Positions 1 to 53,202 of a stretch of 53,202 nucleotides of DNA are shown here, piece after piece. How positions within the stretch are numbered: position 1 is the stretch's first letter; every line of letters begins with the position of its first letter. This DNA comes from an uncultured Gammaproteobacteria bacterium (GTDB lineage: Bacteria; Pseudomonadota; Gammaproteobacteria; Arenicellales; JAANXG01): the NCBI GenBank assembly GCA_947259875.1, contig CAMYNX010000002.1, forward strand, positions 1 to 53,202. Direction: 5' to 3'. The notes beneath the pieces were generated by a model. That model saw only the letters and a list, made by a program, of their open reading frames with translations. It was not told the DNA's origin and made no database searches. The position numbers and the translations under genes were made by a program.

Positions 1-798
1 ATAGGCCAGGGTGCGCTTGGACTTGTCCAACGAGCCAAACGCCTTCTCGGCGGCATCGGGATCCAGGTAAGCCACCGGCTGCATCTTCCCGGTCTTGGCA
101 TTCTTTTCCTGCTTGAGGGTGTCGATGTGCGATACATTGACGGTGACGTTGGGCACGTGGCCGCCGCGGATGGCGCGGATGTCCTTGCCGTCATATTCCT
201 TTTTGGTCCTGGAGTCGACCAGCTGTTCTTTCGCTTCACCGGAGGCGATCTTTAGCACCTCATCGGTCTCGCCATATTTGCTAGCGACCACATTCGCCTT
301 GAAGGTGGTTGCGTCTTTCTTCACCAGCTTGTTGTCCAACCGGTAACCGGCCTTACGCCAAGCATCCACACCGCCGTTCAACACATGCACTTTGTCGTGG
401 CCCAGGTACTCCATAATCCAAAAACCCACTGTGGCATCCAACAGGGTGCCCAAATCACCGCCGTAAAACACGACATGGGTATTGTTGCCAATGCCTACTG
501 TCCCGAAGAGTTTTTCGTATTTTCCGGGATCTCTGAACACCCTAGCGGTGGCATCACGCAGCGCCTTTTTACATCGGTCGCCGAGGCTAATGGCACCGGG
601 AATATGCCCCTTTACATAGGCCTTGAGGCTGCGGCAATCGACCACCACCCAGTCGGACTTGTCGACGTTAGCCTTAACCGCGTCCGCGGTGAGCAGCAGG
701 TCGGGGTTGGCCCATTGGCCCGCCGAAACACTGCCTCCCCATGCCACCAGCAGCATCGCTAGCAGTGCCTTAGTACAGACATTGATACTTCGTTTCAT
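1..798 (-). CDS. Rhodanese-family thiosulfate sulfurtransferase with signal peptide (3' end truncated by window start)
   Basis: Open minus-strand frame from ATG at 798 to window edge, absent from ORF track: MKRSINVCTKALLAMLLVAWGGSVSAGQWANPDLLLTADAVKANVDKSDWVVVDCRSLKAYVKGHIPGAISLGDRC...VVFYGGDLGTLLDATVGFWIMEYLGHDKVHVLNGGVDAWRKAGY...LVDSRTKKEYDG; two-domain rhodanese motifs. Confidence 0.9.
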   Translation of the reverse strand, partial: MKRSINVCTKALLAMLLVAWGGSVSAGQWANPDLLLTADAVKANVDKSDWVVVDCRSLKAYVKGHIPGAISLGDRCKKALRDATARVFRDPGKYEKLFGTVGIGNNTHVVFYGGDLGTLLDATVGFWIMEYLGHDKVHVLNGGVDAWRKAGYRLDNKLVKKDATTFKANVVASKYGETDEVLKIASGEAKEQLVDSRTKKEYDGKDIRAIRGGHVPNVTVNVSHIDTLKQEKNAKTGKMQPVAYLDPDAAEKAFGSLDKSKRTLAY

Positions 799-1112
799 AG
801 TCAGCTCCTCCTAAACAATCGTTGATGTCAACGCAATGTATTTAATCATTTCCAGATCTGAGTGGGGTTTTACTATTCTACCTGCCCGCTGAAAATGATT
901 CATTTGCATCATTACACTGGACAGCGCTCCGGCACGCAGACCCCACGCCGTGGGGGCTGACCCCATCGCGGACCATATCGCGTCCTCACTGAGACCACAA
1001 TGGACGACAGCCTGTATTTTTCGCGTATTTGCGAATTCCTTTTTGTAGACGACCTGTTATCCTCGTTTTGACCGCCTTGGGGCAATATGCGGTTCAACCA
1101 GGAGGTGGCGCA

Positions 1113-1901
1113 GTGGCTCTCGATGTCTCAATCATCATCCCTAATCGCAACGGCGGCAACACCATCGGCGCCTGTCTGCAAGCCGCACTCGCGTCGCAAC
1201 ACCCCGACTTCGAAATCGTTGTCGTGGACGATTATTCCGACGATGACTCGGTACGCGTCATTGAACAGTTCCCCTGCCGGCTGGTGCGGCTGACTAACCA
1301 TGGTGGCGCGGCCCGAGCTAGGAATATTGGGGCACAACACGGACAAGGGAAAATATTGTTCTTTACCGACGCCGACTGCTTGCTGAACGAGGACACATTA
1401 ACCAAAGCCAGCGAAGCCCTCGCTGCTTCTCACTCCGCCCTAGTGGTGGGCGGCACCTATACTCGCCGGCCGGCGGACGATGGCTTCTTCAACCGGTTCC
1501 AATCGATGTATATCAATTACTCAGAAACCAAACATGCGTCGCACCCGGACTATATCGCCACCCATGCCATGGCAATTTCAGCGGACAGCTTTCGAACAAG
1601 CGCTGGATTCTCGGAATCGCTGCGGCCGATGCTCGAGGACGTGGAGTTTAGCCATCGTCTTCGCCGGCAGGGCATCGGATTGGTTGTAAACCCTGATATA
1701 CAAGTGCGTCATATCTTTAACTTCTCGCTGCTCGGATCGTTGCGTAACGCATTTCGCAAATCCATGTACTGGACGATGTATTCCATCGGCAACAAGGATC
1801 TGCTGGCGGATTCCGGGACCGCCTCATTGGAACTCAAGGCCAACGTAGTCGCCTATTGCCTGAGCTGGCTGTTGCTGTTTCTGTGTAAATCTAGTAATTA
1901 A
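1113..1901 (+). pseudogene. Glycosyltransferase family 2; apparent frameshift near 1880, remainder continues in another frame to 2043
   Basis: VSIIIPNRNGGNTIGACLQAALASQHPDFEIVVVDDYSDDDS...FFTDADC; GTG start at 1113 after aggaggt; see frameshift finding. Confidence 0.75.
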
Positions 1902-2063
1902 CAGACCGCTATTGTTGGCCTTTTGTGATGCCAACGATATACTGTTTTCGTTGCGGGCAGTGTTGTATTACTTGTTGGTATACCCATTACCCGTGGGGCT
2001 GGGGGCGATTGTTGGTGTGATTCGTTATTCACGTAACTCTTAAGAGCAGCAAGACAGACCGAT

Positions 2064-3260
2064 ATGTATTCTCCTTTGCGCCACTGGCCGTCGATCCTGT
2101 GGAAGCGTCGACCGATCCAACTCACCTTCTTTTTGACGCGGCGATGTAACGCTCGTTGTCCTTTTTGTTTTTATCTTCGCAGTAACGATAGTCCCTACAG
2201 CACTACCGCGGAATTGACCTTGGAGGAAATCGAGACGGCGGCGCGTTCGCTGAAAAACCTGTTGTGGTTGGCCTTTTCCGGAGGCGAGGTCTATTTACGC
2301 AAAGACCTGGTGGAGATTAGCGAGGTCTTTTATCGTCACAACCGGCCCGCGATCATGCTGTTTCCAACGAACGGGCTCACGCCGGAGTTGATCGGAGAAA
2401 GAACCGAACAGATCTTGCGGCGTTGTCCGGAGAGTGTGATTACGGTCAAGTTGTCCATAGACGGCTTGCATGAAGACCACGATCGGTTACGCGATACCCC
2501 GGGGAGTTTTAACAAGACCCTGGACACCTACGCACGCCTTCGTGACCTGCTGGACTCGTACCCCAATTTTGAGTTGGGAGTAAACACGGTTTTCCTTTCC
2601 CAGAACCAGGATAAGATGGATGAGATCATGGATTTTGTCGACGCGATGCACGGCATACACACGCACACGATTTCTCTCGTGCGCGGAGACCTCGTCAATG
2701 ATGATTGCAAGGACGTAGACCTTGCCAAATACAAAAAAGCTGTCTCGCGGTTGGCACGCAACTTGAACAGTGAGCGCCGCAGAACCTATCGATTCACCGG
2801 TGCACAACTGAAGGCCGCCCAGGACGTGTTACAGCGGCGGATCATCCACGACACCATGACGGCGCAACAGCGCCTGATACCCTGCTATGCGGGCCGCGCT
2901 AATCTGGTGCTAACGGAAATTGGCGAGGTGTACCCGTGCGAAATACGCAAAGACGGATTCGGAAACATCCGCGATTACGACTATGACATCGGCAAGGTAT
3001 GTGACACACCGGCTGCGAAACGCACCCTCACCTCGATCCGCGACCGGGAGTGTTATTGCAGCCACGAGTGTTATTTGATGACCAATATCTTGTTGAATCC
3101 TTGCCAGTACCCCGCCCTGCTGAGCATGCCTCTGCGCTCGAACAGTCTTTTTTTCGCCCACAGCCAAAACAGTCCGCGTACCCCTCTGGCCGCCACCTTG
3201 CAATCATTCCAGGTGCGAATCTGCACTAGCCTTTTCAACAAGAAGGTTGGACGCGTGTAA
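2064..3260 (+). CDS. Radical SAM protein with C-terminal Cys cluster
   Basis: CNARCPFC (CxxxCxxC), FSGGEVYLRKDL, C-terminal CYAGRANLVLTEIGEVYPCEI...CYCSHECYLMTN. Confidence 0.88.
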   Translation: MYSPLRHWPSILWKRRPIQLTFFLTRRCNARCPFCFYLRSNDSPYSTTAELTLEEIETAARSLKNLLWLAFSGGEVYLRKDLVEISEVFYRHNRPAIMLFPTNGLTPELIGERTEQILRRCPESVITVKLSIDGLHEDHDRLRDTPGSFNKTLDTYARLRDLLDSYPNFELGVNTVFLSQNQDKMDEIMDFVDAMHGIHTHTISLVRGDLVNDDCKDVDLAKYKKAVSRLARNLNSERRRTYRFTGAQLKAAQDVLQRRIIHDTMTAQQRLIPCYAGRANLVLTEIGEVYPCEIRKDGFGNIRDYDYDIGKVCDTPAAKRTLTSIRDRECYCSHECYLMTNILLNPCQYPALLSMPLRSNSLFFAHSQNSPRTPLAATLQSFQVRICTSLFNKKVGRV

Positions 3261-4570
3261 AAGCGGCGAAACGCCAGCTGACGCAACTCTTGGATCTGCT
3301 CGCGGCTCATGGTGTAGGGCACGAACGCGGCCCCCTGGTAGCTGAAGTCGGAGAGTTCCCTGGACACGGTGCCGAATTCATCGAGGTGCTCGTACAGGTA
3401 AGTGCCCGGAAAGGCCGTCAACGCGTGGAAATTGGCTAGATCTGGATTCAGCTCGGCGGCGAATTCGATAGTCTTGAGGCCGTCTTCGTAGGTCTCACCG
3501 GGGATCCCGAACAGAAACGGCGTGCTCACCTTCAAGCCCACGTCCTTGGCCGCGCGCACCGCGGCCCGCGTCTGATCCAAGGTGATGCCCTTGCGCAGCG
3601 TGTTGAGATTGCGTTGCACACCGCTCTCGGCGCCGAGGAGAATGGCCCAGCAGCCGGCGTCTTTCATCGCCTGCAGCAACGGTTTGTCCACCTGGTTGAC
3701 ACACGCCGAGGCGAACCACACGAAGTTCAAGCGCCGAGCCCGAATCTCGCTCGTCAATGCCATCGCCCGGTCATAGTCGGCGGCGAAGCTATCGTCGATG
3801 AATTTTATTTCGCGGTAACCCATATCCAGGCAAAGTTTGATCTCTTGCAACACATTGTCCACCGATCGATAACGTACCCCGCGCTTGCCGCTTTGCCTTT
3901 GGTGGTCGGTTTGAAAGCAAAAGATACAACGCCGGCTGCAACCCCGGGATGTAATCATCACCGCCACCGGTTTGCGGCGGTAAGTTGCCGGCGGCGGAAC
4001 ATATCGATTCGGATCACCCAATAACTCCCGGGCCGGAAACGCAAGCGCGTCGAGGTCCTCGATCAATGGCCGCGGCGGGTTACAGACCACACGTTGTGCT
4101 TGGCGGAAGGCAACGCCAAGCACGCCATCGAGAGACGCGCCATGTCCGATCCGGCCAACCATCTCTGGCACCGTGACCTCGGCCTCACCCGTCACCACGG
4201 CGTCAAAATCCGCGCCGCCGTTCGTCAGGCACTGCTCCTTTTGCGCGATCGGATACGGCCCCCCGGCACACACGAAGATCTTGTTGTTCAATGCCTTGAC
4301 CGCCTTGGCGGTGGTGACTGCTCGTGGCCATCCAAATGTCGTCGAGTAGATACCGACAAACTCCGGTTTGGATTCTCGCAAGCCGGTCATGATTTCGGCG
4401 TGACTCATAAAGGCGCCATTGTAAAACTGCACCTCATGCCCCGCGTGTTGCAGCGCTGCCGCCAAGTACAGTGTACCCAACGGTTCCCAGTAGTTGATTT
4501 GAAATCCAGCGGTCTTGGTCGGAAACAGATCTTCCGACCGCCACGAGGGAATGATCAATGCGCACTTCAT
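3071..4570 (-). CDS. B12-binding-domain radical SAM protein
   Basis: N-terminal cobalamin-binding-like region (YWEPLGTLYLAAALQHAGHEVQFYNG), CSRRCIFC radical SAM motif; start overlaps upstream gene stop (ATGA). Confidence 0.88.
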   Translation of the reverse strand: MKCALIIPSWRSEDLFPTKTAGFQINYWEPLGTLYLAAALQHAGHEVQFYNGAFMSHAEIMTGLRESKPEFVGIYSTTFGWPRAVTTAKAVKALNNKIFVCAGGPYPIAQKEQCLTNGGADFDAVVTGEAEVTVPEMVGRIGHGASLDGVLGVAFRQAQRVVCNPPRPLIEDLDALAFPARELLGDPNRYVPPPATYRRKPVAVMITSRGCSRRCIFCFQTDHQRQSGKRGVRYRSVDNVLQEIKLCLDMGYREIKFIDDSFAADYDRAMALTSEIRARRLNFVWFASACVNQVDKPLLQAMKDAGCWAILLGAESGVQRNLNTLRKGITLDQTRAAVRAAKDVGLKVSTPFLFGIPGETYEDGLKTIEFAAELNPDLANFHALTAFPGTYLYEHLDEFGTVSRELSDFSYQGAAFVPYTMSREQIQELRQLAFRRFYTRPTFLLKRLVQIRTWNDCKVAARGVRGLFWLWAKKRLFERRGMLSRAGYWQGFNKILVIK

Positions 4571-5940
4571 CCCAGCTGCACCATCTTATCTACGGGCCCC
4601 GGTTCCGGCGTTCGTTGCATCGCCGCGTTTGTAGAGAGTCTACCGGCGATGTCCATGCCGGATCGAATGGCGTGATCCATGTTGTAGTAACGAAACGTGC
4701 CGCCACGTCCCGCCACATGGAGATTGTCGAACCGGTCGAGATAATTGTGGATACACTCGCAATGCTCTTTGAAGCCCACCTCGAACAACGGATAAGCATT
4801 AGGTATCCGCAGCACCACACTGTTGAGCACCTCACGTTTATCAATCAGCCCCAGCCGCTCCAGGCCATCGACCGTGAGCCGTGTCGCCTCGGAAGTGGTG
4901 CGGTTCCAAATGGTGTCACCGCGGAAACAAAAATACTCGGCCACCAGCAATGTCTTGGGAATCTTGCTCTCCGGCACGTAGATCCAGGTGTGCTCGGTCA
5001 CGCGGGATTTATTAATCATCACCGCCACCACTACCAGATCCCGGCTGCGCAGCCGCGATGCGGCGGCCAACACCGGAGCCGGCGGTCGCGGGTGCAGTGC
5101 GGTGACCAGTGATTGCAGGGGAATCGTGGAAACAATATCCACACCATGCAGGATATCGGTGTGATTCCCGTTATCGACTGTCACCTGCCGTATACGTTCA
5201 TCGGCGTGGTCCAGCCGCACCACGCGAGTACTGTTCAGGATGCGGGTGGCGCCGTCCATCCGTTGACCCATGTGCTCGGCAATCTGGCCAATGCCCAACG
5301 GCGGGTAGAGGAAGCGGGTCGCCAAAGTAGATCGAGCGGTGCCGAAACGTGGTATCAGCGCGTTGAGTATGGCCGCCCCCAAGGACAGGCCTTGAACACG
5401 CTGCTCGATCCATTCCGGGGCGATGTTGCGGCAATCGATCCCCCACACTTTTTCGCTGTAATCCTTGAAGTAGAGCGCAAACAAGCGGCGCCCATAGTGT
5501 CGCACTACCCAGTCTTCCAGGGATACCGGCGGCGTAGAGTCAAAACACGCCTTTACCCGTTCGGCGGCGTAGTCGCCGAGAATCTTCGCCGCGGTGGGAA
5601 TTCCAAAACCCGACAACGCATTCAGGGGGCGCAACGGATAGTGGAACCAATTTTTACCGAGCAGAATGCGGCTCGAACGATCCACCTCCAGATAATCACC
5701 CGCCAAAAGTTCACGCACGAATGCATCGACCTCGGCGTCGCAAGTGATAAAACGGTGCCCGCCGAGATCGAAGCAGAAACCCCGTGTCTCAACGGTGCGC
5801 GCCAGTCCCCCGAGGCTAGCTTCCCGCTCGACCAAGGTCACGGATCGACCGGCCTGGCCGAGCAGGTAACCGGTGGTGAGACCAGCGAGCCCGCCACCGA
5901 GGATCACTGCATCGCAATTGTTGCTGATCTGGCCGCGCAT
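4567..5940 (-). CDS. FAD-dependent oxidoreductase (protoporphyrinogen oxidase / UDP-galactopyranose mutase-like)
   Basis: AVILGGGLAGLTTGYLLGQAGRSVTLVEREASLGGLARTVE FAD-binding motif; C-terminal NLHVAGRGGTFRYYNMDHAIRSG. Confidence 0.85.
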   Translation of the reverse strand: MRGQISNNCDAVILGGGLAGLTTGYLLGQAGRSVTLVEREASLGGLARTVETRGFCFDLGGHRFITCDAEVDAFVRELLAGDYLEVDRSSRILLGKNWFHYPLRPLNALSGFGIPTAAKILGDYAAERVKACFDSTPPVSLEDWVVRHYGRRLFALYFKDYSEKVWGIDCRNIAPEWIEQRVQGLSLGAAILNALIPRFGTARSTLATRFLYPPLGIGQIAEHMGQRMDGATRILNSTRVVRLDHADERIRQVTVDNGNHTDILHGVDIVSTIPLQSLVTALHPRPPAPVLAAASRLRSRDLVVVAVMINKSRVTEHTWIYVPESKIPKTLLVAEYFCFRGDTIWNRTTSEATRLTVDGLERLGLIDKREVLNSVVLRIPNAYPLFEVGFKEHCECIHNYLDRFDNLHVAGRGGTFRYYNMDHAIRSGMDIAGRLSTNAAMQRTPEPGPVDKMVQLG

Positions 5941-5998
5941 GAAAGGGCCGCTGTTATCGTGTATGGTTGTTCAAGAACGGGAAGTTAGCCGTTCCAAT

Positions 5999-6208
5999 CT
6001 ACTCTAACAGCTTCTTATAGTATTCTTCCATGTCGCTGGAGACGCCTTCGCTGGCTTGGCCCGCCCCTGGTCCGGCACCGTAACCGCCGGCCTCGGGGAG
6101 TTCGAAGAATCCGGGCTCCACGCCGGTTTGCGCTGACAAATTGTAGCCAAGCAAAAATCCAACTATCGCAAACCCTGCGGTGAGCACAATCCAAAAACTG
6201 TTTTTCAA
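5999..6208 (-). CDS. Small single-TM protein, paralog of adjacent 6298-6483; TTG start
   Basis: LKNSFWIVLTAGFAIVGFLLGYNLSAQTGVEPGFFELPEAGGYGAGPGAGQASEGVSSDMEEYYKKLLE (69 aa); in frame with ORF 5999-6469, TTG at 6208 preceded by purine-rich GGGGGCGAAGAAA. Confidence 0.65.
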   Translation of the reverse strand: MKNSFWIVLTAGFAIVGFLLGYNLSAQTGVEPGFFELPEAGGYGAGPGAGQASEGVSSDMEEYYKKLLE

Positions 6209-6297
6209 TTTCTTCGCCCCCTGCCACCGATGCACCCCGAAGCACGGGATATAGATTGTAGTGGACTCATCCAAGCTGTTTGTCGTACCGGCACGAT

Positions 6298-6483
6298 TTA
6301 TTCTTGCCCGGTCAATTTCGAGTAGTACTCTTGCATGTCTTGGTCGACCTCGGCCTTGATCCCCGCCTGGTCCGGTTCGCCTCCGATCATACCGACCTCT
6401 ATCATGGGGGACAGGCTGTAGCCAGCCATAAACCCGATAAAGCCCGCTACCATAACGACCACTGACCACAGTCCGGTTTTCAT
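6298..6483 (-). CDS. Small single-TM protein with C-terminal DMQEYYSKL
   Basis: MKTGLWSVVVMVAGFIGFMAGYSLSPMIEVGMIGGEPDQAGIKAEVDQDMQEYYSKLTGQE. Confidence 0.7.
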   Translation of the reverse strand: MKTGLWSVVVMVAGFIGFMAGYSLSPMIEVGMIGGEPDQAGIKAEVDQDMQEYYSKLTGQE

Positions 6484-6582
6484 TGTTACATCACTCTTTG
6501 CAATTTAAATACGCGCCCTGGAAGACACATCTCCAATCGGTAACGAACGTTACTGGCACTTGTTGGGCCGACTCACCGCTCC

Positions 6583-6828
6583 TTAGGCCTTTTCGATATC
6601 CCACACAAATTGACCGCCCTCTTGCTTTTTGTTCACGATCTCGTCACCGGTGGTGTCACACATAGCGGCGATAGATTCACCCGATGACGGGTTGTCGAAG
6701 AGAACTTCCACTACATCACCGCTTTGCACCTTCGATAACGCCTTCTTGGTGTAGATCTGTGGATGCGGACACACATAGCCCTTCACATCCAGCACATAGA
6801 CGCCATCGTCTCGCTTTTCAAACTTCAT
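6583..6828 (-). CDS. TusA-family sulfurtransferase
   Basis: CPHPQIYTKKAL (TusA CPxP-like motif), ~81 aa. Confidence 0.9.
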   Translation of the reverse strand: MKFEKRDDGVYVLDVKGYVCPHPQIYTKKALSKVQSGDVVEVLFDNPSSGESIAAMCDTTGDEIVNKKQEGGQFVWDIEKA

Positions 6829-6864
6829 ACCAAATCTCCTCGCAATTACATTGAGCGTTAAAGA

Positions 6865-8325
6865 TCACAGGCAGCGAATTCCTTCGCCATACGCCGCTCG
6901 GTCCACCAGTTGAAGAATTTCAATGTAGGCGCCGCCGATCATTCCCAAACCGAACAACCAACCCGAGGTATCGCCCTGGGCGACGCGAACGAAGAATGCG
7001 CCGACGTTACATCCGAGTCCGAGACGCGAACCGATACCCATCAACGCCCCGCCAATAATGGCCCACGTCGCCAACTCGATTGTCGGCTTTTTGAATTTGA
7101 ATTCGTTGTTCAACAGCGCCATCACCGCCGCGCCACCGATCAACGCCAGTGACATCCAATCCGCCGGGTTGAGCGCCGGATTGGGAATCCCATTAACGAA
7201 TCCGAAATAGATATTGTCCATATTATCCGCGCCCAACTTATTGAACACCCAACCGACCCACTGCGCCTCCTGGGTGGTCACGTACCAATAGCCGGGGTCG
7301 AACACCGTCCCGTTAACCGATATTCCGTAGTCAAACCCGATGCGCTCCAGCAGCGAGCCGGCGTTCTGGATGCCGAATTTGACCCGCAATCCCTGGGTCA
7401 CCAACATCTGCAGGCCGCAGAAGATGCCGAGCAACAAACCGGCGATAGCGGTACGCTTGTTGGCGGTGATCATCGTCCAATAACCGTCAAGCTCATCCCG
7501 GAACGTCGTATAACCTTTTTCCTTGACACGCTTTCTGAGGAACGCGGGGCGCGACCAACCAATGTAAACCACAATCAACAACAGTGCCGCAGGAATCATC
7601 ACCCCCACAAACATATTGCCAAACAAAGCACCAGTGAACGATTCGTCCAACATTCCAAACAAGGTAGCAAAGGTCAGGACCGGTTGGTTCCATACGTATC
7701 CGGCCAGGTATTGGTCCACCCAGCCGTCCCCGGCATTGATGACATCCGGCAGTCCCTTGGCCACCGCGGACGCATGCCAAGATTCGGGCACCAGCGCATT
7801 GGTCCAGCCGCCGACATCCGCGAACAACGCTTGGGTGACGCTGATCGACAGAATCACCAGCGCCGCGCTCATGTTGCCTTCGCCGGTCTTGTACAACGAA
7901 CCGGACGCACATCCACCGGCGAACACCATCCCAATACCGAAGATCGTCCCGGCAATCACCGCATGGATACTGGTCGGCGCGGCATGAAAGGTGCTCAAGC
8001 CGGTGGCGGTGACAAGCGCGCTCACTGCGGCAAACAAGACGGTCGCTATCATGATACCCACCGCCATGCGCGGCACCCCTACCGCAAACAAATCCCGGAA
8101 CGCCGAGGAAAAGCAGAACCTTCCGTACTGCAGGCACATGCCGTAGATGAATCCGAACCACAAGTATACCGAGAGGTAGATGTAATACTCGCTATATAGG
8201 TAGGTGCCGATACTGATAGCCGCGAACAATGCCGCGATACCATAGGCCCAAAGACGTTTCTTCCGCAGGTCGTTTTCGACCTTAGCCGCGTCCGTTACGG
8301 CCATATCTATTGCTGTCGTACTCAT
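6865..8325 (-). CDS. YeeE/YedE (TsuA-like) thiosulfate/sulfur transporter family membrane protein
   Basis: Polytopic; conserved Cys motifs QYGRFCFSSAFRDLF, GMVFAGGCASGSLYKTGEGN, IGSRLGLGCNVGAFFVRVAQGD; adjacent tusA. Confidence 0.92.
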   Translation of the reverse strand: MSTTAIDMAVTDAAKVENDLRKKRLWAYGIAALFAAISIGTYLYSEYYIYLSVYLWFGFIYGMCLQYGRFCFSSAFRDLFAVGVPRMAVGIMIATVLFAAVSALVTATGLSTFHAAPTSIHAVIAGTIFGIGMVFAGGCASGSLYKTGEGNMSAALVILSISVTQALFADVGGWTNALVPESWHASAVAKGLPDVINAGDGWVDQYLAGYVWNQPVLTFATLFGMLDESFTGALFGNMFVGVMIPAALLLIVVYIGWSRPAFLRKRVKEKGYTTFRDELDGYWTMITANKRTAIAGLLLGIFCGLQMLVTQGLRVKFGIQNAGSLLERIGFDYGISVNGTVFDPGYWYVTTQEAQWVGWVFNKLGADNMDNIYFGFVNGIPNPALNPADWMSLALIGGAAVMALLNNEFKFKKPTIELATWAIIGGALMGIGSRLGLGCNVGAFFVRVAQGDTSGWLFGLGMIGGAYIEILQLVDRAAYGEGIRCL

Positions 8326-8337
8326 AAATCCATCCCC

Positions 8338-10134
8338 TCAGATGCTTTTCGTCGGCTGATAAATCTGCACAATGGTGCGATATCGAAACACACCGCTTTG
8401 CTCGCGAAATTCTTTCGTGAGCGTAAAACCTGTCAGATCACGGGCCAGGCTTGCGGGCAGCATCTGCCCCGGATCGCTCAGAATAACAACAATTACCTTG
8501 TCGGAATACGCTGATTTTTGTGATTCGTCAAAAAATCTCCAATCCGGCAGTTCCCAGGTAAATCGCAATGGCGAAGTGGCGATCTGCGGCGGAACCCTGA
8601 GGTTCTCAAGACCAGCATCGCGTCGATAAATGATGGGTTTGTTGGTAAATAAGTCCAAGATCGGCACGGATACAGCCGGATTGATCACCGAGTAAATCTG
8701 CGGCAGGGTATACACTTCGATCAACTTTTGATCCACGGCATTGAGATAATACCCCGCCTGCTGAAGATTCGCGGGGCTCGTTCTTTGTAGAAAAGCCAAG
8801 TGCCCGAAGACCGCGATTACCAGCGATGACGCAACCGCCGCCAGGACTATAAAGCGGCGTGTGATTTGGTCTTGAATCAACTCCAGGCCATACGCGGCCA
8901 TCAGGGCCAGCATAGGAAACGTAATCATCGTGTAGCGGATGCGCTCGATTTCGAACAGTACGATCAGCAACAACATCCAACTAATAATCAAGTATTTTGG
9001 ATCTTTTCGAATCGCTGCAGCGAAGGTGGAGACAACTGCCATGAGCGCGATGAAAGGATGCAGCTGAAACAAGAAGGTCGAGACATAACTCTCGCCCCAG
9101 CGGTACAACCCAGGATACTGATAATCGTGCAACAAGCTCAACTGATGTGCGAACAGATCATGGCGCCATAGCAGGATTGGCACCAACAAAAGCCCTCCCC
9201 CGGCGGCGATACCCGCCACTCGTCCCCAAACCAACCTACCCTGCCGGACAAGCTCCACCAAGGCGATGATCGGAATGACGGTGAGCATCAACCAGATTGA
9301 GTATTTTGCCAACATCGCAAGCACGATCGCTGCTGCGGCCAGGGCGAGGCGAACCGCGCCCCCAGTCTGCAACGCACGTATCGATGCCAGCACCGCTAGA
9401 GTAAGAAAGAACATGCTCGGCACATCAGACATCGTCAACGGCACCTGGGTCAGCAGGTATGGCATTGCCAACAGCAACATGCCGGCGCTCAGGCCGAGCG
9501 CGCGTGACCACAGTTGCTTTCCAATTAGATACGTCATTACAACGGTGGCAGAGAAAAGCAAAGTAGACAGACCCTGAATGACATATCGTGATTCCCCAAA
9601 CAGCTTCAAGACAATCCCATACAAGAATGGGATCAATGGAAGATCCGTCCATGCCGGTACGTCGTTGCCCCATTCGGTTAAAAAATAGGCAATCCCATAC
9701 TGCTCGATGTGTTTGGCCTGGGCAAAGTGTCGTGCGCCGTCGACAATGACCTCGGGTTCTCGCCAGAAGATGGTCGCGACGGCGTACGACAGCACAAAAA
9801 GTGTAATCGGATGCTCTTGGATGCGGAACGCACTACCAGCCAACAAGTACGCAATGAGCAGTGCCGCGCAAAGTTGGAACAACAACACCGGCAGGTTGGC
9901 GTTGGCGAACACCCATTGCCAACTCGTGAGCCGGTTGTCATCCAAATCGCGAAAAAGAAACAGTAACAAGAACACGGTTAAGGCCAGAAACGCGATCAAC
10001 GCGCAACGCACGGCGCGATCGTGGTTCGATAACCATCCGTCATCCAATGCCACCCGACTCGTGATGCCCGGCTGGCTCTCCACGAGCGGGACTGCTGGCG
10101 CCCCCTGACTGGCCACATCCATCTGCACTAGCAC
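8338..10134 (-). CDS. GT39-like integral-membrane glycosyltransferase
   Basis: ~598 aa polytopic protein; N-terminal region with FLTEWGNDVPAWTDLPLIPFLYGIVLKLFGESRYVIQGLSTLLF. Confidence 0.8.
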   Translation of the reverse strand: MLVQMDVASQGAPAVPLVESQPGITSRVALDDGWLSNHDRAVRCALIAFLALTVFLLLFLFRDLDDNRLTSWQWVFANANLPVLLFQLCAALLIAYLLAGSAFRIQEHPITLFVLSYAVATIFWREPEVIVDGARHFAQAKHIEQYGIAYFLTEWGNDVPAWTDLPLIPFLYGIVLKLFGESRYVIQGLSTLLFSATVVMTYLIGKQLWSRALGLSAGMLLLAMPYLLTQVPLTMSDVPSMFFLTLAVLASIRALQTGGAVRLALAAAAIVLAMLAKYSIWLMLTVIPIIALVELVRQGRLVWGRVAGIAAGGGLLLVPILLWRHDLFAHQLSLLHDYQYPGLYRWGESYVSTFLFQLHPFIALMAVVSTFAAAIRKDPKYLIISWMLLLIVLFEIERIRYTMITFPMLALMAAYGLELIQDQITRRFIVLAAVASSLVIAVFGHLAFLQRTSPANLQQAGYYLNAVDQKLIEVYTLPQIYSVINPAVSVPILDLFTNKPIIYRRDAGLENLRVPPQIATSPLRFTWELPDWRFFDESQKSAYSDKVIVVILSDPGQMLPASLARDLTGFTLTKEFREQSGVFRYRTIVQIYQPTKSI

Positions 10135-10175
10135 TGTGCCTCGTTCACTATCGATCCCTCCTGTTTACGTCTTGC

Positions 10176-10346
10176 TCACCAGCATATGACCTGGTCATGG
10201 TCTTCAATCTTGTCCACCAGTTCCGCGTACGAAATATTGTCTGCGGACATATCTACTACCTCCACTTCATGCTGTGTCGCGTGAGCGGCTATGATCTGCC
10301 GCGCGTCCTCGCGGGGGCCATCATTCAATATATGCAGGATTCTCAC
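10176..10346 (-). CDS. Small DsrE-like protein (56 aa, GTG start)
   Basis: VRILHILNDGPREDARQIIAAHATQHEVEVVDMSADNISYAELVDKIEDHDQVICW; below ORF-track size limit; context of DsrE-like genes. Confidence 0.6.
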   Translation of the reverse strand: MRILHILNDGPREDARQIIAAHATQHEVEVVDMSADNISYAELVDKIEDHDQVICW

Positions 10347-10410
10347 GTTACTAACTCACTTGCTTAGAATTCGAGTGATCTTCGCATCGACGTGCCGTGA
10401 TTCAGTGCCG

Positions 10411-10713
10411 TTAAAGCACAATTATCCGATCGGCTTCGTGACTCATCATCGCGTTGTTGAACTGACTGCCACGGGTAATGCCCTCGGGGATTTCCTCGAC
10501 ATCGATGGTGTGTTCTTCGGCGCTGTGTCGACACAGACTCATACTCACCCCATCCAATTCGCTAAGATCGGTAAACCGCTGGTTCTCCACCAAGTGTGTG
10601 CCCTCGTCCATGGAGAAGATAATTACCTCATGGCCCTTCTCACTGGCGGCCTGCGTGATCCCGACGATATGTTCGAGATGCCGATCGGTGTTGACTAAGA
10701 TGCCGAGTTTCAC
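10411..10713 (-). CDS. DsrE-family sulfur-trafficking protein
   Basis: VKLGILVNTDRHLEHIVGITQAASEKGHEVIIFSMDEGTHLVENQRFTDLSELDGVSMSLCRHSAEEH...; GTG start at 10713 after GAGGAGAACACA. Confidence 0.8.
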   Translation of the reverse strand: MKLGILVNTDRHLEHIVGITQAASEKGHEVIIFSMDEGTHLVENQRFTDLSELDGVSMSLCRHSAEEHTIDVEEIPEGITRGSQFNNAMMSHEADRIIVL

Positions 10714-11078
10714 TGTGTTCTCCTCTGATTTCAGCAACCAACGCAGTTCTAGAAAATTCCCATCGTAAGCGACATGAAAGACCGGTCGTTCGCCCCCTAG
10801 CCCGCATATTGCACCAGTATCCGGGAAGCTGGCGCAGGACAGGGGCGGCTGAACCCCCTGGCTGTGCGGGGACAAGCGCCGGACTGGAGCGAAAGTCATC
10901 GCCGTAGTTATGGCTTGAGTGAAGTCCAAGTTCAGGCGTGCCTGGACCAGCCAGAGCCCGGATAGGACACCGGCCGTCTACAAAACGTACTCGGGCCACG
11001 TGTTCTAGATTCGATATATACAAACGGTTTTTCAATCAATTACCTCAAGGCCGGTGGCCGACTGGTGCAATATGCGGG

Positions 11079-11351
11079 CTAGTATGGTAAGACATGATCA
11101 TAATCAGTCATGGAGTTGGCGATCTGGTCAACGGAAACGTGCTCGGCATAGTTCTGATCTGCATAATCCGAGTATATCTTTAGTTCTAAATCGTTAATCG
11201 TTTCCAGGTTGGCAACGATGCTATCGGTGCTCTCAAGCTTGCGGTTGAGCACATAGATATCGACCACATCGTCCATCAGTGTCAACCCAATGGACATCCT
11301 TAGCGCTTCATCCTGCCGCTCCCTGACAAGCACGGCGATTTTCCTGCTCAT
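11079..11351 (-). CDS. DsrE-like small protein
   Basis: MSRKIAVLVRERQDEALRMSIGLTLMDDVVDIYVLNRKLEST...DYDHVLPY. Confidence 0.7.
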   Translation of the reverse strand: MSRKIAVLVRERQDEALRMSIGLTLMDDVVDIYVLNRKLESTDSIVANLETINDLELKIYSDYADQNYAEHVSVDQIANSMTDYDHVLPY

Positions 11352-11417
11352 GGGTAGCTCCGGCTATTCTGATGCAGTGGATATCTTGCAGACTGGTATT
11401 CGATCATAATGGCGCAT

Positions 11418-12074
11418 CTAGACGAGGTTATGCCGGTATGCATAGGCCACCGCCTCGATCTGGCTGTGCACACCCAACTTCCGCTGGATGTGCTGCAGGT
11501 GATTACGTGCAGTGGTAATACTGATCGTCAATCGCTTGGCAATCACCGCTCCAGTCAAGCCTTCGGCTAACAATGCCAATACCTCTTGTTCGCGTGCCGT
11601 TAAACATGAAACCGCACGGCGATGTCTGGTTGCGGCACCATTGCGCCGACGCACGGGCGCCGGTGGATGCTTGTCCAGGGCGTAACTCAACGACGTTAAT
11701 ACGTCCGGCTTGCCCTCAACATGCAGTAAGTGGGCCGCATTCCATGTGCTCTTGCAGTTCGAGGGTATGAGCACGATATTGACCGACAACTGCATTAACT
11801 TATCGTCATGGGTACTAACCTGGACAGAAAAGCTGTTTGGCGCGCCACCGTTCATACCCGGTTGCGCGACACCACACCCGTAGCAACAGAAGGATGCGCC
11901 GGTAGCCGGATCGCAACCCTGTAACACATCACAGCAAGGCCTGCCGAGCGCTGACTCAGAGGTATGCCCCAGCAAATCCTCACAACCACGGTCCCAATAG
12001 ATGATGCGCTGCCTGGAATCGACAGCGAAGGTACCGTCAACCGCACGATGGAATACCTGACCGAGTGTCGGCAT
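11418..12074 (-). CDS. PAS-domain LuxR-family transcriptional regulator with Cys-rich PAS segment
   Basis: PAS-like N-terminus (VDGTFAVDSRQRIIYWDRGCEDLLG), Cys cluster CCDVLQGCDPATGASFCCYGC, LuxR HTH LTAREQEVLALLAEGLTGAVIAKRLTISITTARNHLQHIQRKLGV. Confidence 0.88.
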   Translation of the reverse strand: MPTLGQVFHRAVDGTFAVDSRQRIIYWDRGCEDLLGHTSESALGRPCCDVLQGCDPATGASFCCYGCGVAQPGMNGGAPNSFSVQVSTHDDKLMQLSVNIVLIPSNCKSTWNAAHLLHVEGKPDVLTSLSYALDKHPPAPVRRRNGAATRHRRAVSCLTAREQEVLALLAEGLTGAVIAKRLTISITTARNHLQHIQRKLGVHSQIEAVAYAYRHNLV

Positions 12075-12371
12075 GGTGGTGCGCCCTCAATTTTTTACAC
12101 ACGCAAGCGATGGTTACTCAACACCGCCTTGCTTCGATGATGTCTTTCGCCCGCTGCTAAAATAAGATCTAGGACATTCCTTATCTCATAGTTAAAACGT
12201 AGAAATTAAAAGTTTTATTCCTCACGCCATAGAAAAACAGCATTTCCTTATATTTGATTCGTTCTAAGTAGCATGTTCGAACAAGCTTTAATTTAAGGGA
12301 CCAAAACGTAATATCTCTTTATGGGTAACGGCCGTATAATCATTATCAACGTGGCGATGTAGGTTTTAAAG

Positions 12372-12944
12372 ATGAGCCCTGATTGTTCCTCACATAATCT
12401 GCCCAAACGTCAACGTATCGAGGCCTACCTCGACCGCTTATTCGGCTACGCGTTCAGTCTGACCAAAGACCGCGATAGCGCCCAGGACCTGGTCCAGACG
12501 TGTGTACTCAAATCCCTGTCTGCAGAACGCATCCCGGTGGATGAACCGGCGTACCGCGCATGGCTGTTCAAGATTCTGCGCAACACGTTCCGCGACGATA
12601 TTCGCAGACAACGCAGCGGGACGCTGGCGTTCGAAGAGCTGGACGAGAGTTATGACGGCAATCGGAATAATTCCGCTGACTTGGGCGTTTCCTCTGTAGA
12701 TCAGACTTTGATCAACACCCTAGCGGTTAGGAAAGGCTTGATGCAGATGAGCCTGGAGCACCGGGAGGTGTTGGTGGTGATTGACTTAGCGGGATTCAGC
12801 TACAAGGAAGCGGCGTGCCTGTTGCAAGTGCCGGTGGGCACCGTGATGAGCAGACTGAGCCGTGCCCGTAAGGCATTGTTGCAGGAACTAACCAAGCGTC
12901 AAGTGCGCAGATTTCCGCTCCGGATTGTGAGAAGTGGCAGATGA
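12372..12944 (+). CDS. ECF-type RNA polymerase sigma factor
   Basis: AFSLTKDRDSAQDLVQTCVLKSL ... AYRAWLFKILRNTFRDDIRRQ ... LSLEHREVLVVIDLAGFSYKEAACLLQVPVGTVMSRLSRARKAL. Confidence 0.93.
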   Translation: MSPDCSSHNLPKRQRIEAYLDRLFGYAFSLTKDRDSAQDLVQTCVLKSLSAERIPVDEPAYRAWLFKILRNTFRDDIRRQRSGTLAFEELDESYDGNRNNSADLGVSSVDQTLINTLAVRKGLMQMSLEHREVLVVIDLAGFSYKEAACLLQVPVGTVMSRLSRARKALLQELTKRQVRRFPLRIVRSGR

Positions 12945-13744
12945 AGGACAGAATCAGTTGGGAAACCATCAATCAATATGTTGACGGGGAGTTGTCGCCC
13001 CGGGATGCGGCCGAAGTCGCCAAGGCGGTGGCGATCGATCCAGAGTATGCTGAACAAGTCGCCGTCTTAAGTTCCTTGAAGGCGGCGGTTGCACATTCCA
13101 CCGATGGGCTGGGATCCAAGATCAAATTTCGGCAACCGAGGAAAACAAAACTAGGAAATACCTGGATTTCCCTAGCGGCTAGCCTTGCAGCAATCCTATT
13201 GTTGGGCTCGCTGATGTCGGTACTTGTGTTGCATACGGATCTTATGTACCCAGTCTCGGGCATGCGTCTTGCGGAGGCCATTCATAGCGAATGGCTGGAG
13301 TCCCATGCCCAGCAGTCGGAGTCCCATCACGAGGCCTTGCTGAAGACAACTCTCGACGGGCTGTACCTAGATGCCTACGTACCGGACCTTTCCAAGGTGG
13401 ACCTGTCGTTTAGCGGCATCCGAAGGGTGACGACCCGAGGGGTTGAAGGCGTCCACATCGGCTATGTCGGTCCCAGCGGATGCATGGTCAGCCTGGTGGT
13501 ATTCAGGAACCACATCCGCTTGCCAAAAGATATTGCTTACTTCAAGGCGAGTGGCCGACCGATCTACGGATGGCGGGTCGGTAAGACCGGTTTTTATCTT
13601 CTCGGACACAAGATGGACTCGGGCCGATTGTTCGAGATCGCGAAGGTGGTCCAGCGCTTGACACGCATCCGCCTGCCCTTGGATCCACAGTCCGTCATCG
13701 CCCTCAAAGACGCCCGCGCCTCCAGCGAGCCTTGCGTCACTTGA
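12941..13744 (+). CDS. Anti-sigma factor (single TM), ATGA-coupled to sigma gene
   Basis: ISWETINQYVDGELSPRDAAEVAKAVAIDPEYAEQV; TM ISLAASLAAILLLGSLMSVLVL; 4-nt overlap with sigma ORF. Confidence 0.85.
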   Translation: MKDRISWETINQYVDGELSPRDAAEVAKAVAIDPEYAEQVAVLSSLKAAVAHSTDGLGSKIKFRQPRKTKLGNTWISLAASLAAILLLGSLMSVLVLHTDLMYPVSGMRLAEAIHSEWLESHAQQSESHHEALLKTTLDGLYLDAYVPDLSKVDLSFSGIRRVTTRGVEGVHIGYVGPSGCMVSLVVFRNHIRLPKDIAYFKASGRPIYGWRVGKTGFYLLGHKMDSGRLFEIAKVVQRLTRIRLPLDPQSVIALKDARASSEPCVT

Positions 13745-14036
13745 CAGGCATCTGCCCGTTGACGGCGTCTTGGCGCCGCGATGACATCGTAGACATCTTT
13801 CCGTAAAGCGGTTCGCGGTTCGCGGTCCACGCACCTCGGCTTCCTTTAATCTCAGCAAAATCAAGTCACAGACGGCACGAGGCGGGCTTGTTGCATTGCA
13901 GCATAACCGGTCTTGCTCGGCGGCCGCGGAATAAACCCGCGTGGCCGTGCGTTTTCTCTTTCGTGATCGCAGGCGGCGCCGATTTGATCGATTCGCCTCG
14001 ATCCAGAATCCGCAACAAATATGAGAGGATAATGAC

Positions 14037-14210
14037 ATGGTAGACACTGTGGCACCTGGCGATGATCAACAAAAATCCGCCCAAGCCCTGTTGGGAGAAG
14101 CGGAGCCGTGGGAACCTTGGGAGACTCAGCTTGTGGGATGGAGCATCGGCATAGGCCTTGCCGGTCTGGTGGTTCTCGGTTTTCTAATCAACACCTTTAT
14201 CTTGCCGTAA
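14037..14210 (+). CDS. 57-aa single-TM protein upstream of sulfate-exporter operon
   Basis: MVDTVAPGDDQQKSAQALLGEAEPWEPWETQLVGWSIGIGLAGLVVLGFLINTFILP; missed by 60-aa ORF cutoff. Confidence 0.65.
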   Translation: MVDTVAPGDDQQKSAQALLGEAEPWEPWETQLVGWSIGIGLAGLVVLGFLINTFILP

Positions 14211-14266
14211 TCCATCAACCGTACTGAATTCGCGGTGATCGTACGGCGTAGCGAAGGAGAGATGCG

Positions 14267-14521
14267 ATGAAGGCGGATGTCGAATTGAGTCTTGTCCACG
14301 ACGGCGAGAACTGGATTGCCCGGGGCGGCGCGGTGGTTGCCGTCGGCGAGACGCTGCACGAGGTGGATGAAAGTGTGACCCATGCGTTGAGGGATTCCGG
14401 CGTCTTTCCAATGGGTTCATCGGTGACGGTGTTCATGGGGTTCGATTTTGACACCATCCCGACGTGGTTACGGCAATACCACACGCATTATTTCAATCGT
14501 TACATCACCGTGGACCTATGA
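14267..14521 (+). CDS. DUF5395-like small protein
   Basis: MKADVELSLVHDGENWIARGGAVVAVGETLHEVDESVTHAL...; position immediately before exporter. Confidence 0.6.
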   Translation: MKADVELSLVHDGENWIARGGAVVAVGETLHEVDESVTHALRDSGVFPMGSSVTVFMGFDFDTIPTWLRQYHTHYFNRYITVDL

Positions 14522-14569
14522 CCCCAATAATAACGACTACCACTGCTCAGTGGTGATAAGGAGAAATAT

Positions 14570-16234
14570 ATGGCGACTGTAAACAGAAAGTGGACCGACG
14601 GGATGCTCCACACCGAGGATTGGTGGGCGGTCTGGCTGGGATTGCTCATGTTCGGTGCCGGATTGCTCAGCATCTGGGGAGTGGATCTGGTCGGCTGGAT
14701 GGCGAAGACTAAGACCTGGGAATGGGGAAAACTTTGGAGTGATCCCTCCTTTAACACGCTGCTGGCGGCGGCGCATGGGAAGGCAGGGAACGCCTACGAG
14801 GGAATGGGCGGCCTCGGCTCGCTGCTGGTGACCTATATGGTGTTCACCGTGTTGACCTGCATCGGTGCGTACTTTCAGAAGCTCGATGTCAAGAAGTTCT
14901 TCATGGGCTGGACCTGCATCTTTTTCATCACCTGGGGCGCATGGATCATCGGCCACGAGGCCCATTTCAAGGCCCTTAAGACCGGCCAGTCCATCACTCA
15001 GTCCGAGATCTATGGCGACAACGTGTACTGCACGACCAAGGTCAACAAGTGCTCGGCACAGATCAACAAGGCGCTGACGGGCATGGGGGTCAATGTCTTG
15101 GCCGGAGACGTTCCCACCAAGGAGCAGGCGGCACAGGCCATAGCTAAATCGAAGAACTCGATACACATGTCCTGGGGCCTGCAGCTGGGTGGCGGATTCT
15201 CCTACATGCTGGCGCTGGCGGTCGGTCTGCTCATCGGCAACCTCTTCAAGGGCTTCGCTAATTTCCTTCGCGAGGGCGCTAAACCGGAGTGGTTCATCAA
15301 GACCGCCATCGTTTATCTGGGCATCAAGCTGGGCTTGATGTCGATGAAGGCCGCCGGCTTTGCCCTGGAGCTGGCGTTGGCGGGCGCGGCGGCGTGCTTC
15401 GTCGCCTATCTGCTGTTCTGGCCGATCGTCTATGCAATGGGGCGTAAGCTCTTCAAGCTGCGGCGCGACGCCTCGGCGGTGTTGTCGTCGGGCATCTCCA
15501 TCTGCGGCGTGTCCGCGTCGATCGCCACCGCTGGAGCGATTCGCGCCAAACCGATCCTGCCGATCGCGGTGTCGATGCTGATCGTGGTGTTCGCAATGGT
15601 CGAGTTGGTCGTGCTGCCGACGTTTTATGCAGCAGTGGCTCCGGAGGCGCCGATCGTGAACGGCGCGGCGATGGGCATGACGGTGAAGACCGACGGCGCC
15701 GATGCGGCGGCCGGCGCCATCCTCGACGAGATGATGGTCGCCAACCACTATCGCACTACGGGCGAGACCTGGGAGGCGGACTGGATCCTGAGCGCCGCCA
15801 TCCTCACCAAGATCTGGATCGACGTATTCATCGGGGTGTGGGCGTTTGTCCTCGCACTGATCTGGGTCTACAAGGTGGAGCGAAAACCCGGCCAAGCGCA
15901 CGTCGGGGCATCGGAGATCTGGTTCCGGTTCCCGAAATTCGTGATCGGTTACTTCATTGCTTGGTTGACCTATGTGGCGATCGCGGTTTGGTTCCCGGAT
16001 GCCATCAAGGCCGCCTCCTCCGGCGCCGGTGTGGTGCAAAGCCCGATGCGCAAGATGATGTTCATGCTGACCTTCGTCGCTATTGGCGTCATCACCGACT
16101 TCGCGAAGTTGAAGGGCATGGGCCGGTTGACTGCGTTGTACGCGATTGCGCTGTTCGTGGTCATCGCGCCGATCGCGTATTTCGTGGCGTGGATCTTCCA
16201 TCGCGGCATGCTGCCACCACTCGCTGCGGGTTAA
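14570..16234 (+). CDS. YeiH-like putative sulfate exporter family transporter
   Basis: Polytopic; FIKTAIVYLGIKLGL, SAVLSSGISICGVSASIATAGAIRAKP, GAAMGMTVKTDGADAAAGAILDEMM. Confidence 0.88.
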   Translation: MATVNRKWTDGMLHTEDWWAVWLGLLMFGAGLLSIWGVDLVGWMAKTKTWEWGKLWSDPSFNTLLAAAHGKAGNAYEGMGGLGSLLVTYMVFTVLTCIGAYFQKLDVKKFFMGWTCIFFITWGAWIIGHEAHFKALKTGQSITQSEIYGDNVYCTTKVNKCSAQINKALTGMGVNVLAGDVPTKEQAAQAIAKSKNSIHMSWGLQLGGGFSYMLALAVGLLIGNLFKGFANFLREGAKPEWFIKTAIVYLGIKLGLMSMKAAGFALELALAGAAACFVAYLLFWPIVYAMGRKLFKLRRDASAVLSSGISICGVSASIATAGAIRAKPILPIAVSMLIVVFAMVELVVLPTFYAAVAPEAPIVNGAAMGMTVKTDGADAAAGAILDEMMVANHYRTTGETWEADWILSAAILTKIWIDVFIGVWAFVLALIWVYKVERKPGQAHVGASEIWFRFPKFVIGYFIAWLTYVAIAVWFPDAIKAASSGAGVVQSPMRKMMFMLTFVAIGVITDFAKLKGMGRLTALYAIALFVVIAPIAYFVAWIFHRGMLPPLAAG

Positions 16235-16270
16235 TACATCAACAACGCATACATTCCTGTAACAGTACTG

Positions 16271-16303
16271 GAGAGACCGTGGCAACGCGGTCTCTCTTTT
16301 TTT
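16271..16303 (+). terminator. Intrinsic terminator of the exporter operon
   Basis: GAGAGACCG-tggcaacg-CGGTCTCTC followed by T7. Confidence 0.9.
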
Positions 16304-16365
16304 GGGTATAACGCAAGGCTTGTATGATAAGTTACTGGCTTTAGCAGATCGGACAACACCATCCC

Positions 16366-16914
16366 ATGGTTGACGTGGAACATTCGGTGGAGATCAACAG
16401 CGATCCGGACACGGTGTTTTCGCTGGTAACGGACATACCGCGAAAGGCCCGGCTCGATCCCAACGCGAAGGTATTGGGTGTGGTGCAGGAGACCGAGGGC
16501 CCGGTGGCCCTCGGCACCACGTTTCACTATCGGCTGGTGGTCGAGGGCAGGATCGCCGATTACCGCAGCCGGTGTATCGCCTTCGAGCCGGGGCGGCTGA
16601 TCGAGACCCTGTCGGATTCGGATCCCCCGTTCACGGTGCGGGTGACGGTGGAACCGTTATCCAACGGCGCACGTCTGACGCAAAAGGAATCGTTCACCGT
16701 GCCACGTATCCACATCCCGTTGCCCACGGCGGACGGATGGCGGGGGAAGTTGTTTCGGGTGCTATTCGGCAACCGCGATGCTATACAGCAAGATCCCAGT
16801 GCCTCGCGAGATGACGAGGCGCGTATGGAGGCGAAACTCAAAATTCGCCTGGAGAAATGGCTCGAGGCCATCAAGCAGGAACTCGAATCACAACACGGTA
16901 GACTCAATGCCTGA
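16366..16914 (+). CDS. SRPBCC-family (polyketide cyclase-like) protein
   Basis: DVEHSVEINSDPDTVFSLVTDIPRKARLDPNAKVLG... ; typical SRPBCC fold pattern. Confidence 0.75.
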   Translation: MVDVEHSVEINSDPDTVFSLVTDIPRKARLDPNAKVLGVVQETEGPVALGTTFHYRLVVEGRIADYRSRCIAFEPGRLIETLSDSDPPFTVRVTVEPLSNGARLTQKESFTVPRIHIPLPTADGWRGKLFRVLFGNRDAIQQDPSASRDDEARMEAKLKIRLEKWLEAIKQELESQHGRLNA

Positions 16915-17002
16915 TATTCGCTTGCTAGCCGTCGATGTTGGACAGTCTAAATCGGTGATCGGTTAACAGCGGTTTGACGGCGCGAGTATAAGTCCTCGCA
17001 AC

Positions 17003-17254
17003 ATGAACATAGACGATAGAACATTATCCATTTTGCTGCGCGTAGTCGGCGGATCTTTGGCTGTAGCATGTATTGTTCTGGTGTTTCTTCGCGTGTACAG
17101 TTTGGTTGTACTCGATACGGCGTCATCACCCGCCGAGAACTTTGTCCACGTACTGCGTATCCTGTTCCCGCTGTCATTGGGACTCATTGCAGCGTATGTG
17201 GCGTTTACCGGCAACATACCCTTTACGTCACGGCGTGACCGCGAGAATAAATAG
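17003..17254 (+). CDS. Small two-TM hypothetical protein
   Basis: ILLRVVGGSLAVACIVLVFLRVYSLVVL...ILFPLSLGLIAAYVAF. Confidence 0.5.
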   Translation: MNIDDRTLSILLRVVGGSLAVACIVLVFLRVYSLVVLDTASSPAENFVHVLRILFPLSLGLIAAYVAFTGNIPFTSRRDRENK

Positions 17255-17351
17255 TTCGCATCTGGCAACGCCTATCGAGACCGACCACTTTCATCGGCCC
17301 GCCCATCAGGCGGTTCACCACGAACCACTCGACCCGACGGAATCTTGAACA

Positions 17352-17567
17352 ATGACCGCGTTGTCATTCTTGGGGATGGTGTTCATGGCGCTCGGCGCAT
17401 TGTTGATCTTCGTCCGCGCGGCCGCCGCGCGCAAGATGACAGCGCTGTATAAGAGATGGGGAGTCGAGGTCCCGGAGGACAGGTACGTGAAGCAGTTTGT
17501 GTTCATAGGTGTGGTTCTCATTGCCGTTGGATTTCTCGTCACCACCGGACTGATTGAAAAACTGTAA
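17352..17567 (+). CDS. Small two-TM hypothetical protein
   Basis: MTALSFLGMVFMALGALLIFVRAAAA...FVFIGVVLIAVGFLVTTGLIEKL. Confidence 0.5.
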   Translation: MTALSFLGMVFMALGALLIFVRAAAARKMTALYKRWGVEVPEDRYVKQFVFIGVVLIAVGFLVTTGLIEKL

Positions 17568-17726
17568 TCGAAAAATTTGATATCGATCAGCGACGCATGG
17601 AGTGTTGCGCGTACACCATGGCTATCCAACCCGCAAACTGAGCGTCACAGGGAGTGCGTAATCAGAAATCACCACTGTTTGCGCCCGCACCTCTCCCGAT
17701 ACACCTCGCGGTGGAACGAGTAGAAT

Positions 17727-18623
17727 CTAAGTAACTTCCGGAGCAATGACACGGCGCGCGTGCAGTCTGCCCTCAGCCGTATGTAATACGAGTCCTGCCC
17801 AAATCATAATAAAGGTGATTGATTGCGCGAGTTCTATCGGCTCTCCGTAAACGAAAACACCGAGCAGGAACTGTAGAGTCGGAGTGAGATAGAAGACAAA
17901 TCCGAGCGTGGCCAGCGGCAGTCGTTTGCCAGCCGCAACGTAAAATAAAAGTGGTGTACCCGTCATCACACCACCGAACACCAACAGGCTATCTGTGGTC
18001 CAATCCGTATGCAGGAATGCGGCCGAGCCTGTGCCGCCCAGCCACCACATCCAGGCGAGGGCGACAGGCGTAAGCAACATGGTCTCGACAAACAATCCGG
18101 TTGCAGAATCGCATGACACCAGCTTGCGCAGCGCGCCATAGCCGGCAAAACTCAATCCCACGCCCAGACTTACCCAACTTGGGGCATGGCTGAAGAAAAG
18201 CTGGTTGACAACACCGGCTGCTGCCATTGCCAGCGCGATCCATTGCCACATTCGGAGACGCTCGTGGAACAGCAACATACCTAACAGCACGCTCAACAGC
18301 GGCGTCAAAAAGTAGCCGAGGCTCGCCTGCACTACCTGATCGTGATTCACCGCCCAGATGTAGATCCCCCAGTTGACCGCAATCAGCACTGTGGTCACGG
18401 TCAATGTCAACACTTGCCGTCGATCTTTGATCACTGTGCCCACGCGATGCCAGCGACGCACCAAAGTCAGCACGACCGCTACGAAAGGTACGGTCCATAC
18501 GATTCGGTGGGCAAGCACCTCCAGTGCTTCGACATGCGATAACCACTTCCAGTACACCGGGAACAAGCCCCAGATCACGTACGCGGCAACCGCATACGAA
18601 TAGCCTGTAAGCACATTATGCAT
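17727..18623 (-). CDS. rarD: EamA-family transporter, RarD
   Basis: AAYVIWGLFPVYWKWLSHVEALEVLAHRIVWTVPF; NWGIYIWAVNHDQVVQASLGYFLTPLLSVLLGMLLFHERL. Confidence 0.92.
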   Translation of the reverse strand: MHNVLTGYSYAVAAYVIWGLFPVYWKWLSHVEALEVLAHRIVWTVPFVAVVLTLVRRWHRVGTVIKDRRQVLTLTVTTVLIAVNWGIYIWAVNHDQVVQASLGYFLTPLLSVLLGMLLFHERLRMWQWIALAMAAAGVVNQLFFSHAPSWVSLGVGLSFAGYGALRKLVSCDSATGLFVETMLLTPVALAWMWWLGGTGSAAFLHTDWTTDSLLVFGGVMTGTPLLFYVAAGKRLPLATLGFVFYLTPTLQFLLGVFVYGEPIELAQSITFIMIWAGLVLHTAEGRLHARRVIAPEVT

Positions 18624-18894
18624 CGATCGTTTGGTGATAATTGAATTTGAAATCGTTACGAATCACGCGCTGGGTTGGCCAGGAATATTGGCCCAAATAA
18701 TGTATCACCGCGGCAACGCTACGCATAACGGTTGGATCGACCAGGCCATCGGGGCCGGCGAATTGCGGCGTTCAATCACCCGGTCCTCTCGCCGTATTCC
18801 GGGATACTAGGCGTCGTAACCGGGCTAGCGGGGTAGAGAGCTGTCGCTATCTATAAATTTACTCCCGCTCAAGTTTCCTGATCGACAATAGATT

Positions 18895-19761
18895 TCAGCC
18901 CGGGATGTAGATCCCGGCGCTGCGTATCGCGCGTACGATCTCCTTGGTGGCGCGTTCCATGGTCTCGACGGCAGTCTCGTAGTCGCCACTTGCCGCCTGC
19001 TGTTCCGCGGTTGCGCGCGTCTTCGCTGCCTGATCCATGAACTTCTCGACGATCGACTTGAGGCTCGCGTTGGCCTGTATCTTTTCCTGGAGCAACACGT
19101 CCACCAGCATTCTGTGTGTGTCGTTACGGTCGACTTCGTAATGATACTCGTCCTCCTTGGTCTCGAAATGCAGCGTACGCACCAAGGTTTCCCCGCCGCG
19201 TATTTGTTCAATCGCCATCTTGGCCGCGACGTACGCCTCATCCAATACTTTACGCGCCTCAACCAGTTTTTTCGCGTCGCGCAAGCTCTGCGCTTGGACT
19301 ATCTTGGCGTCGACGATCTCACGCAAGTCGCCACCTTCAGAGGCAGTGCCTTTTTCTTGGCTTATGCGCGTGTAGGTGTCAGTAAGCGCCGTAACGGATT
19401 CTAATCGAGTCAGGTAATCACGCTCGCGCTTTTTCTCCAATACCCCTTCTTTCCCCGCCATGCGCGCGGCCTCGAACATGGTCCGGCTCGACTTAGTGAG
19501 TAATTCATTGCCGCTGTTGAGATCACCGGCGTTGAGGGCATCCACCGCTTGCCGGTAAAGCGCACGCGCCTCATCACGTTTAGCCATTGCCTGAGGGTTC
19601 GCGCTCGCCTCGATCTGTTTGGCTGCCTTTGACGTCTCGATAAGCCTGCCGACGGACTGCACGCGGTCGTTGTTCGCAGCACCCTGTGGGTTCGCCTGCG
19701 CGACGACCTGATTGACACTACCCAATGTCAGGATCATTGTGATCAGAAGAGTTCTATGCAT
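18895..19761 (-). CDS. Secreted, largely helical hypothetical protein
   Basis: Signal peptide MHRTLLITMILTLGSVNQVVAQA then Ala/Glu/Lys-rich helical sequence. Confidence 0.7.
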   Translation of the reverse strand: MHRTLLITMILTLGSVNQVVAQANPQGAANNDRVQSVGRLIETSKAAKQIEASANPQAMAKRDEARALYRQAVDALNAGDLNSGNELLTKSSRTMFEAARMAGKEGVLEKKRERDYLTRLESVTALTDTYTRISQEKGTASEGGDLREIVDAKIVQAQSLRDAKKLVEARKVLDEAYVAAKMAIEQIRGGETLVRTLHFETKEDEYHYEVDRNDTHRMLVDVLLQEKIQANASLKSIVEKFMDQAAKTRATAEQQAASGDYETAVETMERATKEIVRAIRSAGIYIPG

Positions 19762-19869
19762 GCTCCTTACCTCTTTAAAATATCCGACATTAACCCAGCA
19801 GTGTAGCGCCGTTTGGGCGGTTTTGCGCCTAACATTGGTTCAAGTTCGAATTGACATTGCATGTCAATT

Positions 19870-21603
19870 TCATGATTCGGGTTGGCTGCGGCGGTGGACG
19901 GCCAGATGCAATGGCGTGCGGGAATGAGGAACCCGAAACACGAAATTATAGCGCGCCACATGATAGCTTGCATCGAAGCCGTAGAAATTGAGCTTCATCT
20001 GCTCCAACTCCGCCGCACGGTAGCTTGCGAGCGGCTTTTCTAACTCGTCCCGTTTTCGCTGTTCGTATTTTTCGCGAATGATATCTTCGTAATCCGGGCT
20101 GTTCGCGATCCCTTCGGCCAATTCTTCCACCGCGGGTATAAAGGATATGGTATCGGTTTCTATGACTCGGTCGATGAGGCCAATCTTCGCAGCCCGCCGC
20201 GCACTGATCGGCAGGCGATTCTCGGTTAGGATTTCGGCGCGCTCAACACCCACTCGTTTCGGTAACAAATAGGTCCAATATTCAGATCCGTAGAGATTTC
20301 CCATATTCTTATAATGCGGGTTGAGGATCACACCCTCGCGGGCGATGACTTGGTCGGCAGCCAAAGCGAGGAAGACGCCACCCGCCCCGGCGTTGCCGCG
20401 CAATGCAGCGACGGTCACTCGATCCTCAGTAGTTATGATCGCGCGCGCAATGTCGTCGATAGCATTGATGTTGTGCCACGACTCGTCTGCTGGGCTATGT
20501 GCGGCCTCGATGACGTTGAGGTGCATACCGTTGGACCAGAAATCCGGCCCACCTAGCAGTACGATGACACGCACCGGCCTTGCCCGTGCGTACTCGAACG
20601 CCCGCAGCAAACGTTCACATTGATCGACTGACATGGCGCCGTTGTAAAAACGAAATTCCAGATAACCAACCTGGTTGTGTTCCCGGTAAACAATCTCGCG
20701 AAAGGTTTCTCGATGGTGGTTGACGGCGAACTCTTCCGGCGCCTCGGGTAGTTCGGTGATCTGATCTTCGAACGCCAGGGTAGCGGGAAGCTTCAATCTC
20801 CCTACGCCCGCCGAGTCTTTCTTATTGACATGCCCGATCCACACTGCGCCATCCACGGTGGCCCGGCACAACGCTCCATGGCGGCGGGCGATGATCGCTC
20901 CCGGTGAGCCGGAAAGACAGTCTTCTTGCCAGGCGTCGTACAGATACACCACCTCACCGAACATTTCGTCCAACACACCGGGCTGTCCGTCGGCGGAGCG
21001 GATCTTGCGCAGCGCAACCTTGGTGGTATCCACCAACCAGTCGATCCGGCGATCGCCTGGCTTCATCCACGGCCGCCATCGACCTCGGACCTCGGGGTCG
21101 CTGTAATCGAGCGGTCGCGGCCGAAATGAACCGCTTTTTATCCGTTCCAGGGCGTGGCGCACAGTGATTACTGCGGCCTCGGTGACCTCATGGCGGTATA
21201 GGCTGCCCTTGGCAGCATCACGCATAGCGAACTCTTGCCATGCCCAGATATCCCCGGCGTCCATGTCGGCATTGGCCTGCAGGCAGGTCACCCCCCAACG
21301 CCGCTCGTTGTTGAGTAACGCCCAGTCCAAGGCCGACGGTCCACGATCACCGATAATCCCGGGGTGAATCACCAGGCACGGGGTGTTTTGCCAAACGTCT
21401 TCCGGCATCGCCCGCTTGAGAAATGGCGCGATGATGACATCGGGTTGGAACACCGCCACCGCCTCGCGGGTAACCGAATCATTGATATCGAACTCAACTG
21501 AGACCGTGTGTCCCGCTTCGCTGAGTTCCACCCACAGCCTTTGGCTCAGACTGTTGAAGGCGTGTGTAAGCAAAAGAAGTCGCACGATACGTTCAAGCGG
21601 CAC
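19870..21603 (-). CDS. hypX: Hydrogenase maturation protein HypX/HoxX (formyl-transferase + enoyl-CoA hydratase-like)
   Basis: N-terminal formyltransferase-like IHPGIIGDRGPSALDWALLNNERRWGVTCLQANADMDAGDIWA; C-terminal crotonase-like ALRGNAGAGGVFLALAADQVIAREGVILNPHYKNMGNLYGSEYWTYLLPKRVG; hyp operon context. Confidence 0.93.
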   Translation of the reverse strand: MPLERIVRLLLLTHAFNSLSQRLWVELSEAGHTVSVEFDINDSVTREAVAVFQPDVIIAPFLKRAMPEDVWQNTPCLVIHPGIIGDRGPSALDWALLNNERRWGVTCLQANADMDAGDIWAWQEFAMRDAAKGSLYRHEVTEAAVITVRHALERIKSGSFRPRPLDYSDPEVRGRWRPWMKPGDRRIDWLVDTTKVALRKIRSADGQPGVLDEMFGEVVYLYDAWQEDCLSGSPGAIIARRHGALCRATVDGAVWIGHVNKKDSAGVGRLKLPATLAFEDQITELPEAPEEFAVNHHRETFREIVYREHNQVGYLEFRFYNGAMSVDQCERLLRAFEYARARPVRVIVLLGGPDFWSNGMHLNVIEAAHSPADESWHNINAIDDIARAIITTEDRVTVAALRGNAGAGGVFLALAADQVIAREGVILNPHYKNMGNLYGSEYWTYLLPKRVGVERAEILTENRLPISARRAAKIGLIDRVIETDTISFIPAVEELAEGIANSPDYEDIIREKYEQRKRDELEKPLASYRAAELEQMKLNFYGFDASYHVARYNFVFRVPHSRTPLHLAVHRRSQPES

Positions 21604-21606
21604 CGA

Positions 21607-22668
21607 CTAACAAATACGTGGCAGTTGTTCGCTACTCAACCAATCGACTACGCGGCTGCCTCCGAAAGCAGTTTGCATGCGCACAAAATGGTGCGGGTCC
21701 GCCGCCACCTCACCGATCACCGCAGACTTCCTTCCCAGGGGATGATCCTTCATTGCATCGACCAGGCTTTGTGCGTGTTGCGGCGGACAGACAGCGATGA
21801 GCTTACCCTCATTGGCGACGTACAGGGGATCGAGGCCGAGTAACTCGCAGACCGCTGACACCTCTGGCCGGATCGGAATCGCGGCCTCCTGAATCACCAT
21901 GCCGACGTTGGATTGTCGCGCTAACTCATTGAGGGTGGTGGCCACACCGCCGCGCGTCGGGTCGCGAAGACAACGTATCTGCGGTGCCGTGGCGACCATG
22001 ACCCGGACCAGGTCATGCAATGCGGCGGAATCGGACACCACCGAAACCTCAAAGTCCAACTCGGTCCGTTCGGACATCACCGCTACACCGTGATCACCGA
22101 TGGTCCCGTTGATCAATATACAGTCACCGGGTTGCGCCAAATCACCAGAGAGGTGCAACCCTTCCGGAATAACGCCGATACCGGTGGTGTTGATGAATAC
22201 TCCGTCCGCCTTGCCACGCTCAACCACCTTGGTATCGCCGGTAACAACCGCAACCTCGGCGGCGCGGGCGGCGTGGGCCATGGATTCGACGATCTGTTTG
22301 AGGTCGCTGAGCGGGAAACCAGCTTCGATAATGAACCCCGCCGAAAGGTGCAACGGACGCGCACCGGACATGGCGATGTCGTTGATGGTTCCATGAACTG
22401 CCAGCGAGCCAATGTCGCCGCCGGGAAAGAACAGGGGCGAAATCACATAGCTGTCGGTGGTCATCGCCACCCGTCCCGCAGGCAGTTCGAGACACGCCTG
22501 GTCGTTGCCCTGTTCCAGCCACGGATTGGCCAAGGATTTGGCGAACAATTCGTCGATGAGCTGTGTCATCGCGCGGCCCCCGCTACCATGAGAGAGTTCA
22601 ATTACACCGCGCTTAAAATTAAGCGGCCTGCCGAATTCCCGCTTAGTGCGCACCTGCGGCGCGCTCAT
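21607..22668 (-). CDS. hypE: Hydrogenase maturation factor HypE
   Basis: ELSHGSGGRAMTQLIDELFAKSLANPWLEQGNDQACLELPAGRVAMTTDSYVISPLFFPGGDIGSLAVHGTINDIAMSGARPL; start refined to 22668 (ATGA overlap with hypD); ends ...LPRIC. Confidence 0.95.
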   Translation of the reverse strand: MSAPQVRTKREFGRPLNFKRGVIELSHGSGGRAMTQLIDELFAKSLANPWLEQGNDQACLELPAGRVAMTTDSYVISPLFFPGGDIGSLAVHGTINDIAMSGARPLHLSAGFIIEAGFPLSDLKQIVESMAHAARAAEVAVVTGDTKVVERGKADGVFINTTGIGVIPEGLHLSGDLAQPGDCILINGTIGDHGVAVMSERTELDFEVSVVSDSAALHDLVRVMVATAPQIRCLRDPTRGGVATTLNELARQSNVGMVIQEAAIPIRPEVSAVCELLGLDPLYVANEGKLIAVCPPQHAQSLVDAMKDHPLGRKSAVIGEVAADPHHFVRMQTAFGGSRVVDWLSSEQLPRIC

Positions 22669-23801
22669 GCCGTCTCCGCTTCGTCTTGATAGCGGCCATA
22701 GATATAGTGGGCGGCGCAGGCGCCCTCTGACGACACCATGCATGACCCCATGGGGGTCTCCGGTGTGCACGTGGTGGCGAATAATTTGCAGTCGATCGGT
22801 TGCAAGACACCACGCAAGATGGCGCCACATTGGCATCCGTTGTGCTCCTTGGCGGGGGTGTAGTTCAGGTTGAATCGTGCCTCGGCGTTAAACTTCAAAA
22901 ACCGGTCTTTGATCCGTAATGCGCTGTACGGAACAACGCCGAGACCGCGCCATTCGAACTGTCTGCGTAACTCGAAGACATCCGCCACTATCCGCTTGGC
23001 TTTGATGTTTCCATGACGCGATACCGCACGGATGTATTGGTTCTCGACTTCAGCGCGTCCGCTATTGAGTTGACGAATCAACATGAGTATGGACTGCATC
23101 ACATCCAAGGGTTCAAATCCCGAGATAATCACCGGCTTATGGTACTCCCGCGCAAAAAACTCATAGGGTTGCGAACCGATTACTACGCTGACGTGGGCGG
23201 GCCCCAAGAATCCGTCAATCGGCACCGTCCCGAGCTCACGCACATCCGGAGACTCGAGGATATTGGCGATCGCTGAAGGCGTCAGCACGTGGTTGCAGAA
23301 CACCGTGAAGTTTTCCAAACCCTGGGCCTGTGCGCTTTGAATTGCGACCGCCGTGGGTGGTGTCGTGGTTTCGAAACCGATGGCGAAAAATACCACCTGT
23401 CTATCCGGAAGCTGGTGCGCCAGCTTCAATGCGTCGGCGGCAGAATACACCATGCGGATGTCCGCGCCCTCGGCCTTCGCCTTGAGCAGACTCCGCCCTT
23501 CGGATCCCGGCACCCGCAACATGTCGCCGTAGGTACACAAGGTAACTCCATCGCGATCGGCAAGGCAGAGCGCCATGTCGAGCCTGCCGATGGGCAACAC
23601 ACATACTGGGCAGCCGGGCCCGTGGATCATGTTGACATTGTCAGGCAGCAAGTCCCGCACACCATATCGATATATTGCATGGGTGTGGCCGCCGCAGAAT
23701 TCCATTAGGTTGTATTTGCGGTCCGGTTTGGCCTCCAGGGTCATTTGTTTGGCAACACCGCAGGCGGTTACGCCATCGCGGAATTCGTCGATGTATTTCA
23801 T
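22665..23801 (-). CDS. hypD: Hydrogenase maturation factor HypD
   Basis: MEFCGGHTHAIYRYGVRDLLPDNVNMIHGPGCPVCVLP. Confidence 0.96.
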   Translation of the reverse strand: MKYIDEFRDGVTACGVAKQMTLEAKPDRKYNLMEFCGGHTHAIYRYGVRDLLPDNVNMIHGPGCPVCVLPIGRLDMALCLADRDGVTLCTYGDMLRVPGSEGRSLLKAKAEGADIRMVYSAADALKLAHQLPDRQVVFFAIGFETTTPPTAVAIQSAQAQGLENFTVFCNHVLTPSAIANILESPDVRELGTVPIDGFLGPAHVSVVIGSQPYEFFAREYHKPVIISGFEPLDVMQSILMLIRQLNSGRAEVENQYIRAVSRHGNIKAKRIVADVFELRRQFEWRGLGVVPYSALRIKDRFLKFNAEARFNLNYTPAKEHNGCQCGAILRGVLQPIDCKLFATTCTPETPMGSCMVSSEGACAAHYIYGRYQDEAETA

Positions 23802-24037
23802 GACGCGACGGTCTCGCTCGAGGTCTGCGAGATCGCGTTTAACAGCTCCAGGGTCTTCTCCGCCTCGGCCGGATCGAGCCGCCCCAGAGCATAGCCCACA
23901 TGCACGATTACAAAATCTCCTATCGCAACATCGTCTACGAGCGCCAGCGAGATCTCCTTTTGAACACCATCGATCTCAATGATGGCGCGGTCATCATCGA
24001 GCATCTGGCTCACGCGCGCTGGTATGGCAAGACACAT
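23798..24037 (-). CDS. hypC: HypC/HybG/HupF-family hydrogenase chaperone
   Basis: MCLAIPARVSQMLDDDRAIIEIDGVQKEISLALVDDVAIGDFVIVHVGYAL. Confidence 0.95.
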   Translation of the reverse strand: MCLAIPARVSQMLDDDRAIIEIDGVQKEISLALVDDVAIGDFVIVHVGYALGRLDPAEAEKTLELLNAISQTSSETVAS

Positions 24038-24057
24038 ATCGATTACTCACTATACAT

Positions 24058-26349
24058 TCATGAATTTAACCGACCGGGCCCTGGGGTGTGCGCGGCAACC
24101 CATGCCTGGCCCAAACTGATAGCTCCGTCATTGGGCGGCAACCTGCGCGGCAGCAACGGCTTGAGGCCAATGTACTGCAACGATTTCAACAACCCAGCCG
24201 AGAGCACCTGGTTAAGGAAGCATCCCCCGGATAATGCGATCACGTGACAGCCGGTGTCCACCGCCGCCGACGCGATCCAGTGTGTCAACGCATCAATCAA
24301 GGTGCCGTGGAACAACTCTGCCCCGTGTTGCGCCTCCTGGTCAATCAGTTGCTCCAGTAGCGGCAACAAATCCAGCACACCGTTTTCGAGCCGCCAGCCA
24401 TCTTGCATCGCAGTGGGTTGCGACACCAATCCCTCCAGCACCATGGGCGCATGGCCTTCGAAGCCGGCATGCGGGACCACATCCAACAGGCCACAGGCCG
24501 CGTCGAACAGGCGCCCACAACTCGACGTACGCGGCGTGTTGATGTTTTTCTCCAGCATTTGCGCCAGCACTGCGGCGCCCGGCTGGTCGCTGTACCGAGA
24601 TGAAATCTCTGCGCCTTTGCCGAGCGCGTGGAGAGCCGCGGCCCCCATCCGCCAAGGTTGGCGGGCGGCGGTGTCGCCCCCGGGTTGCGGTAACTGTTTG
24701 AGGTGACCCACGCGCCGCCACTGCGCGCCATGCACCCACAGCAGTTCACCACCCCAGCTGTCCGCGTCGGGACCCAGCCCGAAGCCATCCAAGGCGACAC
24801 CCAGACAAGGCTCGTCAGCACAATGTTCCGCGGCGACGGCGGCAACATGGGCATGATGATGTTGCACCGCGACGGTGGCTATCCCCAGGTCCAGGGCGAA
24901 CCGGGTACTGGGGAAATCGGGATGAAGATCGTGCGCGACCGCACAGGGCTCGACTTCGAGTATGCACAACAGGTGGTGCACGGACTCTTCGAAGAAGCGG
25001 ATCGCCGGGGCGTTGTCCAAGTCACCGATGTGTTGGGACACAAACGCCTCGCGGCCACGGGTCACACAGATGGTATTGTTGAGGTATGCGCCGACGGCGA
25101 GTATCGGCGGCACCGGCCGCGCGAGCTTGATGGCCTCGGGGACGAAACCGCGCGCGCGGCGTACGAACGCGGGAGCGCCGTCGATGACCCGCATCACCGA
25201 GTCGTCGGCGCGAATGACGATGTCCCGATCGTGGGTAACGATGTGATCCGCGATCCCGGCGAGCCGTTGACGAGCCTCATCATTGCCGATGACCAGGGGC
25301 TCACCACCGGGATTGGCACTGGTCATGACCAACACCAGATCCTGCGCTGCGGTTAACCATTCGGCCTCGCGGGGACAACCAGCGGCATGATAAAACAGCA
25401 GAAGGTGTAGCGGCGTATACGGTAGCATCACACCAAGCCACGGCACGTCGGGTGCCACCGTCACGGGCAATTGTGCGCCACGCCGATGCGCCAGAACGAT
25501 AGGATGCGCTGGGTGTTGGAGAAGCGCTTCCCCGCAACCACCCAACTCCACCAGGCGTCGCGCCGAGGCGAGGTTGGCGAGCATCAACGCGAACGGCTTC
25601 TTATCCCGTTGTTTGAGTTGGCGCAGGCGATGGACGGCAGTTTCGTTGCGTGCATCGCAGGCCAAGTGAAACCCGCCTAGACCCTTGATCGCAACAATTT
25701 CACCGGCACCGAGCCGCGACACGATTTCCGCAACGTCGGTGTCGAGCTTTGGACCGCAGCTCGGACAGGCAATGGGCTCGGCGTGGAAACGCCGATCAAC
25801 CGGATCCTGATATTCGCAAGCGCATTGCCGGCACATCGCAAACTGCGCCATCGACGTATTGACGCGATCGTATGGAAGTTTATGTGTCAGCGTATAGCGC
25901 GGACCGCAGTTCGTGCAGTTAATGAATGGGTAGAGATAGCGCCGGTTGTTTGCATTGAACATCTCGCGCACACAATCATCGCATACCGGATAGTCCGCGG
26001 TGATTACGGTGGTGATTTTTCCCTCGCCGCTGGGGACCACGACAAAACTCGAATATTCGGTTGGGGTAAGACCGCATAGCTCGATGTCATCGATCCTGGC
26101 GAGCGGCGGACATTCGCTGCGCAATGCCTCCAAGAAAGCCTCTACGTATTGACCTTGCACATCGATCACCACGCCGTCTCCGTTGTTGCCCACCCAACCG
26201 GTCAAGCCGAAACGCCTGGCGAGACGGTATACGAAGGGGCGAAATCCAACCCCCTGTACCGCGCCGCGAACCTGGATCTGCCAACGCTTGGATGGGTCTA
26301 AATCCGCTACCGTCTTGGAGTCCACTAAAGTCACGGTATGTTCAATCAC
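24058..26349 (-). CDS. hypF: Carbamoyltransferase HypF
   Basis: Acylphosphatase domain VRGAVQGVGFRPFVYRLA, Zn-finger CDDCVREMF..C..C, YrdC-like and carbamoyltransferase domains. Confidence 0.96.
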   Translation of the reverse strand: MIEHTVTLVDSKTVADLDPSKRWQIQVRGAVQGVGFRPFVYRLARRFGLTGWVGNNGDGVVIDVQGQYVEAFLEALRSECPPLARIDDIELCGLTPTEYSSFVVVPSGEGKITTVITADYPVCDDCVREMFNANNRRYLYPFINCTNCGPRYTLTHKLPYDRVNTSMAQFAMCRQCACEYQDPVDRRFHAEPIACPSCGPKLDTDVAEIVSRLGAGEIVAIKGLGGFHLACDARNETAVHRLRQLKQRDKKPFALMLANLASARRLVELGGCGEALLQHPAHPIVLAHRRGAQLPVTVAPDVPWLGVMLPYTPLHLLLFYHAAGCPREAEWLTAAQDLVLVMTSANPGGEPLVIGNDEARQRLAGIADHIVTHDRDIVIRADDSVMRVIDGAPAFVRRARGFVPEAIKLARPVPPILAVGAYLNNTICVTRGREAFVSQHIGDLDNAPAIRFFEESVHHLLCILEVEPCAVAHDLHPDFPSTRFALDLGIATVAVQHHHAHVAAVAAEHCADEPCLGVALDGFGLGPDADSWGGELLWVHGAQWRRVGHLKQLPQPGGDTAARQPWRMGAAALHALGKGAEISSRYSDQPGAAVLAQMLEKNINTPRTSSCGRLFDAACGLLDVVPHAGFEGHAPMVLEGLVSQPTAMQDGWRLENGVLDLLPLLEQLIDQEAQHGAELFHGTLIDALTHWIASAAVDTGCHVIALSGGCFLNQVLSAGLLKSLQYIGLKPLLPRRLPPNDGAISLGQAWVAAHTPGPGRLNS

Positions 26350-26396
26350 AATGCCAGGTCAACCAGCCGCGGTCGGTCGCACCCGATGTAATATCC

Positions 26397-26810
26397 TCAA
26401 CGAGGGGTCGCCAGGCCCTGTTGTAAATAGTCGGCGAGCGCGGCGTCGTCTTGTTCGATATGTCCCAGTATCCCGTCCCGCAAGTTTTGCACAGTTGTCA
26501 ACATCCGGTCGCGGTCGCCATCCGCTAGCGATTCTTGTAGCGTGCCAATCCGCTCCATGAAGTACGTGTGCCGTTGTTCATGTTGCTCGTATCCCGGATA
26601 GGCATACATGCGCATCAGCAGCTGCTCCGACAGAAAGTGCACGCTGGTGTAGTCCATCAACTGCTTGAGAATCTCTGCGAGTTCCTCCGCAGATTGCTGC
26701 CGTGTCACCGCGTCGCCAAACGCGCTCAGCAATTTGATCTGCACGTCATGTTCGGCCTGCATGACATGCGTGGCTTGTAGCGGTGACGAATCCGCCGTTT
26801 TTGACGACAT
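26397..26810 (-). CDS. Bacteriohemerythrin
   Basis: MQAEHDVQIKLLSAFGDAV...MDYTSVHFLSEQLLMRMYAYPGYEQHEQRHTYFMERI...ILGHIEQDDAALADYL; internal start chosen at 26810. Confidence 0.82.
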   Translation of the reverse strand: MSSKTADSSPLQATHVMQAEHDVQIKLLSAFGDAVTRQQSAEELAEILKQLMDYTSVHFLSEQLLMRMYAYPGYEQHEQRHTYFMERIGTLQESLADGDRDRMLTTVQNLRDGILGHIEQDDAALADYLQQGLATPR

Positions 26811-27002
26811 TGGGGTTGCCTGGCTGTTCGGTGATCTGGCAGTATAGCCAAATCTGACATGCGCGGTAAGGTATTTGCCGAGGCCGCGTAGCGAAGATAC
26901 GTCTGGTCTGGGTTTCACGCCTGCTACACACACGGATGAAGTCTGCTGCGTCTCGGATTAGGGAGACAGGTAAGACTTTGACATATCAAGGCTAATCAAT
27001 CG

Positions 27003-27734
27003 ATGGTGAAGATTCGCTCTCGCGATTCAAATTTTGATTGTGTTACCTGCATCATGCGCAAACGCAGCGACTGGAGCGTACTGGGCCATGACGAGGTTAC
27101 GCTGCTCGCCGGCGGTCAATCGAGCTACCGCTACAGCGCGGGTGAATCGGTATACTCGATGGGTGAGACCGGCGACGGCGTCTACTGCGTGTGTTCAGGA
27201 ACAGTAGCCATCCGCAGGTTGGACGCCGAGGGCAACTCGGTGTTGCTGCAACTCGCGTACCCGGGCGATACATTGGGCTACGAAGCAGTGCTGACCGGTG
27301 AACCGCATCGCTGCAACGCCGAGGCGTTGGGCCCAGCTAACGTGTGTCACATAAACACCCCAACCGTTAAGACGTTGCTCGATCAAAATCCCGGCCTGGG
27401 CCTGCAGTTTCTACGCCGGACTGTGGCAAGCCTGGACGATGCTCAGGATAAATTGGTGCATCACGCGACTCTGTCCAACCGCGCCAAACTGGCACACTTG
27501 CTGCTCATTCTCATGGACCGCTACGGCCGCCGCACCGCAGACGGAACCAGCACCTTGTATCTACCGGTGTCACGCCGCGATCTGGCGTCGATGATCGGCG
27601 CCCGGCACGAGACGGTGTCACGAATCATCGGTCGCTTTGAGACCGATGGCATCGCCTACTTTTCCGGCCGCTCGGTGCGCATCCCGCAGGTCAACGCGCT
27701 GGTGGAAGAAATCCGCCCGCAGCTCGTGGGCTGA
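27003..27734 (+). CDS. Crp/Fnr-family transcriptional regulator, Cys-rich
   Basis: cNMP-binding-like domain and HTH RRDLASMIGARHETVSRIIGRFE; cysteines at residues 13,16,62,64,104,115. Confidence 0.92.
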   Translation: MVKIRSRDSNFDCVTCIMRKRSDWSVLGHDEVTLLAGGQSSYRYSAGESVYSMGETGDGVYCVCSGTVAIRRLDAEGNSVLLQLAYPGDTLGYEAVLTGEPHRCNAEALGPANVCHINTPTVKTLLDQNPGLGLQFLRRTVASLDDAQDKLVHHATLSNRAKLAHLLLILMDRYGRRTADGTSTLYLPVSRRDLASMIGARHETVSRIIGRFETDGIAYFSGRSVRIPQVNALVEEIRPQLVG

Positions 27735-27775
27735 TTACCATCTCGCCATAAGATCTCTCTTCGCTCCGGCAAAAT

Positions 27776-27789
27776 TTGACGTTGGTCAA
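27776..27789. promoter_or_regulatory. FNR/CRP-family binding site upstream of hybO
   Basis: Perfect dyad TTGAC-GTTG-GTCAA; centre 41.5 bp from predicted +1 if TAGATT (27812-27817) is the -10. Confidence 0.65.
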
Positions 27790-27853
27790 TGCACTCCTGG
27801 GGGGGGGTTCGTAGATTTGCGCGACCACCAACCAATACAGAAGAGGCACGTTG

Positions 27854-29026
27854 ATGGATGCGATCAACGACACCAGCATTGACTTCTCCAACTTTACGAA
27901 ACAAGAACTCGATAGTTATGAAGGGTCGTTGGGTGGTCTGACGCGCCGGGAATTTTTGAAATACTGTACCGCTATCGCCGCCACCATGGGGCTACCCATG
28001 ACCGCCGGTCTGCGCATCGCCGAAGCGGCAACCACCAAGACCCGTCCGCCGGTAATTTGGCTGCATGGCCAGGAATGCACCGGGTGCACCGAATCGTTGC
28101 TACGGTCATATCATCCCACCCTCGAGGCCCTGATCCTCGACACCATCTCGCTGGATTATCACGAGACCCTGTGCGCGGGTGCGGGTAAACAGGCAGTGGC
28201 CCACAAACGCAAGGTCATGGAGGAATTCCATGGCAAATACGTACTGGTCACCGAAGGCGGAACCCCGACCAAGGACGGCGGTATCTACTGTAAGGTCGGC
28301 GGCATACCCCACGTAGACCACGTGCGCGAGGCGGCCGAGGGCGCCGCCGTGATCATCGCCATCGGGTCGTGCGCCTCCTGGGGCGGTATCCAAGCGGCGC
28401 ACCCGAATCCCACCGGCGCCAAGGCCACCCATGAAGTGCTGCCCGGTAAGACCGTCATCAACATCCCCGGTTGTCCGCCCAATCCCTACAACTTTCTGTC
28501 CACGGTGATGTATCTGTTGACCTTCGCCAAGCCCCCCGAGCTGGACCAGGAGAACCGCCCCAAATTCGCCTACGGCCGTCTGGTTCACGAAAACTGTGAG
28601 CGCCGGCCGCACTTCGACGCCGGGCGCTTTGCCCTCGAGTTCGGCGATTACGGCCACCGGCAGGGCTTCTGCCTGTACAAGCTCGGCTGTAAGGGACCCG
28701 AGACCTATGCGAACTGCCCATCCATCGGCTTCGGCGACCTCGGATTCGGCGCATGGCCCGTCGGCACCGGTCATCCGTGCTTTGGCTGCACGATGAAGGA
28801 GACCGGTTTTAACAAACCACTGCACGCGCTCGCCGATGTAAAGACCTTCTCGCCACCCACTGCGTTCCCCGCCGTGGACGCTGACAAAGGTGAAGGGATC
28901 TCACCCGCAGCGGCGGCGGTTGCCGCCGGCGTTGGCGGCCTGGTAGTGGGCGCCGCGGCCACGGCAATGCGCAATATGGGTGGTGCTGCGGACAGCGGCG
29001 ACGCACCCGACGATCAAGACGCATAG
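27854..29026 (+). CDS. hybO: [NiFe]-hydrogenase small subunit (Tat signal, C-terminal anchor)
   Basis: TRREFLKYC Tat motif; WLHGQECTGCTESLLRSYHP; KLGCKGPETYANCPS; GHPCFGCT; C-terminal hydrophobic helix. Confidence 0.95.
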   Translation: MDAINDTSIDFSNFTKQELDSYEGSLGGLTRREFLKYCTAIAATMGLPMTAGLRIAEAATTKTRPPVIWLHGQECTGCTESLLRSYHPTLEALILDTISLDYHETLCAGAGKQAVAHKRKVMEEFHGKYVLVTEGGTPTKDGGIYCKVGGIPHVDHVREAAEGAAVIIAIGSCASWGGIQAAHPNPTGAKATHEVLPGKTVINIPGCPPNPYNFLSTVMYLLTFAKPPELDQENRPKFAYGRLVHENCERRPHFDAGRFALEFGDYGHRQGFCLYKLGCKGPETYANCPSIGFGDLGFGAWPVGTGHPCFGCTMKETGFNKPLHALADVKTFSPPTAFPAVDADKGEGISPAAAAVAAGVGGLVVGAAATAMRNMGGAADSGDAPDDQDA

Positions 29027-29037
29027 GAGGGTATGTT

Positions 29038-30024
29038 ATGGATAAGAGCCGCAGGCGTTTTATCCAGGGTGCTGCCGGCGCCATCGCCGGTGCGGTGGCG
29101 CCGGTTGAATCGACGCAGGCGCTGCGCCGCGAAAATAAACAACTGCCCCCGAATGCCTTGGGCATGTTGTACGACTCCACCTTGTGCATCGGCTGCCGTG
29201 CCTGCGTCACCGCTTGCAAGGAGGCCAACGATGTGCCGGTGGAACAGCCCGCTCATTTGCGTGAATGGAATGTGGGGGTTTGGGACTCGGGGGAAGACAT
29301 CTCCGGCAAGACCCTGAACACGATTCGGGTGTATACCGACGGCACAAAAGAGCGCAAGGATCGCGAGGAAAACGGCTACGCGTTCATTAAACGTCACTGC
29401 CTGCACTGTGTGGATCCATCCTGCGTGTCGGTGTGCCCGGTGAGCGCGATGCTCAAGGACGCGGATACCGGCATTGTCACCCACAATCCGGACGCTTGCA
29501 TCGGATGCCGTTACTGTGTCTACGGATGCCCATTCGGGGTACCGCAGTATCAGTTTGACGAGACCTTCGGCAAGATCGCGAAATGCGAGTTCTGCGAACA
29601 CCTGCAGAAAAAGGGCGAGATCCCGGCCTGCTGCGACGTGTGCCCGACGGGGGCGTCTTTGTTCGGGCGGGTCGACGATCTCCAGCAAGAAGCGGAACAA
29701 CGCCTATCCAAACAGCCCGGCGATCGCTATGAATTTCCACGCGGGCGCCTGGGCGATGATCGCCCGACCCACGAGGCGGCGATCCCCGAATATCAGTCGC
29801 ATGTTTACGGAGTGAAAGAGGCGGGCGGCACGCAGATCCGCTATCTCACCGGCGTCCCGCACCAAAAGCTGGGATTGCCCAAACTGCCCGACGAGTCCTA
29901 CGCCTCGTTGTCAGAAGGCGTACAACACACCCTATACAAGGGGATGATCGCACCGCTGGCACTCCTGGGCGGACTCATCTACCTCGCTCGTCGCAGCACC
30001 AAGCAGCACGAGGATGAGGAATAA
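29038..30024 (+). CDS. hybA: Hydrogenase 4Fe-4S ferredoxin subunit HybA (Tat signal)
   Basis: SRRRFIQGAAGA; four-cluster ferredoxin: CIGCRACVTACKEAN, CLHCVDPSCVSVCPVSA, CIGCRYCVYGCPFGVP, C..C..CCDVCPTGA. Confidence 0.94.
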   Translation: MDKSRRRFIQGAAGAIAGAVAPVESTQALRRENKQLPPNALGMLYDSTLCIGCRACVTACKEANDVPVEQPAHLREWNVGVWDSGEDISGKTLNTIRVYTDGTKERKDREENGYAFIKRHCLHCVDPSCVSVCPVSAMLKDADTGIVTHNPDACIGCRYCVYGCPFGVPQYQFDETFGKIAKCEFCEHLQKKGEIPACCDVCPTGASLFGRVDDLQQEAEQRLSKQPGDRYEFPRGRLGDDRPTHEAAIPEYQSHVYGVKEAGGTQIRYLTGVPHQKLGLPKLPDESYASLSEGVQHTLYKGMIAPLALLGGLIYLARRSTKQHEDEE

Positions 30025-30029
30025 GCACA

Positions 30030-31172
30030 ATGGCACAATCCACGCATCAACCCCTCGGCGGTAAGTTACTGACCAAGCCATTTATGTTGTTCGCGCTATT
30101 GTTTCTGATAGCGGTGTACTTTCTCGCCACGCGTTTCATGTTCGGTCTTGGGTCGGTGACCCATCTCAACGGCGGCTATCCCTGGGGAATCTGGGTCGTC
30201 GTCGACGTCATAATCGGCACCGCGTTTGGTTGTGGCGGGTTCGCCATGGCACTGCTGGTCTACATCTTCAACAAGGGTGAATACCACCCGCTGATGCGGC
30301 CCGCCTTGCTCGGTGGTCTGTTTGGCTACACCCTGGGTGGCATGGCGGTGATATTCGATCTCGGGCGTTACTGGAACTTCTACAACCTGCTGTTGCCCTG
30401 GTATGCGCAACCCAGCTCGGTGATGTTCGAGGTGGCACTGTGCGTCATGGCCTATATCCTGGTGCTGTGGATTGAGTTCTCGCCCACGTTTCTCGAACGT
30501 CTTGGCCTCACCAATGCCAAACAAAAACTGAAACGCTTCATGTACATCATCATTGCGCTTGGTGTGTTGTTACCCACCATGCACCAGTCCTCGCTGGGCT
30601 CGCTGCTACTGGTGATGGGATCGCAGCTATCACCCCTGTGGTTCACCGCATGGCTGCCACTGTGGTTTCTGCTCACCGCCATCGCCATGGGTTACGGCAT
30701 CGTCATCCTGGAGTCGACCTTGATCACCAACGCCTTCAAGCTGCCGTCCGAGCAGCGCATCTTGAGTAAGCTGTCGCCGATCGTCGGCTGGCTGCTGGCG
30801 GCGTTCGTGGTGCTGCGCCTCATTGACCTGTTGGCACACGGGCACGTCGCCCCGATGTTTGCCGCGGATTTGAACGCATTCATGTTTTGGCTCGAAATAC
30901 TGGTGTTTGTCATGCCGACAATCATACTGATCTCTCCGGCGCGGCGCACGGATCAGCGGCAGATGTTTCTCGCCGCGCTGCTGCTGTTGGCGGCCGGATC
31001 TCTGTACCGCATCAACGCCTTCTTGGTGGCGTACGATCCCGGAAACGGCTGGAGCTATTTTCCGTCGGCGCCGGAACTCATGGTGACCATCGGTGTAATC
31101 GCCCTCGAGATCATGCTTTATCTGGTCTTCGTCAAGAAACTTCCGGTGTTGCATGGCACCCGGCCCGCCTAA
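30030..31172 (+). CDS. hybB: HybB integral membrane (NrfD/PsrC-like) subunit
   Basis: Polytopic; GGYPWGIWVVVDVIIGTAFGCGGFAMALLVYIFNKGEYHPLMRPALLGG. Confidence 0.94.
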   Translation: MAQSTHQPLGGKLLTKPFMLFALLFLIAVYFLATRFMFGLGSVTHLNGGYPWGIWVVVDVIIGTAFGCGGFAMALLVYIFNKGEYHPLMRPALLGGLFGYTLGGMAVIFDLGRYWNFYNLLLPWYAQPSSVMFEVALCVMAYILVLWIEFSPTFLERLGLTNAKQKLKRFMYIIIALGVLLPTMHQSSLGSLLLVMGSQLSPLWFTAWLPLWFLLTAIAMGYGIVILESTLITNAFKLPSEQRILSKLSPIVGWLLAAFVVLRLIDLLAHGHVAPMFAADLNAFMFWLEILVFVMPTIILISPARRTDQRQMFLAALLLLAAGSLYRINAFLVAYDPGNGWSYFPSAPELMVTIGVIALEIMLYLVFVKKLPVLHGTRPA

Positions 31173-31187
31173 TTAAGGGAGGCAAAC

Positions 31188-32894
31188 GTGACACGAATTA
31201 CTATAGATCCCATAACCCGTATCGAGGGTCATTTACGCATCGACTGTGAAGTCGAAAACGGCAAGGTCACCAATGCCTGGGCATCGGGGCAGATGTGGCG
31301 CGGTATCGAACTCATCCTGCAGGGCCGCGACCCGCGCGATGCGTGGATCTTCACCCAGCGGATCTGCGGAGTATGCACGACCGTGCACGCCATCACCTCA
31401 GTACGCGCGGTGGAGAACGCCCTCGACCTCGAGGTGCCGTTGAATGCGCAGTACATCCGCAACATGATCATGGCCGCCCACGGCGTTCACGACCACATCG
31501 TGCATTTCTACCACCTCACCGGTCTGGACTGGGTGGACATCGTCTCCGCGCTCAAGGCGGATCCGGTGGCGACCGCCAAGCTCGGCGCGAGTTTGTCGGA
31601 TTACCCACACAACGGCGTGCCAGAGATTCGCAAGGTCCAGGAAAAGCTCGCGGCGTTTGTGAATACCGGCCAGCTCGGCGTGTTCGCGAGCGGTTATTGG
31701 GGCCACCCGGCGATGCGCTTGCCCCCGGAGGTCAATCTGCTGGCGGCAGCACACTACCTGCAGGCCCTGGAGTATCAGCGGGCGGCGAATAAGATCGTGA
31801 CCATCCTCGGCTCCAAGACCCCGCACATTCAGAATCTGGCGGTGGGTGGCGTTGCTAATCCCATCAATCCGGAAAGCCAGTCCACGCTCACCTTGGAGCG
31901 CTTGTTTGCGATCAAGGCGGAGATCGATAAGCTCGGCGAGTTCGTGAATGAGGCATTGATACCGGATGTCGGCGCGGTCGGCGCGCTATACGCGGAGTGG
32001 GCGCAATACGGCGCCGGCGTCACCAATTATCTCTCGGTGCCCGACATGCCGCTCGACACCAAGGGCACTCAGTTCGAACTGCCTGGCGGCTATATCGACG
32101 GCGGCGACGTAGCAACGTTCAAGGAGATCTCCGGGTACCAGGACCAATACTTTCGCGACGGCGTCAAAGAAAGTGTCAAGCACGCCTGGTATGAATATCA
32201 GGGCGGCGACCGCGCGCTGCATCCCTATGACGGTCAAACCAATCCGAAATACACCGACTTCCAAGACGAGGGTAAGTATTCCTGGGTCAAGGCACCGACA
32301 TTTTACGACAAGCGCGCCCAGGTCGGGCCGCTTGCCAATGTGCTCGCGATGTACGCCGCCGGCCACGAACCCACAAAACGTCATCTTACCCGTTTGTTGT
32401 CCATCGCGAGCACCGTCGCCGGTTCGGAGATTCCACTCGCTGCGCTGCATTCAACGCTCGGCCGCGTAGCGGCGAGGGCGGTGCGCGCTGCGGTGTTGTA
32501 CGAGTCGCTGCAAAATCAATGGCAACTGTTGATGGACAATATTGCCAACAGGGACTTCGATACCTTTAACCGACCGGTGTTTCCCAAGGGCGAAGTACGT
32601 GGGTTTGGTTTTCACGAGGCGCCGCGGGGCACCCTCTCGCACTGGACGGTAATCAACAACGGCAAGATTGCCAATTACCAGGCGGTAGTACCCACCACGT
32701 GGAACGCCGGACCACGGGACGACGACGAACAGTTGGGACCCTATGAGGCGTCCCTGCTGGACAACCCGGTGGCCGACGCCGAATTGCCTTTGGAGGTGTT
32801 GCGCACCGTGCACTCATTCGACCCGTGTCTGGCCTGCGCCATACATATGGTTGACACTAAGAACCGGCCAATTGTTCGTGTGAAGGCGGCGTAA
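31188..32894 (+). CDS. hybC: [NiFe]-hydrogenase large subunit
   Basis: L1 RICGVCTTVHAITSVRAVENAL; L2 DPCLACAIH followed by 15-aa extension MVDTKNRPIVRVKAA. Confidence 0.97.
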   Translation: MTRITIDPITRIEGHLRIDCEVENGKVTNAWASGQMWRGIELILQGRDPRDAWIFTQRICGVCTTVHAITSVRAVENALDLEVPLNAQYIRNMIMAAHGVHDHIVHFYHLTGLDWVDIVSALKADPVATAKLGASLSDYPHNGVPEIRKVQEKLAAFVNTGQLGVFASGYWGHPAMRLPPEVNLLAAAHYLQALEYQRAANKIVTILGSKTPHIQNLAVGGVANPINPESQSTLTLERLFAIKAEIDKLGEFVNEALIPDVGAVGALYAEWAQYGAGVTNYLSVPDMPLDTKGTQFELPGGYIDGGDVATFKEISGYQDQYFRDGVKESVKHAWYEYQGGDRALHPYDGQTNPKYTDFQDEGKYSWVKAPTFYDKRAQVGPLANVLAMYAAGHEPTKRHLTRLLSIASTVAGSEIPLAALHSTLGRVAARAVRAAVLYESLQNQWQLLMDNIANRDFDTFNRPVFPKGEVRGFGFHEAPRGTLSHWTVINNGKIANYQAVVPTTWNAGPRDDDEQLGPYEASLLDNPVADAELPLEVLRTVHSFDPCLACAIHMVDTKNRPIVRVKAA

Positions 32895-32913
32895 CCGAAG
32901 CGGGGGCAAGCAC

Positions 32914-33414
32914 ATGAACGTGTTGCTGCTGGGCATCGGAAACATCTTACTTCGTGATGAGGGCGTCGGCGTTCGCGTCGTCGAGTCACTGGCCAAGCGC
33001 TACACCCTGCCACAGGAAGTCGAGGTCCTCGATGGCGGAACCTCGGGCATGGATCTTTTGTACACCATCTCCGGTCGCGACGTGATGATTGTGTGCGACG
33101 CAATCAAAGCCGACGCGCCGCCTGGGACCGTCATTCAAATCACCGGTGATGACGTGCCCGCATTTCTCCAGACCAAGCTCTCGCCCCACCAAGTGGGTTT
33201 ATCCGATGTTCTCGCTACATTGAAGCTGTTGGACGAACTCCCCCCGGTGGTGAGCATCGTTGGCATCGTACCCGAAGACCTCAGTTTAGGAACCGAACTT
33301 TCTCCTACCGCCGCCGGCGCTGTCGACCATGCGCTGACGATGATCATAGATGAGTTGGCCACGGTAGGGATTGATGTCGGACAACAATCATTAACAGCCC
33401 CGGAGGTCGTTTGA
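32914..33414 (+). CDS. hybD: Hydrogenase maturation endopeptidase (HybD/HyaD)
   Basis: LLLGIGNILLRDEGVGVRVVESLAKRYTLP...EVLDGGTSGMDLLYTI. Confidence 0.94.
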   Translation: MNVLLLGIGNILLRDEGVGVRVVESLAKRYTLPQEVEVLDGGTSGMDLLYTISGRDVMIVCDAIKADAPPGTVIQITGDDVPAFLQTKLSPHQVGLSDVLATLKLLDELPPVVSIVGIVPEDLSLGTELSPTAAGAVDHALTMIIDELATVGIDVGQQSLTAPEVV

Positions 33415-33417
33415 GCA

Positions 33418-33681
33418 ATGTGCCTGGCGATTCCATCCAAAGTCATGGAAGTTAAGGACGATCGAGTGATCGTCGAGCGTTATGGGGAACGCCTCGAGGT
33501 GAATACCGGATTGATGACCGAACCCTTGACGGTGGGAGACTATGTGGTACTGCGGGCCCGCACCCATGTAGTCGCTAAAATGGATCCGCAAGCAGCGCGG
33601 GAGGCGTTGTTGCTTTTCAACGAACTCGCCGAACGACTAGCTGACGATATCGAGTTCAAATCAGACCATGAGGCACCATGA
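33418..33681 (+). CDS. Second HypC/HybG-family chaperone
   Basis: MCLAIPSKVMEVKDDRVIVERYGERLEVNTGLMTEPLTVGDYVVLRA. Confidence 0.93.
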   Translation: MCLAIPSKVMEVKDDRVIVERYGERLEVNTGLMTEPLTVGDYVVLRARTHVVAKMDPQAAREALLLFNELAERLADDIEFKSDHEAP

Positions 33682-33682
33682 T

Positions 33683-34183
33683 ATGACCGACCAGGAACAT
33701 TCAAACCTAGCTCCTCGCGTGGTTGAGATAGTTGAGCGTTTTCAAAAAATCGGTGAACTCAATATGAAGGGCCTGCCTGTTTACAACGAAAACCTCCAGG
33801 TGGAAGCAATCGGATTCCACCCCTATGGCGACAATTATCTTGGCGTTCTGGTCACTCCGTGGTTTATGAACGTTATCCTGCTGCCGCGTGACAAAGCGCC
33901 GATGGACTATTCGTTAGTCGCATCACCCACCGATGAAACTCTACCCGCCGGGACATGGCAGTTCATGTTTGGTGGTGACGACGTGATGGGACTGTATAAG
34001 AGCTTGTCATTACACTCGCCGATGTTCGCCTTTAACACTCAGGAACTCGCAAGGATCGAGGCCAAACGACGTTTGAACTCGTTGATGACGCCGCCCAATA
34101 CCATTACCGCGAGTGCTACACAGCAACGGGCTCCGGAGAATAGCAGCCGACGTGCTTTTTTGCGGGGCCAAGTGAACGGCTAA
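33683..34183 (+). CDS. hybE: HybE/HupJ-type hydrogenase assembly chaperone
   Basis: GLPVYNENLQVEAIGFHPYGDNYLGVLVTPWFMNVILLP...GTWQFMFGG; C-terminal SRRAFLRGQVNG; ATG at 33683 chosen as start (track ORF starts 33668). Confidence 0.88.
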   Translation: MTDQEHSNLAPRVVEIVERFQKIGELNMKGLPVYNENLQVEAIGFHPYGDNYLGVLVTPWFMNVILLPRDKAPMDYSLVASPTDETLPAGTWQFMFGGDDVMGLYKSLSLHSPMFAFNTQELARIEAKRRLNSLMTPPNTITASATQQRAPENSSRRAFLRGQVNG

Positions 34184-35380
34184 ATGAGCGGCACCCGCGA
34201 AACAACCGGTGGCATCGAAGGCCGCCTACGTATCCAGGTCAAGGTCGATGCCGGTATGGTGAGTAATGTCCAACTCGATTCACAACGTCCGGTGAACAGC
34301 GGTGCGTTGCTCGAGGGCCGCTCGGTCGGGGACGCCTTGGACCTGCTGCCACGGATATTCAGCCTGTGTGGTGTGGCGCAAACCGCCGCCGGCCTGGTGG
34401 CGGTGGAACACGCATTACGGGTCTCACTTACCCCACCGCAGATCGCCGCACGCCAAATGCTGGTGGCTGCGGAGGCCCTGGAACAGACTGTTTGGCGCAT
34501 TACCGTGGATTGGCCGACCTGCCTGGGCATGCAACCCGATGTGGCCGGCATACGCGATCTACGGCGGCTGCTCCGCGGGCTTGGGATGCATATGTTCAAA
34601 GCCATACCGTGGAACCGGGTCGGCGGTAGTCATCTGGTCCCCGACCCAATCGAGCTCGTCAAGACCATCGATGCGGTAGCGCAACACGCGGCATGGATTC
34701 TTTTCGGCGACGCCGCGCCGCAATTAGATGACCACAGATCCTTTGAACGTTGGCTTGGCCGGCAACACCAACCGGGGCCCGCGGCGTTGGATTATGTGCG
34801 TGACCAGGGACTCGCGGCATTCGGCAACAGCCCGGTGGATCTTTTGCCGACGGCGCCCGACACCGGCTTCTTTGCGCAGCAGTTAGCCAAAGATGTTGAT
34901 TGGTCGTTTTGCACCCACCCACACTACCACGGCAACATCTCTGAAACCGGCGCATTGTCGCGCCTGGTGGACCATCCACTGGTCAGTGAGTTGCGGGACC
35001 GGCATGGGAATGGGCTGCTCACCCGCCTGGCGGCAAGACTCGTTGAGACCAACCATCTGATCTCCAAGATGCGGTCCTGTGTGGATGACGTGTCCGATGA
35101 TATGGGCACAACAACCAATAACGAAAGCGGCCAAGGCATCAGTGTGATTGACACCGCCCGGGGAGTGTTGGTGCATTGGGTAGAAATCACGGACAACATA
35201 GTCAATCGTTATCGAATTCTGGCCCCCACGGAATGGAATTTTCATCCCCGCGGTCCGTTGATTCAGGGCTTGGAGGGTGTGAACGCCCAGGTGGGTGAGG
35301 CACTGGACAAAAACGCGGGGCTGCTGATCAACGCGTTGGACCCCTGCGTCGGATACGAGCTGAACATCGTGGAGCACTAG
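34184..35380 (+). CDS. HupK/HoxV-like hydrogenase expression/formation protein (degenerate large-subunit paralog)
   Basis: GIEGRLRIQVKVDAG; FSLCGVAQTAAG at L1 position; C-terminal DPCVGYELNIVEH at L2 position, stop immediately after. Confidence 0.88.
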   Translation: MSGTRETTGGIEGRLRIQVKVDAGMVSNVQLDSQRPVNSGALLEGRSVGDALDLLPRIFSLCGVAQTAAGLVAVEHALRVSLTPPQIAARQMLVAAEALEQTVWRITVDWPTCLGMQPDVAGIRDLRRLLRGLGMHMFKAIPWNRVGGSHLVPDPIELVKTIDAVAQHAAWILFGDAAPQLDDHRSFERWLGRQHQPGPAALDYVRDQGLAAFGNSPVDLLPTAPDTGFFAQQLAKDVDWSFCTHPHYHGNISETGALSRLVDHPLVSELRDRHGNGLLTRLAARLVETNHLISKMRSCVDDVSDDMGTTTNNESGQGISVIDTARGVLVHWVEITDNIVNRYRILAPTEWNFHPRGPLIQGLEGVNAQVGEALDKNAGLLINALDPCVGYELNIVEH

Positions 35381-35382
35381 CA

Positions 35383-35724
35383 ATGCACGAGATGAGTCTC
35401 AGTCAGGGCATGTTGGAGATTATTCAGGAGCAAGCGGCCGTCGATGGTTTTCGAAGCGTCAAAGTTGTGCGCCTTGAAATCGGCGCGTTGTCGTGCGTTG
35501 AGCCAGAGGCGTTGGGATTTTGTTTCGATAGCGTCACCCGGGGCACCGTTGCCGAAGGGGCGACGCTGGATATCATCAAGGTTCCTGGCCACGCTTGGTG
35601 CTGGAGATGTTCGCGGGTCGTTGACATCGAGCGGCACGGCGATCCTTGCCCGGACTGCTCCGGTTACCAAATGCAGATGCGAACCGGAAATGAAATGAAG
35701 ATAAAAGCGTTGGAGGTAGCGTAA
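35383..35724 (+). CDS. hypA: Hydrogenase nickel incorporation protein HypA
   Basis: [18 protein letters not shown]; Zn motif CWRCSRVV...[11 protein letters not shown]. Confidence 0.95.
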
Positions 35725-36539
35725 TGTGTACGACCTGTGGATGCGGCACGGACGAAGTCAAGATCACCAGCGGCCAACAGCCCCAACACGCCCACGCTCA
35801 TCATCACCATCATGACGGTCACCACGCACATGACCACGGCGCCGAGACGCGGCTGTTGCAGGTGGAACAGGACCTGTTGAGCAAGAACAACAGTTATGCC
35901 GCCGCGAATCGCCATTTTTTCTCACAGCGCGGCGTATTCGCCGTCAACCTCATGTCGAGTCCGGGTTCGGGAAAAACGACGCTGTTGGTGAATACCGTGC
36001 GTTCGCTAAAAGAGCGTTATCCCATCGCAGTCATCGAGGGCGACCAGCAGACCAGCCAAGACGTCGAGCGCATACGATCCGCCGGGGTTCCAGGTATCCA
36101 AATCAACACCGGAAAGGGCTGCCATCTAGACGCGCACATGGTCGGCCACGCCCTGGAACGGCTCCCAGTCGAGAATGAAAGCGTGCTGTTCATTGAGAAT
36201 GTAGGCAACCTGGTTTGTCCCGCTGCGTTCGACTTGGGCGAGACCCGTAAGGTGGTGGTCATGTCAGTTACCGAGGGCGAGGACAAACCTCTCAAGTATC
36301 CCGACATGTTTGCGGTATCGGATTTGATGTTGATCAATAAAATTGATCTGCTGCCCCATCTGAATTTTGACACCAACCGCTGTATCGATTACGCGCGACG
36401 GGTGAATCCCAAGATCGAGATTTTGCAACTATCCGCCCTCAGCGGCGACGGTTGTGATGTGTGGTCGGACTGGCTCAGCTCAGGACTCAACACCGCGCGG
36501 GCGGCCCGCAAGGCGGCGGCGTGCGATCAGACCGCGTGA
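35724..36539 (+). CDS. hypB: Hydrogenase nickel incorporation GTPase HypB
   Basis: [11 protein letters not shown]; His-rich [19 protein letters not shown]-loop [11 protein letters not shown]. Confidence 0.96.
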
Positions 36540-36579
36540 ATTCTATTATCGACGAAACTTAGACATGAAGGAGTCAACA

Positions 36580-36831
36580 ATGAAACGGCTTAGTCAATTC
36601 ATCGGCATGGGCTTGCTCATCTCATCGCTGAGCGCGCCGACGTTTGCACACCCCGGGCATGTGCTGAGCGGTGGATCGATCGCCGCCCCTGAGCATTTTT
36701 TCTGGGACATGCACCATTTGCTGCCGCTCATCGTCGTAGCCCTGTTGATGGCGGTCTTGCTTCGATTTTGGCGCGGGAGAACCACTCACGGTACCACGTT
36801 TCGCGATTGCTTAACAGGACGCCGTCGTTGA
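36580..36831 (+). CDS. Small exported/membrane protein with predicted N-terminal HPGH after signal cleavage
   Basis: MKRLSQFIGMGLLISSLSAPTFAHPGHVLSGGSIAAPEHFFWDMHHLLPLIVVALLMAVLLRFWRGRTTHG...; aaggag RBS. Confidence 0.65.
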   Translation: MKRLSQFIGMGLLISSLSAPTFAHPGHVLSGGSIAAPEHFFWDMHHLLPLIVVALLMAVLLRFWRGRTTHGTTFRDCLTGRRR

Positions 36832-36962
36832 CGTTACTGATGTGATAACGGCATTTGTCGCTCAGCGGTTGAAGTCGACGCGGCCAACGCAGACATGCCA
36901 CCGGCGATGTGCAAATTGATTTGTTGCCAGTTACAAGTTTTGGAAGTGCGGGAGTTAGATTC

Positions 36963-37388
36963 ATGAACGCGAAAACACGCATGGCTATAGCATTGTCCAT
37001 GATGTTGAGCCTGTTATGGAGTTGCTCAACGGACACCCCATCGCGCAGCGTGCGCACCGAGGGGCAATACCGGTACGCCGCCCAACCCCAGGGCCATGAT
37101 GGTCCCGCGAGCGGATGTGTCGTGTGCCACAGCCTGGAAAAAGACGGACCCCTTCGTGTTGCGCCCACCCTGTGGGGAATTGTCGGCGCCGAAAAAGCTA
37201 GATTTAAATGGTATGGTTATTCGACGGCACTCGCTACGGCAGAAGGCGAGTGGAGTGAAAAAGATTTGGACGAGTACTTGACCGACCCGGATAAGTTCCT
37301 CCCCGGTACTAAAAAGACCCTGATCGGCATAGCGGACGCGGGACAACGTACCGAACTCATCGATTTTCTCAAGACCCTTCGCGACTAA
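36963..37388 (+). CDS. c-type cytochrome, probable lipoprotein
   Basis: MNAKTRMAIALSMMLSLLWSCSTD lipobox-like; CVVCH haem motif; PDKFLPGTKKTLIGIAD. Confidence 0.85.
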   Translation: MNAKTRMAIALSMMLSLLWSCSTDTPSRSVRTEGQYRYAAQPQGHDGPASGCVVCHSLEKDGPLRVAPTLWGIVGAEKARFKWYGYSTALATAEGEWSEKDLDEYLTDPDKFLPGTKKTLIGIADAGQRTELIDFLKTLRD

Positions 37389-37411
37389 CACGCAAATATC
37401 GCAGTCGGATT

Positions 37412-37435
37412 GGCCGGTTGCAATACCGGTTTTTT
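37412..37435. terminator. Intrinsic terminator after hydrogenase operon
   Basis: CCGGT-tgcaat-ACCGG + T6. Confidence 0.75.
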
Positions 37436-37470
37436 GCTGCGGCTTCCGATACCGACACTAGTTTTTCTGC

Positions 37471-39282
37471 CTAATCCAATAGCAGAGCCGGTAACCACAG
37501 GGTGAGTGCCGGCACATAGGTGATCAGCAACGCGGTCATCAGCAGAATGATCAGGTAAGGGAATGTAGAACGATATATGTGTGCCAACGGCTTCTTGAAA
37601 CGGTACGCGGAAAGAAACAGATTCACGCCCACTGGCGGCGTGAGGTATCCCAACTGCAAGTTGGCGAGGAAGATCACCCCTAGGTGCACGGGGTCCACCG
37701 CATAAGCAGCCGCCATCGGGGCGATTAGCGGAACAATGACGATAATCGCCGAATAGATATCCATGAAAGCACCGGCAACGATCAATACGATATTGACCAC
37801 CAATAAGAATAAATATGGAGACTGAATGAATTGTTGGACCCAGTCCAGAGCATGCATAGGTATCTGCGCGATAACAAGATAGTTGGTAAATCCCAGCGCG
37901 ACGCCTAGAATGATCATGAACCCACCGACCATCGTCGCGCTTTCTACCATCACTCGGATGAGATCCCGGGTGAGCCTGACCTCCCGGTGAATGACGCATG
38001 CAATGAGAACCGCATAGAGCACGGTCAATGCAGCAGCTTCCACCAGCGTCGCAAATCCTCCGAAGAGGCCGACTAGGATCACCAGCGGCAACATGATCTC
38101 CCACTTCGCTTCCCGCAATGCGACATAAAGCTCGCGCGAGCGAAACGGTGTTTGGGTTGCTCCACCCTTCCAGCCACACCACGCGCCATAGCCAGCGACC
38201 ACCAGAATGAGCAGAATTCCCGGCAGCAACCCGCCGATAAATAGCCGTTCCAAATCGAGTTCTGCATAGTACGCGTACAGGATCACCGGCAAACTGGGTG
38301 GGAGAAGAACGCCAATGGATCCAGAAACCGTCACCAGACCGATCGATTCTTGTTCTTTGTAGCGCGCCCTAACGAGCATCGGCAGTAGTACACCCCCCAT
38401 CGCCAGGATGGTGATGCCCGACGCGCCGGTAAGCGGTGTGAAGAATGCCAACACCAGCGTGGTAACGATAGCGAGACCACCCGGCATCCAACCAACCAAT
38501 GCGGAAAACAAACGCAGCAGCCGCTTGCTGGACCCACCCTCGGCCAACACATAACCGGCGACGGTGAACAGCGGGATGGCCGGTAACATCGCCTCCGTGC
38601 TCAAGCGATAGGTCTCTCCGGGAACCGCCGAAATCGGCGTGCCCTCGTGCCAGAACATCAACAACGCCGCGCCACCGATGACCGCATAGATCGGCATACC
38701 CAATGCCATACCAAGCAACAGCACCAACCCGACGCCCCACATCATCGCGGGTCCCGGTGCATCAAAAAGAAACCCAAGCGCCGCCGGTATCACCAAACCG
38801 AGGGCGGTTAGGGAGCGGCCCCGCCAATCCGCCCCTGCATGCCAAATCAAGCGGCCGACAATCAGCGCGAACCCTAGAGGCATAATCAAGGAAAACATCC
38901 AAACCGGGATCCCCCAGGAGACCATGCCTCCATATTTGTAATCGACCCCGACAAGTTGAATACTTGCCAACAAAAGACAACCGGTTATTCCGACGCCAAG
39001 GGCCGAGGTCAGCACCCGCGCACGCCGCTGCCAAGACGGTGGGAGAAACTCGCCGGTCGACAATGCGAGCAATCGGTCTGAGCGGGCCGCGAGGGCCGCA
39101 CCGAGAAAGGTAATCCAAAGCGTCAAGTGCTGTACCACTGAGATAGAACCCGGGATTCCACCACCCAAAAACTCCCGGGTGCTGAATTCGGCAAGCGGTA
39201 ACACCGACATGATCGTCAATACGACCACCGATACTATATCTTCCGAACGGCGAAGCGCCGCCGTTAGCTTAGTTATTCCCAT
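37471..39282 (-). CDS. TRAP transporter fused permease (DctQ-DctM)
   Basis: N-terminal DctQ-like 4-TM segment then DctM; GLVLLLGMALGMPIYAVIGGAALLMFW...PPVGVNLFLSAYRF. Confidence 0.93.
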   Translation of the reverse strand: MGITKLTAALRRSEDIVSVVVLTIMSVLPLAEFSTREFLGGGIPGSISVVQHLTLWITFLGAALAARSDRLLALSTGEFLPPSWQRRARVLTSALGVGITGCLLLASIQLVGVDYKYGGMVSWGIPVWMFSLIMPLGFALIVGRLIWHAGADWRGRSLTALGLVIPAALGFLFDAPGPAMMWGVGLVLLLGMALGMPIYAVIGGAALLMFWHEGTPISAVPGETYRLSTEAMLPAIPLFTVAGYVLAEGGSSKRLLRLFSALVGWMPGGLAIVTTLVLAFFTPLTGASGITILAMGGVLLPMLVRARYKEQESIGLVTVSGSIGVLLPPSLPVILYAYYAELDLERLFIGGLLPGILLILVVAGYGAWCGWKGGATQTPFRSRELYVALREAKWEIMLPLVILVGLFGGFATLVEAAALTVLYAVLIACVIHREVRLTRDLIRVMVESATMVGGFMIILGVALGFTNYLVIAQIPMHALDWVQQFIQSPYLFLLVVNIVLIVAGAFMDIYSAIIVIVPLIAPMAAAYAVDPVHLGVIFLANLQLGYLTPPVGVNLFLSAYRFKKPLAHIYRSTFPYLIILLMTALLITYVPALTLWLPALLLD

Positions 39283-39339
39283 GGAGATCGTCGGGCGTAT
39301 TGTCTTTGGTTAGCTCTACCGCCGCTTGCGCTTTGTTTC

Positions 39340-40386
39340 TTATTGACCGCTATGCTCAGCCCGGTCTGAACTCTTGAACTGCTCATGCAGGCGCATGATC
39401 TTGGCGAATAATTGCGGATGCTGCTTGGCGCACTGCAGTAGCGGGTACGCCTCGTCGACACCGGTCCGCCACAGTTCACTGGCGCGTTTGTCGAGCTTGA
39501 CGATCTGCAGTCCACGTGTCTGCATCTCGCGGATCGCATCTTCCTCTGATTTGCGGATCTGCTCACGTAGCCGTTCGCCAATACTATGCACAGCGTTAAT
39601 CAATAGCGGACGAAACTTTTCAGGGATCCGTTCCCAGGCCTCGAGATGAATCACCGTTGCCGCGTTCAAAGGGGCCCAACGCAGATCGGTCATATAGTTT
39701 GCCGTCTGATAACTTCGATCCAGCAAGGCGAATAACGGCGGCACATCGATGGCTTCGATCAGCCCGGTTCGCAATGCGGTAAGCATATCAGTCTCGTCGA
39801 GCGGAACTACGCGAAACCCAAAATACTTGAACAGCCGCTCTGATTCGGGATGACCGGCCGCAGTCCATAGTCGCAATTTCTTGAGATCATCCGGCGTTCT
39901 CACCGGTTGCTTCGCAAAGAAATACACCCAACCGGCCTCCGCCCAATTAAGAATCTTGACTTGTCTGGCCATCAGCTGCTTTTCGAGATCGCCTTGAATC
40001 GCGGATCGAACGTAGTCGAGTTCTTCATAAGACTCGAATAGCAGGGGCATATTTAGGCAGTCGATGCTACTGTCAATCTGTGGCAGGCCGGCACCAGATA
40101 TGGCCACCGCATCCAGACCGCGGCGCTGCATCTTACGCACCATCTCAGTCTCGCCACCGAGCACACCTCCGGCATAGATCCGTAACTCCACCCCGCCATC
40201 GGACTCATCGTGCCACTGTTGTCGGACGCGCAGCAGCGCATCGTGCCATGCCGATCCTTCCGGAGCGATGGTCCCCAACTTGATGATGACCTTGGCGGAT
40301 GCGGGTACCGACACCAGGCCGCAAATTAGCATTACCAGAAACAGTACCAATACACGCAGCGCCCTCAATCTTGCCGTATCCGACAT
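39340..40386 (-). CDS. TRAP transporter substrate-binding protein DctP
   Basis: Signal peptide then KVIIKLGTIAPEGSAWHDALLRVRQQW...GGVLGGETEMVRKMQRRGLDAVAISGAGL. Confidence 0.92.
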   Translation of the reverse strand: MSDTARLRALRVLVLFLVMLICGLVSVPASAKVIIKLGTIAPEGSAWHDALLRVRQQWHDESDGGVELRIYAGGVLGGETEMVRKMQRRGLDAVAISGAGLPQIDSSIDCLNMPLLFESYEELDYVRSAIQGDLEKQLMARQVKILNWAEAGWVYFFAKQPVRTPDDLKKLRLWTAAGHPESERLFKYFGFRVVPLDETDMLTALRTGLIEAIDVPPLFALLDRSYQTANYMTDLRWAPLNAATVIHLEAWERIPEKFRPLLINAVHSIGERLREQIRKSEEDAIREMQTRGLQIVKLDKRASELWRTGVDEAYPLLQCAKQHPQLFAKIMRLHEQFKSSDRAEHSGQ

Positions 40387-40402
40387 GATCGAGCTTTGAT
40401 CG

Positions 40403-41419
40403 TTACAGAAACAGTTCATCAATTCTGCCTTTGAGCCACTTCGCTCGGCGTTGCGCGAGGGCGTTGATAAGCCGATTTTGCGGTTGTTCGTCGATGTCAA
40501 CCCTTAGGGCCTTATCTAGCAACACGAGAAATTCCTCCCGATTCTGGTTCGGTATCGATGCCGCCTCGGCATAGGCGACGTATAGACTCGCGCGCCTACC
40601 CTGCGAGAGCTGCAACGCCCGCTGATAATGCCGGCGAATCACATTTTTGTCGGCGTGAATGCGGCCGGCCGCCGCCAGGGTCACTTGGAACTCGTGCAGT
40701 GTGCCTGCATCCCAGCCCTCGTCCAACTCCAGGGCACGGCCGAGCATGGCGTCGACTTCCGGCAACCGGGCCAACAATGCAGCGTCATGCCGCGATACCG
40801 AGATTGCCAAACCCAACGCCGCCGCAGACCAGTAGAGTACCGGCACCACCCGTGCCGCATCCTCCGATAACACCTCATGTACCACCTGTTGTGGGTCCTC
40901 ACTAAGCCGCACCGCGAAACCAGGATATCTCAACTCTAACGCGCGCAATGCGTAATCGAGTGCCCGAAGATATAACCTGCGTGCCCGACGACGAAGTTCC
41001 AGCGCCGCGTCGAGGTCATCGGGAGCCAATTGATCAGCCTCGAAATGAACATAAGCATAAGAATAAAGAACAAATCCACGACTGGCCGTGAGCAGCAGAC
41101 CGTCGTGTCGCGGGGATTGTGACAACAAGCTCTCGACAAGCTTCAAACTAAACGGCAAGGCATCCCCTACAAGGATGAGATCGTCATCACGCTCGTAGAC
41201 GGAATCTCCAGAAGCCAACAGATCGCCAACAGTGTTCACCGTAAAGCGCTTGATGGAACACCCGGCTGCCAGCACGATGGCAATCATCATGGCAACGAAG
41301 ACGTAGGTGCGGTGGAGGCAATGCTGGCCCCGCGCGGCGTTCGACTTTACGGTCGGGAAATCTTTGGAGGGCAAGGACTGAGCCCGATCGTGGGCCTTCG
41401 TTGTCAGTTTGGGATCCAC
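40403..41419 (-). CDS. TatT-like TRAP-associated TPR lipoprotein
   Basis: Lipobox VLAAGC; GDALPFSLKLVESLLSQSPRHDGLLLTASRGFVLYSYAYV; adjacency to dctP/dctQM. Confidence 0.85.
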   Translation of the reverse strand: MDPKLTTKAHDRAQSLPSKDFPTVKSNAARGQHCLHRTYVFVAMMIAIVLAAGCSIKRFTVNTVGDLLASGDSVYERDDDLILVGDALPFSLKLVESLLSQSPRHDGLLLTASRGFVLYSYAYVHFEADQLAPDDLDAALELRRRARRLYLRALDYALRALELRYPGFAVRLSEDPQQVVHEVLSEDAARVVPVLYWSAAALGLAISVSRHDAALLARLPEVDAMLGRALELDEGWDAGTLHEFQVTLAAAGRIHADKNVIRRHYQRALQLSQGRRASLYVAYAEAASIPNQNREEFLVLLDKALRVDIDEQPQNRLINALAQRRAKWLKGRIDELFL

Positions 41420-41739
41420 AAAATTCTTTTTTTATTGGCACGTTGCGCGCTTAGCTGAAAGATACAAGCGATAGCCGTCACCACGGCGCGCTGGTTTTCT
41501 GATAATGGTCGTTAATAGAGTATAACACCGCCCCGCGGTAAATCACTGAGAACGGGCCAATGAGCAGTCTTCCGCTACTCACCATTGGAATACATACTGA
41601 GTCAATTTTTGGCTGAGGTATTGGACTGCGTCATCGTTAACTGCCATGCCGTCGCTACCATAAGTACCTCCTGGTTGGCCTATCGAAACATAGTTGGTAA
41701 CTTGAGTGCGCACAGACACGCGAAAGAAGGAGTCCGTTC

Positions 41740-42975
41740 ATGCCGACACAACGCATAAGTTTTCCGGGTACCAGCGGAATGCTGGATGCCCGTATGGATT
41801 CGCCGGGTGGTACGCCGATCGCCTATGCGCTATTCGCACATTGTTTCACCTGCGCCAAAGAATCGGTCGCCGCCTCGCGGATTTCCAGAGCCTTGGCGGA
41901 GCGTGAGATTGCCGTACTTCGCTTTGACTTTACCGGCCTTGGGGGAAGTGAGGGCGAGTTCGAAAACACAAATTTCAGCTCTAATGTCCAGGACCTGGTA
42001 AGGGCGGCTGATTACTTGCGTGAGTCAACTAGCGCTCCGAGTGTACTCATTGGCCATAGTCTGGGAGGCGCCGCGGTATTGAGTGCTGCTGCTGATATAC
42101 CCGAAGCGAGGGCCGTGGTCACCATCGGGGCCCCGAGCGATCCTAGCCATGTTCAGCATCTGTTTGCTACCAGTATCGATGACGTGATCACCCATGGTGA
42201 ACAAGAAGTAACGTTGACGGGCCGCCGGTTTCTGATCCGCAAGCAGTTTCTGGACGATATTGCCGAGCACCAATTGTCCGACAATATACATAGATTAAAT
42301 CGTGCACTACTGATCTTGCACAGCCCCCAGGATGAAACCGTTAATATTGAGCATGCCCGCGCGATTTACGAGTCGGCTTTACATCCCAAGAGTTTTATTT
42401 CTCTCGATGGCGCGAATCACTTGCTCACGCGCAAACAAGACGCCGAATACGTCGCATCGTTAGTGAGCGCCTGGGTAGAGCGCTATCTTGCACCGGTGGA
42501 GGAAAACACATTCTCAGACCAGGAACCCAGAACAGTTTTAGTTTCTGAGGCTGGCCAGGGTGTGTTCGCGCAAAATATATCCGTTGGCCCTCATCACCTG
42601 CGCGGTGATGAACCGATCTCCTATGGCGGGGATGATACCGGGCCCTCTCCCTACGATCTGTTACTGGCATCACTCGGCGCTTGTACTGCCATGACTCTGC
42701 GCATGTATGCACGGCACAAAAAATTGCCCCTTGAACACGTGGAAGTGGAACTGTCACACCGAAAGATTCACGCCAGTGATTGCAGCGCTTGCGAAACCAA
42801 AACAGGGAGAATCGATCGGATCGATCGGCGCATACGAGTCCATGGGAACCTGGATGACGCTCAACGCAAGCGGCTCTTGGAGATCGCCGATAGATGCCCT
42901 GTACACCAAACCTTACACTCCGAAGTAATGGTGAATACCTTTGACGGGGAATTCGCAGTCGATGATACAAAATGA
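41740..42975 (+). CDS. Bifunctional alpha/beta hydrolase / OsmC-family protein
   Basis: Hydrolase [28 protein letters not shown]; OsmC domain [22 protein letters not shown]...DRCPVHQTL. Confidence 0.93.
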
Positions 42976-43168
42976 ATGCGCGATGACTGTTTGTCGTCCG
43001 GGTGATTTTTCCCGACGACTGCTTCGATAGGAATTATTGCGTGCAAGTGATGTCCTTGGGACTGACGAAACATTCTCTCCGTTTGTGCAGCCACGTTGTT
43101 TTGTCTGGTGTATCGTCTAGAGAACCGTTACATTATCGCGTCCCGCGGACGACATCACCGAAATAACA

Positions 43169-44104
43169 ATGACTGCAGATACGAATTTCAGCGGCGTATT
43201 GGTTCCAGTGCTGACTCCCTTTGGCTCAGATTTGATGCCGGATTCAGCGGCATTTATCGAGCATTGCCGTTGGTTGCTCGCTCAGGGCGCCGATGGACTG
43301 GCGATATTTGGAACCACCGGTGAAGCAAATTCATTGTCGGTCGAAGAAAAAATCGATTTGCTGGATACGTTAATAGAGGCCGGTGTGCCGGCTAACAGGC
43401 TGCTGCCCGGTACCGGCATGTGCGCGTTAACGGATTCCATTCGGCTGACGACCCACGCAACCAAGATGGGCTGCGGGGGCGTATTAATGCTTCCGCCGTT
43501 TTATTATAAAGGCGTGCCCGACGACGGGCTGTGTGCTGCGTTCTCGGAGGTTATCGAACGAGTGGGCGATCCCCGGCTGCGGGTTTACCTATACCACATA
43601 CCTCCAGTATCCCAGGTGCCTATTTCGCTCAATTTAATCGAGCGGCTCATAGCCGCGTATCCAGGCGTGGTCGTGGGGCTCAAGGATAGCTCTGGTGAGT
43701 GGAGCAATACCCTGTCCGTGTTGCAACGGTTTCCAGGCTTCATAACATTCGCCGGATCTGAAGTGTTTCTGCTCGATACCCTGCGTCATGGTGGCGCCGG
43801 CTGTATCACGGCAACAGGTAATGTGAATCCGGGCGGCATCCGCAAGGTGTACGAACAATGGGAACAATCGCATGCCGATGCGCTGCAAGCACGGATCACC
43901 GAAATCCGCAACGCGATCCAAGCCTATCCGATGATTCCGGCACTCAAGACGATCGTGAGTAATTTCTGCGATGACCCAAAATGGCTGACCGTGCGCCCCC
44001 CTTTGCGATGCTTGGATGACACCCAAAGCAAGGCATTGATGGACGAGATTAGCGCTTTGGAGTTCAGCATGGACAACAACACGGCGTGCGTCGCCGCGAG
44101 ATGA
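43169..44104 (+). CDS. Dihydrodipicolinate synthase family protein
   Basis: GVLVPVLTPFGSDLMPD...FGTTGEANSLSVEEK...VYLYHIPPVS...VVGLKDSSGEW. Confidence 0.92.
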   Translation: MTADTNFSGVLVPVLTPFGSDLMPDSAAFIEHCRWLLAQGADGLAIFGTTGEANSLSVEEKIDLLDTLIEAGVPANRLLPGTGMCALTDSIRLTTHATKMGCGGVLMLPPFYYKGVPDDGLCAAFSEVIERVGDPRLRVYLYHIPPVSQVPISLNLIERLIAAYPGVVVGLKDSSGEWSNTLSVLQRFPGFITFAGSEVFLLDTLRHGGAGCITATGNVNPGGIRKVYEQWEQSHADALQARITEIRNAIQAYPMIPALKTIVSNFCDDPKWLTVRPPLRCLDDTQSKALMDEISALEFSMDNNTACVAAR

Positions 44105-44240
44105 ATTTCTAGTAGATTGCTGGTTTTTTCATATCTGACGGTAATTATGGGAAAATATACATGTGGGCACGATAGCGACGAATTTATTTCCACGCGACAT
44201 TGATTAGATGTCCATTGATATATGGAATGGAGAATAAACA

Positions 44241-45620
44241 GTGAGCAAGAGTAAAGCGAAATCGGCAGAAATTCCGTCACAGAAAAAAACGTTTACCCTT
44301 CGCGACAACGTGTCCGGCAAGTCCTACGACCTACCCATCCTCGATGGTTCAGAGGGACCATCGGTGATCGACATTCGCAACTTTTACCAGCAGACCGGCA
44401 TGTTCATGTATGACCCGGGTTTTACATCTACAGCATCGTGTTCGTCTGCGATCACGTATATCGACGGCGAGAACGGCATATTGAGACATCGAGGTTATGC
44501 CATCGAAGATTTAGCGGAGAATAGCGATTATTTGGATGTTTGTTATTTACTCTTGCATGGCGAGTTGCCGTCGCCGGAAGAGAAAATAGAATTCGACCAC
44601 CACATCACGCATCATACAATGCTGCATGAGCAGCTGATGAACTTTTATCGTGGTTTTCGTCGGGATGCACATCCCATGGCGATTATGGTCGGTGTGGTCG
44701 GCGCGTTATCTTCTTTTTATCACGACAGTACAGACATCGCGGATCCGCAACAACGCATGGTGGCGTCACACCGATTGATCGCCAAGATGCCTACGATCGG
44801 CTCCTATGCGTATAAGTATTCGATGGGATTGCCGTTCATTTACCCGAGTAATGACCTGAATTACTCGGAAAATCTTTTAAAGATGATGTTCTCGGTCCCG
44901 GCCAACGATTTCGAAGTCAATCCTGTGCTCGCCAAGGCGCTGGACCGCATACTGATATTGCATGCTGATCACGAACAGAACGCGTCCACGTCTACGGTAC
45001 GTTTAGCGGGTTCTTCAGGGGCGAATCCGTTTGCGTGTATCGCAGCAGGGATTGCCTCCTTGTGGGGACCCGCCCACGGCGGTGCCAACGAGGCCGTCTT
45101 GAAGATGCTGGGTGAAATCGAAAGCAAAGACCGGGTCCCGGAGTTTATCAAACGCGCCAAGGATCCCAACGACAGCTACCGCCTCATGGGCTTCGGGCAT
45201 CGCGTGTATAAGAACTATGATCCGCGCGCCAAGGTGATGCGTAAAGCGTGTCACGAGGTGCTCAATGAGCTGGGCATCGAGGACCCGCGATTGGAGCTTG
45301 CCATGGAACTGGAACGCATTGCCCTGGAAGACGATTACTTTATCGAGCGTAAACTTTATCCAAATGTGGACTTCTATTCCGGGATCATCCTCAAGGCAAT
45401 GGGTTTCCCAACCAATATGTTCACAGCGATCTTCGCCATCGCCCGAACCGTAGGGTGGATTGCTCACTGGAAAGAGATGATGTCGGAAGGTCCTCCACAG
45501 ATTGGCCGGCCACGCCAGATTTATATCGGCGAGCAAGAACGCAAGTTTGCCACCGTAGACGTCAGAGAGCACAAACAGAGCCGTGGCTGGTCGTGGCTGT
45601 GGGGTAACACCAAGGAATAG
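44241..45620 (+). CDS. gltA: Citrate synthase
   Basis: [89 protein letters not shown]. Confidence 0.97.
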
Positions 45621-45679
45621 CAACGCACGCTTGATTCAACCACTGCGAGGTGCTGAGCCGGTATGTCGCACCAGGACTC

Positions 45680-47065
45680 TCAAGAGTCCATAAAAATCTT
45701 GCCTGGATTCATCAAGTTTTTCGGGTCCAGGGATTGTTTGATTCTCGCCATAATGTCCACGGCATCACCGTGTTCGCTAAGGAGATGTTCTCGCTTACCC
45801 AAACCAATGCCGTGTTCGCCAGTACACGTGCCACCCATGCCCAGTGCGCGCTCAATCAGACGTTCGTTGAATTCGTTTGCGTGCTGAATCTCTTCCGGAT
45901 CGTTAGGATCCAGCACGATCACGACGTGGAAGTTGCCATCACCCACGTGCCCCACGATCGGTGCCACCAGGCCCGATTGATCTATATCTTTTCGGGTTTG
46001 ATTAATGCACTCGGCAAGGCGAGAGATGGGCACGCACACATCGGTAGGCCACATCTCACAACCGGGTCGTAACGCCTTACATGCGTAAGCAGCATCGTGA
46101 CGTGCCCGCCATAACGCGTTTCTATCTTGCTCGTCACGGGCCCATTGGAAATTGCTCCCACCGTGCTCGGTCGCGATGCCACCGACCGATTCAGCCTGTT
46201 CCGCAACCGCTGACTGGGTACCGTGAAATTCGAGAAACAAGGTGGGCGCAACCGGATAACTCAAACCAGAGTAACGCTTTACCGCATCCATCTGCACTTC
46301 GTCCAAAAATTCTATTCGAGCTACCGGTATACCAAGTTGTATGGTCTCAATCACAGTATCGACTGCATCGGAAAGAACGCCAAAACTGCAAACTGCCGAC
46401 GAGATAGCCTCCAGGCGACCGTACAATCGTACCGTAAGTTCGGTGATGATCCCGAGTGTTCCCTCAGATCCCACGAACAGGTTAGTCAAATCATAACCAG
46501 CCGAAGATTTGCGCGCGCGACCCCCGGTTTTAACGACACGACCGTCGGCCAACACCACGGTCAGACCCAACACATTATCTCTCATCGTGCCATACCGGAC
46601 TGCATTGGTCCCGGAGGCCCTGGTAGAGGCCATACCGCCCAACGTAGCGTCGGCGCCCGGATCCACTGGAAAAAACATCCCCTGGTCGTGGAGAAATTGA
46701 TCGAGTTGCCGGCGCGTCACTCCAGCCTGAACGGTGCAATCGAGATCCTGTGGATTCACTTGCAGCACCTCGTTCATGCGCGAAAGGTCTATGCACACAC
46801 CACCGCTGGGAGCCATCACTTGACCCTCTAGCGAGGTTCCCACTCCGTAGGGAATCATTGGCACCGCAAGGTCAGCGCAAATTCTTACCACCGCGGACAC
46901 CTCGTTTGTGGTTGCCGGGAAAACGACCATATCCGGTGGCTGGCTGGGCCGGTAACCTTCGTCATGTCCGTGTTGATCCCGAACATTGATGTTGGTCGTG
47001 ACACGGTCACCCAAAAGGGCGGTGAGGCGCCCGAGCAGGGTTACCAATTCGTTGTGAACGGCCAT
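45680..47065 (-). CDS. FAD-linked oxidase, GlcD/D-lactate dehydrogenase-like
   Basis: VPMIPYGVGTSLEGQVMAPSGGVCIDLSRMNEVLQVNPQDLDCTVQAGVTR; CTGEHGIGLGKREHLL. Confidence 0.92.
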   Translation of the reverse strand: MAVHNELVTLLGRLTALLGDRVTTNINVRDQHGHDEGYRPSQPPDMVVFPATTNEVSAVVRICADLAVPMIPYGVGTSLEGQVMAPSGGVCIDLSRMNEVLQVNPQDLDCTVQAGVTRRQLDQFLHDQGMFFPVDPGADATLGGMASTRASGTNAVRYGTMRDNVLGLTVVLADGRVVKTGGRARKSSAGYDLTNLFVGSEGTLGIITELTVRLYGRLEAISSAVCSFGVLSDAVDTVIETIQLGIPVARIEFLDEVQMDAVKRYSGLSYPVAPTLFLEFHGTQSAVAEQAESVGGIATEHGGSNFQWARDEQDRNALWRARHDAAYACKALRPGCEMWPTDVCVPISRLAECINQTRKDIDQSGLVAPIVGHVGDGNFHVVIVLDPNDPEEIQHANEFNERLIERALGMGGTCTGEHGIGLGKREHLLSEHGDAVDIMARIKQSLDPKNLMNPGKIFMDS

Positions 47066-47157
47066 GCCGGCAGCCTCACATCATAGGTTTTAAGAACAAT
47101 TAGCAGTGACGGCGTCCTGTTCTTGCAGAAACCGTATAACCCGGACGTCACCGCAAG

Positions 47158-47523
47158 TCAGAAAACAGTGCCCCAACGATCAGCATCCTCAACCACGAGA
47201 TGATTTAGTGTGGCCGAGATGTATACAACTGCGCATCGATTTTTACTGGCGGGGGGGCGCCTGCCGTGGATACCGTCCCTTTCTTTCGCCACACTTACTA
47301 CTATCTTCCGCCCTTGTATCTCCTCACCATGCTTGGAGAGCGCTTGATCCGCACCCTGTTGTGTCGAGAACGTTACGAATGCAAAACCTCGAGAGCGACC
47401 TGTGTCACGGTCGGTAATGAGTTTTACGTTTTCAATGTCGCCGTATGCCGAAAAGGTCTGCTCTATGTCCGCCTCGGATACCGAAAACGGTAGATTTCCA
47501 ACATAAAGCTTTCTTTGCTGCAT
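47158..47523 (-). CDS. RRM-domain RNA-binding protein (C-terminus atypical)
   Basis: KLYVGNLPFSVSEADIEQTFSAYGDIENVKLITDRDTGRSRGFAFVTFS (RNP1/RNP2). Confidence 0.85.
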   Translation of the reverse strand: MQQRKLYVGNLPFSVSEADIEQTFSAYGDIENVKLITDRDTGRSRGFAFVTFSTQQGADQALSKHGEEIQGRKIVVSVAKERDGIHGRRPPASKNRCAVVYISATLNHLVVEDADRWGTVF

Positions 47524-47534
47524 GACATTCAAGA

Positions 47535-48047
47535 CTATTCAACAGAAATAACCGTAATCGCAAAATGAAGCGTTTCGCCAGCCAAGGGATGATTCTGATC
47601 GATCACAATTTGATCTTCCTGCACTTCGTGAACACGGACATACCTTTCGTTGCCAGAAGGATCTCGGCCGACCAGCATAGTACCCGCCTCACGGGCATCT
47701 TCCGGTATGAGATCGATGGGAACCTTTACGAATGCGTCTGGATTTACCGCACCATAACCTTGCTCTGCAGACAAGGAAACAGCTTTCTTCTCTCCGCTTT
47801 TCAATCCGTTTAAAGCCGCTTCGAGTCCCGGTAATATCTGCCCTTGACCTTGCGTAAAATTCAGCGGTACCTGACCCACATTAGTGGATGCCACGGAACC
47901 ATCATCGAGGGTCAACACGTATTCAATAGAAACGGTTCGTCCGTCTTGAATTACGGTCTGCTCCTCAGCGTAAACAGTATGACTCAGCATCAGCAACACC
48001 GATGCAAGCCATATGGACCAAAGGCCCGATATCCGAGATGTTTTCAT
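47535..48047 (-). CDS. Exported FKBP-type (SlyD-like) peptidyl-prolyl isomerase
   Basis: Signal peptide; VSIEYVLTLDDGSVASTN...LPGLEAALNGLKSGEKKAVSLSAEQGYG...NHPLAGETLHFAITV. Confidence 0.88.
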   Translation of the reverse strand: MKTSRISGLWSIWLASVLLMLSHTVYAEEQTVIQDGRTVSIEYVLTLDDGSVASTNVGQVPLNFTQGQGQILPGLEAALNGLKSGEKKAVSLSAEQGYGAVNPDAFVKVPIDLIPEDAREAGTMLVGRDPSGNERYVRVHEVQEDQIVIDQNHPLAGETLHFAITVISVE

Positions 48048-48472
48048 ACAATTGTCTTCGCGTGAACAGTTATCGATAAGCCACCAAAAGGATTCTGCTA
48101 AGTGGCGCCAAGTCCGAGCGTATGGTGAGCTAAAGGATCGGACCCGAAACAAGATCGGTTAACCCAAGTTACGCAAACCACATGCGCTCGGTTCAATGAG
48201 AAAGAATGCCGGGACGAGAACACGATGGTTTAGACAGCCATAATAATAGCATAAAGACCTTTGCGTACAGCGCCGGCGCCATTCCACTTTAATTAAATCC
48301 GTTCCGTGGCAACTTGGTAACCTGTTGATTTCCTTGTTTGGAAACACGAGTAACCGGTAACAAAAAGTCACACTCTGTTAAGTCAAACAGCGGACCTCAA
48401 CTAGCATGGGATTTCTATGATCTACGCAGCGACACAAGTTTGCGCGGGCACACGACATTAAAGCAATCCTCA

Positions 48473-49381
48473 TCAATCCAGCTGCGTGGATTCGTTGGGA
48501 AGGTATTTATCCTCCATCGCCCGGTATTCGTCCAGGCCCACAAAACCTGTAAACTCGTCAAAGTTAGTCAACCAATTCGTCTCTCCCGGTAATACTCCCG
48601 TGGGTGAAGCCTTCAATGCGTTGAAAAAATCGGTCAACGCTCGATGAGCAACCATGATTGACGCCACCGGTATCGACACCTGAGCAATTCCCATCGCCAC
48701 AAGCTCCCGTATCGGGACCAATTCAGTATTCACTCCAGTAACGCCGTCCATGAGGTTGATGGATAACGGACCATCGACGGCGTCCACCGCTCGCTCGATA
48801 TCATCGCGGCTGCCGATCGCATTGATGGAAACCAGATCGGCACCCGCATCCAGGTAGAGATTACATCGCCGGACGGCTTCGTCTAACCCGAAACTGGCAT
48901 GGCTGTCGGTGCAGGCACTGATAACGAAGTCTGCATCCTGCCGATTGCGCACATCGCTACAGGCGCGCACCTTGCCGATCATTTCTTCTGCAGAAATGAC
49001 TTCTTTCCCGGTCCGATGTCCACACCGCTTTGGGAACAACTGATCCTCAATATTCATCCCCCCAGCACCCATGTTGATCAATCGCTCGGTCACCCAAGCA
49101 GCATTGACGGCGCTCCCCGCGCCAGCACCTGCATCCGCCACGACCGGGATGTCCACCGCCTGGACCACGTTCCAGGTTAAATCCAACACCTCTTTCGTTC
49201 TCATAAGACCCACATCCGGTTTGCCTAGCAGGCATCCGGCAATCCCGAATCCGGAGATTTGCACCGCCTCGAAGCCACATCGCTCGATAACCTTGGCACT
49301 CAATGCATCGTGGCAACCCGGCGTAATTACTGCCCGCTGTTTTTGAATCTGTCCGCGCAACAAGACGCTTTTCTCACTCAT
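48473..49381 (-). CDS. Isocitrate lyase/PEP mutase superfamily protein with altered active-site motifs
   Basis: TPGCHDALSAKVIERCGFEAVQISGFGIA; VVADAGAGAGSA; NIEDQLFPKRCGH; VISACTDSHA. Confidence 0.85.
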   Translation of the reverse strand: MSEKSVLLRGQIQKQRAVITPGCHDALSAKVIERCGFEAVQISGFGIAGCLLGKPDVGLMRTKEVLDLTWNVVQAVDIPVVADAGAGAGSAVNAAWVTERLINMGAGGMNIEDQLFPKRCGHRTGKEVISAEEMIGKVRACSDVRNRQDADFVISACTDSHASFGLDEAVRRCNLYLDAGADLVSINAIGSRDDIERAVDAVDGPLSINLMDGVTGVNTELVPIRELVAMGIAQVSIPVASIMVAHRALTDFFNALKASPTGVLPGETNWLTNFDEFTGFVGLDEYRAMEDKYLPNESTQLD

Positions 49382-49761
49382 CGATTACTCCTTTCAAGCT
49401 CCGTGCTAGCATAACCATAGCATCTGCCGGCTAATCTGGGTCAGCCGCCATCGCGGTCGATCGCCGCTCCGGTTCTCGGAACCACGCTGATCGTGGCACT
49501 CGGCCGGATCTGCCCGGCCTCGCTTGATCATAGAATCGCATCGTGAAACTATGTCAACAGCGATGGGGTGTCATCCCTAGCGCAGCTATTATGATCGAGA
49601 TTCACGGGGCATGGCCCGGCCAGTGTGGACTGCGGTGTGTTATCTGATTAAGACGTTACAATGGCCGTTAAAATATGGTACTTGCTGACCAACGAGCCGT
49701 ACCACGGATATCACGCATGACATCGGTCTCGCCGCGTGTTCGATAAGAATAAGGGCGTAAC

Positions 49762-51648
49762 ATGCCGGATCTGCTGAATATACGGAATCTGGAAGTCGAG
49801 TTTAGCGCGCACAACACCGTGATTCATGCGGTGCGCGGCGTCTCGTTTGGTGTCGCCCCCGGCGCCACCGTGGCCCTGGTGGGTGAGTCGGGTTCCGGTA
49901 AATCCGTGATCGCTCAATCCATCATGGGTATCCTGCCGGACATTGGGCGCATTAGTGCCGGCGAGATTCTGTTCACCGAACCCCGCTCGGGCGAAGTTAT
50001 TGATATCGCCAAGTTACCACCTAAGAGCGCCGCGATGCGCAGCATCCGCGGCGGGCGCATATCAATAATCTTTCAGGAACCGATGGTGTCTCTTTCACCG
50101 TTACATACTGTCGGCGATCAAGTGAGTGAGGCTTTGTTTCTACATCGTGAGATAGATAAACAAGAGGGACTGGATCTTACTCAAGATATGTTACGACTGG
50201 TGGGTTTTCCGAACCCTGCGCAGGCCATAAAGACTTACCCGTTCGAACTGTCCGGTGGCCTACGGCAACGGGCGATGATCGCTATGGCACTGATCTGCCG
50301 CCCGGCGTTATTAATCGCCGACGAACCAACCACGGCGCTGGATGTCACCATCCAGGCACAAATCCTTAGCTTGATAAAGGATCTTCAAGCCGAACTTGGG
50401 ATGGCTGTATTGCTCATCACGCATGATCTTGGTGTTGTCGCCAATGTGGCCGAACATGTCGTTGTCGTGTATCACGGGGAGGTGATGGAGCGCGGCACTG
50501 CCATTGACATCTTTAATCGTCCCGGCCATCCCTACCTGCAGGCCTTGCTCAAGGCAGTCCCACATTTTGATATGAAACCCGGTGAGCGGCTGCAGCCGGT
50601 GCGTGAGGTTGAGCACGAAACCGGACCATTGCTTAGTGACAAGCAACCCTGGCCGCCCGAGGCCGAATCCGCCGGTGCACATCTTTCGGTACGAAATTTG
50701 CGTAAAACCTTTCGTATACGCAAGAGCGGCTGGTTGGGACACAAGGAGGAACAGGTTAATACCGCGGTGGACGACGTCAGTTTCGATATCCAGAGGGGCG
50801 AATGCCTAGGGCTGGTGGGTGAAAGCGGATGCGGCAAGACCACGCTCAGTAAGATCATCATGCGGGCGATACGTCCCGACACTGGCGACGTGATCTATAA
50901 CGACCGCGGCACCTTGACCGACTGGTTGGCCCTTGAGGGAGACCGGGGACTCGTGGCATGCCGTAAGATGCAGCTGATCTTTCAAGATCCTTTCAGCTCC
51001 TTGAACCCGCGCATGACCGTGTTCGATATCATTCGCGAGCCCTTGATCATTCATAAGCTTGGCGATCAAGCGTACCAGGCTGAAATGGTCAAGGAATTAT
51101 TGCGCCTGGTAGGACTGGATCCCCGGTTCCTGAACCGCTATCCGCATAGTTTTTCCGGCGGCCAACGGCAACGTATCGGGATCGCGCGCGCACTGGCCCT
51201 GCGACCGGATTTGTTGATTTGCGACGAACCAGTATCCGCTCTCGACGTCTCGATACAGGCACAGGTCCTCAATCTATTAAAAGAGTTGCAAAAAGAGCTT
51301 GGGTTGACGTACTTATTTGTCTCTCACAATCTAGCAGTGGTGGATTATGTCGCTGACCGCATTGCGGTGATGTGTCAAGCGCGGTTGGTGGAGATTGCGC
51401 CACGAGAAATATTGTTTCGCGATCCGGTCCATCCCTATACTCAAGCGCTGCTTGCCGCGGTTCCGTATCCGGATCTTAGTCGGCAGTTGGACTTGGCGGT
51501 ACTGATGGAAGGGAGGGCGTCGAATCCAGCCGCATGGTCGCCGCCGTTTACCGTAAACGACCAGACGCAAACAACGCTGGTGAAAGTCAATCGCGAACAT
51601 CTGGTGCGGGCTGCAGTTGGCACACGAATAAATGAGCTGAGAACATGA
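49762..51648 (+). CDS. Peptide/nickel-type ABC transporter, duplicated ATP-binding protein (DppD-DppF fusion)
   Basis: Two Walker A motifs ([16 protein letters not shown]) and two signature motifs ([16 protein letters not shown]). Confidence 0.95.
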
Positions 51649-53202
51649 GAGCGAATCGATTTTGGACCTTTTTTTTATTGCTGGTGGCCAGCTTATCCAG
51701 TCCCCTGGTAATTGCACAAATGCAGGGTCTCAGCGAAGTGCCCAGTTTGACGGACGCCGTTCGCACCGGCCAACTGCCTCCAATCCAGCAACGGGTACCC
51801 GAAAGACCCGCCATGGTCAGTTATCAAGGCACTGCAAAGACTCCCGGACACTACGGTGGCGAACTTCGCCTGCTAATGGGTAAGGCTCGCGATATCCGTA
51901 TGATGGTGGTCTATGGCTACGCTCGGCTGGTCGCGTATGACCAGCAATTCGAGCTTTTTGCGGACCTGCTGGAACGGTATGAGGTCGAGGATAATCGGGT
52001 GTTTACCTTTTATTTGCGGCCTGGTCATCGATGGTCGGATGGCCATCCGTTTACTACCGAGGACTTTCGTTATTTTTGGGAAGATGTCGCCAATAACCAA
52101 GACCTGTCGCCATTTGGTCCCACCCAAGCGTTGCTGATCGACGGTAAACCGCCGGAGGTTGAAATCATCAATGAAACCACCATTCGTTACCGCTGGCACA
52201 AGCCCAATCCCTTCTTCCTACCGGCTCTTGCCGGGCCCAGGCCGCTGTTCATTTATCTTCCCGCTCACTACCTGAAGCAGTTCCATGCCCGCTACACAAA
52301 AACCACCGAACTCGAGCAAAAAGTGGCACAGGCCGGTACCCGGAACTGGGCGGGTCTGCATCACCGCCTAGCTCGTATGTACAAGTTCGACAATCCGGAT
52401 TTACCCACCTTGCATCCATGGGTAAACACCACACGTCCACCATCGGAACGTTTTATTTTCAAGCGCAACCCCTACTACCACCGCGTCGATAGTGAAGGCA
52501 AACAGCTGCCGTATATTGACCGGGTCGTTGTCAATATTTCCAGCAGCAGCCTGGTACCGGCCAAGACCGGTGCCGGAGAGTCGGATTTGCAGGCGCGCTA
52601 TCTGCGCTTGGACAACTACACCTTCCTCAAAGAAGGTGAACAACGTAACAACTACTCGGTCCGCCTGTGGCGCACCGCAAAGGGATCGCAGATTACGCTT
52701 TATCCTAACCTGAACACCAACGATCTGGTGTGGCGGGACTTGCTGCACGAAGCCCGCTTTCGCCGCGCCCTATCGCTGGCTATTCATCGCCATGAAATTA
52801 ACCAGGTGATTTATTTCGGCCTGGTACTCGAGAGCAACAACACGGTGCTGCCACAAAGTCCGTTGTTCAGGCCCGAGTTCCAGCAGTCCTGGACCAAATT
52901 TGATCTGCCGCAGGCGAATGCACTGCTCAACGAAATTGGCTTGACCAAATATGACAACCGTGGGGTACGCTTGCTTCCGGATGGGCGCCCGCTGGAGATC
53001 ATTGTTCAGACCGCTGGAGAAAGCACCGAAGAGACCGACGTGCTCGAGTTGATCCATGACAGCTGGCTGCAGGCGGGTATCAAGCTTTACACCCGGCCCT
53101 CGCAACGCGAGGTATTCCGCAACCGTACTTTCTCCGGTGACACGATCATGGCGGTGTGGGCGGGACTTTCTAATGCCATAGCGACCGCGGATATGAGTCC
53201 GG
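51645..53202 (+). CDS. Peptide ABC transporter substrate-binding protein (truncated at window end)
   Basis: Open frame from ATGA overlap: [34 protein letters not shown]...FYLRPGHRWSDGHPFTTEDFRYFWEDV...ARFRRALSLAIHRHEINQVIYFGL. Confidence 0.9.
   Translation, partial: MRANRFWTFFLLLVASLSSPLVIAQMQGLSEVPSLTDAVRTGQLPPIQQRVPERPAMVSYQGTAKTPGHYGGELRLLMGKARDIRMMVVYGYARLVAYDQQFELFADLLERYEVEDNRVFTFYLRPGHRWSDGHPFTTEDFRYFWEDVANNQDLSPFGPTQALLIDGKPPEVEIINETTIRYRWHKPNPFFLPALAGPRPLFIYLPAHYLKQFHARYTKTTELEQKVAQAGTRNWAGLHHRLARMYKFDNPDLPTLHPWVNTTRPPSERFIFKRNPYYHRVDSEGKQLPYIDRVVVNISSSSLVPAKTGAGESDLQARYLRLDNYTFLKEGEQRNNYSVRLWRTAKGSQITLYPNLNTNDLVWRDLLHEARFRRALSLAIHRHEINQVIYFGLVLESNNTVLPQSPLFRPEFQQSWTKFDLPQANALLNEIGLTKYDNRGVRLLPDGRPLEIIVQTAGESTEETDVLELIHDSWLQAGIKLYTRPSQREVFRNRTFSGDTIMAVWAGLSNAIATADMSP

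Follow-up and report, generated by a model that had tools for sequence, protein, structure and literature searches.

Genes of the hydrogenase island

The window, by which we mean the whole stretch of 53,202 nucleotides analysed here, contains a hydrogenase island that reads, on the plus strand from 27851 to 37388, hybO, hybA, hybB, hybC, hybD, hypC, hybE, a HupK-like gene, hypA, hypB, a small HupE-like ORF and a cytochrome c gene. The genes that together characterise a Hyd-2-type locus are all found: HybO, the Hyd-2-type small subunit (27851–29026; best match NF007779), the iron-sulfur subunit HybA (29038–30024), the NrfD-type quinone-reactive membrane subunit HybB (30030–31172) and the [NiFe] large subunit HybC (31188–32894). 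HybA (NF008134) and HybB (NF008133) exceed the cut-offs of the E. coli NCBIfam equivalogs, while HybO and HybC match hydrogenase 2 best and score below the respective cut-offs. There follow the maturation endopeptidase HybD (32914–33414), HypC (33418–33681, assigned from the ORF list and synteny), the chaperone HybE (33668–34183; PF11939), a HupK-like paralogue of the large subunit (34184–35380), HypA (35383–35724), HypB (35724–36539) and a small membrane ORF (36568–36831), the weak HupE/UreJ-like N-terminus of which is below the Pfam cut-off. In this small ORF the signal sequence is followed by an AHPGH motif; the ORF is conserved in four other loci of the same genus and was seen in that genus only.

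Upstream of hybO, on the same strand, is a CRP/FNR-like regulator (27003–27734) that has a CxxC at its N-terminus and a single cysteine further on; by eye, the full set of four cysteines of FNR is absent. Divergent from the regulator and the hyb operon, genes for HypX-like, HypE-like, HypD, HypC-like, HypF and hemerythrin-like proteins occupy the minus strand (19870–26933), and a hemerythrin-like gene is also found near hyb genes at three other loci (L039, L042 and L120). The proximal-cluster motif of HybO is CTGC, which we take not to be the extra-cysteine, O2-tolerant form. The HypX-like, hemerythrin-like and CRP/FNR-like genes would fit a life with some oxygen. On the far side of the island, a convergent TRAP transporter is encoded on the minus strand (37471–41419), consisting of a fused DctQ-DctM, DctP and a TAtT component; DctM and DctP genes also come after the hydrogenase island in four other genomes of the genus.

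The cytochrome gene (P0001; 36963–37388, plus strand, with its ATG at 36963 and its stop codon at 37386–37388) begins 131 nt past the HupE-like ORF. Strand and gene order bear out the claim of an earlier note on this DNA that it is the final gene of a Hyb-type operon; a terminator-like hairpin lies 3' of it (37412–37431, plus strand), this being a weak signal, as two such hairpins were found where 1.4 are expected. The protein of 141 residues has a signal sequence ending in a lipobox-like LLWSC (residues 17–21, 37011–37025; identified by eye) and a single haem-attachment motif, CVVCH (residues 52–56, 37116–37130), in which His56 is the proximal ligand, corresponding to His18 of yeast cytochrome c. 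It scores 20.0 bits against Pfam Cytochrom_C, for which the gathering score is 21.3, and the NCBIfam scan gave no fitting equivalog for it.

A lysine at the site of the axial methionine

When solved structures were searched with phmmer, variants of yeast iso-1 cytochrome c were the top matches (E 8.5e-19), and class I matches reached about 1e-18 with the single sequence and 3e-27 with a profile. Residues 50–138 align with the yeast protein without a gap, so that within the aligned region yeast numbering is that of the window protein minus 38. Lys118 (AAG, 37314–37316) thereby falls on the axial Met80 (ATG) and Lys117 on Lys79. The loop in question, residues 112–123, reads FLPGTKKTLIGI. The open frame and the gapless alignment thus confirm what the earlier note had read from the letters, namely a CVVCH cytochrome with lysine where the axial methionine is expected.

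Lysine occupies the ligand column in all 27 full-length family members, which represent two family-level lineages and one other genome, and CxxCH is equally constant (27/27). Outside the family the column is methionine in each of 41 aligned class I homologues and in 11 of 11 further homologues from across the phylum, so lysine was found in 0 of these 52 (41 aligned and 11 read). The phylum and plasmid searches returned many c550-type homologues, and the 11 counted are the phylum matches for which DNA was fetched. The family encodes its lysine by AAG in 16 cases and AAA in 10, not counting the window, and with both codons in use it is the residue that is conserved, not the DNA. The ligand column is one of 24 invariant columns out of 106 in a family whose pairwise identity averages 64%, and among six cytochrome sequences of the same genus dN was 0.02–0.28 while dS ranged from 0.2 to saturation. 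Since all 27 related proteins keep the lysine, the substitution looks selected, as in a low-potential or switchable redox carrier, and not like a random mutation. Of the two lysines in the TKK stretch, only Lys118 is conserved: residue 117 (position 79) varies freely, being K, N or T in orthologues from the same family as the window protein.

No other residue appears to have taken the place of the methionine. The histidines, methionines, cysteines, tyrosines and lysines conserved in at least 20 of the 27 members are Y38, C52, C55, H56, K60, K78, Y84, Y86, Y105 and K118, and a conserved substitute methionine or histidine for the distal site does not occur among the 27 aligned sequences; a second methionine there was the observation that the earlier note had named as fatal to its proposal. 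By sequence, then, the family has what would be expected of a His/Lys-ligated cytochrome, with a lysine at the ligating position and no competing methionine or histidine.

The remainder of the pocket is that of a class I cytochrome c. In yeast numbering, H18, P30, Y48, W59, Y67 (Y or F), P71, P76 and T78 are retained, and the fold, the CxxCH and the Trp59/Tyr67/Pro71/Thr78 pocket are shared with yeast iso-1 cytochrome c, Paracoccus c552 and bacterial c550. A domain-only AlphaFold2 model, built without haem from 69 sequences, has the class I fold (pLDDT 90.1) and a TM score of about 0.8 to both the Paracoccus c552 and the yeast protein; an earlier run with 28 full-length sequences (pLDDT 55) was discarded. 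The protein thus has the CxxCH near the N-terminus of the domain and the fold of the class, and lacks the distal methionine of the PG(T)xM loop. It further differs from class I cytochromes in having alanine for Arg38, an invariant Lys40 and isoleucine or leucine for Phe82, and position 52 is leucine. Alanine at the Arg38 site (Ala76, 37188–37190 in the window) was found in 26 of 27 members, as compared to arginine in 34 of 41 outside homologues. Lys40 (Lys78, 37194–37196) is family-specific and is present also in a methionine-bearing sister from the Burkholderiales. With both single-sequence and profile searches the nearest solved sequence was 1cig, a yeast variant with alanine at 38 and isoleucine at 52. 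Substitutions of this kind give yeast cytochrome c a lower potential.

Linkage of the cytochrome to the hydrogenase

In all seven genomes of the window's lineage the cytochrome gene accompanies hyb genes, and in one of them (G011) its reading frame and hybE share four bases. Among second-lineage genomes it adjoins a CRP/FNR-like gene in 19 of 19; ten of these have hybO on the same stretch and 15 have hyb or hyp genes there, and the remaining four loci lie on short contigs or at the ends of contigs, or belong to genomes with hyb elsewhere. Across 39 genomes of this second family, 17 have the cytochrome and a close HybC, 2 the cytochrome only, 4 HybC only and 16 neither. Presence thus agrees in 33 of 39 (Fisher p=1.4e-5, a value that is optimistic because the 39 genomes are related). 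The tie between cytochrome and hydrogenase is strongly supported by this conserved synteny and co-occurrence. There are exceptions: the cytochrome gene is unlinked to hyb in G186, where HybC is on another contig, and in G466, and hyb operons of the same type occur without it in G482 and G470. A further arrangement was seen in G007 (L121, 10836–13454, minus strand), where HybC (78%) directly follows the CRP/FNR-like gene; there is no Lys-cytochrome, and no hybO, hybA or hybB match lies between the two genes.

The mode of anchoring differs between the two lineages. The lipobox-like motif noticed in the window protein is shared throughout its own lineage, in which Cys21 is invariant in 7 of 7 members (LLWSC, LLWGC or LLLGC, by eye), and it is absent from the other main lineage, where there is a hydrophobic N-terminal signal or anchor instead. 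Some N-termini of the latter (L072–L089) have ASA-like cleavage motifs.

Origin of the lysine cytochromes

Within the genus of the window, five other genomes encode orthologues with Lys118, as does one genome from a second genus of the family; identities are 56–96%. Scanning GTDB genomes for the pattern brought in three MAGs, one from the Competibacteraceae, a related one from the Proteobacteria and one from the Burkholderiales. A search of a class sample, extended to relatives of one match, gave 19 genomes of one family, including the Competibacteraceae-labelled contig G490, as well as the further lineage G186. Nearly all source sequences are draft genomes, many of them MAGs, and the family has been sampled, not exhausted.

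The Burkholderiales member (L042/L116) has methionine at the ligand site and yet shares Ala76, Lys78 and the PA and VV signatures; its gene and a hybOABC operon are divergently arranged. The tree places it as sister to the whole set of lysine members, the joint clade having support of 100/92, and the lysine members form one group (87/67) recovered in 88% of bootstrap trees. Because this nearest sister, itself at a Hyb locus, retains the methionine, a single Met-to-Lys origin is likely. The simplest history, with an order of changes read from a tree with few columns, would be that linkage to the hydrogenase came first, followed by loss of Arg38 and gain of Lys40, and then by the exchange of methionine for lysine through one ATG-to-AAG change. 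Alternatively, the Burkholderiales line may have reverted to methionine.

Proposed function and alternative explanations

Of the possible explanations, we favour one to which we would give an even chance: that the protein is a membrane-anchored, His/Lys-ligated, low-potential electron partner of the Hyd-2-type hydrogenase. It would be a periplasmic monohaem class I cytochrome c with the haem iron held by His56 and, as predicted sixth ligand, Lys118. The H2 couple lies at about -410 mV and His/Met cytochromes at roughly +250 mV; judged by precedent, amine ligation together with the loss of Arg38 would bring the midpoint to about -150 mV. Such a potential, between those of H2 and the quinones, would permit the haem to accept electrons from the iron-sulfur chain of HybO/HybA, in a side path beside HybB that may bypass or buffer the quinone route. 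The precedents are yeast cytochrome c, the potential of which is +262 mV in the methionine form and about -145 mV when lysine is the ligand (PMC12188557), and the His/Lys haem of TsdA, with reported potentials of -171 and -129 mV (PMC6879331). Together with the alignment and the invariance of the lysine, they give good support to the Lys-ligated, low-potential haem suggested in the earlier note. An extra electron outlet for the hydrogenase, also suggested there, is plausible but unproven.

Several observations count against this proposal. The window encodes both HybA and HybB intact, so quinone reduction can do without the cytochrome, and no downstream electron acceptor was identified for it. 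The N-terminal anchors are unlike between lineages, and the unlinked genes and cytochrome-free hyb operons described above likewise weigh against it.

The family resembles known systems in part. In alkaline or engineered yeast cytochrome c a lysine of the same loop also binds the haem and lowers its potential, but there Lys73 or Lys79 displaces the methionine at high pH or after mutation, with Met80 still in place, whereas the family has its lysine natively at the methionine position (PMC12188557). Haem 2 of TsdA from Allochromatium vinosum is likewise a natural c-type haem of low potential with a distal lysine. TsdA, however, is a dihaem thiosulfate dehydrogenase in which Lys208 lies beside Met209, which takes over on reduction, whereas the family is monohaem and has no methionine to switch to (PMC6879331). 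Nor does the window protein, with one CxxCH and no other cysteine in its domain, have the two haems and the cysteine ligand on haem 1 that mark TsdA. Desulfovibrio cytochrome c553 is a monohaem partner of a periplasmic hydrogenase in a gene context that differs from that of the family, and both it and ActE of alternative complex III are His/Met ligated. ActE, with one haem c, is the partner of an NrfD-type membrane complex (PMC8076601), again in a different gene context. E. coli hydrogenase-2 (HybOABC) has the same structural and maturation genes as the window operon, but its subunit table lists no cytochrome c (PMC8076601).

Thus His/Lys haems and class I cytochromes c are known, and what appears to be new is a native lysine at the Met80 site in a hydrogenase-linked clade. 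We found no earlier description of a hydrogenase-linked Lys cytochrome in the open-licence literature. According to the TsdA study, few His/Lys haems are known so far, and what purpose the lysine serves there is yet to be determined (PMC6879331). Here evolution itself has made the exchange, in the best-studied of haem pockets, and the methionine-bearing sister is a natural control; with H2 oxidation as a clear functional context, the role of lysine as a haem ligand becomes directly testable. We suggest, with rather less than even confidence, that this is a natural monohaem class I clade in which methionine was permanently replaced by lysine after the tie to Hyd-2 was formed, which would provide a dedicated periplasmic partner, either low in potential or ligand-labile, and with it another path for electrons in a hydrogenase regarded as feeding quinone alone. 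The finding points to a haem partner, so far unrecognised, in some Hyd-2 hydrogenases.

A sensor or gate based on redox or ligand switching is unlikely in our view. A labile Lys118 would open the ferrous haem to O2, NO, CO or sulfide, and the cytochrome would report or buffer oxidant near an O2-sensitive hydrogenase and not serve bulk electron transfer. Known His/Lys haems are indeed reported to have, as a rule, a labile lysine (PMC6879331), and the hemerythrin-like and HypX-like genes of the island and the CTGC motif of HybO, presumably not the O2-tolerant form, are in keeping with such a role. So is the CRP/FNR-like gene, upstream of hybO in the window and next to the cytochrome in every second-lineage member, but this regulator is cytoplasmic while the cytochrome is periplasmic. 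The cytochrome lacks any sensor or output domain and the rest of its pocket retains an electron-transfer architecture; despite the conserved neighbour, the sensor role proposed earlier receives no positive sequence support from the protein itself.

It is quite unlikely that the cytochrome is a maturation or reactivation factor, exchanging electrons with the periplasmic hydrogenase so that oxidised [NiFe] sites are reactivated or its assembly is completed. Maturation genes do often adjoin it (it comes after hypB in the window, and is near hypB/hupK/hypA or hypA/hypB/hypF at several second-lineage loci), and the gene of the Burkholderiales relative, divergent from hybO, is beside hupK. Maturation, however, is mostly cytoplasmic and needs no periplasmic haem, and the hyb operons of the same type that have no cytochrome speak against such a requirement.

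We also think it quite unlikely that the haem is five-coordinate, or ligated by water or hydroxide, with Lys118 facing away and offering its positive charge for docking or for binding of an anion or sulfur substrate. A free lysine is protonated at neutral pH, and ligation by Lys118 is itself deduced, but mere charge would not require a lysine strictly at position 80 while the alternative ligand positions 72, 73 and 79 vary. Moreover, lysines of this loop readily bind haem once methionine ligation weakens (PMC12188557), and the gas- or sulfur-binding haem of the earlier note finds no positive support in the sequence.

It is extremely unlikely that the cytochrome has simply lost its ligand by neutral drift or decay, and we reject this explanation, as it is contradicted by the lysine and intact CxxCH of all 27 aligned members, a dN far below dS and the conserved synteny. 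Decay does occur in a relative, G006, which reads TKN and was rejected as a family member as the CxxCH half is missing. Its genome is without a close HybC, and of the cytochrome gene no more than the 3' half persists there (L008, 1498–1700, minus strand), evidently as a decaying copy.
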